Shown piece by piece: positions 1 to 64,000 of a stretch of DNA of 64,000 bases. The translations under genes were made by a program, and so were the position numbers. Within the stretch, counting starts at the first letter, position 1; every line of letters begins with the position of its first letter. Origin of the DNA: Priapulus caudatus (lineage: Eukaryota > Priapulida > Priapulimorpha > Priapulimorphida > Priapulidae); NCBI RefSeq assembly GCF_000485595.1, contig NW_014577098.1, positions 449,917 through 513,916 on the forward strand, in the 5' to 3' direction. The notes beneath the pieces are model-generated. The model was not told where the DNA came from. It ran no database searches and worked only from the letters and a program-made list of their open reading frames with translations.

Positions 1-58
1 CGCAGCATCACCGCGGCCGGGGCTCCACCACCGCCGCGGCTGTCACCACTCTCTCGCT
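1..58 (-). CDS. RBBP6: RBBP6 exon 10 candidate, partial at window edge
   Basis: A ttgcgacag acceptor at 64-59 is followed by an open GC-rich stretch to the window edge reading ERESGDSRGGGGAPAAVML in the phase left by exon 9. Only 58 nt are visible, so this is tentative. Confidence 0.4.
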
Positions 59-3000
59 CTGTCGCAAGGAAAGCAAGGGGTGACGCGTTACGTACAGCTC
101 AGCATGTTACTTTGATTTCTTATCACGTGTAATCATCACGTCTTAATGAAAGTGTCAATGACACTGTAGCTCACCTTGGGTGTGATAGAAGAACCATCTC
201 CATAGGTCTCTCCCATAGGAGTAACAACTGTTTTGGGACTAGCCTTACACATTCACATACCAAAATTTAACAAAATCGAATGAATTGAATCGAATCTATG
301 GCCATTTTCATTTTTGCCAAAAAGTGGGCGTGGCTCGAAAATAGGCCAACTGGCATGCTCTGAAATAGGACGTTCATATCTCTCCCATAGGAGTAACAAC
401 TGTATGAAATTTGAAACATGTGGGTCAAACGGTTCTTGAGTTATCGTTGACCATAGGCAGACACTGAAATACATAGTGAAATTGCCAAAATCTACCCAAT
501 TTGCATAATTTAAAAAAAATATCAAAACCTGCGTGATATGTTTTGGGGCCAGTCCTTATTCATTCACATACCAAAAATGAGCAAAATCCATTGCACCTGA
601 ACTGACTTATGGCCATTTAAATTTTTGCCAAAAAGTGGGCATGGCTCGAAAGTAGGTCAACTGGCGTGCTCCAAAATAGGACGTTCAAACCTCACCCATA
701 GGAGTAACAACTATATGCAATTTGAAACATGTGGGTCAAACAGTTCTCAAGCGTTGACCGTAGCCAAATGTTGACGGACGGACGGACGTACGACGCCCCA
801 TGGCAATAGCTCATCTTGACGATGTCAAGGTGAGCTAAAAATGTGTCATTAAACTAGAGTAAGAGTGAGCGAGAGAGAGAGAGAGAGAGAGAGATAGCGA
901 GAGATAGAGAAAGATAGAAGAAAGCGAGAGAATGAGAGAGATAGACAGAGAGAGAAAGCACAGAAATTACCTACACAAATAACGAAAAACTAACACCTGT
1001 TGTAAACCATTGCCCCCCCCCCTGCCCTTCGGGTTCACTCGAGGCAGTAATCTATCCCAACACCTCCACCCCAACACGAGCTTCGATGAACACAGCCACG
1101 CTAGACTGATACTTCGTCACTAAGAGTACTACACACCTTTACTCGGCGCGATCTCCGTTCGTGCGGGACTGCGCGACGCATGCACGGGCGACGACACCGA
1201 CGTCGGCTGCGTGGGAGGCGTGCCCGTGTGCGGTGGAGGCGGCGTGCGGATCTTGCGCGGCGGATGCGGGAACAGCGCCGCTGCCGACGTCGGCACCGAC
1301 TTCGCGGCCGCGTCGTTGGCGGCGCCGACGCGCACGATGGCGCTACCGCTGCTGATATCACCGCCGGCGCGGCTGCTGCTGCTGCTGGCTTTCTTGATCT
1401 CAGGAACAGCGACTAGAACGAGTGTCTTGTCACCAGCTGCCTCTCGTGCCGCCGCTGCCGCCCTGTAACGCGGAAGCATGCGACGAGTTATCGTCAACGC
1501 GTTCATGGGTGGGTGTATGCGTGAACAGGTCTGGCTACGATCTAGGCTTTACTGGATCTAGTTACACTTGGTTAACTTGCAAACCTCTTCTCAGCGTCCC
1601 TCTCATTCACACACATGCACACTCTCGCTGGCTCTCTCTCTCTCTTTCTTTCTATCCATCTTTCTCTCTCTCTCGCTGTCTCGCTCTCTATCTATCTCTT
1701 TCTCACTCTCTCGCTCTCTTTCTCTCTCTATATATTTATCGCTCATCCCTCACCACCCACTACAACTACGTATACTGCACCATGGCTCCCCCTCAGTAAC
1801 CTCTCTCTGCTGCTGGTGCGCCTTCATCTGCACTCGCTCTCGCTCTCGCTCTCGCTCTCTCTCTCTCTCTCTCTCTCATCTGCATTCGCTCTCTCGTTCA
1901 CCTCTCTCTCTTGCTCTCGCTCTCTCTCGTTCACCTCTCTCTCTCTCTCTCTCTCTCTCTATCCCTCGTTCACCTCTCTCTCTCTCTCTCTCTATCCCTC
2001 GCTCACCTCTCTCTCTCTCTCTCTCTATCCCTCGCTCACCTCTCTCTCTCCTGCTGCGCCTTCAGCCGCATCGCCTCGCGTCGCTCCTTGATCTTCTGCC
2101 GCGCCTTCGTGTAGCCCGTCTCGTTGCGGAAGTTCTCGACGGCCTGCCGCAGGAACTTGTTGGGAATGAGGGAGTCGGGCGAGATCTCTGTCTCCTGACA
2201 CGACGGGCACACGTGGTCCTCCGTCTCCAGCAGCGCAGTGCGAATACCTGCCAATGAGCGGACGCACGTCAAAGCAACACGTACATTTCTCACGAGAAAA
2301 AAACTCACGAACGCAAAAATACATGCTCGCGAGAAAAAACTCATGAATGCAAAAAAATACATGCTTGCGAGAAAAAACTTCCCGCTCGAGCGTAACGTCA
2401 CAAAAATACATGCTCCCAGCGAACTATGACGAAGAAGGAGAGAGAGACCAGGGTTCATCAACTATCAAAACGGTCAGATGAATGTAGCGGATTGCAGTTG
2501 GAAAGTTTCTTTTTTTGCTATTAACCAGAAAAGAATGAGAATTCAGTAGATGGCAGAAAAAGTAGGCCACTAGTAGCTACTGCAACACAGATGTGTGCTG
2601 CCATTGTAACACAGCTAGAATGTACACAGAGAATAGTTGGAAATGAACCCTATAATGCATGAGGCAAGCATTTAATGTATTTACAGACATTGGCTCCGAA
2701 TTAAGAATCCGGGGCCCGTTGTCAGAAACAAAATTAGTCTTAACATTAGTCTTAACATTAGCTTCCACTCGTAAACCGTTGACAGAAACATCGTAATGTT
2801 ACGAGAACGAAAAATCCTCGCAAATATCCTCTTAACATTACGAGAGCCCAGACCCTCTCGTAACTTTAATATTAAGTTGAAAATAACACATTTACACTCT
2901 GAATTACAATTATAGTGATATTATATTTTATAAAAATGAATAAAATGTGTCTTTTTCTTCAAAAACACATCAAAATCATTAATTATCTACCGCTAATAAA

Positions 3001-5592
3001 ACAAAACAATACATTTACAAATGGTGTATGGCATTTGTTCTCTTGTTTTACATGTTTGCCATGCTTGCCACGACTCTCGCGTCTCGTGTTAGTGTGAGAA
3101 TAAATTCATGACCACGTTATTTTTCATCAAATATTATTTATATGTGGTTAGCCATCATAACATGAATAAATTACTGTGATGTACAATAAATGTGTATGAA
3201 TTTGAATTTTGTGATCGATTCTCATCCAATCAGCAGCCTTGTGACATGAAATTATGAAGTTCCTGTTATCGTGAGTTTGCCCGTAGCTATGATGTGTTTC
3301 TGTCAACGCTACTCTCGTAGCATTAACATTAGTCGTAAGTGTTATCGTAGCATTAACATTAGCATTAACTTTACGATGTTTCTGACAACGAAATCACTAC
3401 GCTAGTTAAACCGGCCCGCCAGGAAGCCGTAGTGACAGGGTATAGCACTCACAGTCATCACAAAAGCTGTTGCCACAACAGGGTATGAGCACGGCGTCGG
3501 TGAGGAGATCCTTGCAGAGTGTGCACACTAGCTCGCTAGGAATGTCCTGCTCAGGTTCCGGCTCCACCTCCTCCTCCTGGTGAGGAACGAATGGTGGCCT
3601 CTCCTTCTTACCCTCTCGGTACGCCTCTCTGCAAGGAACAACATGGCTAGGGTTAGAGTAGAAACTAGTATTTTCTTGGGTACATGTATTTAGGGAGATG
3701 ACATGGCTAGGGTTAGAGTAGTGGCTATTATTTTACTGGGTACATGTATTTGGGGAGACAACGTGGTTAGGGTTAGGGTCAAGACCAGTAATTTACTGGG
3801 TTAAGAAGTTTCATTTTTAAAGCAGCTTCATAAGAGTTTCCCACATCTTTTTCTAGGACTACAGGATTTTGGCTGGACACAATCAAGCAGGTTTCATTGC
3901 CTCTAGGACACAACCTCCATGTTCAATTTGGTGGACCTTCCAGAAGCATAATAAAAGCCACTATTTCAGCACCATAGCCCAGTTTCCTGGATATCCGAGG
4001 ATCATAGACTATTTCGAGTACTTTCCAGCACCAGAGCCCAGTTTCTAGTACGTTTTTCAGGACAGGAGTGAAGCAGGCATGACTCACGCGTCGATGGTGG
4101 GCACAGCGTATTTGCCGTGGGCCGTCAGCATGGCTCCGGGTACGTCCGGTCCTTCCACCTCTGTCATGAAGCTGCGCGGAATCCCTGTGCTGCGTCGAAC
4201 CTTCTCCGCTCCACGTACCACCTCCTGCGAGGAGAGATGACGTTAACAGTGCTCGCTGGACTGGCGGAGGAAGCTCTGCTGAATCTCCACCACGCACACA
4301 GCTATTCCAACCGATTTTTAGAGAGATACTCTTAGACGAGGTTTACTTTTGGAAGGCTGTCCTTTTTGTAACACATCTCGTACTTGGTTCAGTCATTACT
4401 CGACTAACCAACAAATTACCACTTAAATCACAAGATTGCTGTTAAGCCGACTATGTTATCTTAAATAGTATTCATAATGATGAAGACATTTTTGAGATTA
4501 TCACGAAAAAGCTGGAAGCAAATCCTTCAAGCCAACCCATGCACGCACAAACTGTACGCTAAAGTTGGTGCGTCCACGATGTCGCGCGCTGTGTAATGTT
4601 GTAAGCTGTTACGTACGGGGTTGGTGCAGTTCCAGATCCAATGTCCCGGCTTGAGGCACTTGTAGCACTTGTAGGTAGGACCAGGTGGACCCATCTGCCC
4701 ACGTGACCTCACATAGCTACAACAACAGAAGAAGCAATGTCACGTAACAACAATCCTTACACAAGCTCACAGTTGATAGCAACTAACACACTCTAATCAG
4801 TCGTGCACAATGGCAGCATGAGAACAGAAGACCCACAAAAATACAGCTCCCACACCGTTTGAAAGTATACTGAACGTTAATTCGCTCAGCAGAAAAATAG
4901 CTCGGAGTACACGCAGTAACACGTTATAGTTTTATAGTTTGCGAGGGCCACGAGCTGGCTTTAATCGATACGAGAACTTGTGGTGAGCACGGTACATACT
5001 TGCTAGGGTCGTAGTCCTGCGTCGACTGGATGGTCATGGCACGGATCTTATCTGCCTCTGAAGCATCAGCACTAGTCAGGTCTCCAATCTACACCACCAA
5101 GCAAACATAAACACAACCATGTAGACGTGACACACTACCTCATTATCAATTTAGCGCCCGTTGCAACACAGAGCAAATTATATAACAACAACAACATTTT
5201 GGTGTTGATGATTTTACTTGATGATCGGACTTGCCACTCATCTACATTTCTTCGTTATTTGTGCTTTGCTTTTTATTTACACTCATATAGTGTGCACCAG
5301 GAATTTTCGCATCACATGCAAAATTAGTTTCATGAGTAGCAAATATCCTAGATAATGACAGTTCTTATTCTCTAGTTTAACACACAATATGTATGAGAAA
5401 GAGAAACAGAGGCAGCTATAGATGTTGCAAGATAGTGAGAGCTAGTGTGAGAAAGAATGAGAATGAGTGTGAGAGAGAGGGGGAGAGGAAGACGAAATGG
5501 AAAACAGAGGAACAGGAATAGAGAATGAGGACAAGAAGGAGAAAAGTAAATAAAGAGGAATCGCTGAGAGGTGAGAAGGGAGAAGAAGGTAC

Positions 5593-5642
<50 letters not shown>

Positions 5643-5839
5643 AAAAGGTGACACGAGATCCACTTGTAGGTAAACCTACTAGTACAACCACCTACCTCGG
5701 TAAGCTTGTGGATGGTCGACTGGTGGACGTCTTCGTAACCAAGCTGCTGGAGGAAAATGCAAACGCAAGGACTGTAAGTCAATGGCTCGACACACCGCAC
5801 GACGAACGATGGAGGGTGAGGCCGCAAATCGAGCAACAG

Positions 5840-5878
<39 letters not shown>

Positions 5879-8800
5879 CACACTCACCACCTGTGACCAG
5901 GTAATTGACACCATGCCATCGTCAACTCCTGCCTCACCGGCCGCAGAGAGCGACTGCACATGCAGGTATACTATCTCACGCTCACCTTTCTTGTCCGTGT
6001 AGCTGAAAGTAAACGACAGGAGCTAACCGAAATCCCCGCAAGAAGGGGGGGGGGATCAGCAAACCCAAGAGACTGGGCCAAAATCTCATGCTAATTAAAA
6101 ATTCGTATGGTTCCTGAGTTCTCTGGCAGAGTTTATGGTTTCTTTTTAGTATACGTAACTTACAGGGTCAAAATTAAATTAGTGGCCACCTGTCCATAAA
6201 GGGCACTTTGGGGGTTCCACCGAGTAACCCTTATAGACAGGTTTGACTTACGCAGTCTCACGGTACAGCTGTTCCACCCTCTATTTCTACTCCCCGGGAT
6301 CTCGGCAAACCCAAAACAATACGAATGTCACTAAAAATACTTTATAGGGTTAGGGTTCTACATTTACACCAAAAATGGGAGCCGAACAACAGTCATTCTT
6401 CACTGCACTAAGCATCTTCTCTCATCACTAACACACACCACACTCGCCTGCGTGAGCTGAAAAGGTAGAATAATGCGTGATTATTCGGCTTCGGAGGAAC
6501 ACGCACGCGCTCACTCGCTCTCTCCCTCCCGGATCCCAACGCTACTCACCTTGCACCCACACTTCAACCCATCCGTCTTTCACCCCATTCATGACCTACC
6601 AGCCAAACTACTCTCTGCACACAGTTGCTTCGGCGATATCGATCAGCCAACGCATCGACGACGTTCGCACGCTCGTGAGGCAAACTACTAATTGCAACAA
6701 AAGGACATCTTTCACGATATCAACGCCGATGAGTCCACATCTCTGGTCGCCTTCATTCAACCCTTCGTTTCTCGGAAAATATGGTGCTGTGGGACGCCGC
6801 GTGAATGATCATCTCTACTCGCACGGAACCCACTCCATGCACTCTTCTAAGATACGTCTTTCGTCGGTGGTGGCCTTTCACTTGCCTCAACGTATTTACC
6901 ACAGCAATGGCGAGGCACGTACAGCGATCATGAGTACGAATTTACTCACACCCAGATTTCACTCTTCAATGATCTTCGCAGAATTGCGCCAGATTTGGGC
7001 AGTCTTTCCACTTTGCCACGCACTTCCTTTATCACTTGTACCGAACATCTTGTAAGCATGTCCACTTTAGCAAAGAGAAATCCTGACCAAACGATGCAAA
7101 ACACATCCAAGAAGCATATTCACACATTACTGCACGATGCTTCTACAACAGCCGAACCACAGTGCTGCCTTTCTGTTATTATGACACAGGAACTTGACAA
7201 GGTTGTGGAAAGAATAGCTAGCTAGTATCTTGAGCATGGAGTCCTGAGCATTGTGAACAGGGATATGACATCCCATAGCCACACAACAAGGCCCGATGCC
7301 AACAGTTGATGGACTGCCATCTAGTAATTAGGCCAATATACGGAGAATTTAGTATCGTACTAAACAGTTGGCAACTTGGCACCCCCCTTTTATTTCGTTG
7401 TACGGAGTATTACTGATTATGCTGAAAGATCAAAACATACCTATATACCTAGAACAAAATAGGTCACCCCAATCAGGGCCAAATATCTAAAAAGGTTCTG
7501 GAAATATTTGAAGGGTATTAAAGAATTCTGTCCTGTCCGGTTGTTGTGGGTATATGGATTTGCTTAAGAAATGTTGGCACATAAAAATAGTGCTGAGCTT
7601 ACAGTACAAAGCCCTGTGTTATAGTGTAATAAACCCAAACCAAATAGTTTTCATAAAATATTGCCCGTTTAATTACGTGCTAAAAGTCACTTAAAGGGAT
7701 CCTTTACTCTAGGTTCTAGGGTTATTTTCAGTTAATTTAGGTTAAAAATTACGCTACATAAAGTTTCATGGTTCAATCACAATTAGAAATATTTTTTTCA
7801 ATGTTTTAAAACTAACGACTACAGTTTGATTACGACGGTGGCGCCACTCAACGCGCACGATCTGGAAAGTTGCGCAAAACGACTTTTCAGCCAAGGGCTA
7901 CAGACCGAGGGTGTTTCTTATTTATTAATTTCCAAGCAAAAGGATTGTAATATCCTATAAACGACATATAGTTTCAGTTTTATTATGAATAAATTTGTCC
8001 TAAAATGAACATTGTTCGGTTAAATAGCATTTAGGTATAAATATAATTGCACCTTTGTGATTAGCCCTCGGTCTGTAACGTGCAAAATATATTGCGAAAT
8101 GCGCAACTTTTTCAGGGTGGCAGCACGGTCGCAGGTGTCAATGGCGTCGTTCAAATTTCGTAGCGTTGATGTATAATTAATTATAACAATTAAATTAGGT
8201 ATCTGGTAACAAGTATGGTATTATTATTTATTAATTATAACAATTAAATTAGATATCTGGTAACAAGTACGTGTGGGTATAGACGATTTGTTATACAGTA
8301 AGTATAGGGACAGTAATTTCCCGTTTCAAAAAATTGCCTTTTCCGTTTGGGAAAATCATGAATTCCGTTTCAAAGTAAAGTAAAATGAAAATTCCGGTTT
8401 GCCATAGATTGTACACACCAAAAATGCAAAATTCCATTTACATATATTTGCATGAAAAAAAGGTATTTGGTCACTGACCGACAGTTGGGCTGGCACCGAA
8501 ACACAGGGCTACCAAAAGACGTAATTGTAAGTCATTTTGCTCTGAAACTTGTCTGAATGTAAACCATATCACTACCAATGCTATTGTCGACGTTTTTTAA
8601 TGGTTTTATTGAAATTTCCATGTTGTAATATGTTCAAATTACGTTTTCCGCATTTTTCCGTTTCCAATGGCCATTTCCGTGTTTTCTGTCCGTTTTCCGC
8701 AATCGCGGAAAATCACTGTCCCTATAAGTACAGTTGTATGCAGTAAAATCCTAGAGTCTAGTATCCCTTTAAAAAAGCTCTAAGAATAAAAGTCTAAATG

Positions 8801-11800
8801 ACACTGTAGCTCACATTGGGTGTCATAAAAGACCGAGGGGGGATATATAAAGCAACAGTATATATATATATGGGAGAACTCCCATTATATAGCATATCTC
8901 CCATTATATACTCTTGATAATGATATATGCATAAGTTTTGATGCAAAAATAAATGTTTCAGATCTGAAAGTCTGAAATCTTGACGAGAGATGGTGCTACG
9001 CCTAAATGATGGCCATTTTGGTTTTCGAATATCGCGCAAATAAAAACAATAAAATATTCCAGTCAAATTACTGTAACGAAGAATCTAAAACACAATATTA
9101 CACGTATATAGGTATGATTGTAGCGTTGTTGACCAGTTAGGCAAAATAAACGTAATAGAACGTTGTCATCTCTCCCATAGGAGTAACAACTGTTTTGGGG
9201 CTAGCCTTACACATTCACATACCAAAATTTAACAAAAACGAATGAATTTAGATGGCCATTTAAATTTTTGCCATTTGGTCGACTGGCGTGCTCCAAAATA
9301 GGAAGTTGAAATCTCTCCCATAGGAGTAGCAACTATATTTCATTTGAAACATGTGGGTCATACGGCTCTTGAGTTATGATAGTGGATCCATGAATAAAGG
9401 ATTCATTCACGTACTAGAAATGAGCAAAATTCGTTGAACCTGAATTGACTTATGGCCATTTCCATTTTTGCCAAAAAGTGGACGTGGCTCAAAAGTAGGT
9501 CGACTGGTGTGCTCCAAATAGGACATTCAAACGTCTCCCATAGGAGTAACAACTGCATGCAATTTGAAACATGTGGGTCAAACGGTTCTTGAGTTATCGT
9601 TGACCGTAGACAAATGTTGACAGACGGACGGACGAACGGACGGACGGACGGACGGACACACCATGGCAATAGCTCCTCTTGACGATATCAAGGCGAGCTA
9701 AAAATTGGCATAAAATGCAGTACATAATATTATACAGTACCAGCAGTCAATCTAGGTTCAGTATGCAAACACCTGTAAAGTGCATGTGATCAGAATCAAG
9801 ATAATAACCGCAAATCTTACTATCGTAAGCCTTATGTAATGTCACCTCACAATTATAAATAAGAAGTTAGCAGTGATATTTATATGGATAGCAAATTTCC
9901 AGCATATCACGTAAAAGGAACTGCCCACAATCGCCCCACCCATTTTAAATGAAAGTGTCAATGACACTGTAGCTCCCCACAAAAACGGACACAAATGAGT
10001 GAGTGAGAAGAAGTCAGTTTTGATTGAGCAACCATCGACGTACATTATAGAAACGAAGAGTATATATGGGAGAACTCCCATTATATACTCTTGCTAATTA
10101 TGTGTAATTTTGTATGTGAAAATAATAAATAATATTATATATAAATTACAAGTGCCGCGGAGCGACAGCGCTCATCTAACGTCTACTGCGGTGACTCTGT
10201 GGTGGAGTGGTGGGATTCTAGTAAACCCTGTTAGTCCCAAATGTGTTCACATACACGCCGAAACAATGGNNNNNNNNNNNNNNNNNNNNNNNNNCTGCTG
10301 CTGATTGCGGTGGGCGTGCGTGCATGGGGGGAATACCAGCTGTAAATAGATCAAAGATTAGCTCGCCGAGTGTTGCGTCAATGTCCAATCTCCCAGCTAT
10401 GCACCAAGCTGTGGCTCGAAAGTACGTCGACTGGCGTGCTCCAAAATAGGACGTTTAATATGGGAGCATAGCAGTAACAACTATACCCAATTTCAAACAT
10501 GTGGGTCAAACGGTTCCTGAGTTATCGTTGACCGTAGCCAAATGTTGACGGACAGACGGACGGACGAACGACGGACGACGACCCATGGTAATAACTCAGC
10601 TTGACGATGTCAAGGCGAGCTAAAAAGTAAACAGAATTTAGTTCACTTCAAATAAATGGCAAAAACATTTACCTTTTAGTAATGAAAATATAGTTAGCTC
10701 ACCTCACCTTATGTATTGGTCATGGGTATTAGTTCTATAATGACATTAAGCACCAATTCATGAGATCAGAGGGCATATCCATATAAAGCCAGACGTGCTG
10801 GTTTCTGCACATGCTGCACTGATAGTGGCCTGAACCCAGTAGTCAAGAAAATCTGCTGTTCAGTGGAAAGATGAAGGTCATCAACAACCACTCTAAAAGT
10901 TACTATTGAAGAACCAGCAACTATTATGCACATGGTGTTAAAACGGGGTAACCTTCATCTGTAACAATGTTTGAAACAAGTAGTGAATTAGTGCCTAAAG
11001 GGGTATCTAGCCAAAACACATGTATGGCAGTGGGTCAAGAACTGCGTGGCCATGTAAAACGTATGTATGCACAACAGAGGTTTAAAGATGGTGTGATCGT
11101 GCAAAATGTATGCACAAGTGGGTTAAAGACAGGCGTGATACTACAAACCATATCTACAGCACTGAGTCAAAAGATGGTGTGACCATGTAAAATGTGAATA
11201 ATGTGGCTTTAAAGCCAGTGTGACTGTGTGAATGGGCATCTTAACTGTAAGTAATAGGGCAGTGGTGGGAGCAGAGGCCAGAAAAGAACATATACAACTT
11301 GCATATATACACGCAGGATTGTCACGTTACAATCCCTAGCATCTTTATTGCTGCACAAAAACGATGACACAGATTCTATCGCGCTATGATGAAAATAACA
11401 AGGATGTCGTTGCTACAGCACCAAGCGTACCACAGGTAGACATAGTTTATAAAAATATATATATAACATCAAACAACATCAACTTTATATAGAAAATTGT
11501 AATAAAAATAGGTATCACATAATGTGGGTAAAGCTTTCAAATATTTGTAGATAACTTAACGTACAAAGATATCACAGTGCGAGATCTTCGCATTATCAAA
11601 ACCATCACGTCACTTGTATTGCACATAAATGCTTTTTATGTAATTTTAAATGGCATATGCAGTGCTAACAAAACCAAGGGGCAGATAATGTGACATGAGG
11701 CCATACTTCCAAAGATCATAGTACAATAAATACTATAATTATTATTATAACTAATATACAACAGTAAACATGCACGTGGCAGGTGTAAACATGGAAAAAT

Positions 11801-14800
11801 GAAGACGTGAGTAGGAAATCCTTGTCACTTCCACACTTACGTAGCTAGGTAAAATATAGTTTACGTGTTCGTACTTACCGTATCAGTCTAATATAACTGT
11901 GGTGATATCGTGTTTTAACAGTGTAATAGCAGCTGCTTATATGATAACTTCAATAATGCCAGGTACATGCAATATCTATTTTGCACAAAGTATGACTCTT
12001 CTCTATACGGTCACATGGAAATCGAACCTATTAAGTTACTTTAATAGAAAATTTCAGAAGTGGGTTACCCAGATGTCTTATTATCCGACTCTTTATATAC
12101 GCAACTGATCGGAAAATATATTGATTAATCGATATCAATAAATGTCAATGCCAACACAAATATGTGCATTTTGATTAAAATATGCATGCCAACTTCACGT
12201 ATTACTAAATGAACAGAACCCACTCATCGAAAACATTAATCACTTAACTACTAATGAAAATGCATGTAGTCCTGTTGCTATAAAGTTAAACACACCATGG
12301 GCTTACACGATCATCAACGCAGATATCAACCACTTGTAAGGACAACTTTACTCACTTTTTTTATGAGGGCTAAATATAACAATGCAGTTTGATAACTTTA
12401 CAAACATCTTTAGTAACAAAATCAATGGGAATCCAAAAGTGTAAGCAGCACACAGAAATTTTCTGTTATTTACAGGCCCAAATGATATTTAATATGCAAA
12501 TTGAGAAATTGGAAGTTACGTGAGTACCTAACACAAACTGTATATAGCATACTGATCTATCACGCTTAATCCGGCCTGCACTTTAAATCAATAACTCTTG
12601 TGGGTTACAATGTTTGTCATCTACATTCTACCAACAGTAATTTCGTAACAAACAGCATTACAGCTTAGAGTGCGAAAGGGGAGTTTTTTTCCTTGCAGAC
12701 CCATGCAGACATTAGGGCATCCTGGGAACGGGCGAATATCCACGACAAATGAACGACCATATATGCAACGCAAACATGTGTCGTTCTGTATTCTCATCCA
12801 CGATTCCCAAACCGAGCGTGGACGGGCGCTGGTGAACGTACGCGACTCCCGGTCAGTGAATTAACGTTGGAGCATGAGCAACAGGCACACATTCTCTCGC
12901 CCCCTCCTCCACTTCTAAGTAATTTCCAGTTTACAAACATTAGCGAGATCGCGAAAAATCCCACGTGCGGTTCACCTCCTTGTTAGATAACATTTTATTA
13001 GGCAAACCACCGTGGGGGGGAAAATGCACTTCAGCAAAGCAACATTGTTAATAAAGGCATTATTAGGAAACGTCAACACCTTGCATAGATGAAAAAAATT
13101 GGTCAGTATATTAAACCTGCGAGTTACTACAGCTGTTCTGTAAATGTGAAAGCTGCATATATAACAGGCTTTTGTCACAGATATTCCTGACTAGAAAATG
13201 GCAAATCATTAACATGATAAGCACTCAACGATAGTTACTGTCAAACTAAGAAAACTCATTTCGATTTTGCTTTCAAGTTAGACCAATACCATTTGCACAG
13301 ACACACAACACTAGACCACCACAAACGATTTCTTGGTTGCAGTATCTCAACCCAGCATTTTAGGAACAGTCGAGCTGATTAATTTATTAATCAAGTTAAT
13401 GCAGAGCGATTGCGTTACTGCAACGAAGAAATCATTTAAGCCTGGTTCCAAGATAGTATGATTGTATCCAGCACAACAATTAAACATGTGCACATTAAAG
13501 GAAATCACGCTGGTATTAACCACACAGTCTGATGCTGGACTACCCATAAAACCATTTCTGCACACCATTAAGATTAAGACTAAAAGGTAGTTAGCATTAG
13601 CAAGACCATATTGTGTTCATATTTAACATTGCAGCTGCGGCTATTGCCCTTGGCTACCAGCAAGTCTGTAATCAGATAACAAACAGCTGCTGCCTACTCA
13701 ATAAACATTATTCTAGTATTACCTACAACACAGAGAGCAAGTTGCCATAGTCCATGAACACACAAGCACATTGCCATTTAGCAGCACATGTTGTTATGCA
13801 ACTAATGAAACCTTCTGAGCACAATTTGTAAACTAGTTGCCTACCAGTTTTACTCAGTGGTCATCCTCTAGGATCTAGGTGGTCTTAAAACCACTGCCTA
13901 TATCAGGGTGCGAAATTAACGCGAGTCCAGAGTCAAATACTCCCTTATTTACTGCCGGACTCCCTGATTTGACATATGCAGGAGTCCGTGTGACTCCGTA
14001 AAAATTCTGCTATACTAACTAGTTCGTTCCAGAGCACGGCCTCGCAGAATTACCGTATTTTTCCAGCAAATCTTTAATTTTGAACTTCAGACTACGGACT
14101 CCCTCTTTTTGAGGGCAGGGAGTCCGTTGGACTCCATTGTTCAAAAATTAATTTCTACCCCTGCTATATTTTGCAAACAGACTTGGTCACCACTAGACAA
14201 GCGATATGCATAGACAACAACTTGGCTTCCCCCTCCAAATCAAGTCCCATTCCAGATCCCCGAGGAAAGCTGTTTTACAGCTTACACAGGTGTTACCGCA
14301 TAAGAATACCTAGGCAATGGGTATATAGATCCATGCCCAGGGACGAATTATCATTCTATAACCAACATCGCCATCCTGGGACTTCCACGCACGTCGCGCC
14401 ACGTACAAGAGGTTTGCCGCGCTGCTACCATTGACCAATTACGAGTGGTTTCAGCAACTCATCCTAGACCAACGATCTCCCCTGTACAATCACTGTACGT
14501 GCACGTGGTCTGTAGACTCGATTGCGAAAGCTCTCATTTCAGTTTTCAAGCTGTGTGCACTACTCACGTGTATCGGGTTAAGATTGCGATAAGATACGTA
14601 CTGATTTCTGGTCATTCATCAAGGGACTTCCTGTTCTTTCCCTACAATGCAAGAAAAAAAGCTATAAAGGACATTTCCAACATTTTTCTCGCGTGGCAGT
14701 TACACTGAAATCAGCTACACAATAAGAAACCCTGTCTATAAATGTTACTTTTGCACATAGATATATATACACAACACATGGATAGCCGACTTGTTAGTTC

Positions 14801-17800
14801 CACTGCCGATGTGGCGTTTGCAGGTGGCGTTGCTGTTAGTGTCACACTCCACTTCCGGCACTAAGCTTAGCAATGCCAGAGCTTGCTATGCATATTTGTT
14901 TACGTTTTCAGTCATACTATTATATTATTTTCCCTTAGTCATTGACCATGCATGGTAAATGCTGTGCCATAGTTGGTTGTGGTGCATGTTCAGGACGCAA
15001 CAAGGGTTTAAGTTTCCGTCTATTAGGAAAGAATCCCGAGTTGAGACGTGCCCTGCCATAAACAGGATTGACAAGTCATTTAATCCTGATACAGCAACAA
15101 TTTGTTCGAGGCATTTTGAAGAAAGCTGCTTTAGGTCAGGTACAGCCAGTGTATTTCTTGGTTTTATTCTTGGTAATTAATCCCTTATGAATTAAAATAA
15201 TCATCTCTTTAGAATAATAATAATTATAAAGAATAGAAAACCCTAGATATCATATGTACTGGCCTTCTAGGTAATATTCTTTGTAACTTAATATTTAGAC
15301 ACCTTCCCTAATAATTAATACATGTGTCTAACCATCTTGTAATAATATCAGGAAAGTAGGAAAACTAAATGCACTCTACTAATTAATTTTATAACTAAAA
15401 TATGTTATTCGTGTGATATTTAAATTTAAAAAATAGTTTGGTTGGGTCTCACCAGACATATCATATGCCACTTATGTTTTATGTACAAACATGTATAACA
15501 CTGGTATATATATGTATTATATATATCTGGTCTAACAGCATACGCTAGCCAATAATTATTTAATAATTTTGCAGGTGTCACAGGGACGATTTTAAACGTA
15601 GGAAGCATACCTACGAAATATATGCCACATCTAACTGTTGAGACAGCAAAACCAGTTGCTCGGAAGGCACCTGTACGTAGGATAGGTTGATATACTAATA
15701 GTTCATGCACATATTTTAATGTAATGATTACAAATGTAGCACATCATTTACTAACCCTTTATCAAATGAAACTGTCGCTCACCACAAAATAGGACACAAA
15801 TGAGTGAGTGAGAAGAAGTCAGTTTTAATTGAGCAACCATCGACGTACATTATAGAAACGAAGAGTATATAGAAGAACTCCCATTATATACTCTTGATAA
15901 TTATATGTGTAATTTTTCATGTAAAAATAAATGTTTGAGATGTGAGTCTGAGATGTGGGCGAGTGATGGCGTTACACCTAAATGATCGCCATTTAACGTT
16001 TTTATAATGGCTGTTGCTCCTGCAACGGTACCGTCGCCGATTTTTTTTCTCTTAAAGTCACGGTAGTGATGCCAGCGCCATCTATCGTGCGAATAATAAA
16101 CTACCGTTGGCTTTTGGTACTGGTATTTATATATACGATTTTATACGATTATTATCACTGATAACCCTAACCTAACCCTTAACCTAACCCTAATCCCTAA
16201 CCTAACCCTAAACCTAAACCCTAACCCTAACTCTATTTATAATTAATAAAATTAATTTTAATTGTTGTAAAAATTTAATTGCTTGTTATTAAAATGTTGT
16301 AAATTAAATATGTAAATAATGCGTTAATTGTCGCTAAAACAAAATGTTAAACAGCAGTAAGATAGAAAAATACAGAAAACAGTGAATAATTAGCAAAATC
16401 GGATGGGATTCGCATCCGCCGACCATTCATACTGTGCGCGCAAGCCGCTCTAAAACCGTTGCCGCTGTTCTGCCACATATTGCAAATTTAAAATTTTGGA
16501 TGTGCTATGTATATCGCTCGATCAGAAAACTACAGCTCCAAAACAATTCAGGCGTCAGTACCGTCAGTACCGTTGACTTTATCGAGAAAAATAATCTTGG
16601 CGACGGTACCGCTTGCCCAGGTAGACACTTCCTTTTATAATATTCATTATTTAGGCACTGCTCCTAAAGCGGAGCTTTCCCGCATGTGTAACGGTGTAAA
16701 GATTTGAGTCAGGTACGCCTTATTCCACGCTAGCTGCCTATGTATCCACGTGACAATGGTGTTTCCCTGCCCATAACACAACTTTGGGGTGTCACAAGCG
16801 TTAATCGGTTGCATGGGAGTGTTTACTTCATATTGAGTTTTTCTAGGCCGGTTAAGCCACACGCGTTTGCTATCTGTATATCGCACATAATAAATTTATA
16901 AACCAAAATAATCAACAATTTGGACAGTATTATGGCCCGCTATACCCGCTTGGATGTTTACTTAGCCAATGCTTGCGTTCGAAATAATAGGTTTATGCCT
17001 GCGCTTCCGACATTGTTTTGTAAAACTCTTACTCTTAATAATTAGACGTGCAGTGGTGAGAGGCAAATACAATTCTTTCATTAAAGATATTTTCAATGAA
17101 ATCTTTGTAAACGAACCAGACGAGTGCTGACACCAACAGACTGTTATCTGCGTTCTTATATTATAATATGCCTAATATTAATAAAACTACCTAATTTGCA
17201 TTTTTTTTAAATATCAAAAAACCCCTTTATTCATTCACATACAAACTAAATGAGCCAATATCGTTGACCTTGAACTGACTAAATGGCCCAAGACACACTG
17301 AGCGACCAGCACGACGACCCAGTAACGACAAACGACGCGAAGTTCGGCCGACTGAGCCGCAGCCAAACACTGCGCAGCCGACAACGACCGACCGTAACGA
17401 CAAGTTCATCCCTCAGCCACTCACCACATCTCCACATTGCCAGTGCCAGTGGCACACATGAGCAAACCGGCCAAAAAAACTCCTGCTGCCTGCCTTTTTA
17501 ATAAATTGCTGTTAAAAACGCGTCCATGTATTAACGAAATATATAATAAAGCTAATATTATATACGGCAGATATTATACGAACTAGTGTTGCTCAATCGG
17601 CTGTGTAATCTTCGCTAATCGATCATCGCGTTTGGACTGAATAACCGATGATCTGGTTACAATCGGCTTACTCGGGATGTTTGAGATGCTCTGCGTGTGC
17701 GTACGTCGTGCTGCATGTACGTCGTGTGCATGTATGTGCTTGTGTTTAGGCCTCTTTTTTACTGTTTGTTTTGGGCACTGTTTACTACTGTGTGTATAGT

Positions 17801-20800
17801 ACAGCATATGTTAACATCAAAGGATAACTTGTATAGTTAGCCCAGATTGCTATGTTATAGCGATCTGCTAATATCATACATTCAATTTCTTGTTTCAAGT
17901 TTTGCATTTATTTCGATATTGTATTTATTTTTTTTTTTTTTCGGATGAAATTGAGTTGATCGGATTTGATAACTAAAGCCGCGGCGCACACAGTGCGCCG
18001 CATTTTTATCGCTAGTAGCAGCGGGCGATTCATTGTTGCGGGCGCACAAGAATCGCCCTGAGAAATCGCTCACCGTGCTGCGCTGGCCCGGCGTCACCGA
18101 ACGATTTTGACGGCCAGAAAACTCCGTCGCTCGGATATATCATAACCTGTTTGATATTTGTTGCCCAGTCGCTGACAATCGCTACGTGTGGCGCCGCACT
18201 GGCGATGGATCCCGGCAACAGTTTTTGATATAACAATCAAATGCATGATTTGACAGCAACGTGATCAAATATTGGCAGCGCCCCGTGTGGTGTGGTTTGA
18301 ACAGGTCACGTACAGTTCATACAGTGGTATGTCGCTGATAGACGGTTGAATTGTCGCCGGGTGGCGCACGACGTGGCGATTTTTATCGACAGTACCGGCG
18401 ATAAAAATCGACGGTACTGTCGATAAAAATCGCACGTGTGCGCCGGGCTTAAGCGCTTGGTTCGAGCCACTTCAACCGATGATCGAGTATAATCGATAAT
18501 CGTGACATCACTAATACGAACGTACACAATAATCACGTCTGATGGCTGCCCGTAGCCTTGCACGTTTTGATTAGATCGGTTTGCGGCCCCACTCGTTTCT
18601 GACAGCGGTGCGGAGTTTAGCGCTGGGGACCAGTCTACTTCCCTGGCTAGCATTGGTTTATAATTTTATGACGTAATGGCGATGCCACGTGGCCGATGGA
18701 AACGGTCTGTGTATTGGCCATTTGTAAGATTTTACTGCATACAACTGTACTTACTGTATGTATAACAAAGTCGTTTATACCCACACGTATTTGTTACCAG
18801 AATCAAGATACCTAATTTAATTGTTATAACTTAATTACACATCAACGCTACGCAATTTGAACGGGCGCCATGACACCCTGCGACCGTGCTGCCCACCCGA
18901 AAAGTTGCGTATTTGACCATTTATTTTGCACGTTACAGACCGCAGCCTTATCTACCAAGTATGCAATTATATTTATACCTAAATGCTATTTAACCGAACG
19001 ATATTCATTCTAGGGCAAATTTATCCATATTATAACTGAAACTATATGTCGTTTATAAGATCATTTTGCTTTTAAATGAATAAATAAGAAACACCCTCGG
19101 TCTGTAGCCCTTGGCTGGAAAGTGGTTTTGCGCAACTTATCAGATCGTGCGCTTTGAGTGGCGCCACCGTCGTTGTAATCAAACTGTAGTCGTTAGATTT
19201 AAAACATTTTTTTTAAATATTTCTAATGGTGATTGAACCATGTCATGAAACTTTTTATGTAGCGTAATTATAACCTAAATTAGCTGAAAATAACCCTAGA
19301 ACCTAGAGTAAACTCCCCCTTTAAACCACATTAATCCCCTCACAGTGTATGTTAGCAATACGTTTCTGTTCATGTTCGTGGACCGGTTAGTTTACGGTTC
19401 AGCTGATCTCAGGGTTAAACACTACAATCCCTCCCCTTTTCAAACAAAAAGATGATTTCAATTTGATGTTTGCTAAATAAGCAAATTAGAAACTCAAATT
19501 TACTTATACTCAGTTGGAATCACCCTGGCTAATATACAATCCAGTCTCTGTGTCTATAATTGACGTGGAATAGTAGTCATGGTTTTGTCAGGTACTGTTA
19601 TGAAAATAACCCGCATATATATACCTTTAAACCTACATTCCTGTAACTGGTATTCTAAGCTTTTTATAATACGAAGTTCATCGTAACACTAGCATAACAC
19701 GCTTCTATGTGGCTTATATTCAGTCAACTAATATAATTGCAATACAACTCTACAAATCTTAAACTATCACAAACAGAATAACTCAACTTATAACTCTATA
19801 CTGTACTTGTACTAACTACTAACAACCTCTGTACTTGTAGTAGAGATAGTCACAAACGGTTCAACTTAAACATGAACTTTCACATTTCAGTAAACTGACT
19901 ATTAATTACTATTTAAGGAATATAATTATTCTGCTCTTATAACATACCTGATGTGTATACTGAATCTATACTGAATCTATGTTTTTACAAAGTCAATGAA
20001 TTTCGCAGAATGCATCTCAGAGCGTCTAAAATCAAAACCCAGATCCACCCCCCCCCCGAAAATGGCAAAACTGTGCTCACCACGTAGCTTCAGCGCCGCA
20101 CTTCAGAAAACTAAGGGCTGGTAGATATTTTTAAGGGCTAGTAGATTTTACAGGTCACTAGCCCTGCTGGCTAGTGAACATTTTAGATTAGTTTCAAGCC
20201 CTGTACAACCAGCGTGCGAGCTTGGCACTCGCCCGCTCGCCAATGTCAAGTGAAAATAATATCGGGCGAATGAATGCTAAAGCTGACTCGCACATGTTGG
20301 CGAGTAAAAATAATTGTCTTAAACTTTAATCAAATGTTGGTTCCTTACGATATATATCCAAACATTGATGAAATACAGTTGTAGCGATTGTGAAGGGCGG
20401 CTATCCCATGACATCCTCACTTTATATTATCAAAGGTCGCCGAAGAAAGCAGCCCGCGAGAGCGTGCAGCGCCAGCACGGCGTGGCTGTGCATACGTGCC
20501 TGGGACGGCATACTGATTGATGTACGGGGAGGGGGATGCAGGATTGTTTAAAGGTCACGTTTGCCTTGGTGTAAACAAGTCAATAAAATCGGCATAACGT
20601 GGCGTTTCATTGATCTGGCGAAGCAGCCCGAGAATAAAAGTAAATTAAATGAAAATGAAAACAGGAACTTTCAGAGGAGATGTGCCTTGAATTTTTGAGA
20701 AAAGTGATCAATGAATTACATGTGTAGTTAAAGGGACAGTAGCCTCTAGGATTTTACTGCATACAACTGTACTTACTGTATAACAAATCGTCTATACCCA

Positions 20801-23063
20801 CATGTATTTGTCACCAGATACCTAATTTAATTGTTATAATTAATTACACATTAACGCTACGAAATTTGAACGGCGCCATGACACCCGCGACCGTGCTGCC
20901 ACCCCGAAAAAGTTGCGTATTTAACAATTTATTTTGCACGTTACAGACCGAGGGCTAATCACAAAAGTGCAATTATATTTATACCTAAATGATGTTTAAC
21001 CGAACGATATTCATTTTAGGGCAAATTTATCCATATTATAACTGAAACTATATGTCGTTTATAAGCTATTACAATCCTTTTACTTTTAAATGAATAAATA
21101 AAAAACACTCTCGGTCTGTAGCCCTTGGCTGGAAAGTGGTTTTGCGCAACTTATCAGATCGTGCGCTTTGAGTGGCGCCACCGTCGTTGTAATCAAACTG
21201 TAATTGTTAGTTTTAAAACATTAAAAAAAAATATTTCTAATGTTGATTGAACCATGAAACTTTTCATGCAGCATAATTATCAGGGAAAAAAAAACTATTT
21301 ATTTTTCGGGGGCTACTTTTCAAGCTCGCGTGCATGAAAATAGCACTCTTGAATTAGGTTTGCATTGAACTCTATGCAAATTTACGGGGGCTCTTTTTGG
21401 CATTTCGGGGGCTAAATCGCCCCGAGCCCCCGTGTATTTTTTCCACTGGTAATTATAACCTAAATTAGCTGAAAATAACCCTAGAACCTAGAGTAAACTC
21501 TCCCTTTAAATCAATGGTGTTTTTGTGTTTTTTCACTATTGTTTGACAAGCATTTTTGTTTTAAAATTTGGGCGAGTACAGATTCTGTTTGGACGAGTTA
21601 ACTTATTGACTCACTCGCCCAGTTTGGCAAGTGGTTTTTATTTTAAAGCTCTAACACTGTATAACTGCATAAAATCTTAGTATTTTTAACGTTGGTATAA
21701 TCAGTGCTATTTTCGCTGTCAGGTGAGACTATATTCAGCTATAGTTAGTTTTTCTGAGCAAAAATCTCGCAATACACACTTTAAATTGACTACGTCACAA
21801 ATTTTCTATGGTAAAATTTGTAAAATTTTTGTTGCCATTTTTTTACATTAAAAGTAAGAACTAACAGGACTAAACGTATCTTCAAATTCTTACCTGATAA
21901 GATTGTTTCTCAACTAGTTAAAAATCCAAAAAACCTAGACGATTTGATATTATTGGACGATTGGATGATATTATTGGACGATTTGATATTAGTGTTCCTG
22001 ACATTAATTGCTTGCTATGGGCTATGTATGCGTCACGAGTGTATGTTCACATCTAACAATATAGTAAAATAAGAAGTATAATGCAGCAATTTAACCATAA
22101 AAAGTGAACAGAATTACTTATATTTTGTGAAAAAGTGAAAATATTTTTTTTATTTTTTATTATTTACGGTGACATCGACGGTATGATCGAAGTAAGATGC
22201 CGTGTTTCCACTGCGATAATAGCACACAGACATCGTACCGGATGTGATCAGTGACACCAAGTGGCGTCACCGGCACATCGCCCAATGTGTTTTAACGTGA
22301 GCGCGCGGAAGTCAGCTATCCATGTGTTGTGTATATCTATGTTTTGCAATATTCCTTAAGCAACTCCTATATATATATATACAGTTTTGACTTTACAAAT
22401 GATTTGCATTGGCACCGCTTGTAAATGTACTTCACTACTTATTAAAAATATCACGATCTAAACTCTGAATTTTGAACGTCATTATTATGTGAGTAAACCA
22501 GTACAAATAATTACCATGGAGTTCTTGTAGAGGTCTTCACTACAGGTATTCTTGCTACTATCACAGATGCATTTTTTGGGATGAGATCTCTTTCTTCCTT
22601 GTATGCTATAAATGTAATACAATGAAGTATTTTTAATCAACTGCTTTCTTAACTAAAATTTTTTTGTAAGGTAGTGAATCTAGTGATGCACTTGTAATTT
22701 TATATAAATCATACAGACAATACAGAAAATAAATGCAATTTACATACCTATAGGACAACTGAATAGCCATAAAGGCCAGTGGGAACAAGTAGCCATATGT
22801 TTTCCACAATTGTAGTTACAAGTGAATGCACACGTGACACTGACCCAATGGCAATGATTTAATTCAGATTGGGATGATTTCACGATTTACCTACCATGCT
22901 TGGTTTGAGCATTAGTTATCTGCAGGTCGTAGTCTGCACTCTTGCCCATCCGCTTCTGGTGCATGATAGCCTTCTTCAGGTCAGCAAGGGAGATGCTCAG
23001 ACCATCGAAGGTGATTGTGTCATAGTCCAAACTGGACTTGAATTTATAGTGAATGGAAGACAT
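1..23063 (-). CDS. RBBP6: RBBP6/SNAMA-type E3 ubiquitin ligase gene, N-terminal part (multi-exon, runs off left edge)
   Basis: Gene-level entry; exons are listed separately. The joined exons give, in order, the start of a DWNN (ubiquitin-like) domain, a linker ending in QSTQDYDPSNY, a CCHC knuckle (CYKCLKPGHWIWNC), the family block RRSTGIPRSFM...GAMLTAHGKYAVPTIDAEAY, and a RING/U-box (CTLCKDLLTDAVLIPCCGNS... then CPSCQE...PNKFLRQAVENFRNETGYTK). This is the diagnostic architecture of RBBP6 (Drosophila SNAMA, yeast Mpe1), a nuclear E3 ligase also tied to mRNA 3'-end processing. Intron phases agree at every junction used. The C-terminal two thirds (SR-rich, p53/Rb-binding in vertebrates) would lie left of the window. 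Oddities are a roughly 17 kb first intron and an unexpected segment in place of the second half of the DWNN domain. The identification rests on recalled family motifs, not a search. Confidence 0.93.
145..842 (+). mobile_element. Family F miniature element (TAGCTCACCTTG ends)
   Basis: A non-coding repeat found at least seven times in this window. It begins with AATGAAAGTGTCAATGACACTG and TAGCTCACCTTGG and ends with CAAGGTGAGCTA preceded by a GGACG run. Inside are two diverged copies of a module containing CCCATAGGAGTAACAACT and CATGTGGGTCAAAC. The shared inverted TAGCTCACCTTG ends suggest a TIR element. No transposase is visible and I cannot name the superfamily. Confidence 0.75.
858..960. repeat. 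(GA)n microsatellite
   Basis: Imperfect GAGAGA tract directly after the family F copy. Confidence 0.85.
1137..1462 (-). CDS. RBBP6: RBBP6 exon 9 (Ala/Ser/Pro-rich low-complexity region)
   Basis: Acceptor cgttacag and donor AAAG|gtgtgt flank a 108-codon open segment in the phase set by exon 8. It is rich in Ala, Ser, Pro and Thr (for example FPHPPRKIRTPPPPHTGTPP), as expected of the disordered region after the RBBP6 RING. The assignment rests on phase and splice sites rather than homology. Its GC content is far above the surrounding intron. Confidence 0.75.
1463..2039. repeat. RBBP6 intron 8: (CT)n/(GA)n microsatellite and donor-containing 32-bp repeats
   Basis: From about 1,630 to 2,050 the + strand is almost pure CT. 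On the gene strand, copies of GTGAGCGAGGGATAG or GTGAACGAG, each preceded by GAGAGAG, recur with donor positions near 2,039, 2,007, 1,974, 1,935 and 1,902 (spacing 32-39 bp). The first is the exon 8 donor itself. Confidence 0.85.
2040..2247 (-). CDS. RBBP6: RBBP6 exon 8 (second RING half and basic tail)
   Basis: Encodes CIRTALLETEDHVCPSCQET, then SPDSLIPNKFLRQAVENFRN and ETGYTKARQK, completing the RING/U-box and its C-terminal helix. A basic KERREAMRLKAQQERER coiled segment follows. The donor AG|gtgagc at 2,039 is phase 2 and is the first of a tandem series of copies of itself running down the intron. Confidence 0.94.
2248..2716. other. RBBP6 intron 7, right part
   Basis: Contains a short run of diverged repeats of the form [36 protein letters not shown] (about 2,285-2,425) and otherwise nothing recognised. 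Confidence 0.5.
2717..3390. mobile_element. MITE with 13-bp TIR CGTTGTCAGAAAC
   Basis: CGTTGTCAGAAAC at 2,717 and its exact reverse complement at 3,378-3,390 bound about 674 bp. Subterminal repeats of the motif CTTAACATTAG or GCATTAACATTAG occur at both ends, and a second inverted pair lies inside (near 2,778 and 3,300). No ORF of note. It is a non-autonomous DNA transposon by structure. Confidence 0.7.
3453..3628 (-). CDS. RBBP6: RBBP6 exon 7 (acidic linker and first RING half)
   Basis: Starts AEAYREGKKERPPFVPHQ, runs through an acidic EEEVEPEPEQ stretch, then SELVCTLCKDLLTDAVLIPC and CGNSFCDD. It supplies the first RING/U-box cysteines (C-x2-C, then CC and FC). The donor gtgagt splits the next Cys codon (phase 1), which the following exon completes. 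Confidence 0.94.
3641..3803. repeat. 60-bp tandem repeat, about 2.7 copies, in RBBP6 intron 6
   Basis: Units begin with ACATGGCTAGGGTTAGAG at 3,641 and 3,701 and ACGTGGTTAGGGTTAGGG at 3,761, giving exact 60-bp spacing. Each holds a TTAGGG-like core and GGGTACATGTATTT. Confidence 0.85.
4088..4224 (-). CDS. RBBP6: RBBP6 exon 6 (conserved STGIPRSFM block)
   Basis: Encodes EVVRGAEKVRRSTGIPRSFM, then TEVEGPDVPGAMLTAHGKYA and VPTID. This segment between knuckle and RING is nearly invariant in the family. Acceptor tcgcag, donor GC|gtgagt, phase 2. Confidence 0.93.
4617..4716 (-). CDS. RBBP6: RBBP6 exon 5 (CCHC zinc knuckle)
   Basis: Encodes YVRSRGQMGPPGPTYKCYKC then LKPGHWIWNCTNP. The knuckle is C-x2-C-x4-H-x4-C with all four ligands present. 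In RBBP6/Mpe1 it contributes RNA binding. Acceptor tgttgtag, donor CCC|gtacgt, phase 0. Confidence 0.92.
5000..5088 (-). CDS. RBBP6: RBBP6 exon 4 (linker before zinc knuckle)
   Basis: Encodes IGDLTSADASEADKIRAMTI followed by QSTQDYDPS, matching the family's ASEEDKIKAMM..S...YDP linker. Donor AA|gtatgt in phase 2; acceptor tggtgtag. Confidence 0.88.
5465..5886. repeat. (GA)n and (CA)n microsatellites flanking RBBP6 exon 3
   Basis: An AG run at about 5,597-5,640 (with degenerate GA sequence upstream) and a CA run at about 5,840-5,882. The second ends just before the exon 2 donor. Confidence 0.9.
5696..5746 (-). CDS. RBBP6: RBBP6 exon 3 candidate (17 residues)
   Basis: A phase 0-0 micro-exon with cctccag acceptor and GAG|gtaggt donor, encoding QLGYEDVHQSTIHKLTE. 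It keeps the reading frame between its neighbours. I do not recognise the sequence from the family; position and phase are the support. Confidence 0.55.
5888..6002 (-). CDS. RBBP6: RBBP6 exon 2 candidate (divergent linker segment)
   Basis: Bounded by tttcag and gtgagt, entering in phase 2 and leaving in phase 0, it reads SYTDKKGEREIVYLHVQSLS...GVDDGMVSITWSQV. YTDK aligns with the YTDD that follows NAQTK in vertebrate RBBP6, and the VDDGMVSITWSQ stretch loosely matches the later IDDSSASISLAQ linker. The expected ALIPKN..VIVRRIP strand is absent. It is either lineage-specific or a neighbouring exon is missing. An alternative donor lies 3 nt upstream (CAG|gtggtg). Confidence 0.6.
6003..7690. other. 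RBBP6 intron 1, proximal part, with ORF remnants
   Basis: Between 6,473 and 7,225 several overlapping + strand ORFs of 72-192 codons follow one another in different frames. One stop-free stretch contains LAKRNPDQTMQNTSKKHIHT. This pattern suggests decayed coding sequence, possibly a transposon, but I recognise no family. The rest is AT-rich intron. Confidence 0.3.
7695..8768. mobile_element. Family B MITE, TTAA target site, interrupted by a nested element
   Basis: AGGGATCC...at the left and ...TATCCCT at the right are flanked by TTAA at 7,691-7,694 and 8,769-8,772. The TTAA duplication is typical of piggyBac-type (also Kolobok) elements. The interior carries CTCTAGGTTCTAGGG, a CGGTCTGTA motif pair and long AT stretches, and recurs inverted at 18,728-19,320 and 20,732-21,505. 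It is non-coding. A 420-bp element is inserted at 8,305. Confidence 0.85.
8305..8724. mobile_element. 420-bp TIR element nested in family B copy, 6-bp target duplication TAAGTA
   Basis: Ends TAGGGACAGTAATTT and AAATCACTGTCCCTA form a TIR of at least 10 exact bases (TAGGGACAGT). TAAGTA flanks both sides (8,299-8,304 and 8,725-8,730). The uninterrupted sequence CAGTAAGTACAG survives in the family B copy near 20,775, giving an empty-site comparison. Confidence 0.9.
8797..9705 (+). mobile_element. Family F miniature element, second copy
   Basis: Starts AATGACACTGTAGCTCACATTGG and ends GACGATATCAAGGCGAGCTA. It includes the GGGAGAACTCCCATTATATA hairpin at 8,872, the CATAGGAGTAACAAC modules and the GGACG run at about 9,623-9,657. 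Confidence 0.75.
9949..10626 (+). mobile_element. Family F miniature element, third copy, containing an assembly gap
   Basis: Starts AATGAAAGTGTCAATGACAC and ends GATGTCAAGGCGAGCTAA. The 25-n gap lies inside it, so its true length is unknown. Confidence 0.7.
10270..10294. other. Assembly gap (25 n)
   Basis: Exactly 25 n. A second gap of identical length at 40,328 suggests a placeholder rather than a measured size. Confidence 0.98.
10627..13903. other. RBBP6 intron 1, middle part: no gene recognised
   Basis: AT-rich. At about 10,965-11,225 there are diverged tandem units containing AAAGATGGTGTGA and CAAAATGTATGCAC with a period near 60 bp. Nothing else stands out. Confidence 0.5.
13904..14163. 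mobile_element. hAT-like MITE, CAGGGTGCGAAATTAA end
   Basis: Left end CAGGGTGCGAAATTAACG, and right end TTAATTTCTACCCCTG, whose complement is CAGGGGTAGAAATTAA. CTATAT flanks both sides (6 matching bases; hAT normally gives 8, so the duplication is decayed or mis-bounded). The interior has inverted GGACTCC/GGAGTCC motifs. Confidence 0.65.
14164..14947. other. RBBP6 intron 1: no feature recognised
   Basis: Two 87-codon ORFs occur but show no family signal or coding-like pattern. Confidence 0.4.
14948..15672 (+). pseudogene. THAP-domain gene fragment (two exons, frameshifted)
   Basis: ATG at 14,948 opens MHGKCCAIVGCGACSGRNKG, then LSFRLLGKNPELRR. After a frame change near 15,045-15,055 it continues AINRIDKSFNPDTATICSRH, FEESCFRSG. 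This is the C2CH THAP DNA-binding domain (CxxxxC, the C-terminal C..H, and SRHFEESCF all visible). A GT donor after 15,139 (phase 1) matches an acceptor (tttgcag) before 15,575. The second exon (15,575-15,672) reads VTGTILNVGSIPTKYMPHLT then VETAKPVARKAP, fitting the segment that follows THAP domains, with donor gtacgt. No further exons are seen. It lies inside RBBP6 intron 1 on the opposite strand. THAP domains also occur in P-element-type transposases, so it may be a transposon relic. The frameshift could be real or a sequence error. Confidence 0.75.
15768..16010 (+). mobile_element. Family F fragment (5' part)
   Basis: Shares AATGAAACTGTCGCTCACCAC, GACACAAATGAGTGAGTGAG and the AGAACTCCCATTATATACTC hairpin half with the copy at 9,949. 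It is truncated before the CATAGGAGTAACAAC module. Confidence 0.65.
16162..16232. repeat. Interstitial telomere-like (CCCTAA)n, degenerate
   Basis: Mixed CCCTAA, CCTAA and CCCTAAA units, about 70 bp. TTAGGG is the ancestral metazoan telomere repeat. Confidence 0.85.
16390..16460 (-). other. Possible tRNA-derived fragment
   Basis: On the minus strand TTTTAGAGCGGC resembles a tRNA A-box/D-arm and GGATGCGAATCCCATCC a T-arm/B-box, about 30 nt apart. No complete cloverleaf is evident. It may be a tRNA pseudogene or a SINE head. Confidence 0.25.
16640..17575. other. RBBP6 intron 1: no feature recognised
   Basis: Around 17,225-17,285 a short stretch resembles the family F text (CATTCACATAC, ATGAGCCAATATCGTTGACC); otherwise nothing supportable. 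Confidence 0.4.
17584..18513. mobile_element. Family G hAT-type MITE (TAGTGTTGTC ends), with a nested MITE
   Basis: Ends TAGTGTTGCTCAATCGG and CGTGACATCACTA, flanked by identical 8-bp ATACGAAC duplications at 17,576-17,583 and 18,514-18,521. The terminal regions carry repeated CGATCATCGGTT-type motifs. A second copy lies at 32,424-32,811. The 8-bp duplication and TAGTG ends fit hAT. Confidence 0.88.
17977..18449. mobile_element. Nested 473-bp MITE with TAA target duplication (PIF/Harbinger-like)
   Basis: Ends AGCCGCGGCGCACAC and GTGTGCGCCGGGCT are inverted repeats, with TAA on both sides. The uninterrupted sequence GATAACCAAGCGCTTGG is present in the other family G copy. It is GC-rich, with a strong inner hairpin at 18,378-18,433 (GCGATTTTTATCGACAGTACC and its inverse). 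The 3-bp TAA target suggests PIF/Harbinger. Confidence 0.8.
18728..19320. mobile_element. Family B MITE, inverted copy, left end truncated
   Basis: Near-complete reverse-orientation copy of the 7,695 element. The right end CTCCCCCT is followed by TTAA. The left end begins at GATTTTACTGCATAC and lacks the terminal AGGGA. Confidence 0.85.
19325..20100. other. RBBP6 intron 1: no feature recognised
   Basis: AT-rich, with no ORFs above background and no obvious repeat structure. Confidence 0.4.
20101..20203. mobile_element. hAT-like terminal fragment (CAGGGCTTGAAAC end)
   Basis: Read on the minus strand it starts CAGGGCTTGAAACTAATC and carries inverted CTAGCC..GGCTAG motifs, typical of hAT MITE termini. 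The opposite end was not located. Confidence 0.5.
20732..21505. mobile_element. Family B MITE, complete copy with TTAA duplication
   Basis: AGGGACAG...CTCCCT between TTAA at 20,728-20,731 and 21,506-21,509, inverted relative to the copy at 7,695. A 168-bp hAT-like element interrupts it. Confidence 0.88.
21281..21448. mobile_element. Family C hAT-type MITE, 168 bp
   Basis: Ends CAGGGAAAAAAA and TTTTTTCCACTG; flanks ATAATTAT and GTAATTAT differ by one base. The empty site GTAATTAT occurs once in the paralogous copy at 19,263. The interior carries GGGGGCTCTTTTTGGC and CCCCCGTGTATTTTTT, the signature of a family seen also at 31,014, 33,382 and 52,013. Confidence 0.9.
21657..22890. other. RBBP6 intron 1, distal part: no feature recognised
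   Basis: AT-rich sequence with a short tandem GACGATT(T/G)GAT(G/A)TTATTG pair at about 21,935-21,990. Confidence 0.4.
22891..23063 (-). CDS. RBBP6: RBBP6 exon 1 (start codon, DWNN domain first half)
   Basis: ATG at 23,063-23,061 reads MSSIHYKFKSSLDYDTITFD, then SISLADLKKAIMHQKRMGK and DYDLQITNAQTK, the hallmark DWNN beginning. The preferred donor is AG|gtaaat after 22,891 (phase 2), which joins in frame to the next exon; an alternative GTAGGT donor sits 4 nt upstream. No coding sequence is recognised 5' of the ATG, and the CAAC before it fits an initiation context. Confidence 0.93.
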
Positions 23064-24146
23064 ATTGTTGCTTTATCTGGCGTGGCTATTTACGTCACGT
23101 AGTTATTGGAGAAGACCACACCCTGTCCTCTAGTTCTGCAAGCAAGAAAGGTATGATAACTATGGTGGTACACACATACCGACTCTTTTCTCTGAATAAT
23201 ATCATAAATCGGTTGGTTATCACTGCGCACTAGCGATGAAACAAATGATACAAACAAAACATGATGATGAACGTATCGTTGTAATAGTAACAGTACTATA
23301 TACAATACGCAAAACTAAAACTTAAGATTATACACAATCTTTAGTCTCTACGCACAGTAATTTACTCATGCAACTTTTCTCAAACGCTGCTAATAGTAAT
23401 AGCAATAATGTAAGTGTCGGTTTCGTAAACAAAATCTGGAATTTTCAATGTTTCATGTTAATAAGCAAAATTTCATTACATAATCATACTTTTAGTGAAA
23501 AATATACATACCACATGGTTTTCTCAAGCTTTCTTTACCTTAGCACAATAAAACTGATTATTCGACAAACTCAATACAGGCGATTTCCTTAGATTATTTA
23601 GGCAAGTAAGAATCGAACTCATCTCTTCCTCAACAAAATGGTGTATTGCGATGCGATTGCGATCATGCGAGTGTAAATCTCGCGTTAATTCGCGAGATTA
23701 CCCGACATGCTTGATGTTCGTTCCAAGATGGTTGAGAAAGGTATATAACTTCAAACTTTCATGCAAATACACTAAATTTTAGGCGTTGTAAATTTTCGTA
23801 ATATTACTATAGTTGTAGAGTCAAATTTTAGAGAAGTCAAGTGGTCACGTCTTAAAAATTCTATATTCCTAATGAGGTGTCATATCTAAAATTCTACCTC
23901 GCTAAGTGAAGACCGGTCGCTGACTTGGTCAAGTTTGAAGTTGATCATGATGATTGATGGTGTCCAATTTACTGTCGATGTCACTATCGTTTCGCTTGTA
24001 ATATTATGAGAGTAATATTTTATCGTGCGTGATGATCAACCTAGTAATAACATATAGTACGTTTTCAAAATTAGCACCCCGTGCTTGGTGACTACGCTCT
24101 GTTTATTCGAACTGACACGCAGTGACGCTGCATGAGACTGAGTGTT
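23064..24146. promoter_or_regulatory. Candidate RBBP6 upstream/promoter region
   Basis: Lies 5' of the RBBP6 start and before the first intergenic transposon. It holds the palindrome AATCTCGCG-TTAATT-CGCGAGATT at 23,676-23,699, made of TCTCGCG half-sites (related to the TCTCGCGAGA promoter motif), followed by CCAAGATGG (YY1-like) at about 23,724. No TATA or transcription start can be placed. Confidence 0.4.
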
Positions 24147-24435
24147 GTTGAGACCACAGGCACTTGGGCCGTTTCAATAATTAAATGATGGTTAATAAAT
24201 ACAACTTGTCAGTACTAGACCTACCAGTACCAGTACCAGTAATAGTCTTAATGTTTGATTTGACCTAATAACTTCACTTCAATACCGTCCAATACACCGC
24301 TGCAACACATACCGCGCACGCCATTGTGCATGCACAAGTACACAGTAGGTTAGAGAAGGTAAGAAAGCATACGCACAGAAATTCCAGAACGCTTCTAATC
24401 TTTTCACAACACTAGAGCCAAAATACACAACCAAC

Positions 24436-25602
24436 CAGCAAAAAAAATACACGGGAGCGGCGAGCGATTTCGCTCCCGTCAGCTTCCAAAGCGCTCTGGT
24501 AACAACAATTACGAGAGTGAAAATTTTGGAAGATACGAGAAAAAATCGCTCCCGTGCCGCCGGCAGCGTTCGAACCGGAGGCCCGAGCCCACCCAGTTTT
24601 TGCTCGGGCCACCATCTCTACGAAACTTCCGGTCCTCCTGACCGGCACTTTTTCCCCTCATATTATGATGAAATACTAGGCCTACGGTTAGCCTCCCTCA
24701 ACGCATGATTCGCCACACGAACAAAAACACGCCACAGTCTAAGAAATCGATTGCGGCATGACCGCATAACAATTAGTTTTTACATCGCAGGGGTTATCGT
24801 GGGGAGTGAGGGCACGACCAGTGACACCTGACATGCACGTAATCAAAGCTTTTAACTGAATTCGTCACTTTCTTAACATAGAAAGTGGACTACTTTTATT
24901 AAGTTAGATATCTAGAAGCAATGTAAACTGTATATACTTAAAGATTCTAGGCACTTGTAACTTTGCTGATGTGCTGCAGCAATGATTTATGCATGGGGGT
25001 ACCGTGGACTGGGGAGGAGAAAAGCGAAAATAAAGCCTTTCCCAGAAGCTCCCGGCATTCCTAGAGATTCCAGTACAAGTTTTTTTTAACATACTCAAAG
25101 TAACTAAAAACTCTCTCTGAAGTTCTGAACTTGCTCAGTCGATGTAAAAAGAAAGTTGAAAGATGAAAAGAAATGAAGTAAAAAGAAGAAACTTGAAAAT
25201 AACCATACCATCATTACCATGATTATAATTCTTGATTTCCTGTCTTTGTCATGTTACCTGACTATGTGTACTGCGTAGTGCATGTCTGTCTGTGTGAATG
25301 AAATTGAATAAGAATGTGATTGGTTTCTTAGTCAAGTGAAATTAGATAAAAAAAATGTGATCGAATGTAATTTGTTGACGATTTCTGAACACTGATAGTC
25401 TGATACTGGTGTTGAGTGCTGAATGCTGATGAATGATATTAGAGTCAGTGCATCAAAATTATGAAAATTTTTACAAAATCATGCTATGAAAATGTAGCTC
25501 TGGCCAAGCCTAAAATAGCTCCTGTAAAAAAAATTACGAGAGCTCTTTTTTTATACAAAATCAAAAAAGAGCTCTCGTAAAAAAGGAGTAATTTTTAGGC
25601 TG
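24436..25602. mobile_element. hAT-type insertion in the left arm of the family D element
   Basis: Begins CAGCAAAAAAAATACACGGG, ends TAATTTTTAGGCTG, with CAACCAAC on both sides (24,428-24,435 and 25,603-25,610). The opposite arm keeps the empty site, CACAACCAACCGCCATGAT on its complement. Part of its interior (about 24,565-25,080) is paralogous to 28,855-30,050. Confidence 0.88.
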
Positions 25603-25925
25603 CAACCAACTGCCATGATATTGGCATCTGTGTGTAGCTGAATGGTCACTTGTTCGAAATATACGTCTTGCAACTTGGTACCACATACTTTACCCAGAAT
25701 TATATGAGAAATCCTGCTTGAATTTGCCGCGAATTTTCCATGAAGCCGCTTCGTAAATGGGACCAACAATCCGGAAATCCCTAACCGCGCTATTAGATCC
25801 TTTGACCAATCACGGTAGTCGCCCGTGTGACGTCACTTTGCGGCGGCGCCGGCGTAGCTCGTCTTGGAGTTGGGCAGGCGGATGCAACTCCTCCCAGAGT
25901 GCAATTCGCCGCCATTACTCATGTA

Positions 25926-26523
25926 CAGGGCTCGAATTAACCGACGGCACCGACGGCAATTGCCGTCAATGCCCCTATCAATCGCCGTACTGCCCCTGAA
26001 AACCCAACCCGACCGACGGCAGTCACCTGCCTTGCCCTTTTGTGTAATTGCCGTCGGTGCCCTTTAATCTACTGCCCTAGTTTCGTTTTTAGTCGAGTCA
26101 ACATAACACGTGCGCGTGCGTGCTGTAGTTGCAATGATGAGCTTAAAACCGATAGTCACAGGAGGGAATAATAACAGCATCGGATAATTATTCGCTCCTG
26201 ATAGTGGGCATGTAAAATTTCTTGTTACTGTACTTCCATTAGCAGAGGGGGGTACAGGGGTCGGTGTTACAGTGTAAGCTTACATGGGCCCGGGGGCTTA
26301 TTGTTTTGTACATTAAAAGCAGGACGATGTTGATGTACTAATTTGTTATGAATTTCCCTTTATTTTACAAAAGTGCCTTTGTGCCCTTCTCAAATTTTGA
26401 GAGTTGCCTTGGTGCCTTTTAAAATTGCCTCTGTGCCCTTCCATTTTAGAGAAAATTCAAGGCGATTTCTCACATGCCCTAAAAAAATTGCCTTGCCCTT
26501 CTCGTCGCTTAATTCGAGCCCTG
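25926..26523. mobile_element. hAT-type MITE (CAGGGCTCGAATTAA), 598 bp
   Basis: TIR CAGGGCTCGAATTAA is exact at both ends, flanked by CTCATGTA at 25,918-25,925 and 26,524-26,531. Short internal repeats of GCCGTCGGTGCC and TTGCC(T/C)T lie inside. The ends are those of hAT. Confidence 0.92.
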
Positions 26524-27011
26524 CTCATGTATAATAGGCTGTTGGTCCCATTTACGAAGCGGCTTCATGGGAAATTCGTGGCAAACTCAAGCAGGATTTC
26601 TCATATAATTCTGGTTAAAGTATGTGGTACCAAGTTGCAAGACGTATATTTCGAACAAGTGACCATTCAGCTACACACAGATGCCAATATCATGGCGGTT
26701 GGTTGTGTATTTTGGCTCTAGTGTTGTGAAAAGATTCGAGCATTCTGGAATTTCTGTGCGTACGCTTTCTTACCTTCTCTAACCTACTGTGTATTTGTGC
26801 ATGCACAATGGCGTGCGCGCTATGTGTTGCAGCGGTGTATTGGACAGTATTGAAGTGAAGTTATTAGGTCAAATCAAACATTAAGACTATTACTGGTACT
26901 GGTACTGGTAGGTCTAGTACTGACAAGTTGTATTTATTAACCATCATTTTATTATTGAAACAGCCCAAGTGCCTGTGGTTGAGACGAGTGTTTTCTGCAG
27001 TTGTTTGTCAC

Positions 27012-28089
27012 CACAGGCACTTGGAGTACCGAAGTTGGAGCGTTTCAAAAAAATATAATGCTAAATAAATACGAAATCTATTTACTACTAATGTCTTAAT
27101 GTTTCTCTACTCTCTTTCAGTTTCACCTATTATTGCCGACAATTTCCTGTAAATGCCGAGCAAATGCTCATCTGCAACACATGCTGGCTGCCGCACGCTA
27201 GCTGCTGCCCACTGACACATAAATCAGGCCCCTCCCTACGTTGTGCAAACCGGGCGCGCCCGCCCCGTTTGGGAAAACTCCCGCCACGTTTAAATTACCT
27301 CCGCCCCGATTAAATTCCACCACAATAAAAGTTTGACAGCGCGGGAATCGATGGTCAAGAATTCCCATTCGACCAGGCCCACCGACGCGTAAACGTCCTA
27401 CACTACGCATGCACTGCAGACCACACACACAAAGCCTGACGAAATTCTCGCGTTCGCTCCCGTTACGCAGTTTATGTAAATGGCTGCAAGTACAGGGCTG
27501 TAGGCGGCGCACTGCATTTTGGGAAACTACTATGCTGCTTTCCAACTCTCGTACGAGCCTCGTCAAAGCCGCCAGTGGAGAGTTGCAAAAATGATGCGTG
27601 GATGCGGCGCAAAAATGAGTTCACGGAGAGCTCCGGTGGGTGTTTCCTGATTCCGACAGCCATTTACATTAACTGCGCAACGGGAGCGAACGCGAGAATT
27701 TTTCGTCAGGCATTGTGTGATTTCGCGTGACACAGCTCGGTTACGAACACAGACAGTATGTTTTTATTACAAGTGAACACTGTCCTTCAAATAGAAACAA
27801 AGATGGAGTGTAATGGTTGAATGTTTGTGTTGTATTCGTGTAAAATCAAGTGAGCGTCGAGCGAATTTTGGCAGCACGCTTTCCTACCTGCTATATATTT
27901 ATGTGTCAGTGTGCAGCAGCTAGCGTGCAGCGGCCAGCGTGTGTTGCAGATGAGTATTTGGACGGCATTTACAGGAAATTGTTTGCAATAATAGGTGAAA
28001 GAGAGTAGAGAAACATTAAGACTTTGGTAGTAAATAGATTTCGTATTTATTTAACATTATATTTTATTGAAATGCTCCAAGTGCCTGTG
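27012..28089. mobile_element. Family D TIR element, 1.1 kb, adjacent to the HELZ start
   Basis: CACAGGCACTTGG...CCAAGTGCCTGTG between TTTGTCAC duplications at 27,004-27,011 and 28,090-28,097. Long inverted arms pair (27,012-27,215 with 27,895-28,089), and an inner pair at about 27,430-27,490 matches 27,650-27,715. It ends about 105 bp before the HELZ start codon. Confidence 0.92.
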
Positions 28090-28174
28090 TTTGTCACAGA
28101 CTGTCAGACGTGGTTATTCCCTATTCGGTATTCCACTACTTAGCAAAATATAACCCGACTGTTTTCAGCAGACA

Positions 28175-28210
28175 ATGAGTGGTAGACATACGAGATGGCG
28201 GCCATTCTAG
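28175..28210 (+). promoter_or_regulatory. Overlapping upstream ORF and YY1-like motif at the HELZ start
   Basis: An out-of-frame ATG at 28,175 opens [11 protein letters not shown] and stops at 28,210, overlapping the main ATG at 28,195. The main ATG lies inside CGAGATGGCGGCCAT, which resembles a YY1 site. A tgttttcag just upstream (28,168) could instead be an acceptor for a 5' non-coding exon that keeps this upstream ATG. Confidence 0.45.
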
Positions 28211-28356
28211 AAGTAGAAAAGAGGGCCAATGAGTTGAGTAAGAAGCAAGATTACCAGGCTGCTTGGAAGGCTTACACGCAGTGCCTGCGGCATGTATTGA
28301 GCGGTGAGGGACGCTCGCGCCTTCTCCTTGCCAGATCCAGTTGTGCCTTGAAGCTG
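28195..28356 (+). CDS. HELZ: HELZ exon 1 (start, TPR-like)
   Basis: [20 protein letters not shown] then [19 protein letters not shown], ending CALKL before gtaagt (phase 0). The helical [14 protein letters not shown] pattern matches the HELZ N-terminus. The first in-frame ATG was chosen. Confidence 0.85.
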
Positions 28357-31300
28357 GTAAGTGGAGAGGGTTATATTTTCGATTTGAATGTCAAATTACA
28401 ATTTCATGTGTGCCATACGTTATAGCAATCTTTTCTGTTTACTTTCTGGAAACAGTACTATTATTGAATTGAATTTTCCCAATAATATACTATCAAACTT
28501 TTGCAATATTAGGCTAGTTAAAAGTGAAAAAATGAACAAATCTGGTAATAGAGCTCTGTGTTTGTGTGTGTGTTTGTGCGTGCGTGCGCGTGCATACGTG
28601 TGAGAGTATGTACGCGTATGGTTTGAATTGTACTTACGGTACTGAGAGCAACGACTTGTCGACATGCCTCGCAATTTAGATACATCTATAAATTTAGATA
28701 GTCTATAACAATCAGTGTTTCCCCTGCATTGACACGAGCGAGGCAGCCGTCTCGCTCAAATCTCAGCCACCACGCAGATATTTATTCAAAAACACTGCCT
28801 CGCTGACGAAAATCAATGTTCTTGCATCAATAGACTACACTTTATTGACAGAGTTCGAAATTAGTGCCGACCCGGAGGCCCGAGGCCACAAAGTTTTTTA
28901 TTCGGCCACCATCTCTACGAAACTGCTGGTCCTCCTGACCGGCACTTTTTCCCTTTATATTACGCTGAAATACTACGGTTATCGCAACGGCAGTTTAGAC
29001 AGACTTGTAAACGGGAGCGCATTCTACTACGCTCCGTTCCTGAAAGTAGACGGGCTATCCAAAACATGATTTGCCACACGAACAAAACCTCGTGACAGTC
29101 TAAGAAATCGATTGTGGCATACCGCATAGCCCAGTGTTTTTATGACCGCATAACAATAAGTTCATATGTCGCAGGGCTTATCGCGGGGAGTGAGGGCACG
29201 CCCAGTGACACCTGACACGCATGTAATCAAAGCTGTTAACTGAATTCGTCACTTTTCTTTGCGTAGAAAGTCGACTATTTTTTTCCAGTTAGATATCTAG
29301 AAGCAATGTAAACTGTATATACTTAAAGATTCTAGGCACTTGTAACTTTGCGGATGTGCGGCAGCATTGCTCTATGCATGGGGCCATGGGTATGCATGGG
29401 TTCTGTCTCACGGATAGATGGCGGTAGGAGTCGTGACTCCGACCTTATTTTACACTGGCTCGTTGCAGCGTGATGACTTAGGGCGCGTTTGTTTGGTCGG
29501 ATCCACGGATCTCGATTCAATGGATTCGTTGATCTGACTGTTTGTTTGGTCGGATCACTTGATCTCGACCCACCAAACCCGACTCTGCTAGCGAGGTGGA
29601 TTCGAACGGGATCCAATATGGCGGCCCGCGCCTCAGCCATAACAGCTTGTTGTTTGTTGTGAACCATCCTGTGATAGGTCACAGCGAAACATGAACCGGT
29701 GAAAGTGAGTTTGCGATTGTTTGGTCGGATCAGGATCACATGATCGAGATCCGACGGATTCGTCTCAAACAAACGCGCCCTTAGTAGGAAGTTGCCATCT
29801 TTAGTTTGGCTTTGTTGCCAATTTACGTTCATCGTACATCTAGCCCTGACAGCGCACAGTCTTTAACGCGTTTACACCGAATAAACACGAGTTACCTGAC
29901 AAGTGGCCATGGAGGTGTTAGGTTATGCTGTTGTGAGATTCTGCGCGGTGTTTTTAGAGCGCTGCGGGAGTAGTCACAGTACAGGCACCGTGGACTGGGG
30001 AGGAGAAAAACGAAACTAAAACCTTTTCCAGAAGCTCCCCTGACATTCCTAGAGCTTTAAATATATTATTTGACCAACTCTAAGTTACATGTATCCTATT
30101 TAATTCAAAGTTCAATTCAAAGGGAAACAAGGAATCCTGTTCAACATGATATTATGACCCTAATGTATGCAGTCGCGTGGTTGGTCTTCTTGCATTCATT
30201 ATCGCTTCCTCTGCCACTATATATATTTCGAATCCAAAACAAGACAGCTATCTGAATGCAGGCATTCCGAGTTACTCGCACGAACGACGAGATACTTCCT
30301 TTATGCTGAAACTCTGCTACTAGTCTAACGTTGCAGCATGCGCTATCAGTACGTGTAATTCGGATCAGATTTTCGGTAAATTTGACTCTTATACTTGGTA
30401 TGTTTCATTGTGAATAATAAATATGATATTAGATGTCGACGGTGACCGAAAATCGATCTACTTTCGCTTTATTTCTTTGCCATTTTCAATGGTTTAATGA
30501 TTTTTTTTTATTTAATGAAAGTGGAGTACTGTAAATTATTGATAAGTCTGACGGACTTTCTGCTTGGAAATTACGAGCGTGAAATCGGCAGGTCTCGTAC
30601 CTCGGACTTGCCCTATTTTCAGCCCTCTTATTTCCTATTCATAGTTCGTTTGTTCCTTTTGACAACTTGAAAAAGTGATTCAAGAGTCTCATATAATGTG
30701 TTCAGAATAGCTTAGAATGCACCAAATTGCACCTTTTTTTTAATTTTCGTCGGAGCATGCCCCCGGGCCCCCTTAGCATGACGATCACCTTCAGTGCTTG
30801 CATTGCTCGGTCCTCGGATTGCGCAACCACCAAAAAAACTCTTACCACCTCGCTGAACTTTTTGGCCAGGAGAAACACTGACAATAATATGTAGTGGCTC
30901 CTCCACCTAATTTGCCTGTGTGCCCTTCTCATGAATTCCATGTTGTGTATGTACCTATCGCTGTTGTGTATGTAGCTACCCCAAATAAAAGTTATTGCAG
31001 GTTACATTGGTACCAGTGGAAAAAATACACGGGGGCTCAGGGTAATTTAGCCCCTGAAATGCCAAAAAGAGCCCCGGTTCATAATTCTAACTTTTAAGAT
31101 TTGTATTATCTTTTGTATGTAACATTAATACATTCTTGTTCTTTTGTTGCAGAAACGGTATGAGGATGTATTGGCAGATTGTAAGGAAGGTAAGTTAATA
31201 ACCATATCTATTCGTGTAGATTCAGTCGAATCACATTTACTTCGTCAGGCTAATGTTTCATCATTTGCATTCAGATATAAACCGTAATTTAGCACATCCC

Positions 31301-34300
31301 ACCTGTTGAAAATTTGAAGGCTAATTTACAACGTTATCCCAGATTTCTTTATATTGCAGTATTAAAGATATTCAAGGGTAAGCATCACAAAGCCCTCAGT
31401 CGGCAGATTACGGCGCTATGTGGCTTAGGAAAGCTTGCTGAAGCTCAACGGCTCGCAAGGGAATGGAAGCAGCAAGAATCGGATGTAAGTTCGTAGTTGT
31501 AAGGAGTATGTGTTATCTGTGCATGCGTTAGAGGTAACCACGTAGATAAGTGTGCTGAAGATGTGTGTATTATATGCGATGAAGCTGTGAGCATTTTGCC
31601 CATGCATATATTTGCATACAATGCATGTTGCCTAATGTATAGCATACTGGGCTTTAAATAATAACTAACGATCTGCGTCATGCGCCATCTTGCATGCGCT
31701 AATTTTATCGTACACAAGGTAGCATGTTCATACAAAATTGGCTTGATGTGAGATGACGATCAAGCTTACACCACAGATCTTGTCATACAACAAGTTAGCG
31801 CATAGGTGAGACGTTGACTGGCTGTACAATGATGGCAGAGGTCATTCGTGTTTCCGATTTATGTTCCTCCAGAGTGCGCTAGCGAGGCGTGTCGTCGAGC
31901 GGCTGGATACGATTGAGAAGTCGTTGGCAGACAGCAATGCGGACGAGGCGCTACTAACGATGACCGAAGACATCGGCGAGGAGCGCACGCCACCAGAGGG
32001 TGCTGAGGAGGCAAAGCAAGCGGTGTCGCCGAGTGCGGTGGCACCCTCACCGGGCAACGTCTGCGCGGGAGGTCACGCAAAAGGTCGGTTGTTGTCTGTC
32101 GGCGCAGCGCGTTTTTGCTTCGCTGGTTTATGCGGTTCTCGCGAGGGTGCAGCAGGCAAAAATCAAAGTTGCGTCTGCGCTATGTGTCACAGAGGGTCTG
32201 TCGTAAAGATTTTATATTGACTGAGGCCGGTGCTGCAACGTAGTGTCGTAAATTTACATAAAAAGTGGCTGTGAAAATCAGAACGACCTTGTCCGTGTAT
32301 TTTGCCAGACCATCTGCTTGAACCCCCCTGGCCTTCTACAGAACATCTCGGGGGGCCAACTACACATTTAACTCGTTAGTTGTGGAATTCGTACCAGACT
32401 GTTAACTAGGGATTACCTTCTCGTAGTGATGTCATGATCATCGATTATACTCGATCATCGGTTGAACAGTGGCTCGAACCAAGCGCTTGGTTATCAAAAT
32501 CCATAATCGATTTCATTGGAAAAAAAATAAAAAAATTGAAAAAGTAATGAGAATCAGAGATATCATCGCTACTATACAAGTTATCCTTTATTAACATACA
32601 TGTATTATACACACAGTAGTAAACAGTGCAAAACAAACAGTAAACAGGGCTAAACAAGCACATGCATGGCATTACATGCACACACGTACATGCACACGAC
32701 GTTACGCACACGCAGGCATTCAACACCCCGAGTAACCGATTGTAACCGATCATCGGTTACTTGGGTCCAACCGATGATCGATTACGAAATTACAACCGAT
32801 TGACAACACTACCTTCTTGTAAATTCCGGTAGCAGTGCCTGTCTAGTAATAGGTGTAAATCTGGAAAATAGGGTCAATGATGGGTGTACATGGGCATTGC
32901 TTAAAGGAATTTTGGGTAGTAGATTTGGAGGATGGCTAGGAGTTGCATCAGGCAACTAGCCCAACTGTAGTGTTAATAAATGTGACCCGCTCCAGCAAAA
33001 CCAGGATTAAGTAGGAAATTCTACAAATTGAGTTATGCGCATATCTGAATAGATCATTTAATTACCTTTAAAATGATATATAATATTTGGCTATATCTAA
33101 AGAATTGACCGATCTACATCAATTTGAAGATCGGAAACCGACTTATTCCGGAATATGCAGCTTTTGAGATAAAGCGTTCTGGGTAAGGGGCCCAGTCGGG
33201 GATGAGCGGTCAGGGGCCCTTGAAAAATATTTTTTATTTTTTATTTTTTTAAATTAAAAATGACCATAATAATCTAGAGATATCTGAACCTATATATCCG
33301 GATTAAATATGCACTTAAGAACTTATTTTTGTAAAAATCTCATTTTTGTCCAGGTAGGCCATTTTCAGCATTGACATGTGTCAGTGAAAAAATTAATTTT
33401 TTTCTTTCCGGGGCTCTTTTTGCAAACCCCCCCAAAATTTCAGGGGCTACTTTTTCATTTTCCAGGGCTCTTTTTCCACTTTCCAGGGCGACTTTTTTCC
33501 AGGGCTGTTTCCTCAAATGTACACACAAGCACAGTAGCTAATACCTTGCTAATACACACTCGCGGGGGCGCGCACACACCACACACACGTCACACACACG
33601 CACGCACGCACGCACGCACGCACACACACGCACACACAGACACACAGTGAGTTATCTGGCATTATCTGAATAGATCATTTAAATTACCTTTAAAATGATA
33701 TATAATATTTTGCTATATCTAAGAACTTGACCATCTACATCAATTGAGATCGCGAAACGACTTATCCGGGCAATATTGCAGCTTTGAGATTAAAGCGTTC
33801 TGGTAAGGGTCCCAGTCGGCGGATTGAGCTGTCAGGGGCCCTTGAAAAATCATTTTTTATTTTTTTATTTTTTTAAATATAAACATGCATAATAAATCTA
33901 GAGCATATCTGAACCTATATATCGGATTTAAATATTGCACTTAAGAACTTATTTTTGTAAAAATCTCATTTTGTCCAGCCGTAGGCCATTTCAGCATTGA
34001 ATGTGACATGTGCTGCGTGCTCATTACTCAAACAATGACTTGCGACTTCAGTCCTGTATTATGCTGGAGCGCGGTCACAAATGCCGATATCTTCTAGCCT
34101 GCCGTTAAGGTGTTACTGATCGACATGCGGACCCAATGGTGAAAATCTTTCCGATTTCTGTACTCATTACAGGGCGGAAAGAGGCACGATTCTCCAGTCT
34201 GCCCACTGGTCTACTGCCATGGACGTATAAGAGCATGAAGCTGGAGACGCATTGCGCACCGACCGTCACCAGCTCTCATCTTGTCAGACGAGCGTCCGTG

Positions 34301-37300
34301 ACTGAAAAGCACAGACCTCCACCTCGTGGCGTTGCAGCACCAGTTTGTTTGTGTCAGACGTATATTATAGCATTGTTGTTGTTAGCGTCGTATATATGTT
34401 TGTGCGTGTCAACATTACTCATAGTAGTGTGTTGCTTTAGATAACCTATAGCATATGTTGCTCTTGACTCAGATTTAATAGTGACTAAGTTATATACCAT
34501 GTTGGAGCCAAAAAAATTAATTTATATTCCAACAAACATGTCTTAGATGCGCAATTTATACATGTTACTAAGCCTATATAAAGCATTTGTAGCAAAAAAC
34601 ATGTTCCATGTAATACCTCTAAGATGTGCATACGTTTTAAAATCATTTGGAGCAATACACATAATGAGAAAACCATATTCCCATAAAAAATATACGGAAT
34701 TTCCTGCAATGCACAATCGCTGGTGCGTGATGGAGGGACAAACGGGCATATTTTTTATCAATTGTGACTCATAGTGATTCTTGCCTTAAACGAGTTATGA
34801 AGAGGCACCCGTCAGCTTGCTCGTGTCCAATCGTTAATGTACTGTCGTTAATTACACTCGTCATCAGGTTTATGAGCCGAGGCAAACTGTCGGCGGTGAG
34901 GCGTGCGCGATGCCCTACAGTGAGGGAGGAAGCTGGTGAGTGAGGAACGCTTCGAGTACAGACGATTGAAGATGCCAGGCAGCGACAGGACCGTAGCTGC
35001 AGGCAACTGGGCGTCGTGTGTGCCGTGCGTGCATCTTACTGGTGTAAGTTTGTATTGTGTGTGTCGCTCCATGTGTGTGCCGTTTGTGCCGGTGCCGTCA
35101 ATCGCTGCGTGTGACTGTGTACACACTCGGGCCCTCCATTCCTCTCAAACGTCGCCATCCGGCCAACCCTCTCTACGCATACCATGGGCTCCCCCGGTCC
35201 CATGAAGCCATCACCTCGGCGCACTATCAGAGGTGTGAGCGGAGTTTGCCTGATGCGGCGTCGTGTTGTAGAGTGCTGTCCATTCCACGGCATCGCATGC
35301 TATCAAGTATGCATTTCGTGCGTGCAACGATGTATTTCTAAGAATATCATCAGTAATATATCATTTCGTTTCTTACAGCGGACTAAATATTCGTTTCGCA
35401 CCGCGCATCGTGGATTATTTTTAGCTCACACTGACATCGTCAAGATGACTATGTCAGGGTTCGTCCGTCCGTCCGTCCGTCCGTCGTCAACATTGGCTAT
35501 ACGGTGAGAACCGTTGACCCACATGTTCAAATGCATACAGTTGTTACTCCTATGGGAGAGATGGGGGAACGTCCTATTTTGAGCCGCCAGTTGACCTACT
35601 TTTCGCAAGCCACGCCCACTTTTTTTCTTTGGCAAAAATGGAAAATTGGCCATTAAAGTCAGTATCAGGATTCAACGGATTTTGCCTCATTTTGGGTTGT
35701 AATGAATAAGGACTGGCCCAAAACATATCACGGGGTTTTATATTTCTTAAAAATTATGCAAATTAGGTAGATTTTGGCAGGTGTTCACTATGCATTTCAT
35801 GTGTCTGACTACGGTCACCTACTCAAAGAAAACGGTTTACCCAGCATGTTTCAAATTGCATATAGTTGTTACTCCTATGGGAGGATTGAACGTCCGTATT
35901 TTGGAGCATGGCAATCGAGCCTTCACTTTTCGAGCCACGCCCACTTTTTGTGCCAAACATGAACATTGCATAAGTCAGTTCAGATCTTCAACGGATTTTT
36001 GCTCATTTTTGGTCTGTGAAATGAATAAGAACTGGCCCAAAACATATCACAGGGTTTTGATATGCTTAAAAATCATGCCAACATAGGTATATCTTGGCAT
36101 TTCACTACTGCATTTTCATACTGTTGCCTACGGTCACCAATAACTCAAGAATCGGTTGACCCACATGTTTCAAATTGCATACAGTTGACACTTGTTACTC
36201 TATAGGAGAGATTTGAACCGCCTATTTGAGCATTGCCAGCTCGACCTGAACTCGAGCACGCCCACTTTTTGCAAAAATGGAAAATGTTCTCTAGATTCTT
36301 CATTTTGTTAAATTTAGCCTACCCTACCTTACTTACCTACCTACCTAACCACCTACCTAACCCTACCTACACCTCACCTACCTACCTACCTACCACCTAC
36401 CTACCTACCTACCTACCTACTAATCTGCCAATCATACCTATCGTGTAATATTGTGTTTTACGATCTTTGTACAGTAATTCACGGAATAGTTTATTGCTTT
36501 TATTTTCGCGATGATCGAAAAAAAACCAAAATGGGATCTTTAGCGCGTCGCACCCAGTTCTCTCGGCCCAGCATTCAACTTTCAGATCTGAAAACCATTT
36601 CATTTTCGCAATCAGAACTAACCCTGCAAAAACGAGTGAAATTTCGATTAGTAGTAAAACGGGTAGTAAGGACATTTGATCACATTTCGGTGTCATGAAC
36701 GAACACTTACCAAATTTAAAATATCATCTCCCTCTTACTATCACACCCAGAGACCTATAGTGTCATTGGACATCTTTCATTTTTGTTATACACTATTATC
36801 GTGCCGTTGCGTATGTGCGCGTGTGAGGTGGGCAGTGATCAGAGCAGGCGAGAGCTGTACGTTGTTATCGTGGTATCTTACAGCCTACATGAGCAGCTAC
36901 TGAGAAGTGGCTGTGCAGGCGCCGGTACCCGACAAGGTGATGGCGGAGAAGATCGACTCGGTGCGCGTGCACGCCAACTGCGACCTGGCCGTAACCGTGG
37001 CGACGAAGCGATGCACGCACCAGTGGCTGTTCACCGTCACGAGCAAGGTACGGGAACGTGGCATGAACGCGGGCGGTTCTGTTGTTCCTCCGCTCTTGTT
37101 CGTCTCTCCTACTGTGTAAGGTTACCTCCCTTCTGCATTTCTCACTTGTCTCGTTCCGTTTACAGTTTGTGCTGCGGTGCTGCTGTTTGTGTTGCGGTGT
37201 TGCAGTTTGTGTTGCGGTGCTGCTGTTTGTGTTGCGGTGTTGCAGTTTGTGTTGCGGTGTTGTTGCGTGCTGCCCAGTTTATGGTTGCGGTGTGTGTTTG

Positions 37301-38677
37301 TGTGCGGGTTCAGTGTGTGTGCGGTGCTGCAGTTGTGTTGCGGTGCTGTCTGTATTGTGTTTGCCTGTTGCAGTATTGTGTCCGTGCTGCAGTTGTGTTG
37401 CGGTTTGCTGCACTGGTGTGTTGCGTGCTTGCGGAGTTGCAGTTTGTGTTGCAGGGCTGCTGTTTGTTTGCGTGTGTTGCGCTGTTGCAGTGTGTTGCGG
37501 TTGTTGCAGTTATGTTGCGGTGTTGAGTGTGTTGCGAGTGCTTGCTGTTGTGTGCGGTGCTGCAGTTTGTGTTGCGGGTGTTGCGGTGTTGCAGTTTGTG
37601 TTGCGGTGTTGCAGTTTGTGTTGCGGTGTTGCAGTTTGTGTTGCGGTGCTGCTGTTTGTGTTGCGGTGTTGCAGTTTGTTTCCGGTGCTGCTGCGTTTGT
37701 GTTCGGCGTTGAGTTTGTGTTTGCAGTGCTGCTGGTTTTCCTTGTTCCTCTAGATTGTGAAATAAAAGGAAAGCGCCTCTAATTATCGGTCAGCTCTTAT
37801 TCATTCGACCCACCCTGACTGGTCGATGCACAGTCCCCTTATTCATTCACACGTCATGGATGTCTGCAGACGAAGGTGGAACGCTTTCTCTGCCCTCACA
37901 CGACGTACATCGGACGCACTTCTACATTGCCAGCATCAAGCAGCGCCCCGAGAATATCCGTGCGTAACTACAAGCTGGAGCCCGCTGTGTCGGAGTCACA
38001 TCAACGCTGCTGGCCAGCGAGCGGAAGAGGTGGGAGTACAGCCTACCGCATAAAGGTGGGTGCTGGAACGAGGGGAGTACAGCTATCCCATGAGTGGAGG
38101 TGCTCGTGGAACGAGGTGGGAGTGCAAGCTACCGTGTCGAAGGTGGGTGCTGGGACGGGTGACGGGGAGTGCAGCTATCGTGGAAGCTGGGGTGGAACGA
38201 GTGTGGGTACAGCGACCGTGTGAGTGGTGCAGGAACCGAGGGTGGGAGTACAGCTAATCCATTTTTTGAATGTGGGTCTGGAACGAGGGTGGCGAGTGCA
38301 GCTACCGTGTGAATGGGTGCTGGAACGGGGTGGGAGCACTACCCGTGTAAGGATGGATGCTTGGCGACGAGGGTGGGGAGTACAGGTACCGCAGAAGCGT
38401 GGTGCTGGGACTGAGGGGGTGCGGGAGTACAGCTACCGCATGAAGGCGCGGTCTCGCGGACAGGGTGGAGTACAGCTACCGCAGAAGGTGGGTCTGAACG
38501 AGGGTGGGGGTACAGCTACTGCATGAAGGTGGGGTTGCTGGGGCGACGACGGGGGGGGTACAGCGACCGCCATGAAGGTGGTCTGGAACGACGCTGTCGG
38601 TCGCTCTCGCTCGCTCTCTCTCTCTCATCTCGTCTCTCTCATCTCTCTCTCTCATCTCTCTCTCTCTCTCTTTCTCA

Positions 38678-38709
<32 letters not shown>

Positions 38710-38715
38710 CTCGAT

Positions 38716-38760
<45 letters not shown>

Positions 38761-41700
38761 TTGAGATTTCATTTACATTCGGTGTCGAGTGAGCACTCCT
38801 GTGTGCTAGATGACATCACATTACCCCTAGTACCCGCTGTGCGAAATTTAACCTGCAACACCGATATCTGATCGCGTTAAAATTTTTAGCCTGGCATGCG
38901 CCAGTCGTTACAGCTGTGTTGACATGCCGCTTCGTTTCAGTACGTACGTATTTACGTATGCTTACGTTTTGCGTATTTGCGGCGCGTGATTTCGTCGAGG
39001 CAGGTTGGCTTCAAGACGGACATCGATTCGGCTACGTTTACGCAAGTCGATATCGGTTTGACGGCGGCTCCGGAGCCCTGCGTCAGCGCTAGTGCGTCGA
39101 CGTCGCTTACCCGTCAGCTGACATAGAGAAGCGCCACGCAAGCCAAGGTAAGCGCCCCCGTACAAGCCAGGGTAAGGTCCGTACACAATGTACAAGCCAG
39201 GCGTAAGTCCCTACACCACGTAACAACTAAGGTAAGGCCATACACACGTACAAACCAAGTGAAGGTCCCTACACGCGTACAAGCCAACGTAAGGTCGCAC
39301 ACGGCGTACAGCCAAGATAAGGTCCGCCTACACGCGTACAGCCAGGTAGTCCCCGGATACCACACCTACAAGCCAAAGTAAGGCCGCTACACGCGCTACA
39401 AGCCAAGGTAAGGGCCCGATACACAACGTACAAGACAAGCGTAACGGTCCGCTACATCACGTACAAGCCAAGGTAAGGCCGATCACACAGTACAGAGCAA
39501 CGTAAGATCCGCGACACACGTACACCAAGATAAGAGTCCGTTGCCACGTTACAAGCAACGGTAAGGCCCTATACACACGTTTACAAGACAAGGTAAGGTG
39601 CCGCGTACACACGTACAAAGCCAAGGTAGGTCGCATACATACGTTACAAGCCAAGGTATAGGTCCATACATACGTACAAAGGCCAAGTAAGGTCTATACA
39701 CACGGTAACAACGCAAGGTAAGGCCCGATACACACGACAAGCCAGTAGGCCCTGAACACACGTACAAGCCAAGGTAATGGCCGATACACGCCGTTACCAA
39801 GCCACGGTAAGTGCCGCCTACACGCGTACAAGCCAAGATGAGGTCCGCTACACGGTTACAAGCAAGTAAGGTCCGCTTATCACGTGTACAAGCCAAGATA
39901 AGTGGTCGCTACACTCGCGCTACAAGCAAATAAGGTCCGCTACAAGCGCGTACAAGGCCAAGGTAAGGCCCTCAACACACGTACAGCCCCAAGTTAAGGT
40001 CCGCTACACGCCTACAAGCCAAGACTGAGGTCCGCTACAGGCTACAATGCCAACGGTAAGTCCGCTGTACACGGCACAAGCCCCAAGGTAACGTCCGTAC
40101 CGCGTGACAAGCAAAGATAAGGTCCCTTACACGCGACAGCCAAGTAGGCCCGATAACACGTACATAGCCAACCGTAAGGTCCAGCTACACGCAGTACAAG
40201 CCAGAGAGATGAGCGTACGCTACACGCGTACAAGCAAGTAAGGTCCGGCTAGCACAGCGTACAAGCCAAAGTAAGGGTCCGCTACAGCGCGTACAACGCC
40301 AAGGTAAGGTCCGTACACGCAGTACAANNNNNNNNNNNNNNNNNNNNNNNNNCACAAAGACACACGACACACACATCACACACAGCCCACACCACACACA
40401 ACACAACACACACACACACACACACACACAACAGTCAAATTCAGACATTGTATTCATCAAGACGGACAGACTAACATATAATCACAACTCACCAAGTCAC
40501 AACCACAAATGCACCGTTAATAGTGGAATATATCAACAGGTTCAGCCTAACACAGAACATATTACGGCTAGCCAAAATAGATGGAATGGCTGCCTGTCAC
40601 GAGCGAGAGGGGTGCGCTGGCCCGGCGATCGCAGTGTTAAATGATTGCGAAGTCTCTTGCGCTGGAGTCCGAAGCTCCGCGTGAAGGGTCCCTGCCCAGC
40701 TCTAGCGGCCGGATGTGAGACAACTGCGCTCGCGAGCCACGCCAATGACATGGCCTGTGAGCCGATGCGTTCGATTCGCTGCGTTACTGTTCCTGGCGTC
40801 CGGCGTCCCGGTGCAATGGCATCTGACTCATGAGTATGCTCAGCCTTGCACTGCTCGGGTAATAACCTCACCTGCTAGCACACAGTGCAGGGCGCACTCG
40901 GCAGGCTCGCAATTCCGGCTATCCACGGCGCGCTGCGTCAGGCCGGCGAGCTCCGACCCTCGCGCACACGAAACGGCCACCCAAGATTTCCCCCAATCTC
41001 TGCCGGCCTGTCGATCCCGAGTCACACAGGCGCCCGGGGGCACTACTTTTAAGTCTATGGCATTGACAGATGCCTATCGACATCACTACAGAAATATTGT
41101 GAGCAGCTCGCGTGCTCTCCGCGCGTACACTTGCTCTCGCAGGACGCTATCGGATGCACAGAGCGACAGCTAACTCTTTCTCGGGAATCTAGACAAAAAA
41201 GACCTAAATCTTTGCATCACACAACGGAGTGTCCCCCAGTGCTCCGCCCATTGTGGGAGAAGAATAAGCTGTGATACGCAACTTCATCATAAATATCGTG
41301 AGGATAATTTCCATGAACTTACCGCATTAATCATGTATAATCGCTACGTACGCTGTGGTACAAATACGGAGTCTACGTAGGTCTACACAGCCGGCAGGCA
41401 CGCCACGCACGGGCGGGCGGCCGAGGCACCGACATATTGCGCCCCCGAAATGCAAAAACGCGCAACACATGCACCCCCGCAGCAAGACCACATCACCGCA
41501 AGCACACCCCGGTCATTGCACACGCAGCAGCACAGACGCACGCACGCCACCCAAAACACAACCGCACCGCACGCACTACAGCGCAAGCAAACAGCCCGAC
41601 TAATTGGCCTCCCACCCGGTCCACGTGCACGCCCGCGCCAGGCACACGCTAAGCACGCGCGTCACAGTCACACACGCTCTATATACGCCTCGCTGCGCCT

Positions 41701-44700
41701 CTGCGCTACGCGGCAGGGCCGCGGTTCCACCGGCTGCCGCGCGCGCTGGATTGAAAGGCCCAGTATCCTAGAGCAGTTACACAACCCTGCCCATGCTGAA
41801 TGATAAACACTTGACAGGCCCGACACCGTACCAGCGAACTCCTTGATCCGCTCCGTGGAACCGCGTGCTGCTGCCCTGTGACTAGCGTGTGCATGAATTA
41901 AGGTCGAGCTTATCTTGATGATCTCCGAGCACAGAGCGCCCGGTGGGCCGCTCGCCGTCCCCGAGACCCGACCTGACACCGATTCGCAGGGCGACTTTTG
42001 TTTTGGGGATCTATCGCCCCCGATTATCATGTTTTCGGGCGGCCCTCTTTTTTGCATTCGTCGTGGGCCGAAATCGCCCGCTCGGCCCCCGTGTTATTTT
42101 TTACCCCTGACATGTGTCGCGTGCTCATTACTCAAAACAATGACTGCGACTAGTCCTGTATTAATGCTGAGCGGAGTCACAAATGGCCATCTTCTAGCCC
42201 TGGTACGTGGTCGCTTACTGATCGACATGCGGACCCAATGTGAAAATCTTTCTCGTTGTGCTGTCACCGTTACAGGCGAAGGAGCCACGATTCCTCCAGC
42301 TCTGCACTGTCGTCTACTGCGACAAAGTGACGTATAAGAGCAAGGCTGCAGCTGGAGACGCATTTGCCGCAGCGACAGTCACCAGGCTCTCATCTCTGTC
42401 AACGCAGGTGGTCCGTGGACTGCAAGCACAGACCTCCACCTCGCTGGCGTTTGCAGCACCCAGTTTGGTATGTGTCAGACGTACGTATAGCATGTTTGTG
42501 TTGTGTCAGACGTACGATATATGTTCCCGCCTGTGTCGTGTCAGACATCTCATAGTAGGTTGTGTTGTTTCAGGTATAAACCGTATAGCATATGTGTGCT
42601 CTGCTGACTCAGATTTACATACGCGTGACTAAGTTGGGGGGTAGTGCCATTTGGAGCATAAAATACATTTATATTCCCACATAACATGTCTTAGATGCGC
42701 AGCAGGTTACTACATGTTAACTAAGTATTATAGGCATTTTGAAGCCAAAAAACAATGTGCCATGCTAAATACCTCTAAGATGGCCATACGATTTTTAAAT
42801 CATTCTGGAGCAAAGAGTAATTGAAAACATATTCCATTAAAAGAATATACGGAATTTTCCTGCAATGCACAATCGCTGGTGGTGATGGAGGTGACCGGGC
42901 ATTTTTTTATCTCGGGTAAAATGCTGACTCATTAGTCATTCTTGCCTTTAACGCGAGTTTGGAAGGCGAGGCACCGTCAGCTCTGCATCGCTGTGCAATC
43001 GTTAATGCACTGTCGTTAATTACACTCGTCATCACGTTTAGAGCGGAGGGCAACTGCGGCCTGCGGCTGAGGCGTGCTGCGATGCCCACAGTGCAGAGGG
43101 AGCTGGGCATGAGTGGGGAAGAACGTTCGAGTACCAGCACGAATGAAGATGCAGGGCAGCGAAGGACCGTCACTGCCAGCGCCAACTGGTGCGGCGTGTG
43201 TGCGCGTGCGTGTGTAGTTTGTATGTGTGTGCGCCGTCTGGTGTGGGCCGTGTTTGTGCTCCGTGCGTGCATGCGTGCGTTGGTGTGGTGGGGGGGGGGG
43301 GCCTTGGACGGGATGTGCGTATGCGTGCGCTTGCTGTACTCGATGTGTAGGTGTGGCAATTCACGTGCCATGCATGTATGCGCAAGTATGCATTCGCGCG
43401 TGCAGCAACGATGTTATATAATTCTAAGACTCATCCATAAAATTATCATCATCAGTTTCTTTACAGCCGGTAATTATCGCTGATGACGCACGCCATCGTG
43501 CGATTAGTTAGCTCACACTGACATCCATCAGATGAAGCTATTGTCATGCGGGTGTCGTTCCGTCCGTCCGTCCGTGCCGCAGTCAACATGGCTAACGCCT
43601 TGAGAACCGTTTGACCCACATGCTTCAATTGGCATTACAGTGTTACTCCTATGGGAGAGCATGGCAACGCTTCCTATTTTGCGAGCACGCCAGTTGACGC
43701 TGACTTTCGAGCCACGCCCACTTTTTGGCAAAAATGGAAATGCCCATAAGTCCAGTTCAGGCTTCAACGGCATTTTGCTCATTTTTGTGTCTCGCTGAAT
43801 GAATAAGGACTCGCGCCCCAGAAACACATATCACAGGTTTTGATATCTCTTAAAAATTATGCAAATTAGGCTAATTTTTGGCGTTTCAGCTATGCATTTC
43901 AGTGTCTGCTACGCGCTCACCAAAACTCAAGAACCGTTACCACATGTTTCAAATTGCATATAGTTGTTACTCCTATGGGAGGGATTTAACGTCCTATTTT
44001 GCGCTGGAGCATTGCCAGTCTCGACCCTACTTCTCGAGCCACGCCCCACTCTTGCAAAATCTCCCCACACATGTACTCCACTTCAGTAACGGACTTTTGC
44101 TCATCTTTGCTCTCCCGTGACATGAATAAGGACTGGCCCCAAACATATCACAGGGGCTTTTGATAGTTTCTTAAAAATCATGCAAAATTAGCGTAGATTT
44201 TGGCAGTTTACTATGCATTTTCATATGTCTGCTACGCCGTCACAATAACTCGAAGATTCGTTTTGAGCCCACATGCTTTCAAATTGCATACATTGACACT
44301 TGTTACTCCTTAGGAGAGATTTGAAACGCCCTTTTGGAGCATGCCAGTCGACTACTTTCGAGCCACGCCACTTTTTGGAAAAATGGAAAAAATGCGTCAT
44401 CTAGATTCATTCGATTTGCTTAAATTTAACCTACCTGACCTACTTACCTAGCCTACCTAACCTCACCACCTACCGTACTACCCTACCTAGCCCTGTGACC
44501 CCTCCACGTACCTACCTACCTACCTACCTAGCTACCCTACCTTACCTACCTACCTACCTGCCTACCATCTTGCCTAATCGGATACCTACGCTGTAATATG
44601 TGGGTTTTTAGAGTTCATTCGCTTACAATGTAATTTGCACCTGGAATGAGTTTATTGCTTGTTATTGTTCGCGCATGCATCGCAAAACCAAAATGGCAGA

Positions 44701-47104
44701 TCATTTAGGCGTTAGCACCATCTCTTCTCACGATTTCAGACTTTTACAGATCTGTAAACATTGATTTTCCGCCATCAGAACTAACACTTGAAACAAGAAA
44801 CAGTTGAAATTTCTATAGTATAAAAGGTAGGGAGTGAAGACATTTTGATCACATTTCTGCGGTTTCGTCGTAAACGAAACAGCTCTACCAAATTTTAAAT
44901 ACACTCTCCCTCTTCTCAATCACACCCAACTCCGTGCCAGCGTATAGTGTCATCGACACTTCTCATTTGTGTTGATACATATATCGTCGCCGTGTGGCGA
45001 TGTGCGGGTGTTGAGAGGTGGGCTCTGGATGTGACATCAGAGAGTCGGACAGCTGTAACGTTGTTATGTTGTTGGTATCTTAAAGCTACATGGAGCAGCT
45101 ACTGGAGAACGTGGGTGCAGGGCCGCCGGTACCACGACAAGGTGATGGCGGAGAAGATCGACCGCGCTTGTGCGCGTGCACGCCACTGCGACCTGTGCCA
45201 GTAACCGTTGCGACCAAGCGCATGCAAAAACCCACCACCAGTGGCTCGTTCGTATCTCGTGTCCTATCTATGTCTAATTATTTGTTGTGGTTTGTAAGCG
45301 TGGTCTGTTGTTGTATGTCATGAACGCGGGCTGTCTGTTGTTCCTCCGCTCTTGGGGTCTCTCCTACCTGTGTAAGGTTACCTTACCTCCCTTCTGCATT
45401 TCTCACTTGTTCCGTTTACAGTTTGTGTTGCGGTGCTGTCTGTTTGGTTGCGTGATTGCTGTTTGTGTTGCGTGTTGTTGCAGTTTGTGTTCGGCTGTTG
45501 CTGTTTGTGTTGCGCGTGTGCTGTTTGTGTTGCGGCTGTTGCCAGTTTGTGATTGCGCGTGCTTGCAGTTGTTGCGGTGCTGCAGTTTGGTTGCCGTGTT
45601 GCGAGTTTGTTGCGGGCTGCTGTTGTATTCGGTGCCTGCTGTTGCTGTTGCGGTGCTGACCTGTTTGTATCGGTCTGCTGCAGTTTGTGTTGCGGTGTTG
45701 CAGTTTGTGTTGCGGTGCTGCTGTTTGTGTTGCGGTGTTGCAGTTTGTGTTGCGGTGTTGCAGTTTGTGTTGCGGTGTGCTGTTTTTCATTTTTTTTTGT
45801 TGCGCTGCTTTCTTTTGTGCTGTTGCTTGTGCGGTTCTGCCAGTTTGTTGCAGGTGCTTTTGCCGGGCCTCTTTTTGTTTTTGTTTTTTTTTTTCTGTTG
45901 CAGTTGTGTCCGTGCCTTTTCTTCTTTTTTTTTTTTTTTGTTTTCTTTTGTTTTTTTACTTGTTGCAGTTTGCGTGTTGCGGTGTCTCTTTTTGGGTTTT
46001 TTCTATTTTTTGTGTTTTTGTTTCTTTTTTTTTTTTTTTTTGTGTTTGTCCCTGTTCTGTGTGTTCGTCTGTGTTGTGCTTTTTTTGTGTGCTTGGGTCC
46101 GGTGCTGTTGCAGTTTGATGGTTGCAGTGCTGCCTGTTTCCTCGTTCCTCTAGATTGCTCTGAGATAAGAAAGCGTGTTGTGCCGTCTAGAGTTATCGGT
46201 CAGCGCTCTGGTATTCATCGCCCCACCCCTGGCTGTCGGATCGCACCAGTCCCTAGTGTCAGTGTACACACGTAGTGTATGTCTGGCAGACCCGAACCGG
46301 TGCCTGGACACGGCTTCTCCTCTGCTGCCAACGACTGCTACATCGGACCTGCACTTCTATGTCATTGGCCCGGAGCATCGCGGCAACAGGGCCGGCGCCG
46401 AAGAAATCCATGCGGTGCGTAACTACAAGCTGGGCCCGGGGCCCGGGGCGTGGTTGTCAGGAAGTAGCATCCCAACACTGCTGGCCCAGGAAGCTCAGAG
46501 GGGCTGGCGGCGCTTACAGCGTGGTACCGCATGGAGGTGGGTGCTAAGGCGAACGAGGGCTCGGGTGATGGGAGCATACAGGCTATCGCCATGAAGGTGG
46601 GTGCTCGTGGGAACGATGGTGGGGAGTACAGCTACCGTCGAAGGGTGGCTCGTGCTGCGACCGAGGTGTGGGGGAGTACCGCGTACCGTTGAATCGGTGG
46701 TGCTAGGAACGACGGTCGGGGGACAGTCGCAGTCGTACCGTTGTGAAGGTGGGTGTCTTGGGAACGAGGGTGGGAGTACAGCCTATCGCATGAAGTGGTG
46801 ACCCGCGTGCTGCGGAGAACGAGGGTGGGGATTACAAGCTACCCAGTGAGCGCGCGTTGCTGGGACGAGCGGTCGAATCCGGTGGGTGGTATTATCAGCT
46901 GACCGCAGAAGGCTGGCTGTGTGCTCGGTAACGGTACTGGGTGTGTAGTAAGCTACTGCATGACAGTGTGTGCTGGGAACGAGCGGAGTGGGCCGAGCTA
47001 CAGCTACCGATGAAGTGGCTGCGGTGCTACGCGCGGGAGGGACGACCGGTGGTCAGCTCTCGCCTCGGTCCGCTTCTCTCTCGCTCGCTTGCTCTGCTCC
47101 TTCT

Positions 47105-47135
<31 letters not shown>

Positions 47136-47226
47136 CCTGCTGCTCTCTCTCTGCGGTCTCCTCGTTCTCTGCTCTCTCTGCTCGTTCGTCTCCTTATCTG
47201 ACTCTCGTCCTCTCTCTCTCTCTCTG

Positions 47227-47285
<59 letters not shown>

Positions 47286-50200
47286 AGATTTCATTTACAT
47301 TCGGGTGTCGATGAGCATCTCCTGCCTGGTGCTATATGACATCACATACCCTATGTACCCGCTGTGCCGAATAATTTAACCCTGCAACACGATATCTGAT
47401 CGCCACGCATTAAACTTTTTAGCCTGGCATCGCCCAGTCCGTTACAGCCTGTTGTTGGACTATAGCCTGCCTTCGTTTCACGTCAACGTTACCGTAGTTC
47501 ACGCGTGTTACGTTTGCTATTGTGCGTGCGCGCTTGATTTCGTCCGAGCAGCGCTTGGCTTCAAGACGGCAACACTCTTCGCACGTTTCGGCATAGTCGA
47601 TCGTTGTTGACGTCGGCCTCGGACGAGCCGTGCTGCTGCAGCGGCCTGTGCGTCGACGTACGTACGCCGTAGCTGACATAGAGAAGCTCCAAGCCAAGCA
47701 AGTGAAGGCCCGATACAACACGTACAGCCCAAGGTAAGGTCCGCACAACACTGTACAACCAACGGTAAGGTCCCGTCTACACAACGTAAAGCCAAGGTAA
47801 GGTCCGCTACACGCGATACAACCAAGTAAGGTCCAGATTACACAAATACAGCCAGTAAGGGCCGGATACACACGTACAAGCCAAGTAAGGTGCCGCTACA
47901 GCACTCTACAAGCCAGATAACCTCCGCTACACGCGTATCAATGCCAAGGTTAAGGCCCCATACACAACGCATACAAATGACATCGTAAGGTCTGCTACAG
48001 ATGCTACAAGCACAAGGTAAGGTCCGCTACACATGTACAGCCAATGGTAAGGTCTCGTACTGTCTATCGTACTTAGTCCAGGTAAGGTCTGCTACACGCT
48101 ACAAGCAGTAAGGCGCCGATACACACATACAAGCAACGGTAAGGCCCGCATACACACGTACAAGCCAAACGGTAAGGTGCCGCCTACACACGTACAAGCC
48201 CAAGATTTAAGGTCCGCTACACGTACAAGCCGAATAAGGCCCGATACCACACGTACAAGACAATGTAAGTCCGCTTAGCACAGTACAAGCCAAGGGTAAT
48301 CGTCCGCGACCAGCACTTACAAGCCAAGATAAGACGTCCGGCCTCACGACGTACAAGCCAACGCCGTCTGGTAAGGTCCGCTCCGACACGACGACAAGGC
48401 CAAGATAAGGCGGCCGCCTGACCACACGTACAAGCCAATGGTAATGGCCCGATACACACGTTACAAGCGCAAGGTAAGGTCCGCGCGACAACGCTTACAA
48501 CTCAAGCATAAGGTCGCTGCACACGTACAACCAAGTCAGATGGTCCGCTACCACGTGTACAAAGGCAATAGCACGTTGTCCCGCCTACACTACGTGACAA
48601 CCGCCAATGGTAAGGTCCGTACACTGGGTGTACAAGGCCTAAGGTAAACGGAATAACGATATAATGACTACAATGATAGCCGGATATGTAGCTTATGTAT
48701 GAACACTGTTGTGCCTTGTCAGGAGACCGGCTGTGTGTCCGAGAGCAAGCGGATGGGCGCGAGAGCATACTCTATGACCATTGTCCGCCTACTCGAAGAC
48801 AGTAACGCTGACTGCAGCAGGACCAGGTATTTCTTGTTCCTCTTCTACCCTGCACCACAGGTACGACAGGCTACCATCTCCTCCCCCTCATGACTTATCA
48901 ACATGTGAAATGTTGATCCTGTCATAGTGCACTCTCCTATAAACTGTTATGTTTATGTTTCCGAGCCATCTTTGTTGGTTGTTTTGTTCCTTTCGGCAAC
49001 TTCAATGCCAAGACAATTTGGCATCTTGTATTCTCTTATTGTTGCTGTTGTTGGCTTCCTGCGCCTGCGTCTTCGTGCGGCGGCTCTCCGGTGTCCTGCG
49101 CCGGCCTGGTTTCGTCTTGTTCTATCGTCTCCTGTCTTGGTTGTTTGTCTGTTTGTGTTGTTGTCTCTGTCCACTATGTCTGCGCTGCTGCCGTTGGCCT
49201 CGCCTTGAGCGCCTGTTCCCTCAAGTTTTCGTCGCTCGACCCAGGCCCTAGACTCCTCGTGCGATGTCGTACACGATAGTGGCACGCTGACCAAGAACAA
49301 ACCTTCACCCCTAACCCGGCGATGCCCAGACTGTATTTACATTGAGAGATGGCCCCGTATAGCAGCGATTTGCCAAGTGAGAACGCTAGATATTAGCCCG
49401 TGCCTCACTACAATCTTATCCCGACTTCTCATCGAATGTATGCACAGTTCCTAGACTTGTGGCAAACTCTTACAAAATACCAGTTAGTCGAGTGGCGCTC
49501 CCTAAACAAATGATGGGGGACATCGGATAGAAGCCACAAACTTTTTCCTCAGTACTATCCAGTGCCCTAAGGTTTAAATGTTATGATAGGAGCCACTCAG
49601 CAAAGACTAGAGGAGGCGCATCTTGGATTTCAAGCGTATGGCCGCCATGTAAAACCTCATAATATCAACTATCTGTGTTAAGGTATTTATATGGTCTAGT
49701 GTTATGATTAGTTGTTGTGTGCTGAATGTGTATAATGTACTTAAGCCGGCTCGTCGTGCGAAATTTCTGACCGTCTTACTGATCTCCGCATACGGCCCCC
49801 TCTTGCTGCCTGCCTGTCTTCCGCTGTGTGTGCCCCTACCTACCCGCCATACTATAACCCCTCCCCGCTCTGCTATTCACACGAGGTCCGTGTCTGTTGC
49901 GTGGTGTGCCAGCATGCTCCAGTGTTACAACGTGTCCGACGAAGCTGGCAGACTCATTAACCCGCTACCTGCTACGCATTCGCCGTTCCGTCGACCGGTC
50001 AGCGACGGCGAAGTCACCCGCGCTTAGGCGGGCGTCCAGGTCGGCAGCGCGAGTTGTTATCGCGTCTCCGCGATTGAACGCTCATCTGTGAATTCCGGGA
50101 TGCGGCGGACCACGCCTGTCCGGCCGCGGGCTCCCCGCGGGCCTGCTTCCTATCTGCCTTCCACACCAACACGGTTGAGCCTACCTCTCGCCCGACGGGC

Positions 50201-51051
50201 GGACCGTTCTGGGTGTCGTCGTCTGCGCGCCTCGCCAGGTCCCTCAGGCCCCGACGGGGCAGTGGCGCCAAGACGCCGGGGCTCCGGTCATAACAACTGG
50301 TGAAACGCTCTACTATTCCCAGTGTGTGCGGCCCGAGTCGCTGGTGGGGCCTGTTGGCGGCCGGGTGGTGGGGTGGGGGGATTTTCGCGAGTGTCAGTCG
50401 GCGGAAAGATTAGGGCTCGTTGGCAGGGAACTAACGGTCTGGGGGTCGCGGGAAGGTTTGGGGTGTCCGGCGAGAAGTTTGAGAACTCGGGGGAAGGTTG
50501 GGGTGCCGGGATAAGTGTGGTGCTGGGGACGGTTTCCGGTGAACCCTGGGGGGAAGCGTACAAGCCAAGGTAAGGCCCGATACACACGTACAAGCCAAGG
50601 TAAGGTCCGCTACACGCGTACAAGCCAAGGTAAGGTCCGCTACACGCGTACAAGCCAAGGTAAGGTCCGCTACACGTGTACAAGCCAAGGTAAACGGAAT
50701 AACATATATATGACTACAATGATAGCCGGATATGTAGCTTATGTATGAACACTGTTGTGCGTTTCAGGAGACGGTAGTGTGTGAGAGCAAGCGATGGGAG
50801 AGCAGTACTATGACCATTGTGCCCTACTCGAAGACAGTAACGCTGACTGAGCAGGACCAGGGTATTCTGTCCTTCTACCCTGCACCACAGGTACGACATG
50901 CTTCCATCCTATTACGACATGTGAAATGTTGATCCTGGTATAGTCACTCTCCTATGAACTTTTTGTTTATTTTCGAGGCCATTTTGTTGTTGTTTTTATT
51001 CTTTTCGAATTCAATGCGAACAATTGTTGCATCTTGGTAGTTTTCTTATTC

Positions 51052-51097
<46 letters not shown>

Positions 51098-53063
51098 GTG
51101 TCACATTTTGGTGCTGCTGTTGCTGCAGGCTTCCAAGTTTGTGGTGACACAGTCTGTGATGGAGAAGGCACTGACCAAAAACAACTACACGACACGCATG
51201 CACGACTTATTATACATTGAGGAGATGGCCCAGTATAGCAGCATTGCCAGGTGAGAACGCTAGATATTAGCCATGTTCCTACTACAATTTACCCGACTTC
51301 TCATCGAAAGGTATGCACAGTGTGTGTGGCAAACTCGTTACAAATACCAATAGTCAGGTGGCTAAACAAAATGATGGGGACATTCCGGATAAAAGCACCA
51401 AACTTTTTCCATATACTATCCAGTGCCTAAGGTTTAAATTTTTGATAGGAGCCACTTCAGCAAGATAGAGGGAGGCGGCCATCTTGGATTCCAAGATGGC
51501 CGCCATGTAAAAACCTATAAATGTCAATATCTCGGCTTAAGGTTATTTATATGGTTAGGGTTATGGTTAGTGTTGTGGTGAATGTGTATAATGTACGTAT
51601 GTCGTGGAAATTTGTGTAAGTACTGATCTTCAGTGCGTGCGTGCGTGTGTGTGCGCATGCGCAGGTACAACGTGACGACGAAGCTGCAGATCATTAACCG
51701 CTACCTGCTGATGCCGTCGACCGTATCGACGGCGAAGTACGCGCAGGGAGGCGAGTTGTTCGCTCGCATGAAGCTCATCGCTGAGATCTCGGAGGACACG
51801 GCCGCGGGCCGGCTGCTGCTCAACAACGTGCAGACAGTCGTGCTAGCGCCGCTCAGCCCTGACGGCAAGCCCAAGGATAACAAGGTGAGGCTCTATCCCG
51901 CAGGTGTGGGGAGGCTGGTGGGCTGTTGGGCGGCCGGGGGGGGGATTTTCGGGGGCTCTTTTTGGCATTTCGGGGGCGAAATCGCCCGCCGCCCCCGTGT
52001 ATTTTTTCCCCTGACATGTGTGCGTGCTCATTACTCAAAACAATGACTTGCGACTTAGTCCGTATTATGCTGGAGCGGGTCACAAATGCGATCTTCTAGC
52101 CCTGCGTAAGGGTGTTACTGATCGACATGGACCAATGGTGAAAATCTTTCCGTTTCTGTCACTCGATTACAGGGCGGAAGAGGCACGATTCCTCCAGTCT
52201 GCACTGTGTCTACTGCAAGGTGACGTATAAGAGCAAGGCTGAGCTGGAGACGCATTGCCGCAGCGACAGTCACCAGGCTCTCATCTTGTCAGACGAGGGT
52301 CGTGACTGGAAGCACAGACCTCCACCTCGTGGCCTTTGCAGCACCCAGTTTGTGTTGTGTCAGACGTACGTATAGCATGTTTGTGTTGTGTGAGACGTAC
52401 GTATAATATGTTTGTGTCATGTCAGACATACTCATAGTAGGTTTGTGTTGTTTCAGATAAACCTATAGCATATGTGTGCTCTGTGACTCAGATTTACATA
52501 GGTGACTAAATATATATACCATTTGGAGCAAAAAAAACACATTAATATTCCACATGACATGTCTTAGATGCGCAGAGGTTACTACATGTACTAAGCTATA
52601 TAAGCATTTTGAAGCAAAAAACATGTTCCATGTAATACCTCTAAGATGTGCATACGTTTTAAATCATTTGGAGCAAAAATAATGACAACCATATTCCATT
52701 AAAAAATATACGGAATTTTCCTGCAATGCACAATCGCTGGTGGTGATGGAGGTGACAAACGGGGCATTTTTTTATCAATTGTGACTCATTAGTGATTCTT
52801 GCCTTAACGAGTTTATGAAAGGAGGCACCCGTCAGCTTGCATCGTGTGCCAATCGTTAATGACTGTCGTTAATTACACTCGTCATCAGGTTTATGAGCGG
52901 AGGCAACTGTCGGCTGGGTGAGGCGTGCTGCGATGCCCACAGTGAGGAGGAGCTGGATGAGTGGAAGGAACGCTTCGAGTACAGGACGATGAAGATGCAG
53001 GGAGCGAAGGACCGTCAGCTGCAGGGCAACTGGTGCGTGCGTGTGTGCGTGCGTGTGTAAGTT

Positions 53064-53117
<54 letters not shown>

Positions 53118-56100
53118 TGTGCGCGTGCGTGCATGCGTGCGTGTGTGTGTGAGCGGATGTGCGTATGCGTGCGTGCGTGTGTAGGTGTGTCAATTCACGT
53201 GCATGCATGTATGCAAGTATGCATTTGTGCGTGGCAGCAACGATGTATATTCTGAGAAATTCATCAGTAAATATCATCATTGGTTTCTTACAGTGGACTA
53301 ATTATTGTTATACGCACCGCATCGTGGGATTATTTTTAGCTCACATTGACATCGTCAAGAAGAGCTATTGCCATGGGGTGTCGTCCGTCATACGTCCGTC
53401 CGTCCGTCGTCAACATTTGGCTACGCGTGAGACCGTTTGACCCACATGTTTCAAATTAGCAGTACAGTTGTTACTCCTATGGGAGAGATGGTGAACGTCT
53501 TTTTGGAGCAGCAGTTGACCTACTTTCGAGCCAGCGCCCACTTTTTGGCAAAAATGAAATGCCATTAAGTACAGTCAGGGTCAAGCGGATTTTGCCTCAT
53601 TTTTGGTCTGTGAATGATAAGGACTCGCCCCAAATATCACAGGGTTTTGATATTCTAAAAATTATGCCAAACTTAGGTAAGATATTTGGCAGTTTGCACT
53701 ATGATTTCAGTGTCTGCCTGACCGGTCACCAATACTCAAGACCGTTTTACCACATGTTGTCAATTGCATATAGTATGTTACTCCTATGGGAGGGATTTGA
53801 AGTCTCATTTGGAGCATGCAGTCGACCTACTTTCGAGGCCCGCCACTATTTATGGCGCAAAAATGGGAAAGTGGCATAGTCAGTCAGGTATCAACGGGAT
53901 TTGCTCATTTTGGCTGTGAATGAATAAGGACTGGCCCAAACATATCACAGGGGTTGATTTTCTAAAATCATGCAATTAGGTAGATTTTAGGCAGTATTCA
54001 CTATGCATTCATGTCTAGCCTACGGTCGACTCAAGGTGACGCGCAAGGATCGTTGGAGCCTACCATCGTTTCCGAGATGCAGACAGTTGACTTTGGTTAA
54101 CTCTATAGGAGAGATGTTGATCACGCGCGCTATTTTCGGATGGGGTTCATGCAGTCCGAGCCTACTTTGAGCAGCCACTGTTTGTTGGCAAAAATGAAAT
54201 GAGTCATCTAGCATTCATGTCGTTTTGTTAATTTACCTACTACCTACTTACCTTACCTACTACCTACCTACCTACTACCTACCTACCTACCTACCTACTA
54301 CCTACCCTACTAGCCTACCTACCTACCTACCTACCTACCTAACCTACTATCTGCTAATGCAGGCATACCTACGTCTGTGTTAGATTCTTCGTATACAGTA
54401 ATTTCATGAACTGTTTATTCGCTTTTATTTGCGCGAATGATCGAAACCAAAATGGCGATCATTAGGCGTCCACCACTCCGCCCAGATTTCAGACTTTCAG
54501 ACTGAAATCATTTTATTCGCTCAGAGTAACCCTGAACAGACAGTGAAATTTCTTATTAGTATAAAAGGGCGAGTAAGGACAGTTGATCACATTAGTGGTT
54601 TCGTCCTGTAAAACGAAAACACTTACAATTTTAATATCATCTCCTCTCTTCCACCCAAGGTGAGCTATAGTGTCATTGACACTTTCATTTTTGTTGATAC
54701 ATATATCGTCGCCGTGTGGCGATGTGCGGATAAGATACACCTCGGCACCGAGTTTGTTTTAGTGAGACGTGTTGAGGTGGGCGGGTCAGAGGAGGCGCGA
54801 GCAGCTGTACGTTTGTTTTAGTTGTAGGTTCTTAAGCTACATGGAGCCACTACTGCGAGGAAGTGGTGTGCAGGCGCCGGTGCCGACAAGGTGTGCATGG
54901 CGATAGAGAGCATCGACTCGGTGTGCGCGTGCACGCCAAGCGGCGACCTGGACGTACCGTGGCACGAAGCGATGCACGACCAGTGGCTGTTCACCGTCCA
55001 CGAGCAAGGTACGGAACGTGGCATGATGCGGGCGCGGGTTCTGTGGTTCCCCGCTCTTGTTCGTCTCTCCTTGTGTAAGCGTTACCTTACCTCCCTTCTG
55101 CATTGTCTCACTATTGTGATCGGCGTTACGTTTGATGTTGCGTGCCTGCGTGTTGTGGTTTTGCGGAGATTGTGTTGTGTTTGTTTGCGGTGCTTGCCAG
55201 TTTTGTTGCGCTGGTTGCTGGGTGTGTTGACGGTGTTGCTGTTTGTGCTTGCGGTGTTGCAGCTTTGTGTTGCGGTGGTTGCAGTTGTGTTGCGGTGACC
55301 GGCCAGTTTGTCGTTGCGGTGTTGCGTTTGGTTGCGAGTGCTGAGTTTGTATTGCGGTTTGCTGCTGTGTGTGTTTGCTGTGCTGTTGTTATTGCGGTGG
55401 CTGCAGTTTGTGTTGCGGACTGTTGCAGTTTGATGTTGCCGGTTGCTGCGGTTTGTGTTGCGGTGTTGCTGCTTTGTGTTGCCGGTTCTGCGTTCTGTGT
55501 CTGCGGTGTTGCAGTGTTGCAGTTGTGTTGCGGTGCTGCTGTTGTGTGCGGTGTGCTGTTTGTGTTGCGGTGCTGACGAGTTTGTGTTGCGGCTGTTGCG
55601 GTGTTGCAGTGTGTGTTGCGGTGAACTGGCTGTTCGGTGTGCGGTGTTGCAGTTTGTGTTCGGTGCGGTGTTTGTGTTGCGTGGCAGTTGCGTTGTGTTT
55701 GCTGCTGCTGTTTGTGTTGCGGGGTTGCAGTTGTGTTGCAGTCTGGCTGTTTTTCTCCGTTCCTCTAGATTGTGAAAAAAGCGAAAGCTGGCGTCTAATT
55801 ATCGGTCAGCCCTCTGTATTCATTCGCCCACCCCTGACCTGTCGATGCCAGTCCCCTTATTCTATCACGACGTTGTATGTCTGCAGACGAAGGGTGGGAC
55901 GCTTTGCTCTGTCACGACGTACATCGGAGCAATTCTACATTCCAGCATCAATCAGCGGCCCGAAGAAATCGTGGCCGTAACTACGACTGGAGCCCGTGTG
56001 TCAGGAAGTAACATCAAACACTGCTGGCAGGAACGCGGAAAGGGGTGGGGGAGTTACGCTTACCGCTCGGTGAAAGGTGGTGCTGGAACAGAGGGTGGGA

Positions 56101-56572
56101 GTACGCTATCGCGTGAAGGTGGGTGGCTGAGACGAGGGTGGGGAGTACAGCTTTAGCGTGCACGAAGGTGAGGGGTGCTAGGACGAGGGTGGAGAGTACA
56201 GCTACCGTGTGAGGTGGGTGCAGGGACGAGGGGTGGAGGGAGTGCAGTTACGTGTGAAGGGGGTGCGGAAGAGGCTGAGGCGAGTACAGCATATCGCATG
56301 GAAGGGTGGGTGCTGGGAACGAGGGTGGGGGAGTACAGCTACCGCATGAAGCGTCGAGTGCTATGGGGCGGAGGGTGGAGGAGAGACAGCTACGCAGAAG
56401 GTGGGTGTGCGGAACGAGGTGGGGAGTACAGCTTACTGCACAGGTGAAGCGTGAGGTGCAGGCGGACGGGGTGGGGGAGTACAGCGTCGCATGAAGGAGT
56501 GAGGTGTGTGACGAGGGGGCGCTCTCGCTCTCGCTCTCTCTCTCTCTCTCTCTCTGCTCGCGTCTCTCGTCT

Positions 56573-56619
<47 letters not shown>

Positions 56620-56651
56620 TCCTCTCTCTCTTCTTCTCTCCTCTCTCTCTC

Positions 56652-56718
<67 letters not shown>

Positions 56719-59700
56719 AGATTTCATTTTACTTCGGATGTCGCCCGTGAGCACTCCTGTTGCTAGTGAATCACATTAACCCCTAGTACCCGGCTGTGCG
56801 AAATTGTAACCTGCACACCGATATCTGATCCGCATTAAAATTTTATAGCCTGGCAATGCGCCGTCGGTTACAGCTGTGTTGACATGCCGCCTTCGTGGTC
56901 GAAGATACGTACGTATTCCGGGTGCTTCGTTTTGCGATATTTGCGAGGCGCGTGATTTCGTCGAGCAGGTGGCTCAGAGGACAGTCTTCGGCAACGTTTC
57001 GGCAGTCGATCGTGTTTGACGTCGGCTCGGAGCCCGTGCTGCTGCAGCGGCTGTGCGTCGACGTCGTACCCGTAGCTGACATAGATAAGCTCCAGCAAGC
57101 CAAGGTAAGGCCCGTATGACACACGTCAAGCTAAGTAAGGTCCGTACACATGTACAGCCAGGTAAGGTCGAATAACGATCGGACAGCAAGGGGTAAGGTC
57201 CGCTACACGCGTACAGCCAAGGTACAGGCCGATATCAGCACATACAAGCAAGGTTAAGGCCCGATACACCGTACAAGCCAGTAAGGTCCGCCGACCCGTA
57301 ACAGGCCAAGATAAGGTCCGCTACACGCGCTTACAAGCAAGTACGGCCCGATACACACGTACAGGACAAGGTAGCGTCTGCTACACGATGTACAAGCCAA
57401 GGTAGCGTCCTGTACCATGTACAAGCCAAGGGTAAGGTCCTCTTAACGTACAAGCCAAAGTAGGGTTCTGCTACACGCGTACAAGGCCAGGTAAGGCCGT
57501 ACACAATTACAGCCATGGAAGGCCCGATACACACGTACAGCAGGGGTAGCGTCCGCTACGCCACGTACAAGCCATAGATAAGTCACGCTTGACAACGCCG
57601 TACCAGCCCAAAGGTAAGGCCGCGATACACACGTACAAGAACAGGTAAGCGTCCGCTACACACGTACAAGCCAAGGTAAGGCCGCGACACAGTACAGCCA
57701 AGATAAAGGTTCCGCTGACACGTGACGAGCAAACGGTAGCGTCGCGGCACCACACACTCGTAACAAGCAAAGATAGGTCCGCTACCAGCGACGTACAAGC
57801 CAGTGAGGGGCGCCGATACACACGTACGAAGCCAAGGTAAGGGCGCGAACCCGTACCGCAGATAAAGGTCCGCCTGCACACGTACAAGCCAGTAAGGTCG
57901 CTTACACGTGATGACAGCCAAGGTAAAGGTCGTACACGCGTACAAGCCAAGGTAAGGTCCGCTAAGTGTACAAGCCAAGCGTAACGGCGAATAACATACT
58001 ATATGACTCCAATGATAGCCGGATATGTAGCATTGATGTATGAACACTGTTGCGGTGCGTTGCAGAGAAGACCGGTAGTGCTGTGGAGAGCAAGCGAGTG
58101 AGAGCAGTCTATGGACCATTGTGCCCTCTCGAAGACGAGTAACAGCTGAGCTGAGCAGGACCAGGGTATTCTTGTTCTTCTACCTGCACCACAGGTACGA
58201 ACAGAAATGCTTCCATCCATATTACAACATGTGAAGTGTTGTCCTGTGTATAGTCACTCTCTATGAATTATTGTTTATTATTCGAGCGCATTTTGTTGTA
58301 GTTTTGTTCTTTTCGAGATTCATGCAAGAATTGTGTGGCATGGCTTAGGTGTTTCTTATGTTGTCTTGGTTGTTGTTGTTGGGTGTTGTTGTTGTTGGCG
58401 CTGAGCGATAATGTGTGTGTCGTTCGTTGTTGTTGTGTGTCACGTTTTGGTGCGGTTTCTGTTGGGCTGGCAGGCTTTGCGAGAGTTTGTGGTGCCAGTC
58501 TGTGATGGGAGAACGGCAACTGACTCAATAACAACTTACACGACACGCATGCGACGACTTTTATACATTGAGGGATGGCGCCCAGGGTTATGCAGCTTGC
58601 CAGGTGGAACGCAGATATTAGAACGTTCCTCCTACAATTTACGCCGACTCTGCCGAGATGGGGTATGCACGTGGTGTGTGGAAGCTCGGCGGTTCACAAA
58701 TCAAAATAGTAGGTGGGCTACAACACAAGATGGGGAGCATCCGGATAAAGCCACCACTGTTTCCAATATACTATTCCCGGCCTAAGGTTTAGAACGTGTT
58801 TGAGAGAGGAGTCCACTTCAGAAGATAGGGGAGCGGCCATCTTGGATTGTCAAAGTATGGCCCGCCATGTAACCTTTATAATGTCAGAAGTCTCGGACTT
58901 AAGGTTGTATATGTATAGGTTATGGTTAGTGTTGTGGTGAATGATTGTATAATGTCGGTATTGTCGGGTGGGCGAGAATTTGATGTGGGCTGTACTGATC
59001 TTCAGTGCTGGCAGTGTGAATGGGCATGCATGCGAGGAGCACGTGATCGCGAAGCTGCAGATCAGTTAACGCTACCTGCTGATGCCGATCGACCTTGCGA
59101 CGGCGAAGTACGCGCGAGGGAGAGCGGAGTTGTTCGTCGCAATGAGCTCATCGTGAGATCTCGGAGGAACGGGCGGACCGCGCGCCGCCTGCTTGCTCGA
59201 ACAACCGTGACAGACGGCTCGTGTGCGGCGCCTCCAGCCCGCGGCAGCCCAAGGCATAAACACCAGAGGGTGGACGACGCTCTATCCCGCACGGTGGCTG
59301 CGGCGCGGAGGGCCTGGTGGCGTTTGGGCCGGCCGGACCCGGTCGCGGGGGGGGGGATTTTGGAGAGTACTGCGGGGAAGATTTAGGGTGTAGGGCAGGC
59401 GAAAGGTTTGGGGGCGGTGCGGGGAGAAGGTTTGGTGCCGGGAGAAGGCTTTGGGTCCGGAGAGGGGAAGGTTGGCGGTGCCGGAGGAAGTGTGGGGTGC
59501 TGCGGGAGGGTTGTGGTGCGGGGAACGGTTTGGGCGTGCTGGGGAGCGAGGGTTGGTGTCAGAGAAGTTTGGAGAGCTGGAGGAGGTTGGGGGTGCGGGA
59601 GTTTGGGTGACCGGGGAAGGTTTCGGGGCGGCGGGGAAGGTTTTGTGAGGTCCGGGGAGGGTTGTGGTGCCAGGGGAAGGTTTGGGGCCGGGGGAGGAGT

Positions 59701-62700
59701 CTTGGGGGTGGCTGGGGGGGGGGGAGGGTTGTCGTGCCTGGGGGAAAGGTTGGGGGGCGGCTCGGGGGAGCGTTTGGGGTCCGGGGGGGGGGAGGGTATG
59801 GCTGCTGGCGGAAGGTTTGCGGTTCTGGGGAAGGTTTGGTTCTGGGAGAAGTTTTGGGGTGCGGGGGAGATTATGCCGGATGTTGGCGGGGAGGTTTGGG
59901 GGCTGCTACGGGAAGGTTTGCTGGGTACGGGGGAGGGTTGTGGTGCCGGTGAAGCGTTTGGAGGGCGAGGGCGGGAAGCTTTGGGTCGTCTGGGGCATAG
60001 GGTATGGTGACTGAGGAAGCGGTTTGGATAGTGGTGCGGAGAAGGTGTTGGAGGGGTGCGGGGGGCGGGGGTGGGTGCATGACGGTGCTACCCGTGTATA
60101 TAAGAGCTGGTACTCTGTGTGGTGCTCACATCGCCCCACATCGTTTGTAAACATCCTCCTCACTTCTCTCCTCTGCATGCAGGCTATGAGAGGTGACACT
60201 CGCATTACAACACTAGATATGCTGCTGTACTACACTCTGTCAGTAACCACCTCTCACGCTTCCCTCTCCTCCACCTGGCGTACAGGGTACGAGTTTGACA
60301 CTCTGCATACAACACTGATAATGCTGCTGTAACTACACATCTGTAGTAACCACCTCTCACGCTTCCCTCTCCTCCACACTGCGTACAGGCGTACGAGGTG
60401 ACACTCTGCATACAACACTGATAATGCTGCTGTAACTACACATCTGTAGTAACCACCTCTCACGCTTCCCTCTCCTCCACACTGCGTACAGGCGTACGAG
60501 GTGACACTCTGCATACAACACTGATAATGCTGCTATAACTGCACATCTGTAGTAACCACCTCGCACGCTTCCCTCTCCTCCACACTGCGTACAGGTGTAC
60601 GAGGTGAAGGTCGAAGACAAGGGCAAGAGCTTCATCTTCCTGCGGCAGCCTCCGCACGCCGTCACTGAGCTCGGCTTGCGCGCAGACACGGACCTGCTCG
60701 CGGAGGTGCAGTTTTCGCTCAACCGGCTGCCGCTGTGTGAGATGCACCACGCCGTCGATAAGCTGCCGGACATGAACATGGTGTTCCCTGACCTGCGCAG
60801 CCTGCCGAGCATTCCCTGGACGCCGTCCAAGTAAGTGTGTGGGCTGAGAGGTGGACACCGTCCATGTGCGGCTGCAGCGTATTTATTCGCCGGACGCCGT
60901 CCGTGATTTCCTGGGTACCGTCCAGGTGTATCTATCCTTATTTTCCCCCGAGTGCAATTCGAGTAAGTGTTTGAGGATACATTGTGTTTCCTGGATGCCA
61001 TCACATGTTCTCTCCCATTCACCTACGCACGCGTTGTTCACCTACGCACGCGTTGTTCACCTACGCACGCGTTGACCTACATCCTCCTCTTTGTGACGAT
61101 CTTGTGTCTCGACCCCCCTTTTTTTGTCTGTGGTTCTACGGATCGACTCGTCTCGGTCATGTATGATGACGTGTGCACCTTCCCGTGTCTAGGTACTGTG
61201 AGAAGAAAGCGCGAAGCAGGAGAGGGTCCAAGGTTGCTGTGATCCCCGCAGAGTAAGAGCGTGTTCCTCGCTGTTTCACTCACACCGTTGTTCACACACG
61301 CTCAGTCGCGCGCGCGCTCGCCTCCCCCGCCGCCGCCGCCCGCATGCCCCCGCCCTACTAAACGCATGCCACCCCCGCCCGATCCCGCAGCCTCCCGCCC
61401 CCGGATGGTGTCGGGCACGCGCTCATGCGACCGTGCTGTTTCACGCTGTTCGCGAACATTCCGGTGTGTTCCGGCTAACACTTCGGCATGTTCAGCCATT
61501 CATGAACATTCCGGCGTGTTCCGCTGTTCGCACACGTTCCGATGTTTGCGAACGTTTCGGCACCTTTCGTCGTTTGCGAACATTCCAGCATGTTCCGCTG
61601 TTTGCGAGCGTGTTATAATGTTCCGACTTTCGGCGTGAAACCGGGACACCTCCCCTTCGTGGTTCCGTGTGTGCCGCGCAGCAGCACACGGTCAATGCCT
61701 CGGCGGTAATTGCTTGGATGGTTTTTTTGTCGAGCGCTTTGTAAGCTACGTTAGAAAAATGCTCGCGTTCTCGACGCGTTTGCGTGCGCGGTTATGCGAA
61801 CGCGAGGCGTGTGCTCTAGTTTTGCGTTTTGTGACGATTCGTGCGGAGATTACACGCGATTGTATGTAGTGCAGCTGCCGTCCACACGCGCTGTGCCGCA
61901 ACAGCTGTTCTTGTGTCTCGCATCCCGACATTCGCTCTCGCGTCCCGTGTCGCTACGGTTGCTCTCGTGTTTTCTCGCGTCATAACGGCTGCGCTCATGT
62001 TTTCTCGCGTCGTATCGGCTGCTCTCGTGTTTTCTCGCGTCGTAATCGCTGCTCTCGTGTTTTTCTCGCGTTGTAATCGCTGCTCTCGTGTTTTTTCCGT
62101 CGTCTTCCAGGCAGTGGAGTGATAAACTTGACAGCCGGCTCAACGCGAAGCAGAAGGAGGCGATCGTCGCCATGACGACGGCGATCAACCACAAGCTGCC
62201 GCCGATCCTGCTCGTCGGGCCGTTTGGCACGGGCAAGACGTTCACGCTCGCGCAGGCCATCAAACAGATAGCTCAGCAGGAGGGAACGCGCGTGCTCGTG
62301 TGCACGCACTCCAACAGGTAGGCACCCTCGCACCCAGCCCACTGCTGGTGCAGACACGCTTACTGGTAGGGTAGCCTAACTCTGCCCCTTCCCCTGACCC
62401 TGCCCCTTCCCCTGACCCCATCCCATTGCTGGAGTATGGTTTCCAACAGGTTGGCTGACTCTCCCCCACGCCCACCGCCATTGCAGACGCTGTAACAGAT
62501 ACGTCATTGGGCCGACCTTTCTCCCGCTGGCTAGATGATTCTCTGCCATCGGCATGTCTTGACAAGTGTCATGGGGTTGGAGGGAACGTGCAAGATCCCT
62601 CCGTACGTCAGCTGTCTGTGAGGAACCAGGCAGGTTTCACTCTCATCGTTCGCACGTCGTGCCGTTGCGTCTAGTTTGCGAGCGATCGTGTTTATTGATG

Positions 62701-63545
62701 TGTTGTCGCTTTCGTTGCTGCTACAGCGCTGCCGATCTCTACATCAAGGACTACCTGCATTCATTCGTAGAGCAGGGATTAACCGAAGCGAAGCCACTGC
62801 GAGTCTACTACAGGTATGTATGACTGCGTGACTCGATCTGCAGGTGCTGATTAGCTGTAGGGCTCGCGGAACGCCACTGCAAATTTATCTTAGAGGCTTA
62901 GGGATGTGCTATTGTGCCCATGAGCTAGACTGTGTGCTGTCATGGCATCATGACGCCACAGAGACGAAAGGGGAAATGATATTAAGAATTTAGCTATTAC
63001 CAGATGCGTGAAGGTGGTCTGTGCGATGTGCGATTGCAGGGAATAAAAAATCACGCATATCCCTTATGTCTGCGTGCGTCCGTGCATGTGTGCGTTCATG
63101 TGTGTGTTGGTGCGTGTATAAGCAGACAGCAATGTATGCAGATCCCATACCTTATATTGCACACAATGTTCACGTGTATTGTGTGAGTGTTGTCTCGTCT
63201 GCAGAAATCAATTGACGTATAGACAGCATACCCTTTATTTTGCGGCTTGATGCGGCATGTTTTGCATGCGTGCATCTGTGCGTGCATCTGTGCGTGCGTG
63301 CGCTCGCGTGCGTACTTGTGTGCGTGCGTGTGTGCGTGTGTGCGTCACTGTGTCTGATCTTGTCTCGTGGGTGTGCAGGCAGCGCTGGGTGCAGACAGTG
63401 AACCCGACCGTGCAGCGATACTGCCTCGTTACCGAGAAGGGTGACGGCTTCAACACGCCGACGAAGGAGGACATCCTCAAGCACCGCGTCATCGTCGTCA
63501 CGCTCTCCACGAGCCGATCGCTCACCGACCTCGGCCTAGACACGG
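28195..63545 (+). CDS. HELZ: HELZ-type RNA helicase with zinc fingers, N-terminal to mid-helicase (multi-exon)
   Basis: Gene-level entry; exons follow separately. The product begins with a TPR-like helical region ([13 protein letters not shown]...RYEDVLADC). It continues with a C2H2-like finger and a CCCH finger with the HRPPPRG signature, the conserved middle region ([67 protein letters not shown]), and the Upf1-like SF1 helicase core with Walker A GPFGTGKT, then [20 protein letters not shown] and [16 protein letters not shown]. This order and wording match HELZ, a cytoplasmic helicase linked to mRNA decay and translation. The DEAAQ motif and C-terminus are beyond the window. All intron phases checked agree. 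Sequence from 33,649 to 52,013 is probably misplaced, so the exons at 50,768-51,884 should come after that at 57,104. HELZ2 is the alternative name; the absence of a second helicase cannot be tested here. Confidence 0.93.
28713..30050. mobile_element. hAT-like fragments in HELZ intron 1
   Basis: CAGTGTTTCCCCTGCATTGA at 28,713 and CAGAGTTCGAAATTAGTGCC at 28,849 are hAT-style termini. The stretch 28,855-29,380 plus 29,986-30,050 is paralogous to 24,565-25,080 inside the family D element; about 600 bp more is present here. Boundaries on the right are unclear. Confidence 0.5.
29481..29780. mobile_element. PIF/Harbinger-type MITE, 300 bp, TTA duplication
   Basis: GGGCGCGTTTGTTTG at the left and its inverse CAAACAAACGCGCCC at the right, flanked by TTA (29,478-29,480 and 29,781-29,783). 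TTA targets and G-rich ends fit PIF/Harbinger. CGGATC-type motifs recur inside. Confidence 0.88.
31014..31090. mobile_element. Family C hAT-type fragment
   Basis: CAGTGGAAAAAATACACGGG followed by GCTC and, inverted, GAAATGCCAAAAAGAGCCCC. It is the same terminal text as the element ending at 21,448. The other end is not identified. Confidence 0.6.
31153..31189 (+). CDS. HELZ: HELZ exon 2 (37 nt)
   Basis: [12 protein letters not shown] between ttgttgcag and G|gtaagt, entering phase 0 and leaving phase 1. It continues the TPR-like pattern of exon 1. Confidence 0.88.
31360..31484 (+). CDS. HELZ: HELZ exon 3
   Basis: [20 protein letters not shown] then [20 protein letters not shown], between atattgcag and gtaagt. 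Helical, TPR-like; leaves in phase 0. Confidence 0.9.
31873..32083 (+). CDS. HELZ: HELZ exon 4 (acidic linker)
   Basis: [20 protein letters not shown] then a Glu/Pro/Ala-rich linker, ending GHAK. Acceptor cctccag. The donor AAAG|gtcggt is weak but leaves phase 1, exactly what the zinc-finger exon at 52,173 needs. Confidence 0.82.
32424..32811. mobile_element. Family G hAT-type MITE, uninterrupted copy
   Basis: TAGTGATGTCATGATCATCG...TTGACAACACTA between CCTTCTCG (32,416-32,423) and CCTTCTTG (32,812-32,819), 7 of 8 matching. It is the inverse-orientation relative of 17,584-18,513 and gives the empty site for the nested MITE there. Confidence 0.88.
33029..33381. repeat. Accurate copy of a segment repeated with errors at 33,649-34,003
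   Basis: Both contain GAATAGATCATTTAA, CTTTAAAATGATATATAAT, AAAGCGTTCTGG and GTCAGGGGCCCTTGAAAAAT. The second copy has frequent one-base differences. This is the point where sequence quality changes. Confidence 0.85.
33382..33540. mobile_element. Left end of a family C hAT-type element (right end at 51,930-52,013)
   Basis: CAGTGAAAAAATTAATTTTT directly follows ACATGTGT (33,374-33,381). The interior GGGGCTCTTTTTGC and GGGGCTACTTTTTC text is the family C signature. No right end follows locally; a matching right end with the same ACATGTGT flank is at 52,013. Confidence 0.82.
33541..33648. repeat. (CA)n/(CACG)n microsatellite
   Basis: CACACA and CACGCACG units; the last accurate sequence before the noisy block. 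Confidence 0.9.
35420..36790 (-). mobile_element. Family F element in HELZ intron (noisy copy 1)
   Basis: From TTTTTAGCTCACACTGACATC to CTATAGTGTCATTGGACATC on the + strand, with a (CCTA)n tract at about 36,320-36,420. The same intron insertion recurs at 43,505 and 53,335. Confidence 0.7.
36884..37047 (+). pseudogene. HELZ: HELZ exon 7, least damaged of three copies
   Basis: Reads [20 protein letters not shown] then [17 protein letters not shown] before gtacgg, matching the HELZ segment KVEHNPDLSVTVSTKK..TWTF. The first third (YMEQLLEKW in the consensus of the copies) is shifted here. Acceptor atcttacag. Confidence 0.75.
37165..37740. repeat. 20-bp minisatellite GTTGCGGTGTTGCAGTTTGT (copy 1)
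   Basis: Runs of the unit with TGCTG/TTGCAG variants. Each full unit carries a TTGCAG acceptor-like motif. The same array lies at 45,415-45,790 (degrading to T-rich sequence until 46,130) and 55,130-55,750, always between exons 7 and 8. Confidence 0.9.
38056..38580. repeat. ~45-bp minisatellite containing the exon 8 donor (copy 1)
   Basis: Units near GTGGGTGCTGGAACGAGGGT + GGGGAGTACAGCTACCGCAT + GAAG repeat about 11-12 times. The exon's last codons and its GTGGGT donor are the junction of every unit. Counterparts lie at 46,537-47,040 and 56,077-56,515. Length per unit varies 42-47 because of base errors. Confidence 0.85.
38590..38761. repeat. (CT)n tract before HELZ exon 9 (copy 1)
   Basis: Long CT run followed by TTTGAGATTTCATTTACATT. 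It is repeated at 47,050-47,283 and 56,520-56,715. Confidence 0.9.
39148..40327. repeat. 30-bp donor minisatellite (copy 1, truncated by gap)
   Basis: About 39 noisy units of GTACAAGCCAAGGTAAGGTC + CGCTACACGC, starting at the exon 9 donor and running into the n-gap. Confidence 0.9.
40328..40352. other. Assembly gap (25 n)
   Basis: Exactly 25 n, inside the noisy region. Confidence 0.98.
40353..41980. other. Unrecognised GC-rich segment
   Basis: Begins with a (CA)n run (to 40,432), then about 1.5 kb with no counterpart elsewhere in the window and no recognisable protein in any frame. It differs in composition from its neighbours and may be a read tail or foreign join. Confidence 0.35.
43505..44972 (-). 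mobile_element. Family F element in HELZ intron (noisy copy 2)
   Basis: Same insertion as at 35,420, with a (CCTA)n tract at about 44,425-44,575. Confidence 0.65.
47702..48650. repeat. 30-bp donor minisatellite (copy 2)
   Basis: About 31 noisy units following the exon 9 copy. Confidence 0.9.
50558..50695. repeat. 30-bp donor minisatellite, accurate fragment (4.6 units)
   Basis: Four consecutive exact 30-bp units (50,558, 50,588, 50,618, 50,648) and a partial fifth. Unit: GTACAAGCCAAGGTAAGGTC followed by CGCTACACGC, first unit variant CCGATACACAC. Each contains CAAG|GTAAGG. The last donor, AAG|GTAAAC at 50,690, precedes the next exon by only 78 bp. Confidence 0.95.
50768..50890 (+). CDS. HELZ: HELZ exon 10 (accurate copy, probably misplaced)
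   Basis: [20 protein letters not shown] then [20 protein letters not shown], 41 codons, phase 0 both sides, between gtttcag and gtacga. Corresponds to the HELZ AKRWDSSSKTI segment. Noisy versions at 48,723-48,860 and 58,066-58,194. Confidence 0.9.
51055..51098. repeat. (TTG)n microsatellite
   Basis: About 14 TTG units in HELZ intron 10. Confidence 0.9.
51129..51250 (+). CDS. HELZ: HELZ exon 11 (accurate copy, probably misplaced)
   Basis: [20 protein letters not shown] then [20 protein letters not shown], highly characteristic of HELZ ([26 protein letters not shown] in vertebrates). Acceptor gctgcag, donor AG|gtgaga, phase 2. Confidence 0.95.
51665..51884 (+). CDS. HELZ: HELZ exon 12 (accurate copy, probably misplaced)
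   Basis: [20 protein letters not shown], then [20 protein letters not shown] and [20 protein letters not shown], ending PKDNK before gtgagg. Matches the HELZ region leading into the helicase core; phase 0 at its end fits exon 13 at 60,595. Confidence 0.95.
51930..52013. mobile_element. Right end of a family C hAT-type element
   Basis: GGGGGCTCTTTTTGGCATTT...CCCCCGTGTATTTTTTCCCC then TG, followed by ACATGTGT (52,014-52,021). The partner left end is at 33,382. The sequence just upstream (to about 51,930) belongs to intron 12. Confidence 0.85.
52173..52365 (+). CDS. HELZ: HELZ exon 5 (C2H2-like finger and HRPPPRG signature)
   Basis: [20 protein letters not shown], then [20 protein letters not shown] and [24 protein letters not shown]. 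The finger is C-x2-C-x12-H-x5-H. HRPPPRG precedes the CCCH finger in HELZ proteins. Acceptor gattacag takes phase 1 from exon 4; the donor AC|gtacgt leaves phase 2 and the first CCCH cysteine. Confidence 0.93.
52889..53032 (+). CDS. HELZ: HELZ exon 6 (CCCH finger)
   Basis: [20 protein letters not shown] then [27 protein letters not shown]. With the Cys in exon 5 it makes C-x8-C-x5-C-x3-H, the canonical CCCH spacing. Acceptor catcag, donor TG|gtgcgt, phase 2. Confidence 0.94.
53068..53160. repeat. (GT)n/(GCGT)n microsatellite
   Basis: A pure GT run with flanking TGCGTGCG units just after exon 6. Confidence 0.92.
53335..54698 (-). mobile_element. Family F element in HELZ intron 6
   Basis: From TTTTTAGCTCACATTGACATC to AGCTATAGTGTCATTGACACT on the + strand, with CATAGGAGTAAC-type modules on the opposite strand and a (CCTA)n tract at about 54,236-54,345. 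Base-level noise starts near its beginning. Confidence 0.75.
54837..55008 (+). CDS. HELZ: HELZ exon 7 (noisy)
   Basis: Consensus of the three copies reads CYMEQLLEKW... then [32 protein letters not shown]. This copy has indels that shift frame, for example in the CAGGCGCCGG area. Donor AAG|gtacgg. Confidence 0.7.
55130..55750. repeat. 20-bp minisatellite GTTGCGGTGTTGCAGTTTGT (copy 3)
   Basis: Noisy array in HELZ intron 7 with TTGCAG in most units. Confidence 0.88.
55887..56076 (+). CDS. HELZ: HELZ exon 8 (noisy)
   Basis: Frames vary between copies; across copies I read fragments [17 protein letters not shown] and, near the end, EYSYRMK or AYRIK before gtgggt, aligning with the HELZ stretch DAHRPHFSIIAIS and HYVYK. 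Acceptor tctgcag. Confidence 0.65.
56077..56515. repeat. ~45-bp donor minisatellite (copy 3)
   Basis: About 9-10 units of the exon 8 end plus GTGGGT donor. A 45-bp unit reads [15 protein letters not shown] with no stop. Confidence 0.85.
56520..56715. repeat. (CT)n tract, HELZ intron 8
   Basis: Almost pure CT, nearly 200 bp, between the minisatellite and exon 9. Confidence 0.92.
56905..57104 (+). CDS. HELZ: HELZ exon 9
   Basis: Its 3' part is clean: [20 protein letters not shown] then [20 protein letters not shown], matching HELZ [20 protein letters not shown]. It ends CAAGCCAAG|gtaagg in phase 0, and that junction is the unit of the following minisatellite. The 5' boundary is uncertain because the copies differ there (copy 1 has tttcag at 38,940). 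Confidence 0.85.
57105..57985. repeat. 30-bp donor minisatellite (copy 3)
   Basis: About 29 noisy units of GTAAGGTCCGCTACACGCGT + ACAAGCCAAG directly continuing the exon 9 donor, ending in GTAAACGG-like sequence before exon 10. Confidence 0.92.
58066..59267 (+). pseudogene. Noisy copies of HELZ exons 10-12 (copy 3)
   Basis: Degraded versions at about 58,066-58,194, 58,474-58,603 and 59,036-59,267 of the accurate exons at 50,768, 51,129 and 51,665, with the same flanking intron text. Frames are broken many times. This is their expected genomic place. Confidence 0.8.
59340..60080. repeat. G-rich ~20-bp minisatellite, HELZ intron 12
   Basis: Units near GGGGAAGGTTTGGGGTGCCG repeat for about 0.7 kb. 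A truncated version is at 50,345-50,555. The G-runs could form G-quadruplex structures. Confidence 0.88.
60183..60594. repeat. 103-bp tandem repeat containing the exon 13 acceptor
   Basis: Exon-like starts at 60,183, 60,286, 60,389, 60,492 and the real one at 60,595 are spaced exactly 103 bp. Each later unit has CCCTCTCCTCCAC..GCGTACAG followed by (G)CGTACGAGGTGA, copying the acceptor and first codons of exon 13, then ACACTCTGCATACAACACTG. Confidence 0.95.
60595..60830 (+). CDS. HELZ: HELZ exon 13 (pre-helicase)
   Basis: [20 protein letters not shown], then [20 protein letters not shown] and [29 protein letters not shown] and IPWSP are HELZ signatures. Phase 0 in, phase 2 out (AA|gtaagt). 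Confidence 0.95.
60831..62110. repeat. HELZ intron 13 with several short tandem repeats
   Basis: 18-bp CACCTACGCACGCGTTGTT repeats at about 61,020-61,075, ~30-bp GTTTGCGAACATTCCGG-type repeats at 61,440-61,620, and ~31-bp CTCGCGTCGTAATCGCTGCT repeats at 61,970-62,100 ending in the exon 14 acceptor. Confidence 0.8.
62111..62317 (+). CDS. HELZ: HELZ exon 14 (helicase core, Walker A)
   Basis: [20 protein letters not shown], then [20 protein letters not shown] and [19 protein letters not shown] is motif I; LNAKQKEA is the Q-type motif. Phase 2 in and out. SF1 Upf1-like. Confidence 0.97.
62727..62813 (+). CDS. HELZ: HELZ exon 15
   Basis: [20 protein letters not shown] then [10 protein letters not shown], the motif Ia continuation ([17 protein letters not shown].. 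in vertebrate HELZ). Acceptor gctacag, donor AG|gtatgt. Confidence 0.97.
63379..63545 (+). CDS. HELZ: HELZ exon 16 (last seen)
   Basis: [20 protein letters not shown], then [20 protein letters not shown] and TDLGLDTG. Corresponds to [21 protein letters not shown] just before the DEAAQ motif. Donor ACGG|gtacgc, phase 1; the next exon is outside the window. Confidence 0.96.
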
Positions 63546-63769
63546 GTACGCACGTCACTCGCGCGCACTCACTCACTTCACCATCGAGACAAATTATTTG
63601 TACCCACGCAATGTAATCTATTATAACAAACAGTGCTGTGCCTTATATCTACACAGTCTTGTCTTGTACCTAAACAAAGTCACATGTCTTAGCCGTGTAC
63701 AAAGTCGTATCTCTTAACTGCACGCAGTCATCTCATGGTGGATGGCTTTACTGCTTGCGCTGGCACATC

Positions 63770-63995
63770 ATCCTCCCTCTCTCTTCTCTCTCTCTCTCTC
63801 TCGTCAATCTCGTCTCTCTCTCTCTCCTCTTTCCTCTCTCTTCCCATCTCATCGTCTTTCTCTCTCTTTCTTCCTTCCCCTCTCTCTCTCTCTCTCTCCC
63901 ACCTCTCCCATCTCGCCGCCGCTCTCTCTCTCTCTCCTCTCTAACCGCACATCCCTCTCTCCTCTCTTTTCCCTCTCTCTCTTCCATCTCCCTCT
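63770..63995. repeat. (CT)n-rich tract
   Basis: Imperfect CT/TCC microsatellite in HELZ intron 16 to near the window edge. Confidence 0.9.
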
Positions 63996-64000
63996 CTTCT

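Follow-up and report, generated by a model that had tools for sequence, protein, structure and literature searches.

A minisatellite across the exon 9 splice donor of a HELZ-like gene in Priapulus caudatus

Which donor defines an exon when the donor itself has been multiplied thirty to forty times? The question arises at exon 9 of a HELZ-like gene of the priapulid Priapulus caudatus, whose end, CAGCAAGCCAAG/GTAAGG (a slash marks the splice boundary), was located at 57,104/57,105, where a first-pass annotation of this DNA had placed it, and runs into a tandem array of 30-bp units. We analysed a window of 64,000 nucleotides (449917-513916 of contig C38, in an assembly of 385 Mb and 2952 contigs), which the gene occupies from ~34 kb onward. 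Judged by its predicted domains the gene is HELZ-like, combining a CCCH finger with a UPF1-like SF1 helicase: an upstream exon pair scored 23.0 bits for zf-CCCH (cut-off 20.5), while a helicase composite scored 50.8 bits for AAA_11 and 93.6 bits for AAA_12 (cut-off 27) and had UPF1 chains as its best PDB matches. Exon by exon, the gene was matched by tblastn to human HELZ. An Rfam search of the window returned no matches at gathering scores.

Anatomy of the 30-bp array

Self-comparison revealed one segment of the HELZ-like gene present three times in the window, at ~34.0-40.3 kb (copy A), 42.1-50.0 kb (copy B) and 52.0-59.3 kb (copy C). The copies share ~71-87% identity in long alignments, with gap columns at least as numerous as mismatches, and are probably uncorrected raw long reads that were used for gap filling. 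Between 34000 and 60000, a gene prediction would get both the number of exons and the number of gene copies wrong. The interval 57,105-57,985 lies within noisy copy C, where the lengths of single units are untrustworthy; accurate sequence of the array is confined to 50,557-50,695. The features on which the analysis rests are as follows, all on the + strand.

56969..57104, +, exon 9 of the HELZ-like gene in noisy copy C (tblastn and boundary comparison; acceptor set by eye)
57096..57985, +, 30-bp minisatellite in noisy copy C, ~30 units, starting within the final 9 bases of that exon (Tandem Repeats Finder and alignment)
50557..50695, +, 3′ end of the array in accurate sequence, where four units of exactly 30 bp are followed by a partial last one whose donor, GTAAAC, is weaker
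50690..50767, +, 78-nt intron left past the last donor
50768..50890, +, exon 10 in the accurate copy, 41 residues
39141..40327, +, 30-bp array of at least 39 units in noisy copy A, truncated by a run of N
47694..48645, +, 30-bp array in noisy copy B, ~30 units, with a unit order like that of copy C

Tandem Repeats Finder detected the 30-bp array in each copy, and wrap-around alignment counted ~30 units in copy C, ~30 in copy B and at least 39 in copy A, where the run of N cuts the array short; the earlier estimate had been about 29 units, and about 39 in the first copy. Much of what had been described from the letters alone was borne out by the accurate fragment. All four full clean units (starts 50,557, 50,587, 50,617 and 50,647) are exactly 30 bp long and, read in the phase of exon 9, each is an open stretch of 10 residues. 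From the last donor at 50,690 to the exon 10 acceptor we measured the 78 nt that had been claimed, and past this donor, where a stop had been predicted within eight codons, the frame stays open through VNGITYI before meeting TGA as the eighth codon.

The claim that every unit holds the same donor did not survive. GT is kept at the donor position in 31/39 units of copy A, 23/30 of copy B, 24/30 of copy C and 5/5 clean units (the terminal partial unit included). It is replaced by AT in 6/39, 4/30 and 5/30 units, respectively (13-17% in each noisy copy), and in 0/5 clean ones, with other dinucleotides in two (A), three (B), one (C) and no clean units. Because AT recurs at the same column in all three noisy copies, these units are taken to be genuine, whereas the scattered remaining dinucleotides look like read error. 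Five columns of the unit vary recurrently (C/T, donor +1 G/A, T/C, C/A and G/A), of which four alter an amino acid in the codon phase of exon 9, by a manual count over few columns; this is as expected without protein constraint.

The units can also be ordered by type, and on a coarse classification of noisy sequence the orders in copies B and C agree better than in any of 2000 shuffles, whereas that of the longer copy A, classified in the same coarse way, matches neither B (p 0.62) nor C (p 0.10). The pattern suggests two length alleles of the array, one represented by B and C and the other by A, and it is from this that we infer an allele-length polymorphism.

An assembly in this state raises the possibility that the length of the array, along with the threefold gene segment, was created by raw-read gap filling. 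Three indel-rich copies of one segment, the run of N and the genome matches listed, at least 24 and all on contig C38, are what such an origin would leave behind. However, the exact 30-bp units of the accurate fragment, and a like array in apparently accurate sequence elsewhere (L023, on contig C13), speak against it, and we give it next to no probability for the array. The threefold segment is probably an artefact; the 30-bp array itself is not.

Boundary arrays in the rest of the gene and genome

The exon 9 donor is not the only boundary of this gene that lies in or near an array.

52348..52478, +, 31-bp array across the zinc-finger exon donor CAGAC/GTACGT, whose third and fourth units no longer have GT (read by eye; 24-mer comparison)
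56077..56500, +, ~45-bp array across the exon 8 donor, ..EYSYRMK/GTGGGT, in noisy copy C (also at 38056-38598 and 46537-47010)
60190..60607, +, 103-bp array of about four copies across the exon 13 acceptor, TGCGTACAG/GTGTACGAG
61960..62103, +, 30-bp pyrimidine-rich intronic array that ends 7 bases upstream of the exon 15 acceptor without crossing it

To compare boundaries with arrays, 24-mers from 22 boundaries and from exon 8 were matched to 10 array units, some boundaries having been entered 1-2 bases off. For shuffled sequences the 99% level lay at 15 matches and the highest count was 18. The zinc-finger donor matched its adjacent 31-bp unit, and the exon 13 acceptor its 103-bp unit, at 23/24 positions each, and the exon 9 boundary in copy C matched the 30-bp unit at 18/24, which, with the detection by Tandem Repeats Finder in each copy, we take to exceed chance. 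Exon 8 reached 15/24 in copy C and 22/24 in copy A, a stretch that overlaps the arrays behind the consensus. All other boundaries compared stayed at or below 15/24. Joining the zinc-finger exon at CAGAC/GTACGT to CAG/GTTTATGAGC yields 17 residues that align without a gap to human HELZ. For the exon 8 array the best period was 45 (score 1541), against 43 (1436) and 44 (1419). The array upstream of exon 15 may multiply branch or pyrimidine tracts. Separately, a 20-bp intronic array, TTTGTGTTGCGGTGCTGCAG, with acceptor-like units ending in CAG, was seen at 37163-37732, 45419-45785 and 55179-55739.

Window positions 52,012-63,999 form a minisatellite hot spot. Arrays with a period of at least 12 cover 26% of this interval, and 18% of the 10 kb that follow it downstream; they cover 3.1% of window positions 1-34,000 and a mean of 3.1% of 23 sampled stretches of 10 kb, taken at a fixed offset of 300,001 in contigs C1-C23. 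We considered whether arrays are targeted to splice sites and rejected the idea: with a tolerance of 5 bases, 4/19 boundaries fell in arrays, against a mean of 5.2 under circular shifts (P(≥4) 0.82), and 3/19 did so without tolerance when periods of at least 4 were counted. The lack of any excess over array coverage argues against splice sites attracting arrays.

A donor-motif screen over the arrays of 25 stretches, two of them the HELZ flank, gave five rows at four arrays and may have missed other cases; among the screened arrays, the one examined for homology, and backed by it, lies in L023, one of the 23 sampled stretches. Here an exon with a HOOK domain (Pfam E 3.2e-12; Hook homolog 1 chain E 1.2e-9) ends in IQQ/GTGAGG, and this end is repeated at L023 9258-9651 as six donors, GTGAGGCG or GTTAGGCG, spaced 65, 65, 64, 65 and 64 bp. 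The spacing is not a multiple of three, and read-through is open over the 60 codons read. The searches support a HOOK domain for this gene, not the narrower label CCDC88-like. With this second case, boundary arrays are seen to extend beyond a single noisy locus.

Donor choice and reading frame

The 30-bp array belongs to the splice-boundary minisatellites: what has been expanded in tandem is exon 9's end together with the start of the intron. A 13-mer, CAAGCCAAGGTAA, is common to its exon side and intron side, so the array probably arose within an ancestral boundary of the sequence CAAGCCAAG/GTAAACGG, followed by an intron of 78 nt. The 78 nt that remain as an intron past the last donor are the probable pre-expansion intron.

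Alignment to human HELZ bears on donor choice. In human numbering the tblastn match of exon 9 runs to residue 396, and exon 10, whose first residue is E, takes up at 397; a protein spliced from the first donor would thus have no gap. Scored with a weight matrix, the first donor (AAG/GTAAGG) reaches 11.2, the same as the consensus inner donors, and the last (AAG/GTAAAC) 7.4. The most plausible reading, and in our judgement the probable one, is that the first donor is used and that splicing passes over a mostly harmless array. Exon 9 would be defined by the first donor and the whole array spliced out to exon 10, while the remaining GT units would be near-identical competing donors, seldom used if ever; an inner donor, when used, would add 10, 20, 30 or more in-frame residues. 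Anatomy, unit variation, donor loss and the gapless junction are what was observed, and it is beside these that we infer first-donor use and neutrality. The in-frame gain of n × 10 residues put forward by the first-pass annotation stands as geometry, in that each live donor would add a multiple of 10 if it were used.

The same annotation had gone further in suggesting a length-variable protein segment. In this account the inner donors are regularly used and the array encodes n × 10 residues of HELZ that differ between alleles; it draws on the clean unit, which is 30 bp long, in phase 0 and stop-free, and on the exon 8 array, whose best-fitting period, 45, likewise keeps the frame. Of the four donor arrays, those of 30 and ~45 bp keep the frame and are stop-free by consensus; this counts against splicing that passes over the array, for a length-variable segment would look alike. 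Yet beyond the open frame the suggestion found no backing. The exon 9/10 junction is gapless against human HELZ, unit-to-unit variation is mostly non-synonymous, and the frame would be lost with the periods of two other arrays, 31 and 64/65 bp. Those two donor arrays, in the HELZ-like gene and the Hook gene, also argue against selection for frame, and two in-frame periods out of four (30 and ~45 versus 31 and 64/65) are too few to tell from chance. We regard a protein segment of this kind as highly improbable.

Relatives in other animals and the mitochondrial genome

Arrays of this type have precedents. The mirages of amphioxus, in Adh3, the globins BflGb6 and BflGb9, and PGBD5, are alike in being minisatellite-like tandem duplications of exon-intron boundaries on the donor or acceptor side, with AG/GT signals in many but not all units, and they vary in length, as the HELZ array may do (PMC3087553, PMC3902484, in their available text). 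The term is defined in the first of these papers, whose available text suggests that regular splicing is undisturbed, notes splice signals in many, not all, repeats and reports different repeat numbers in two haplotypes (PMC3087553); the available text of the second adds the PGBD5 mirage and cites Adh and troponin C (PMC3902484). Units there measure 10-72 bp in Adh3, 150-160 bp in the globins and 60 and 108 bp in PGBD5 (available text of PMC3087553 and PMC3902484). The HELZ arrays share two structural marks of mirages: a unit spans the boundary, on the donor side by taking in the end of the exon with the first bases of the intron, or else on the acceptor side; and in the 30-bp array splice signals stand in many but not all units (GT in 31/39, 23/30 and 24/30). 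They differ in their host, mirages having been described in cephalochordates, a mark that is historical rather than structural, whereas here the host is a priapulid, and the arrays reach four boundaries within one gene. A paper on huntingtin also describes tandem repeats for an amphioxus gene, though its available text does not mention splice sites within them (PMC2206037).

Human genes supply examples in which splicing does respond. Tandem repeats at human exon-intron boundaries can alter splicing, according to the available text of PMC2812944. The VNTR in intron 18 of human ABCA7 is alike in that the exon 18 donor stands at the start of its unit, the first GT being that of the exon; units of 25 bp number from 12 to ~427, the donor of a second unit is used, a single unit can be retained, and splicing depends on length (PMC5954066, available text). 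It differs in that 25 bp makes one-unit retention a frameshift, and in that an effect on splicing was measured in ABCA7 (available text of PMC5954066). The IFI6 minisatellite, too, supplies several splice donors, but there the alternative ones are reported as used, two downstream repeat units serving as donors to give three mRNA species (available text of PMC4526556).

Set against first-donor splicing past a mostly harmless HELZ array, the second-unit donor and length-dependent splicing of ABCA7 and the two downstream donors of IFI6 count as evidence to the contrary; the undisturbed splicing reported for amphioxus mirages counts in its favour. The same precedents bear on the decoy bank of the first-pass annotation, in which the array would titrate U1 and slow or misdirect exon 9 splicing, its length tuning HELZ level or isoforms. 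Retention of GT in 77-80% of units in the noisy copies, two apparent length alleles and the human ABCA7 case (PMC5954066, as far as its available text goes) are consistent with such a role, but donor-dead units are tolerated and amphioxus mirages are reported, in the available text of PMC3087553 and PMC3902484, to leave regular splicing undisturbed. On balance we consider a decoy function unlikely.

Study of the IFI6 (6-16) minisatellite, which has a unit of 12 bp, reportedly goes back to Turri et al. in 1995. The kind of array seems already known, from amphioxus and human, and the lineage new. If the lineage holds, boundary minisatellites, several to a gene, also occur in an animal distant from both. 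A broader proposal, that the priapulid genome recurrently carries donor- and acceptor-side boundary minisatellites independent of those of amphioxus and that HELZ length alleles shift donor choice and isoforms, strikes us as distinctly improbable. Boundary arrays would offer natural material for studying how one donor is picked by the spliceosome out of dozens that are nearly identical, and bear on new introns that may be seeded by tandem duplication of AG/GT sites. They also call for caution, as gene predictors may extend exons into them.

The assembly also yielded the mitochondrial DNA (contig C2952, 14,919 bases, three pieces joined), in the order 12S V 16S L1 L2 ND1 -S2 -CYTB -ND6 P -T ND4L ND4 H ND5 F -E -S1 I -Q M ND2 W -C -Y COX1 COX2 K D ATP8 ATP6 COX3 G ND3 A R N. 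Protein genes were named from translations and rRNAs from position; 23 tRNAs were called, and a weak extra Ala in ND3 was dropped. COX1 directly precedes COX2, with no tRNA called between them, and the block from the rRNAs to S1 is inverted. Apart from one large inversion this is the ground pattern of arthropods, and it agrees with the arrangement known for Priapulus caudatus; in amphioxus mitochondrial DNA, tRNAs lie between COX1 and COX2, and amphioxus was rejected as the host on this ground. An arthropod is likewise less likely, a search for the PF00379 cuticle family having given 0 matches, as did one for RAG1, but both searches are weak because the control genomes gave no signal either. 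At C1568:75493-76781 we observed a COX1-like sequence with internal TAG and TAA stops, possibly a nuclear mitochondrial copy. Among the ecdysozoans compared in PMC5068742, the priapulid mitochondrial order is described, in the available text, as specific and as the most deuterostome-like.
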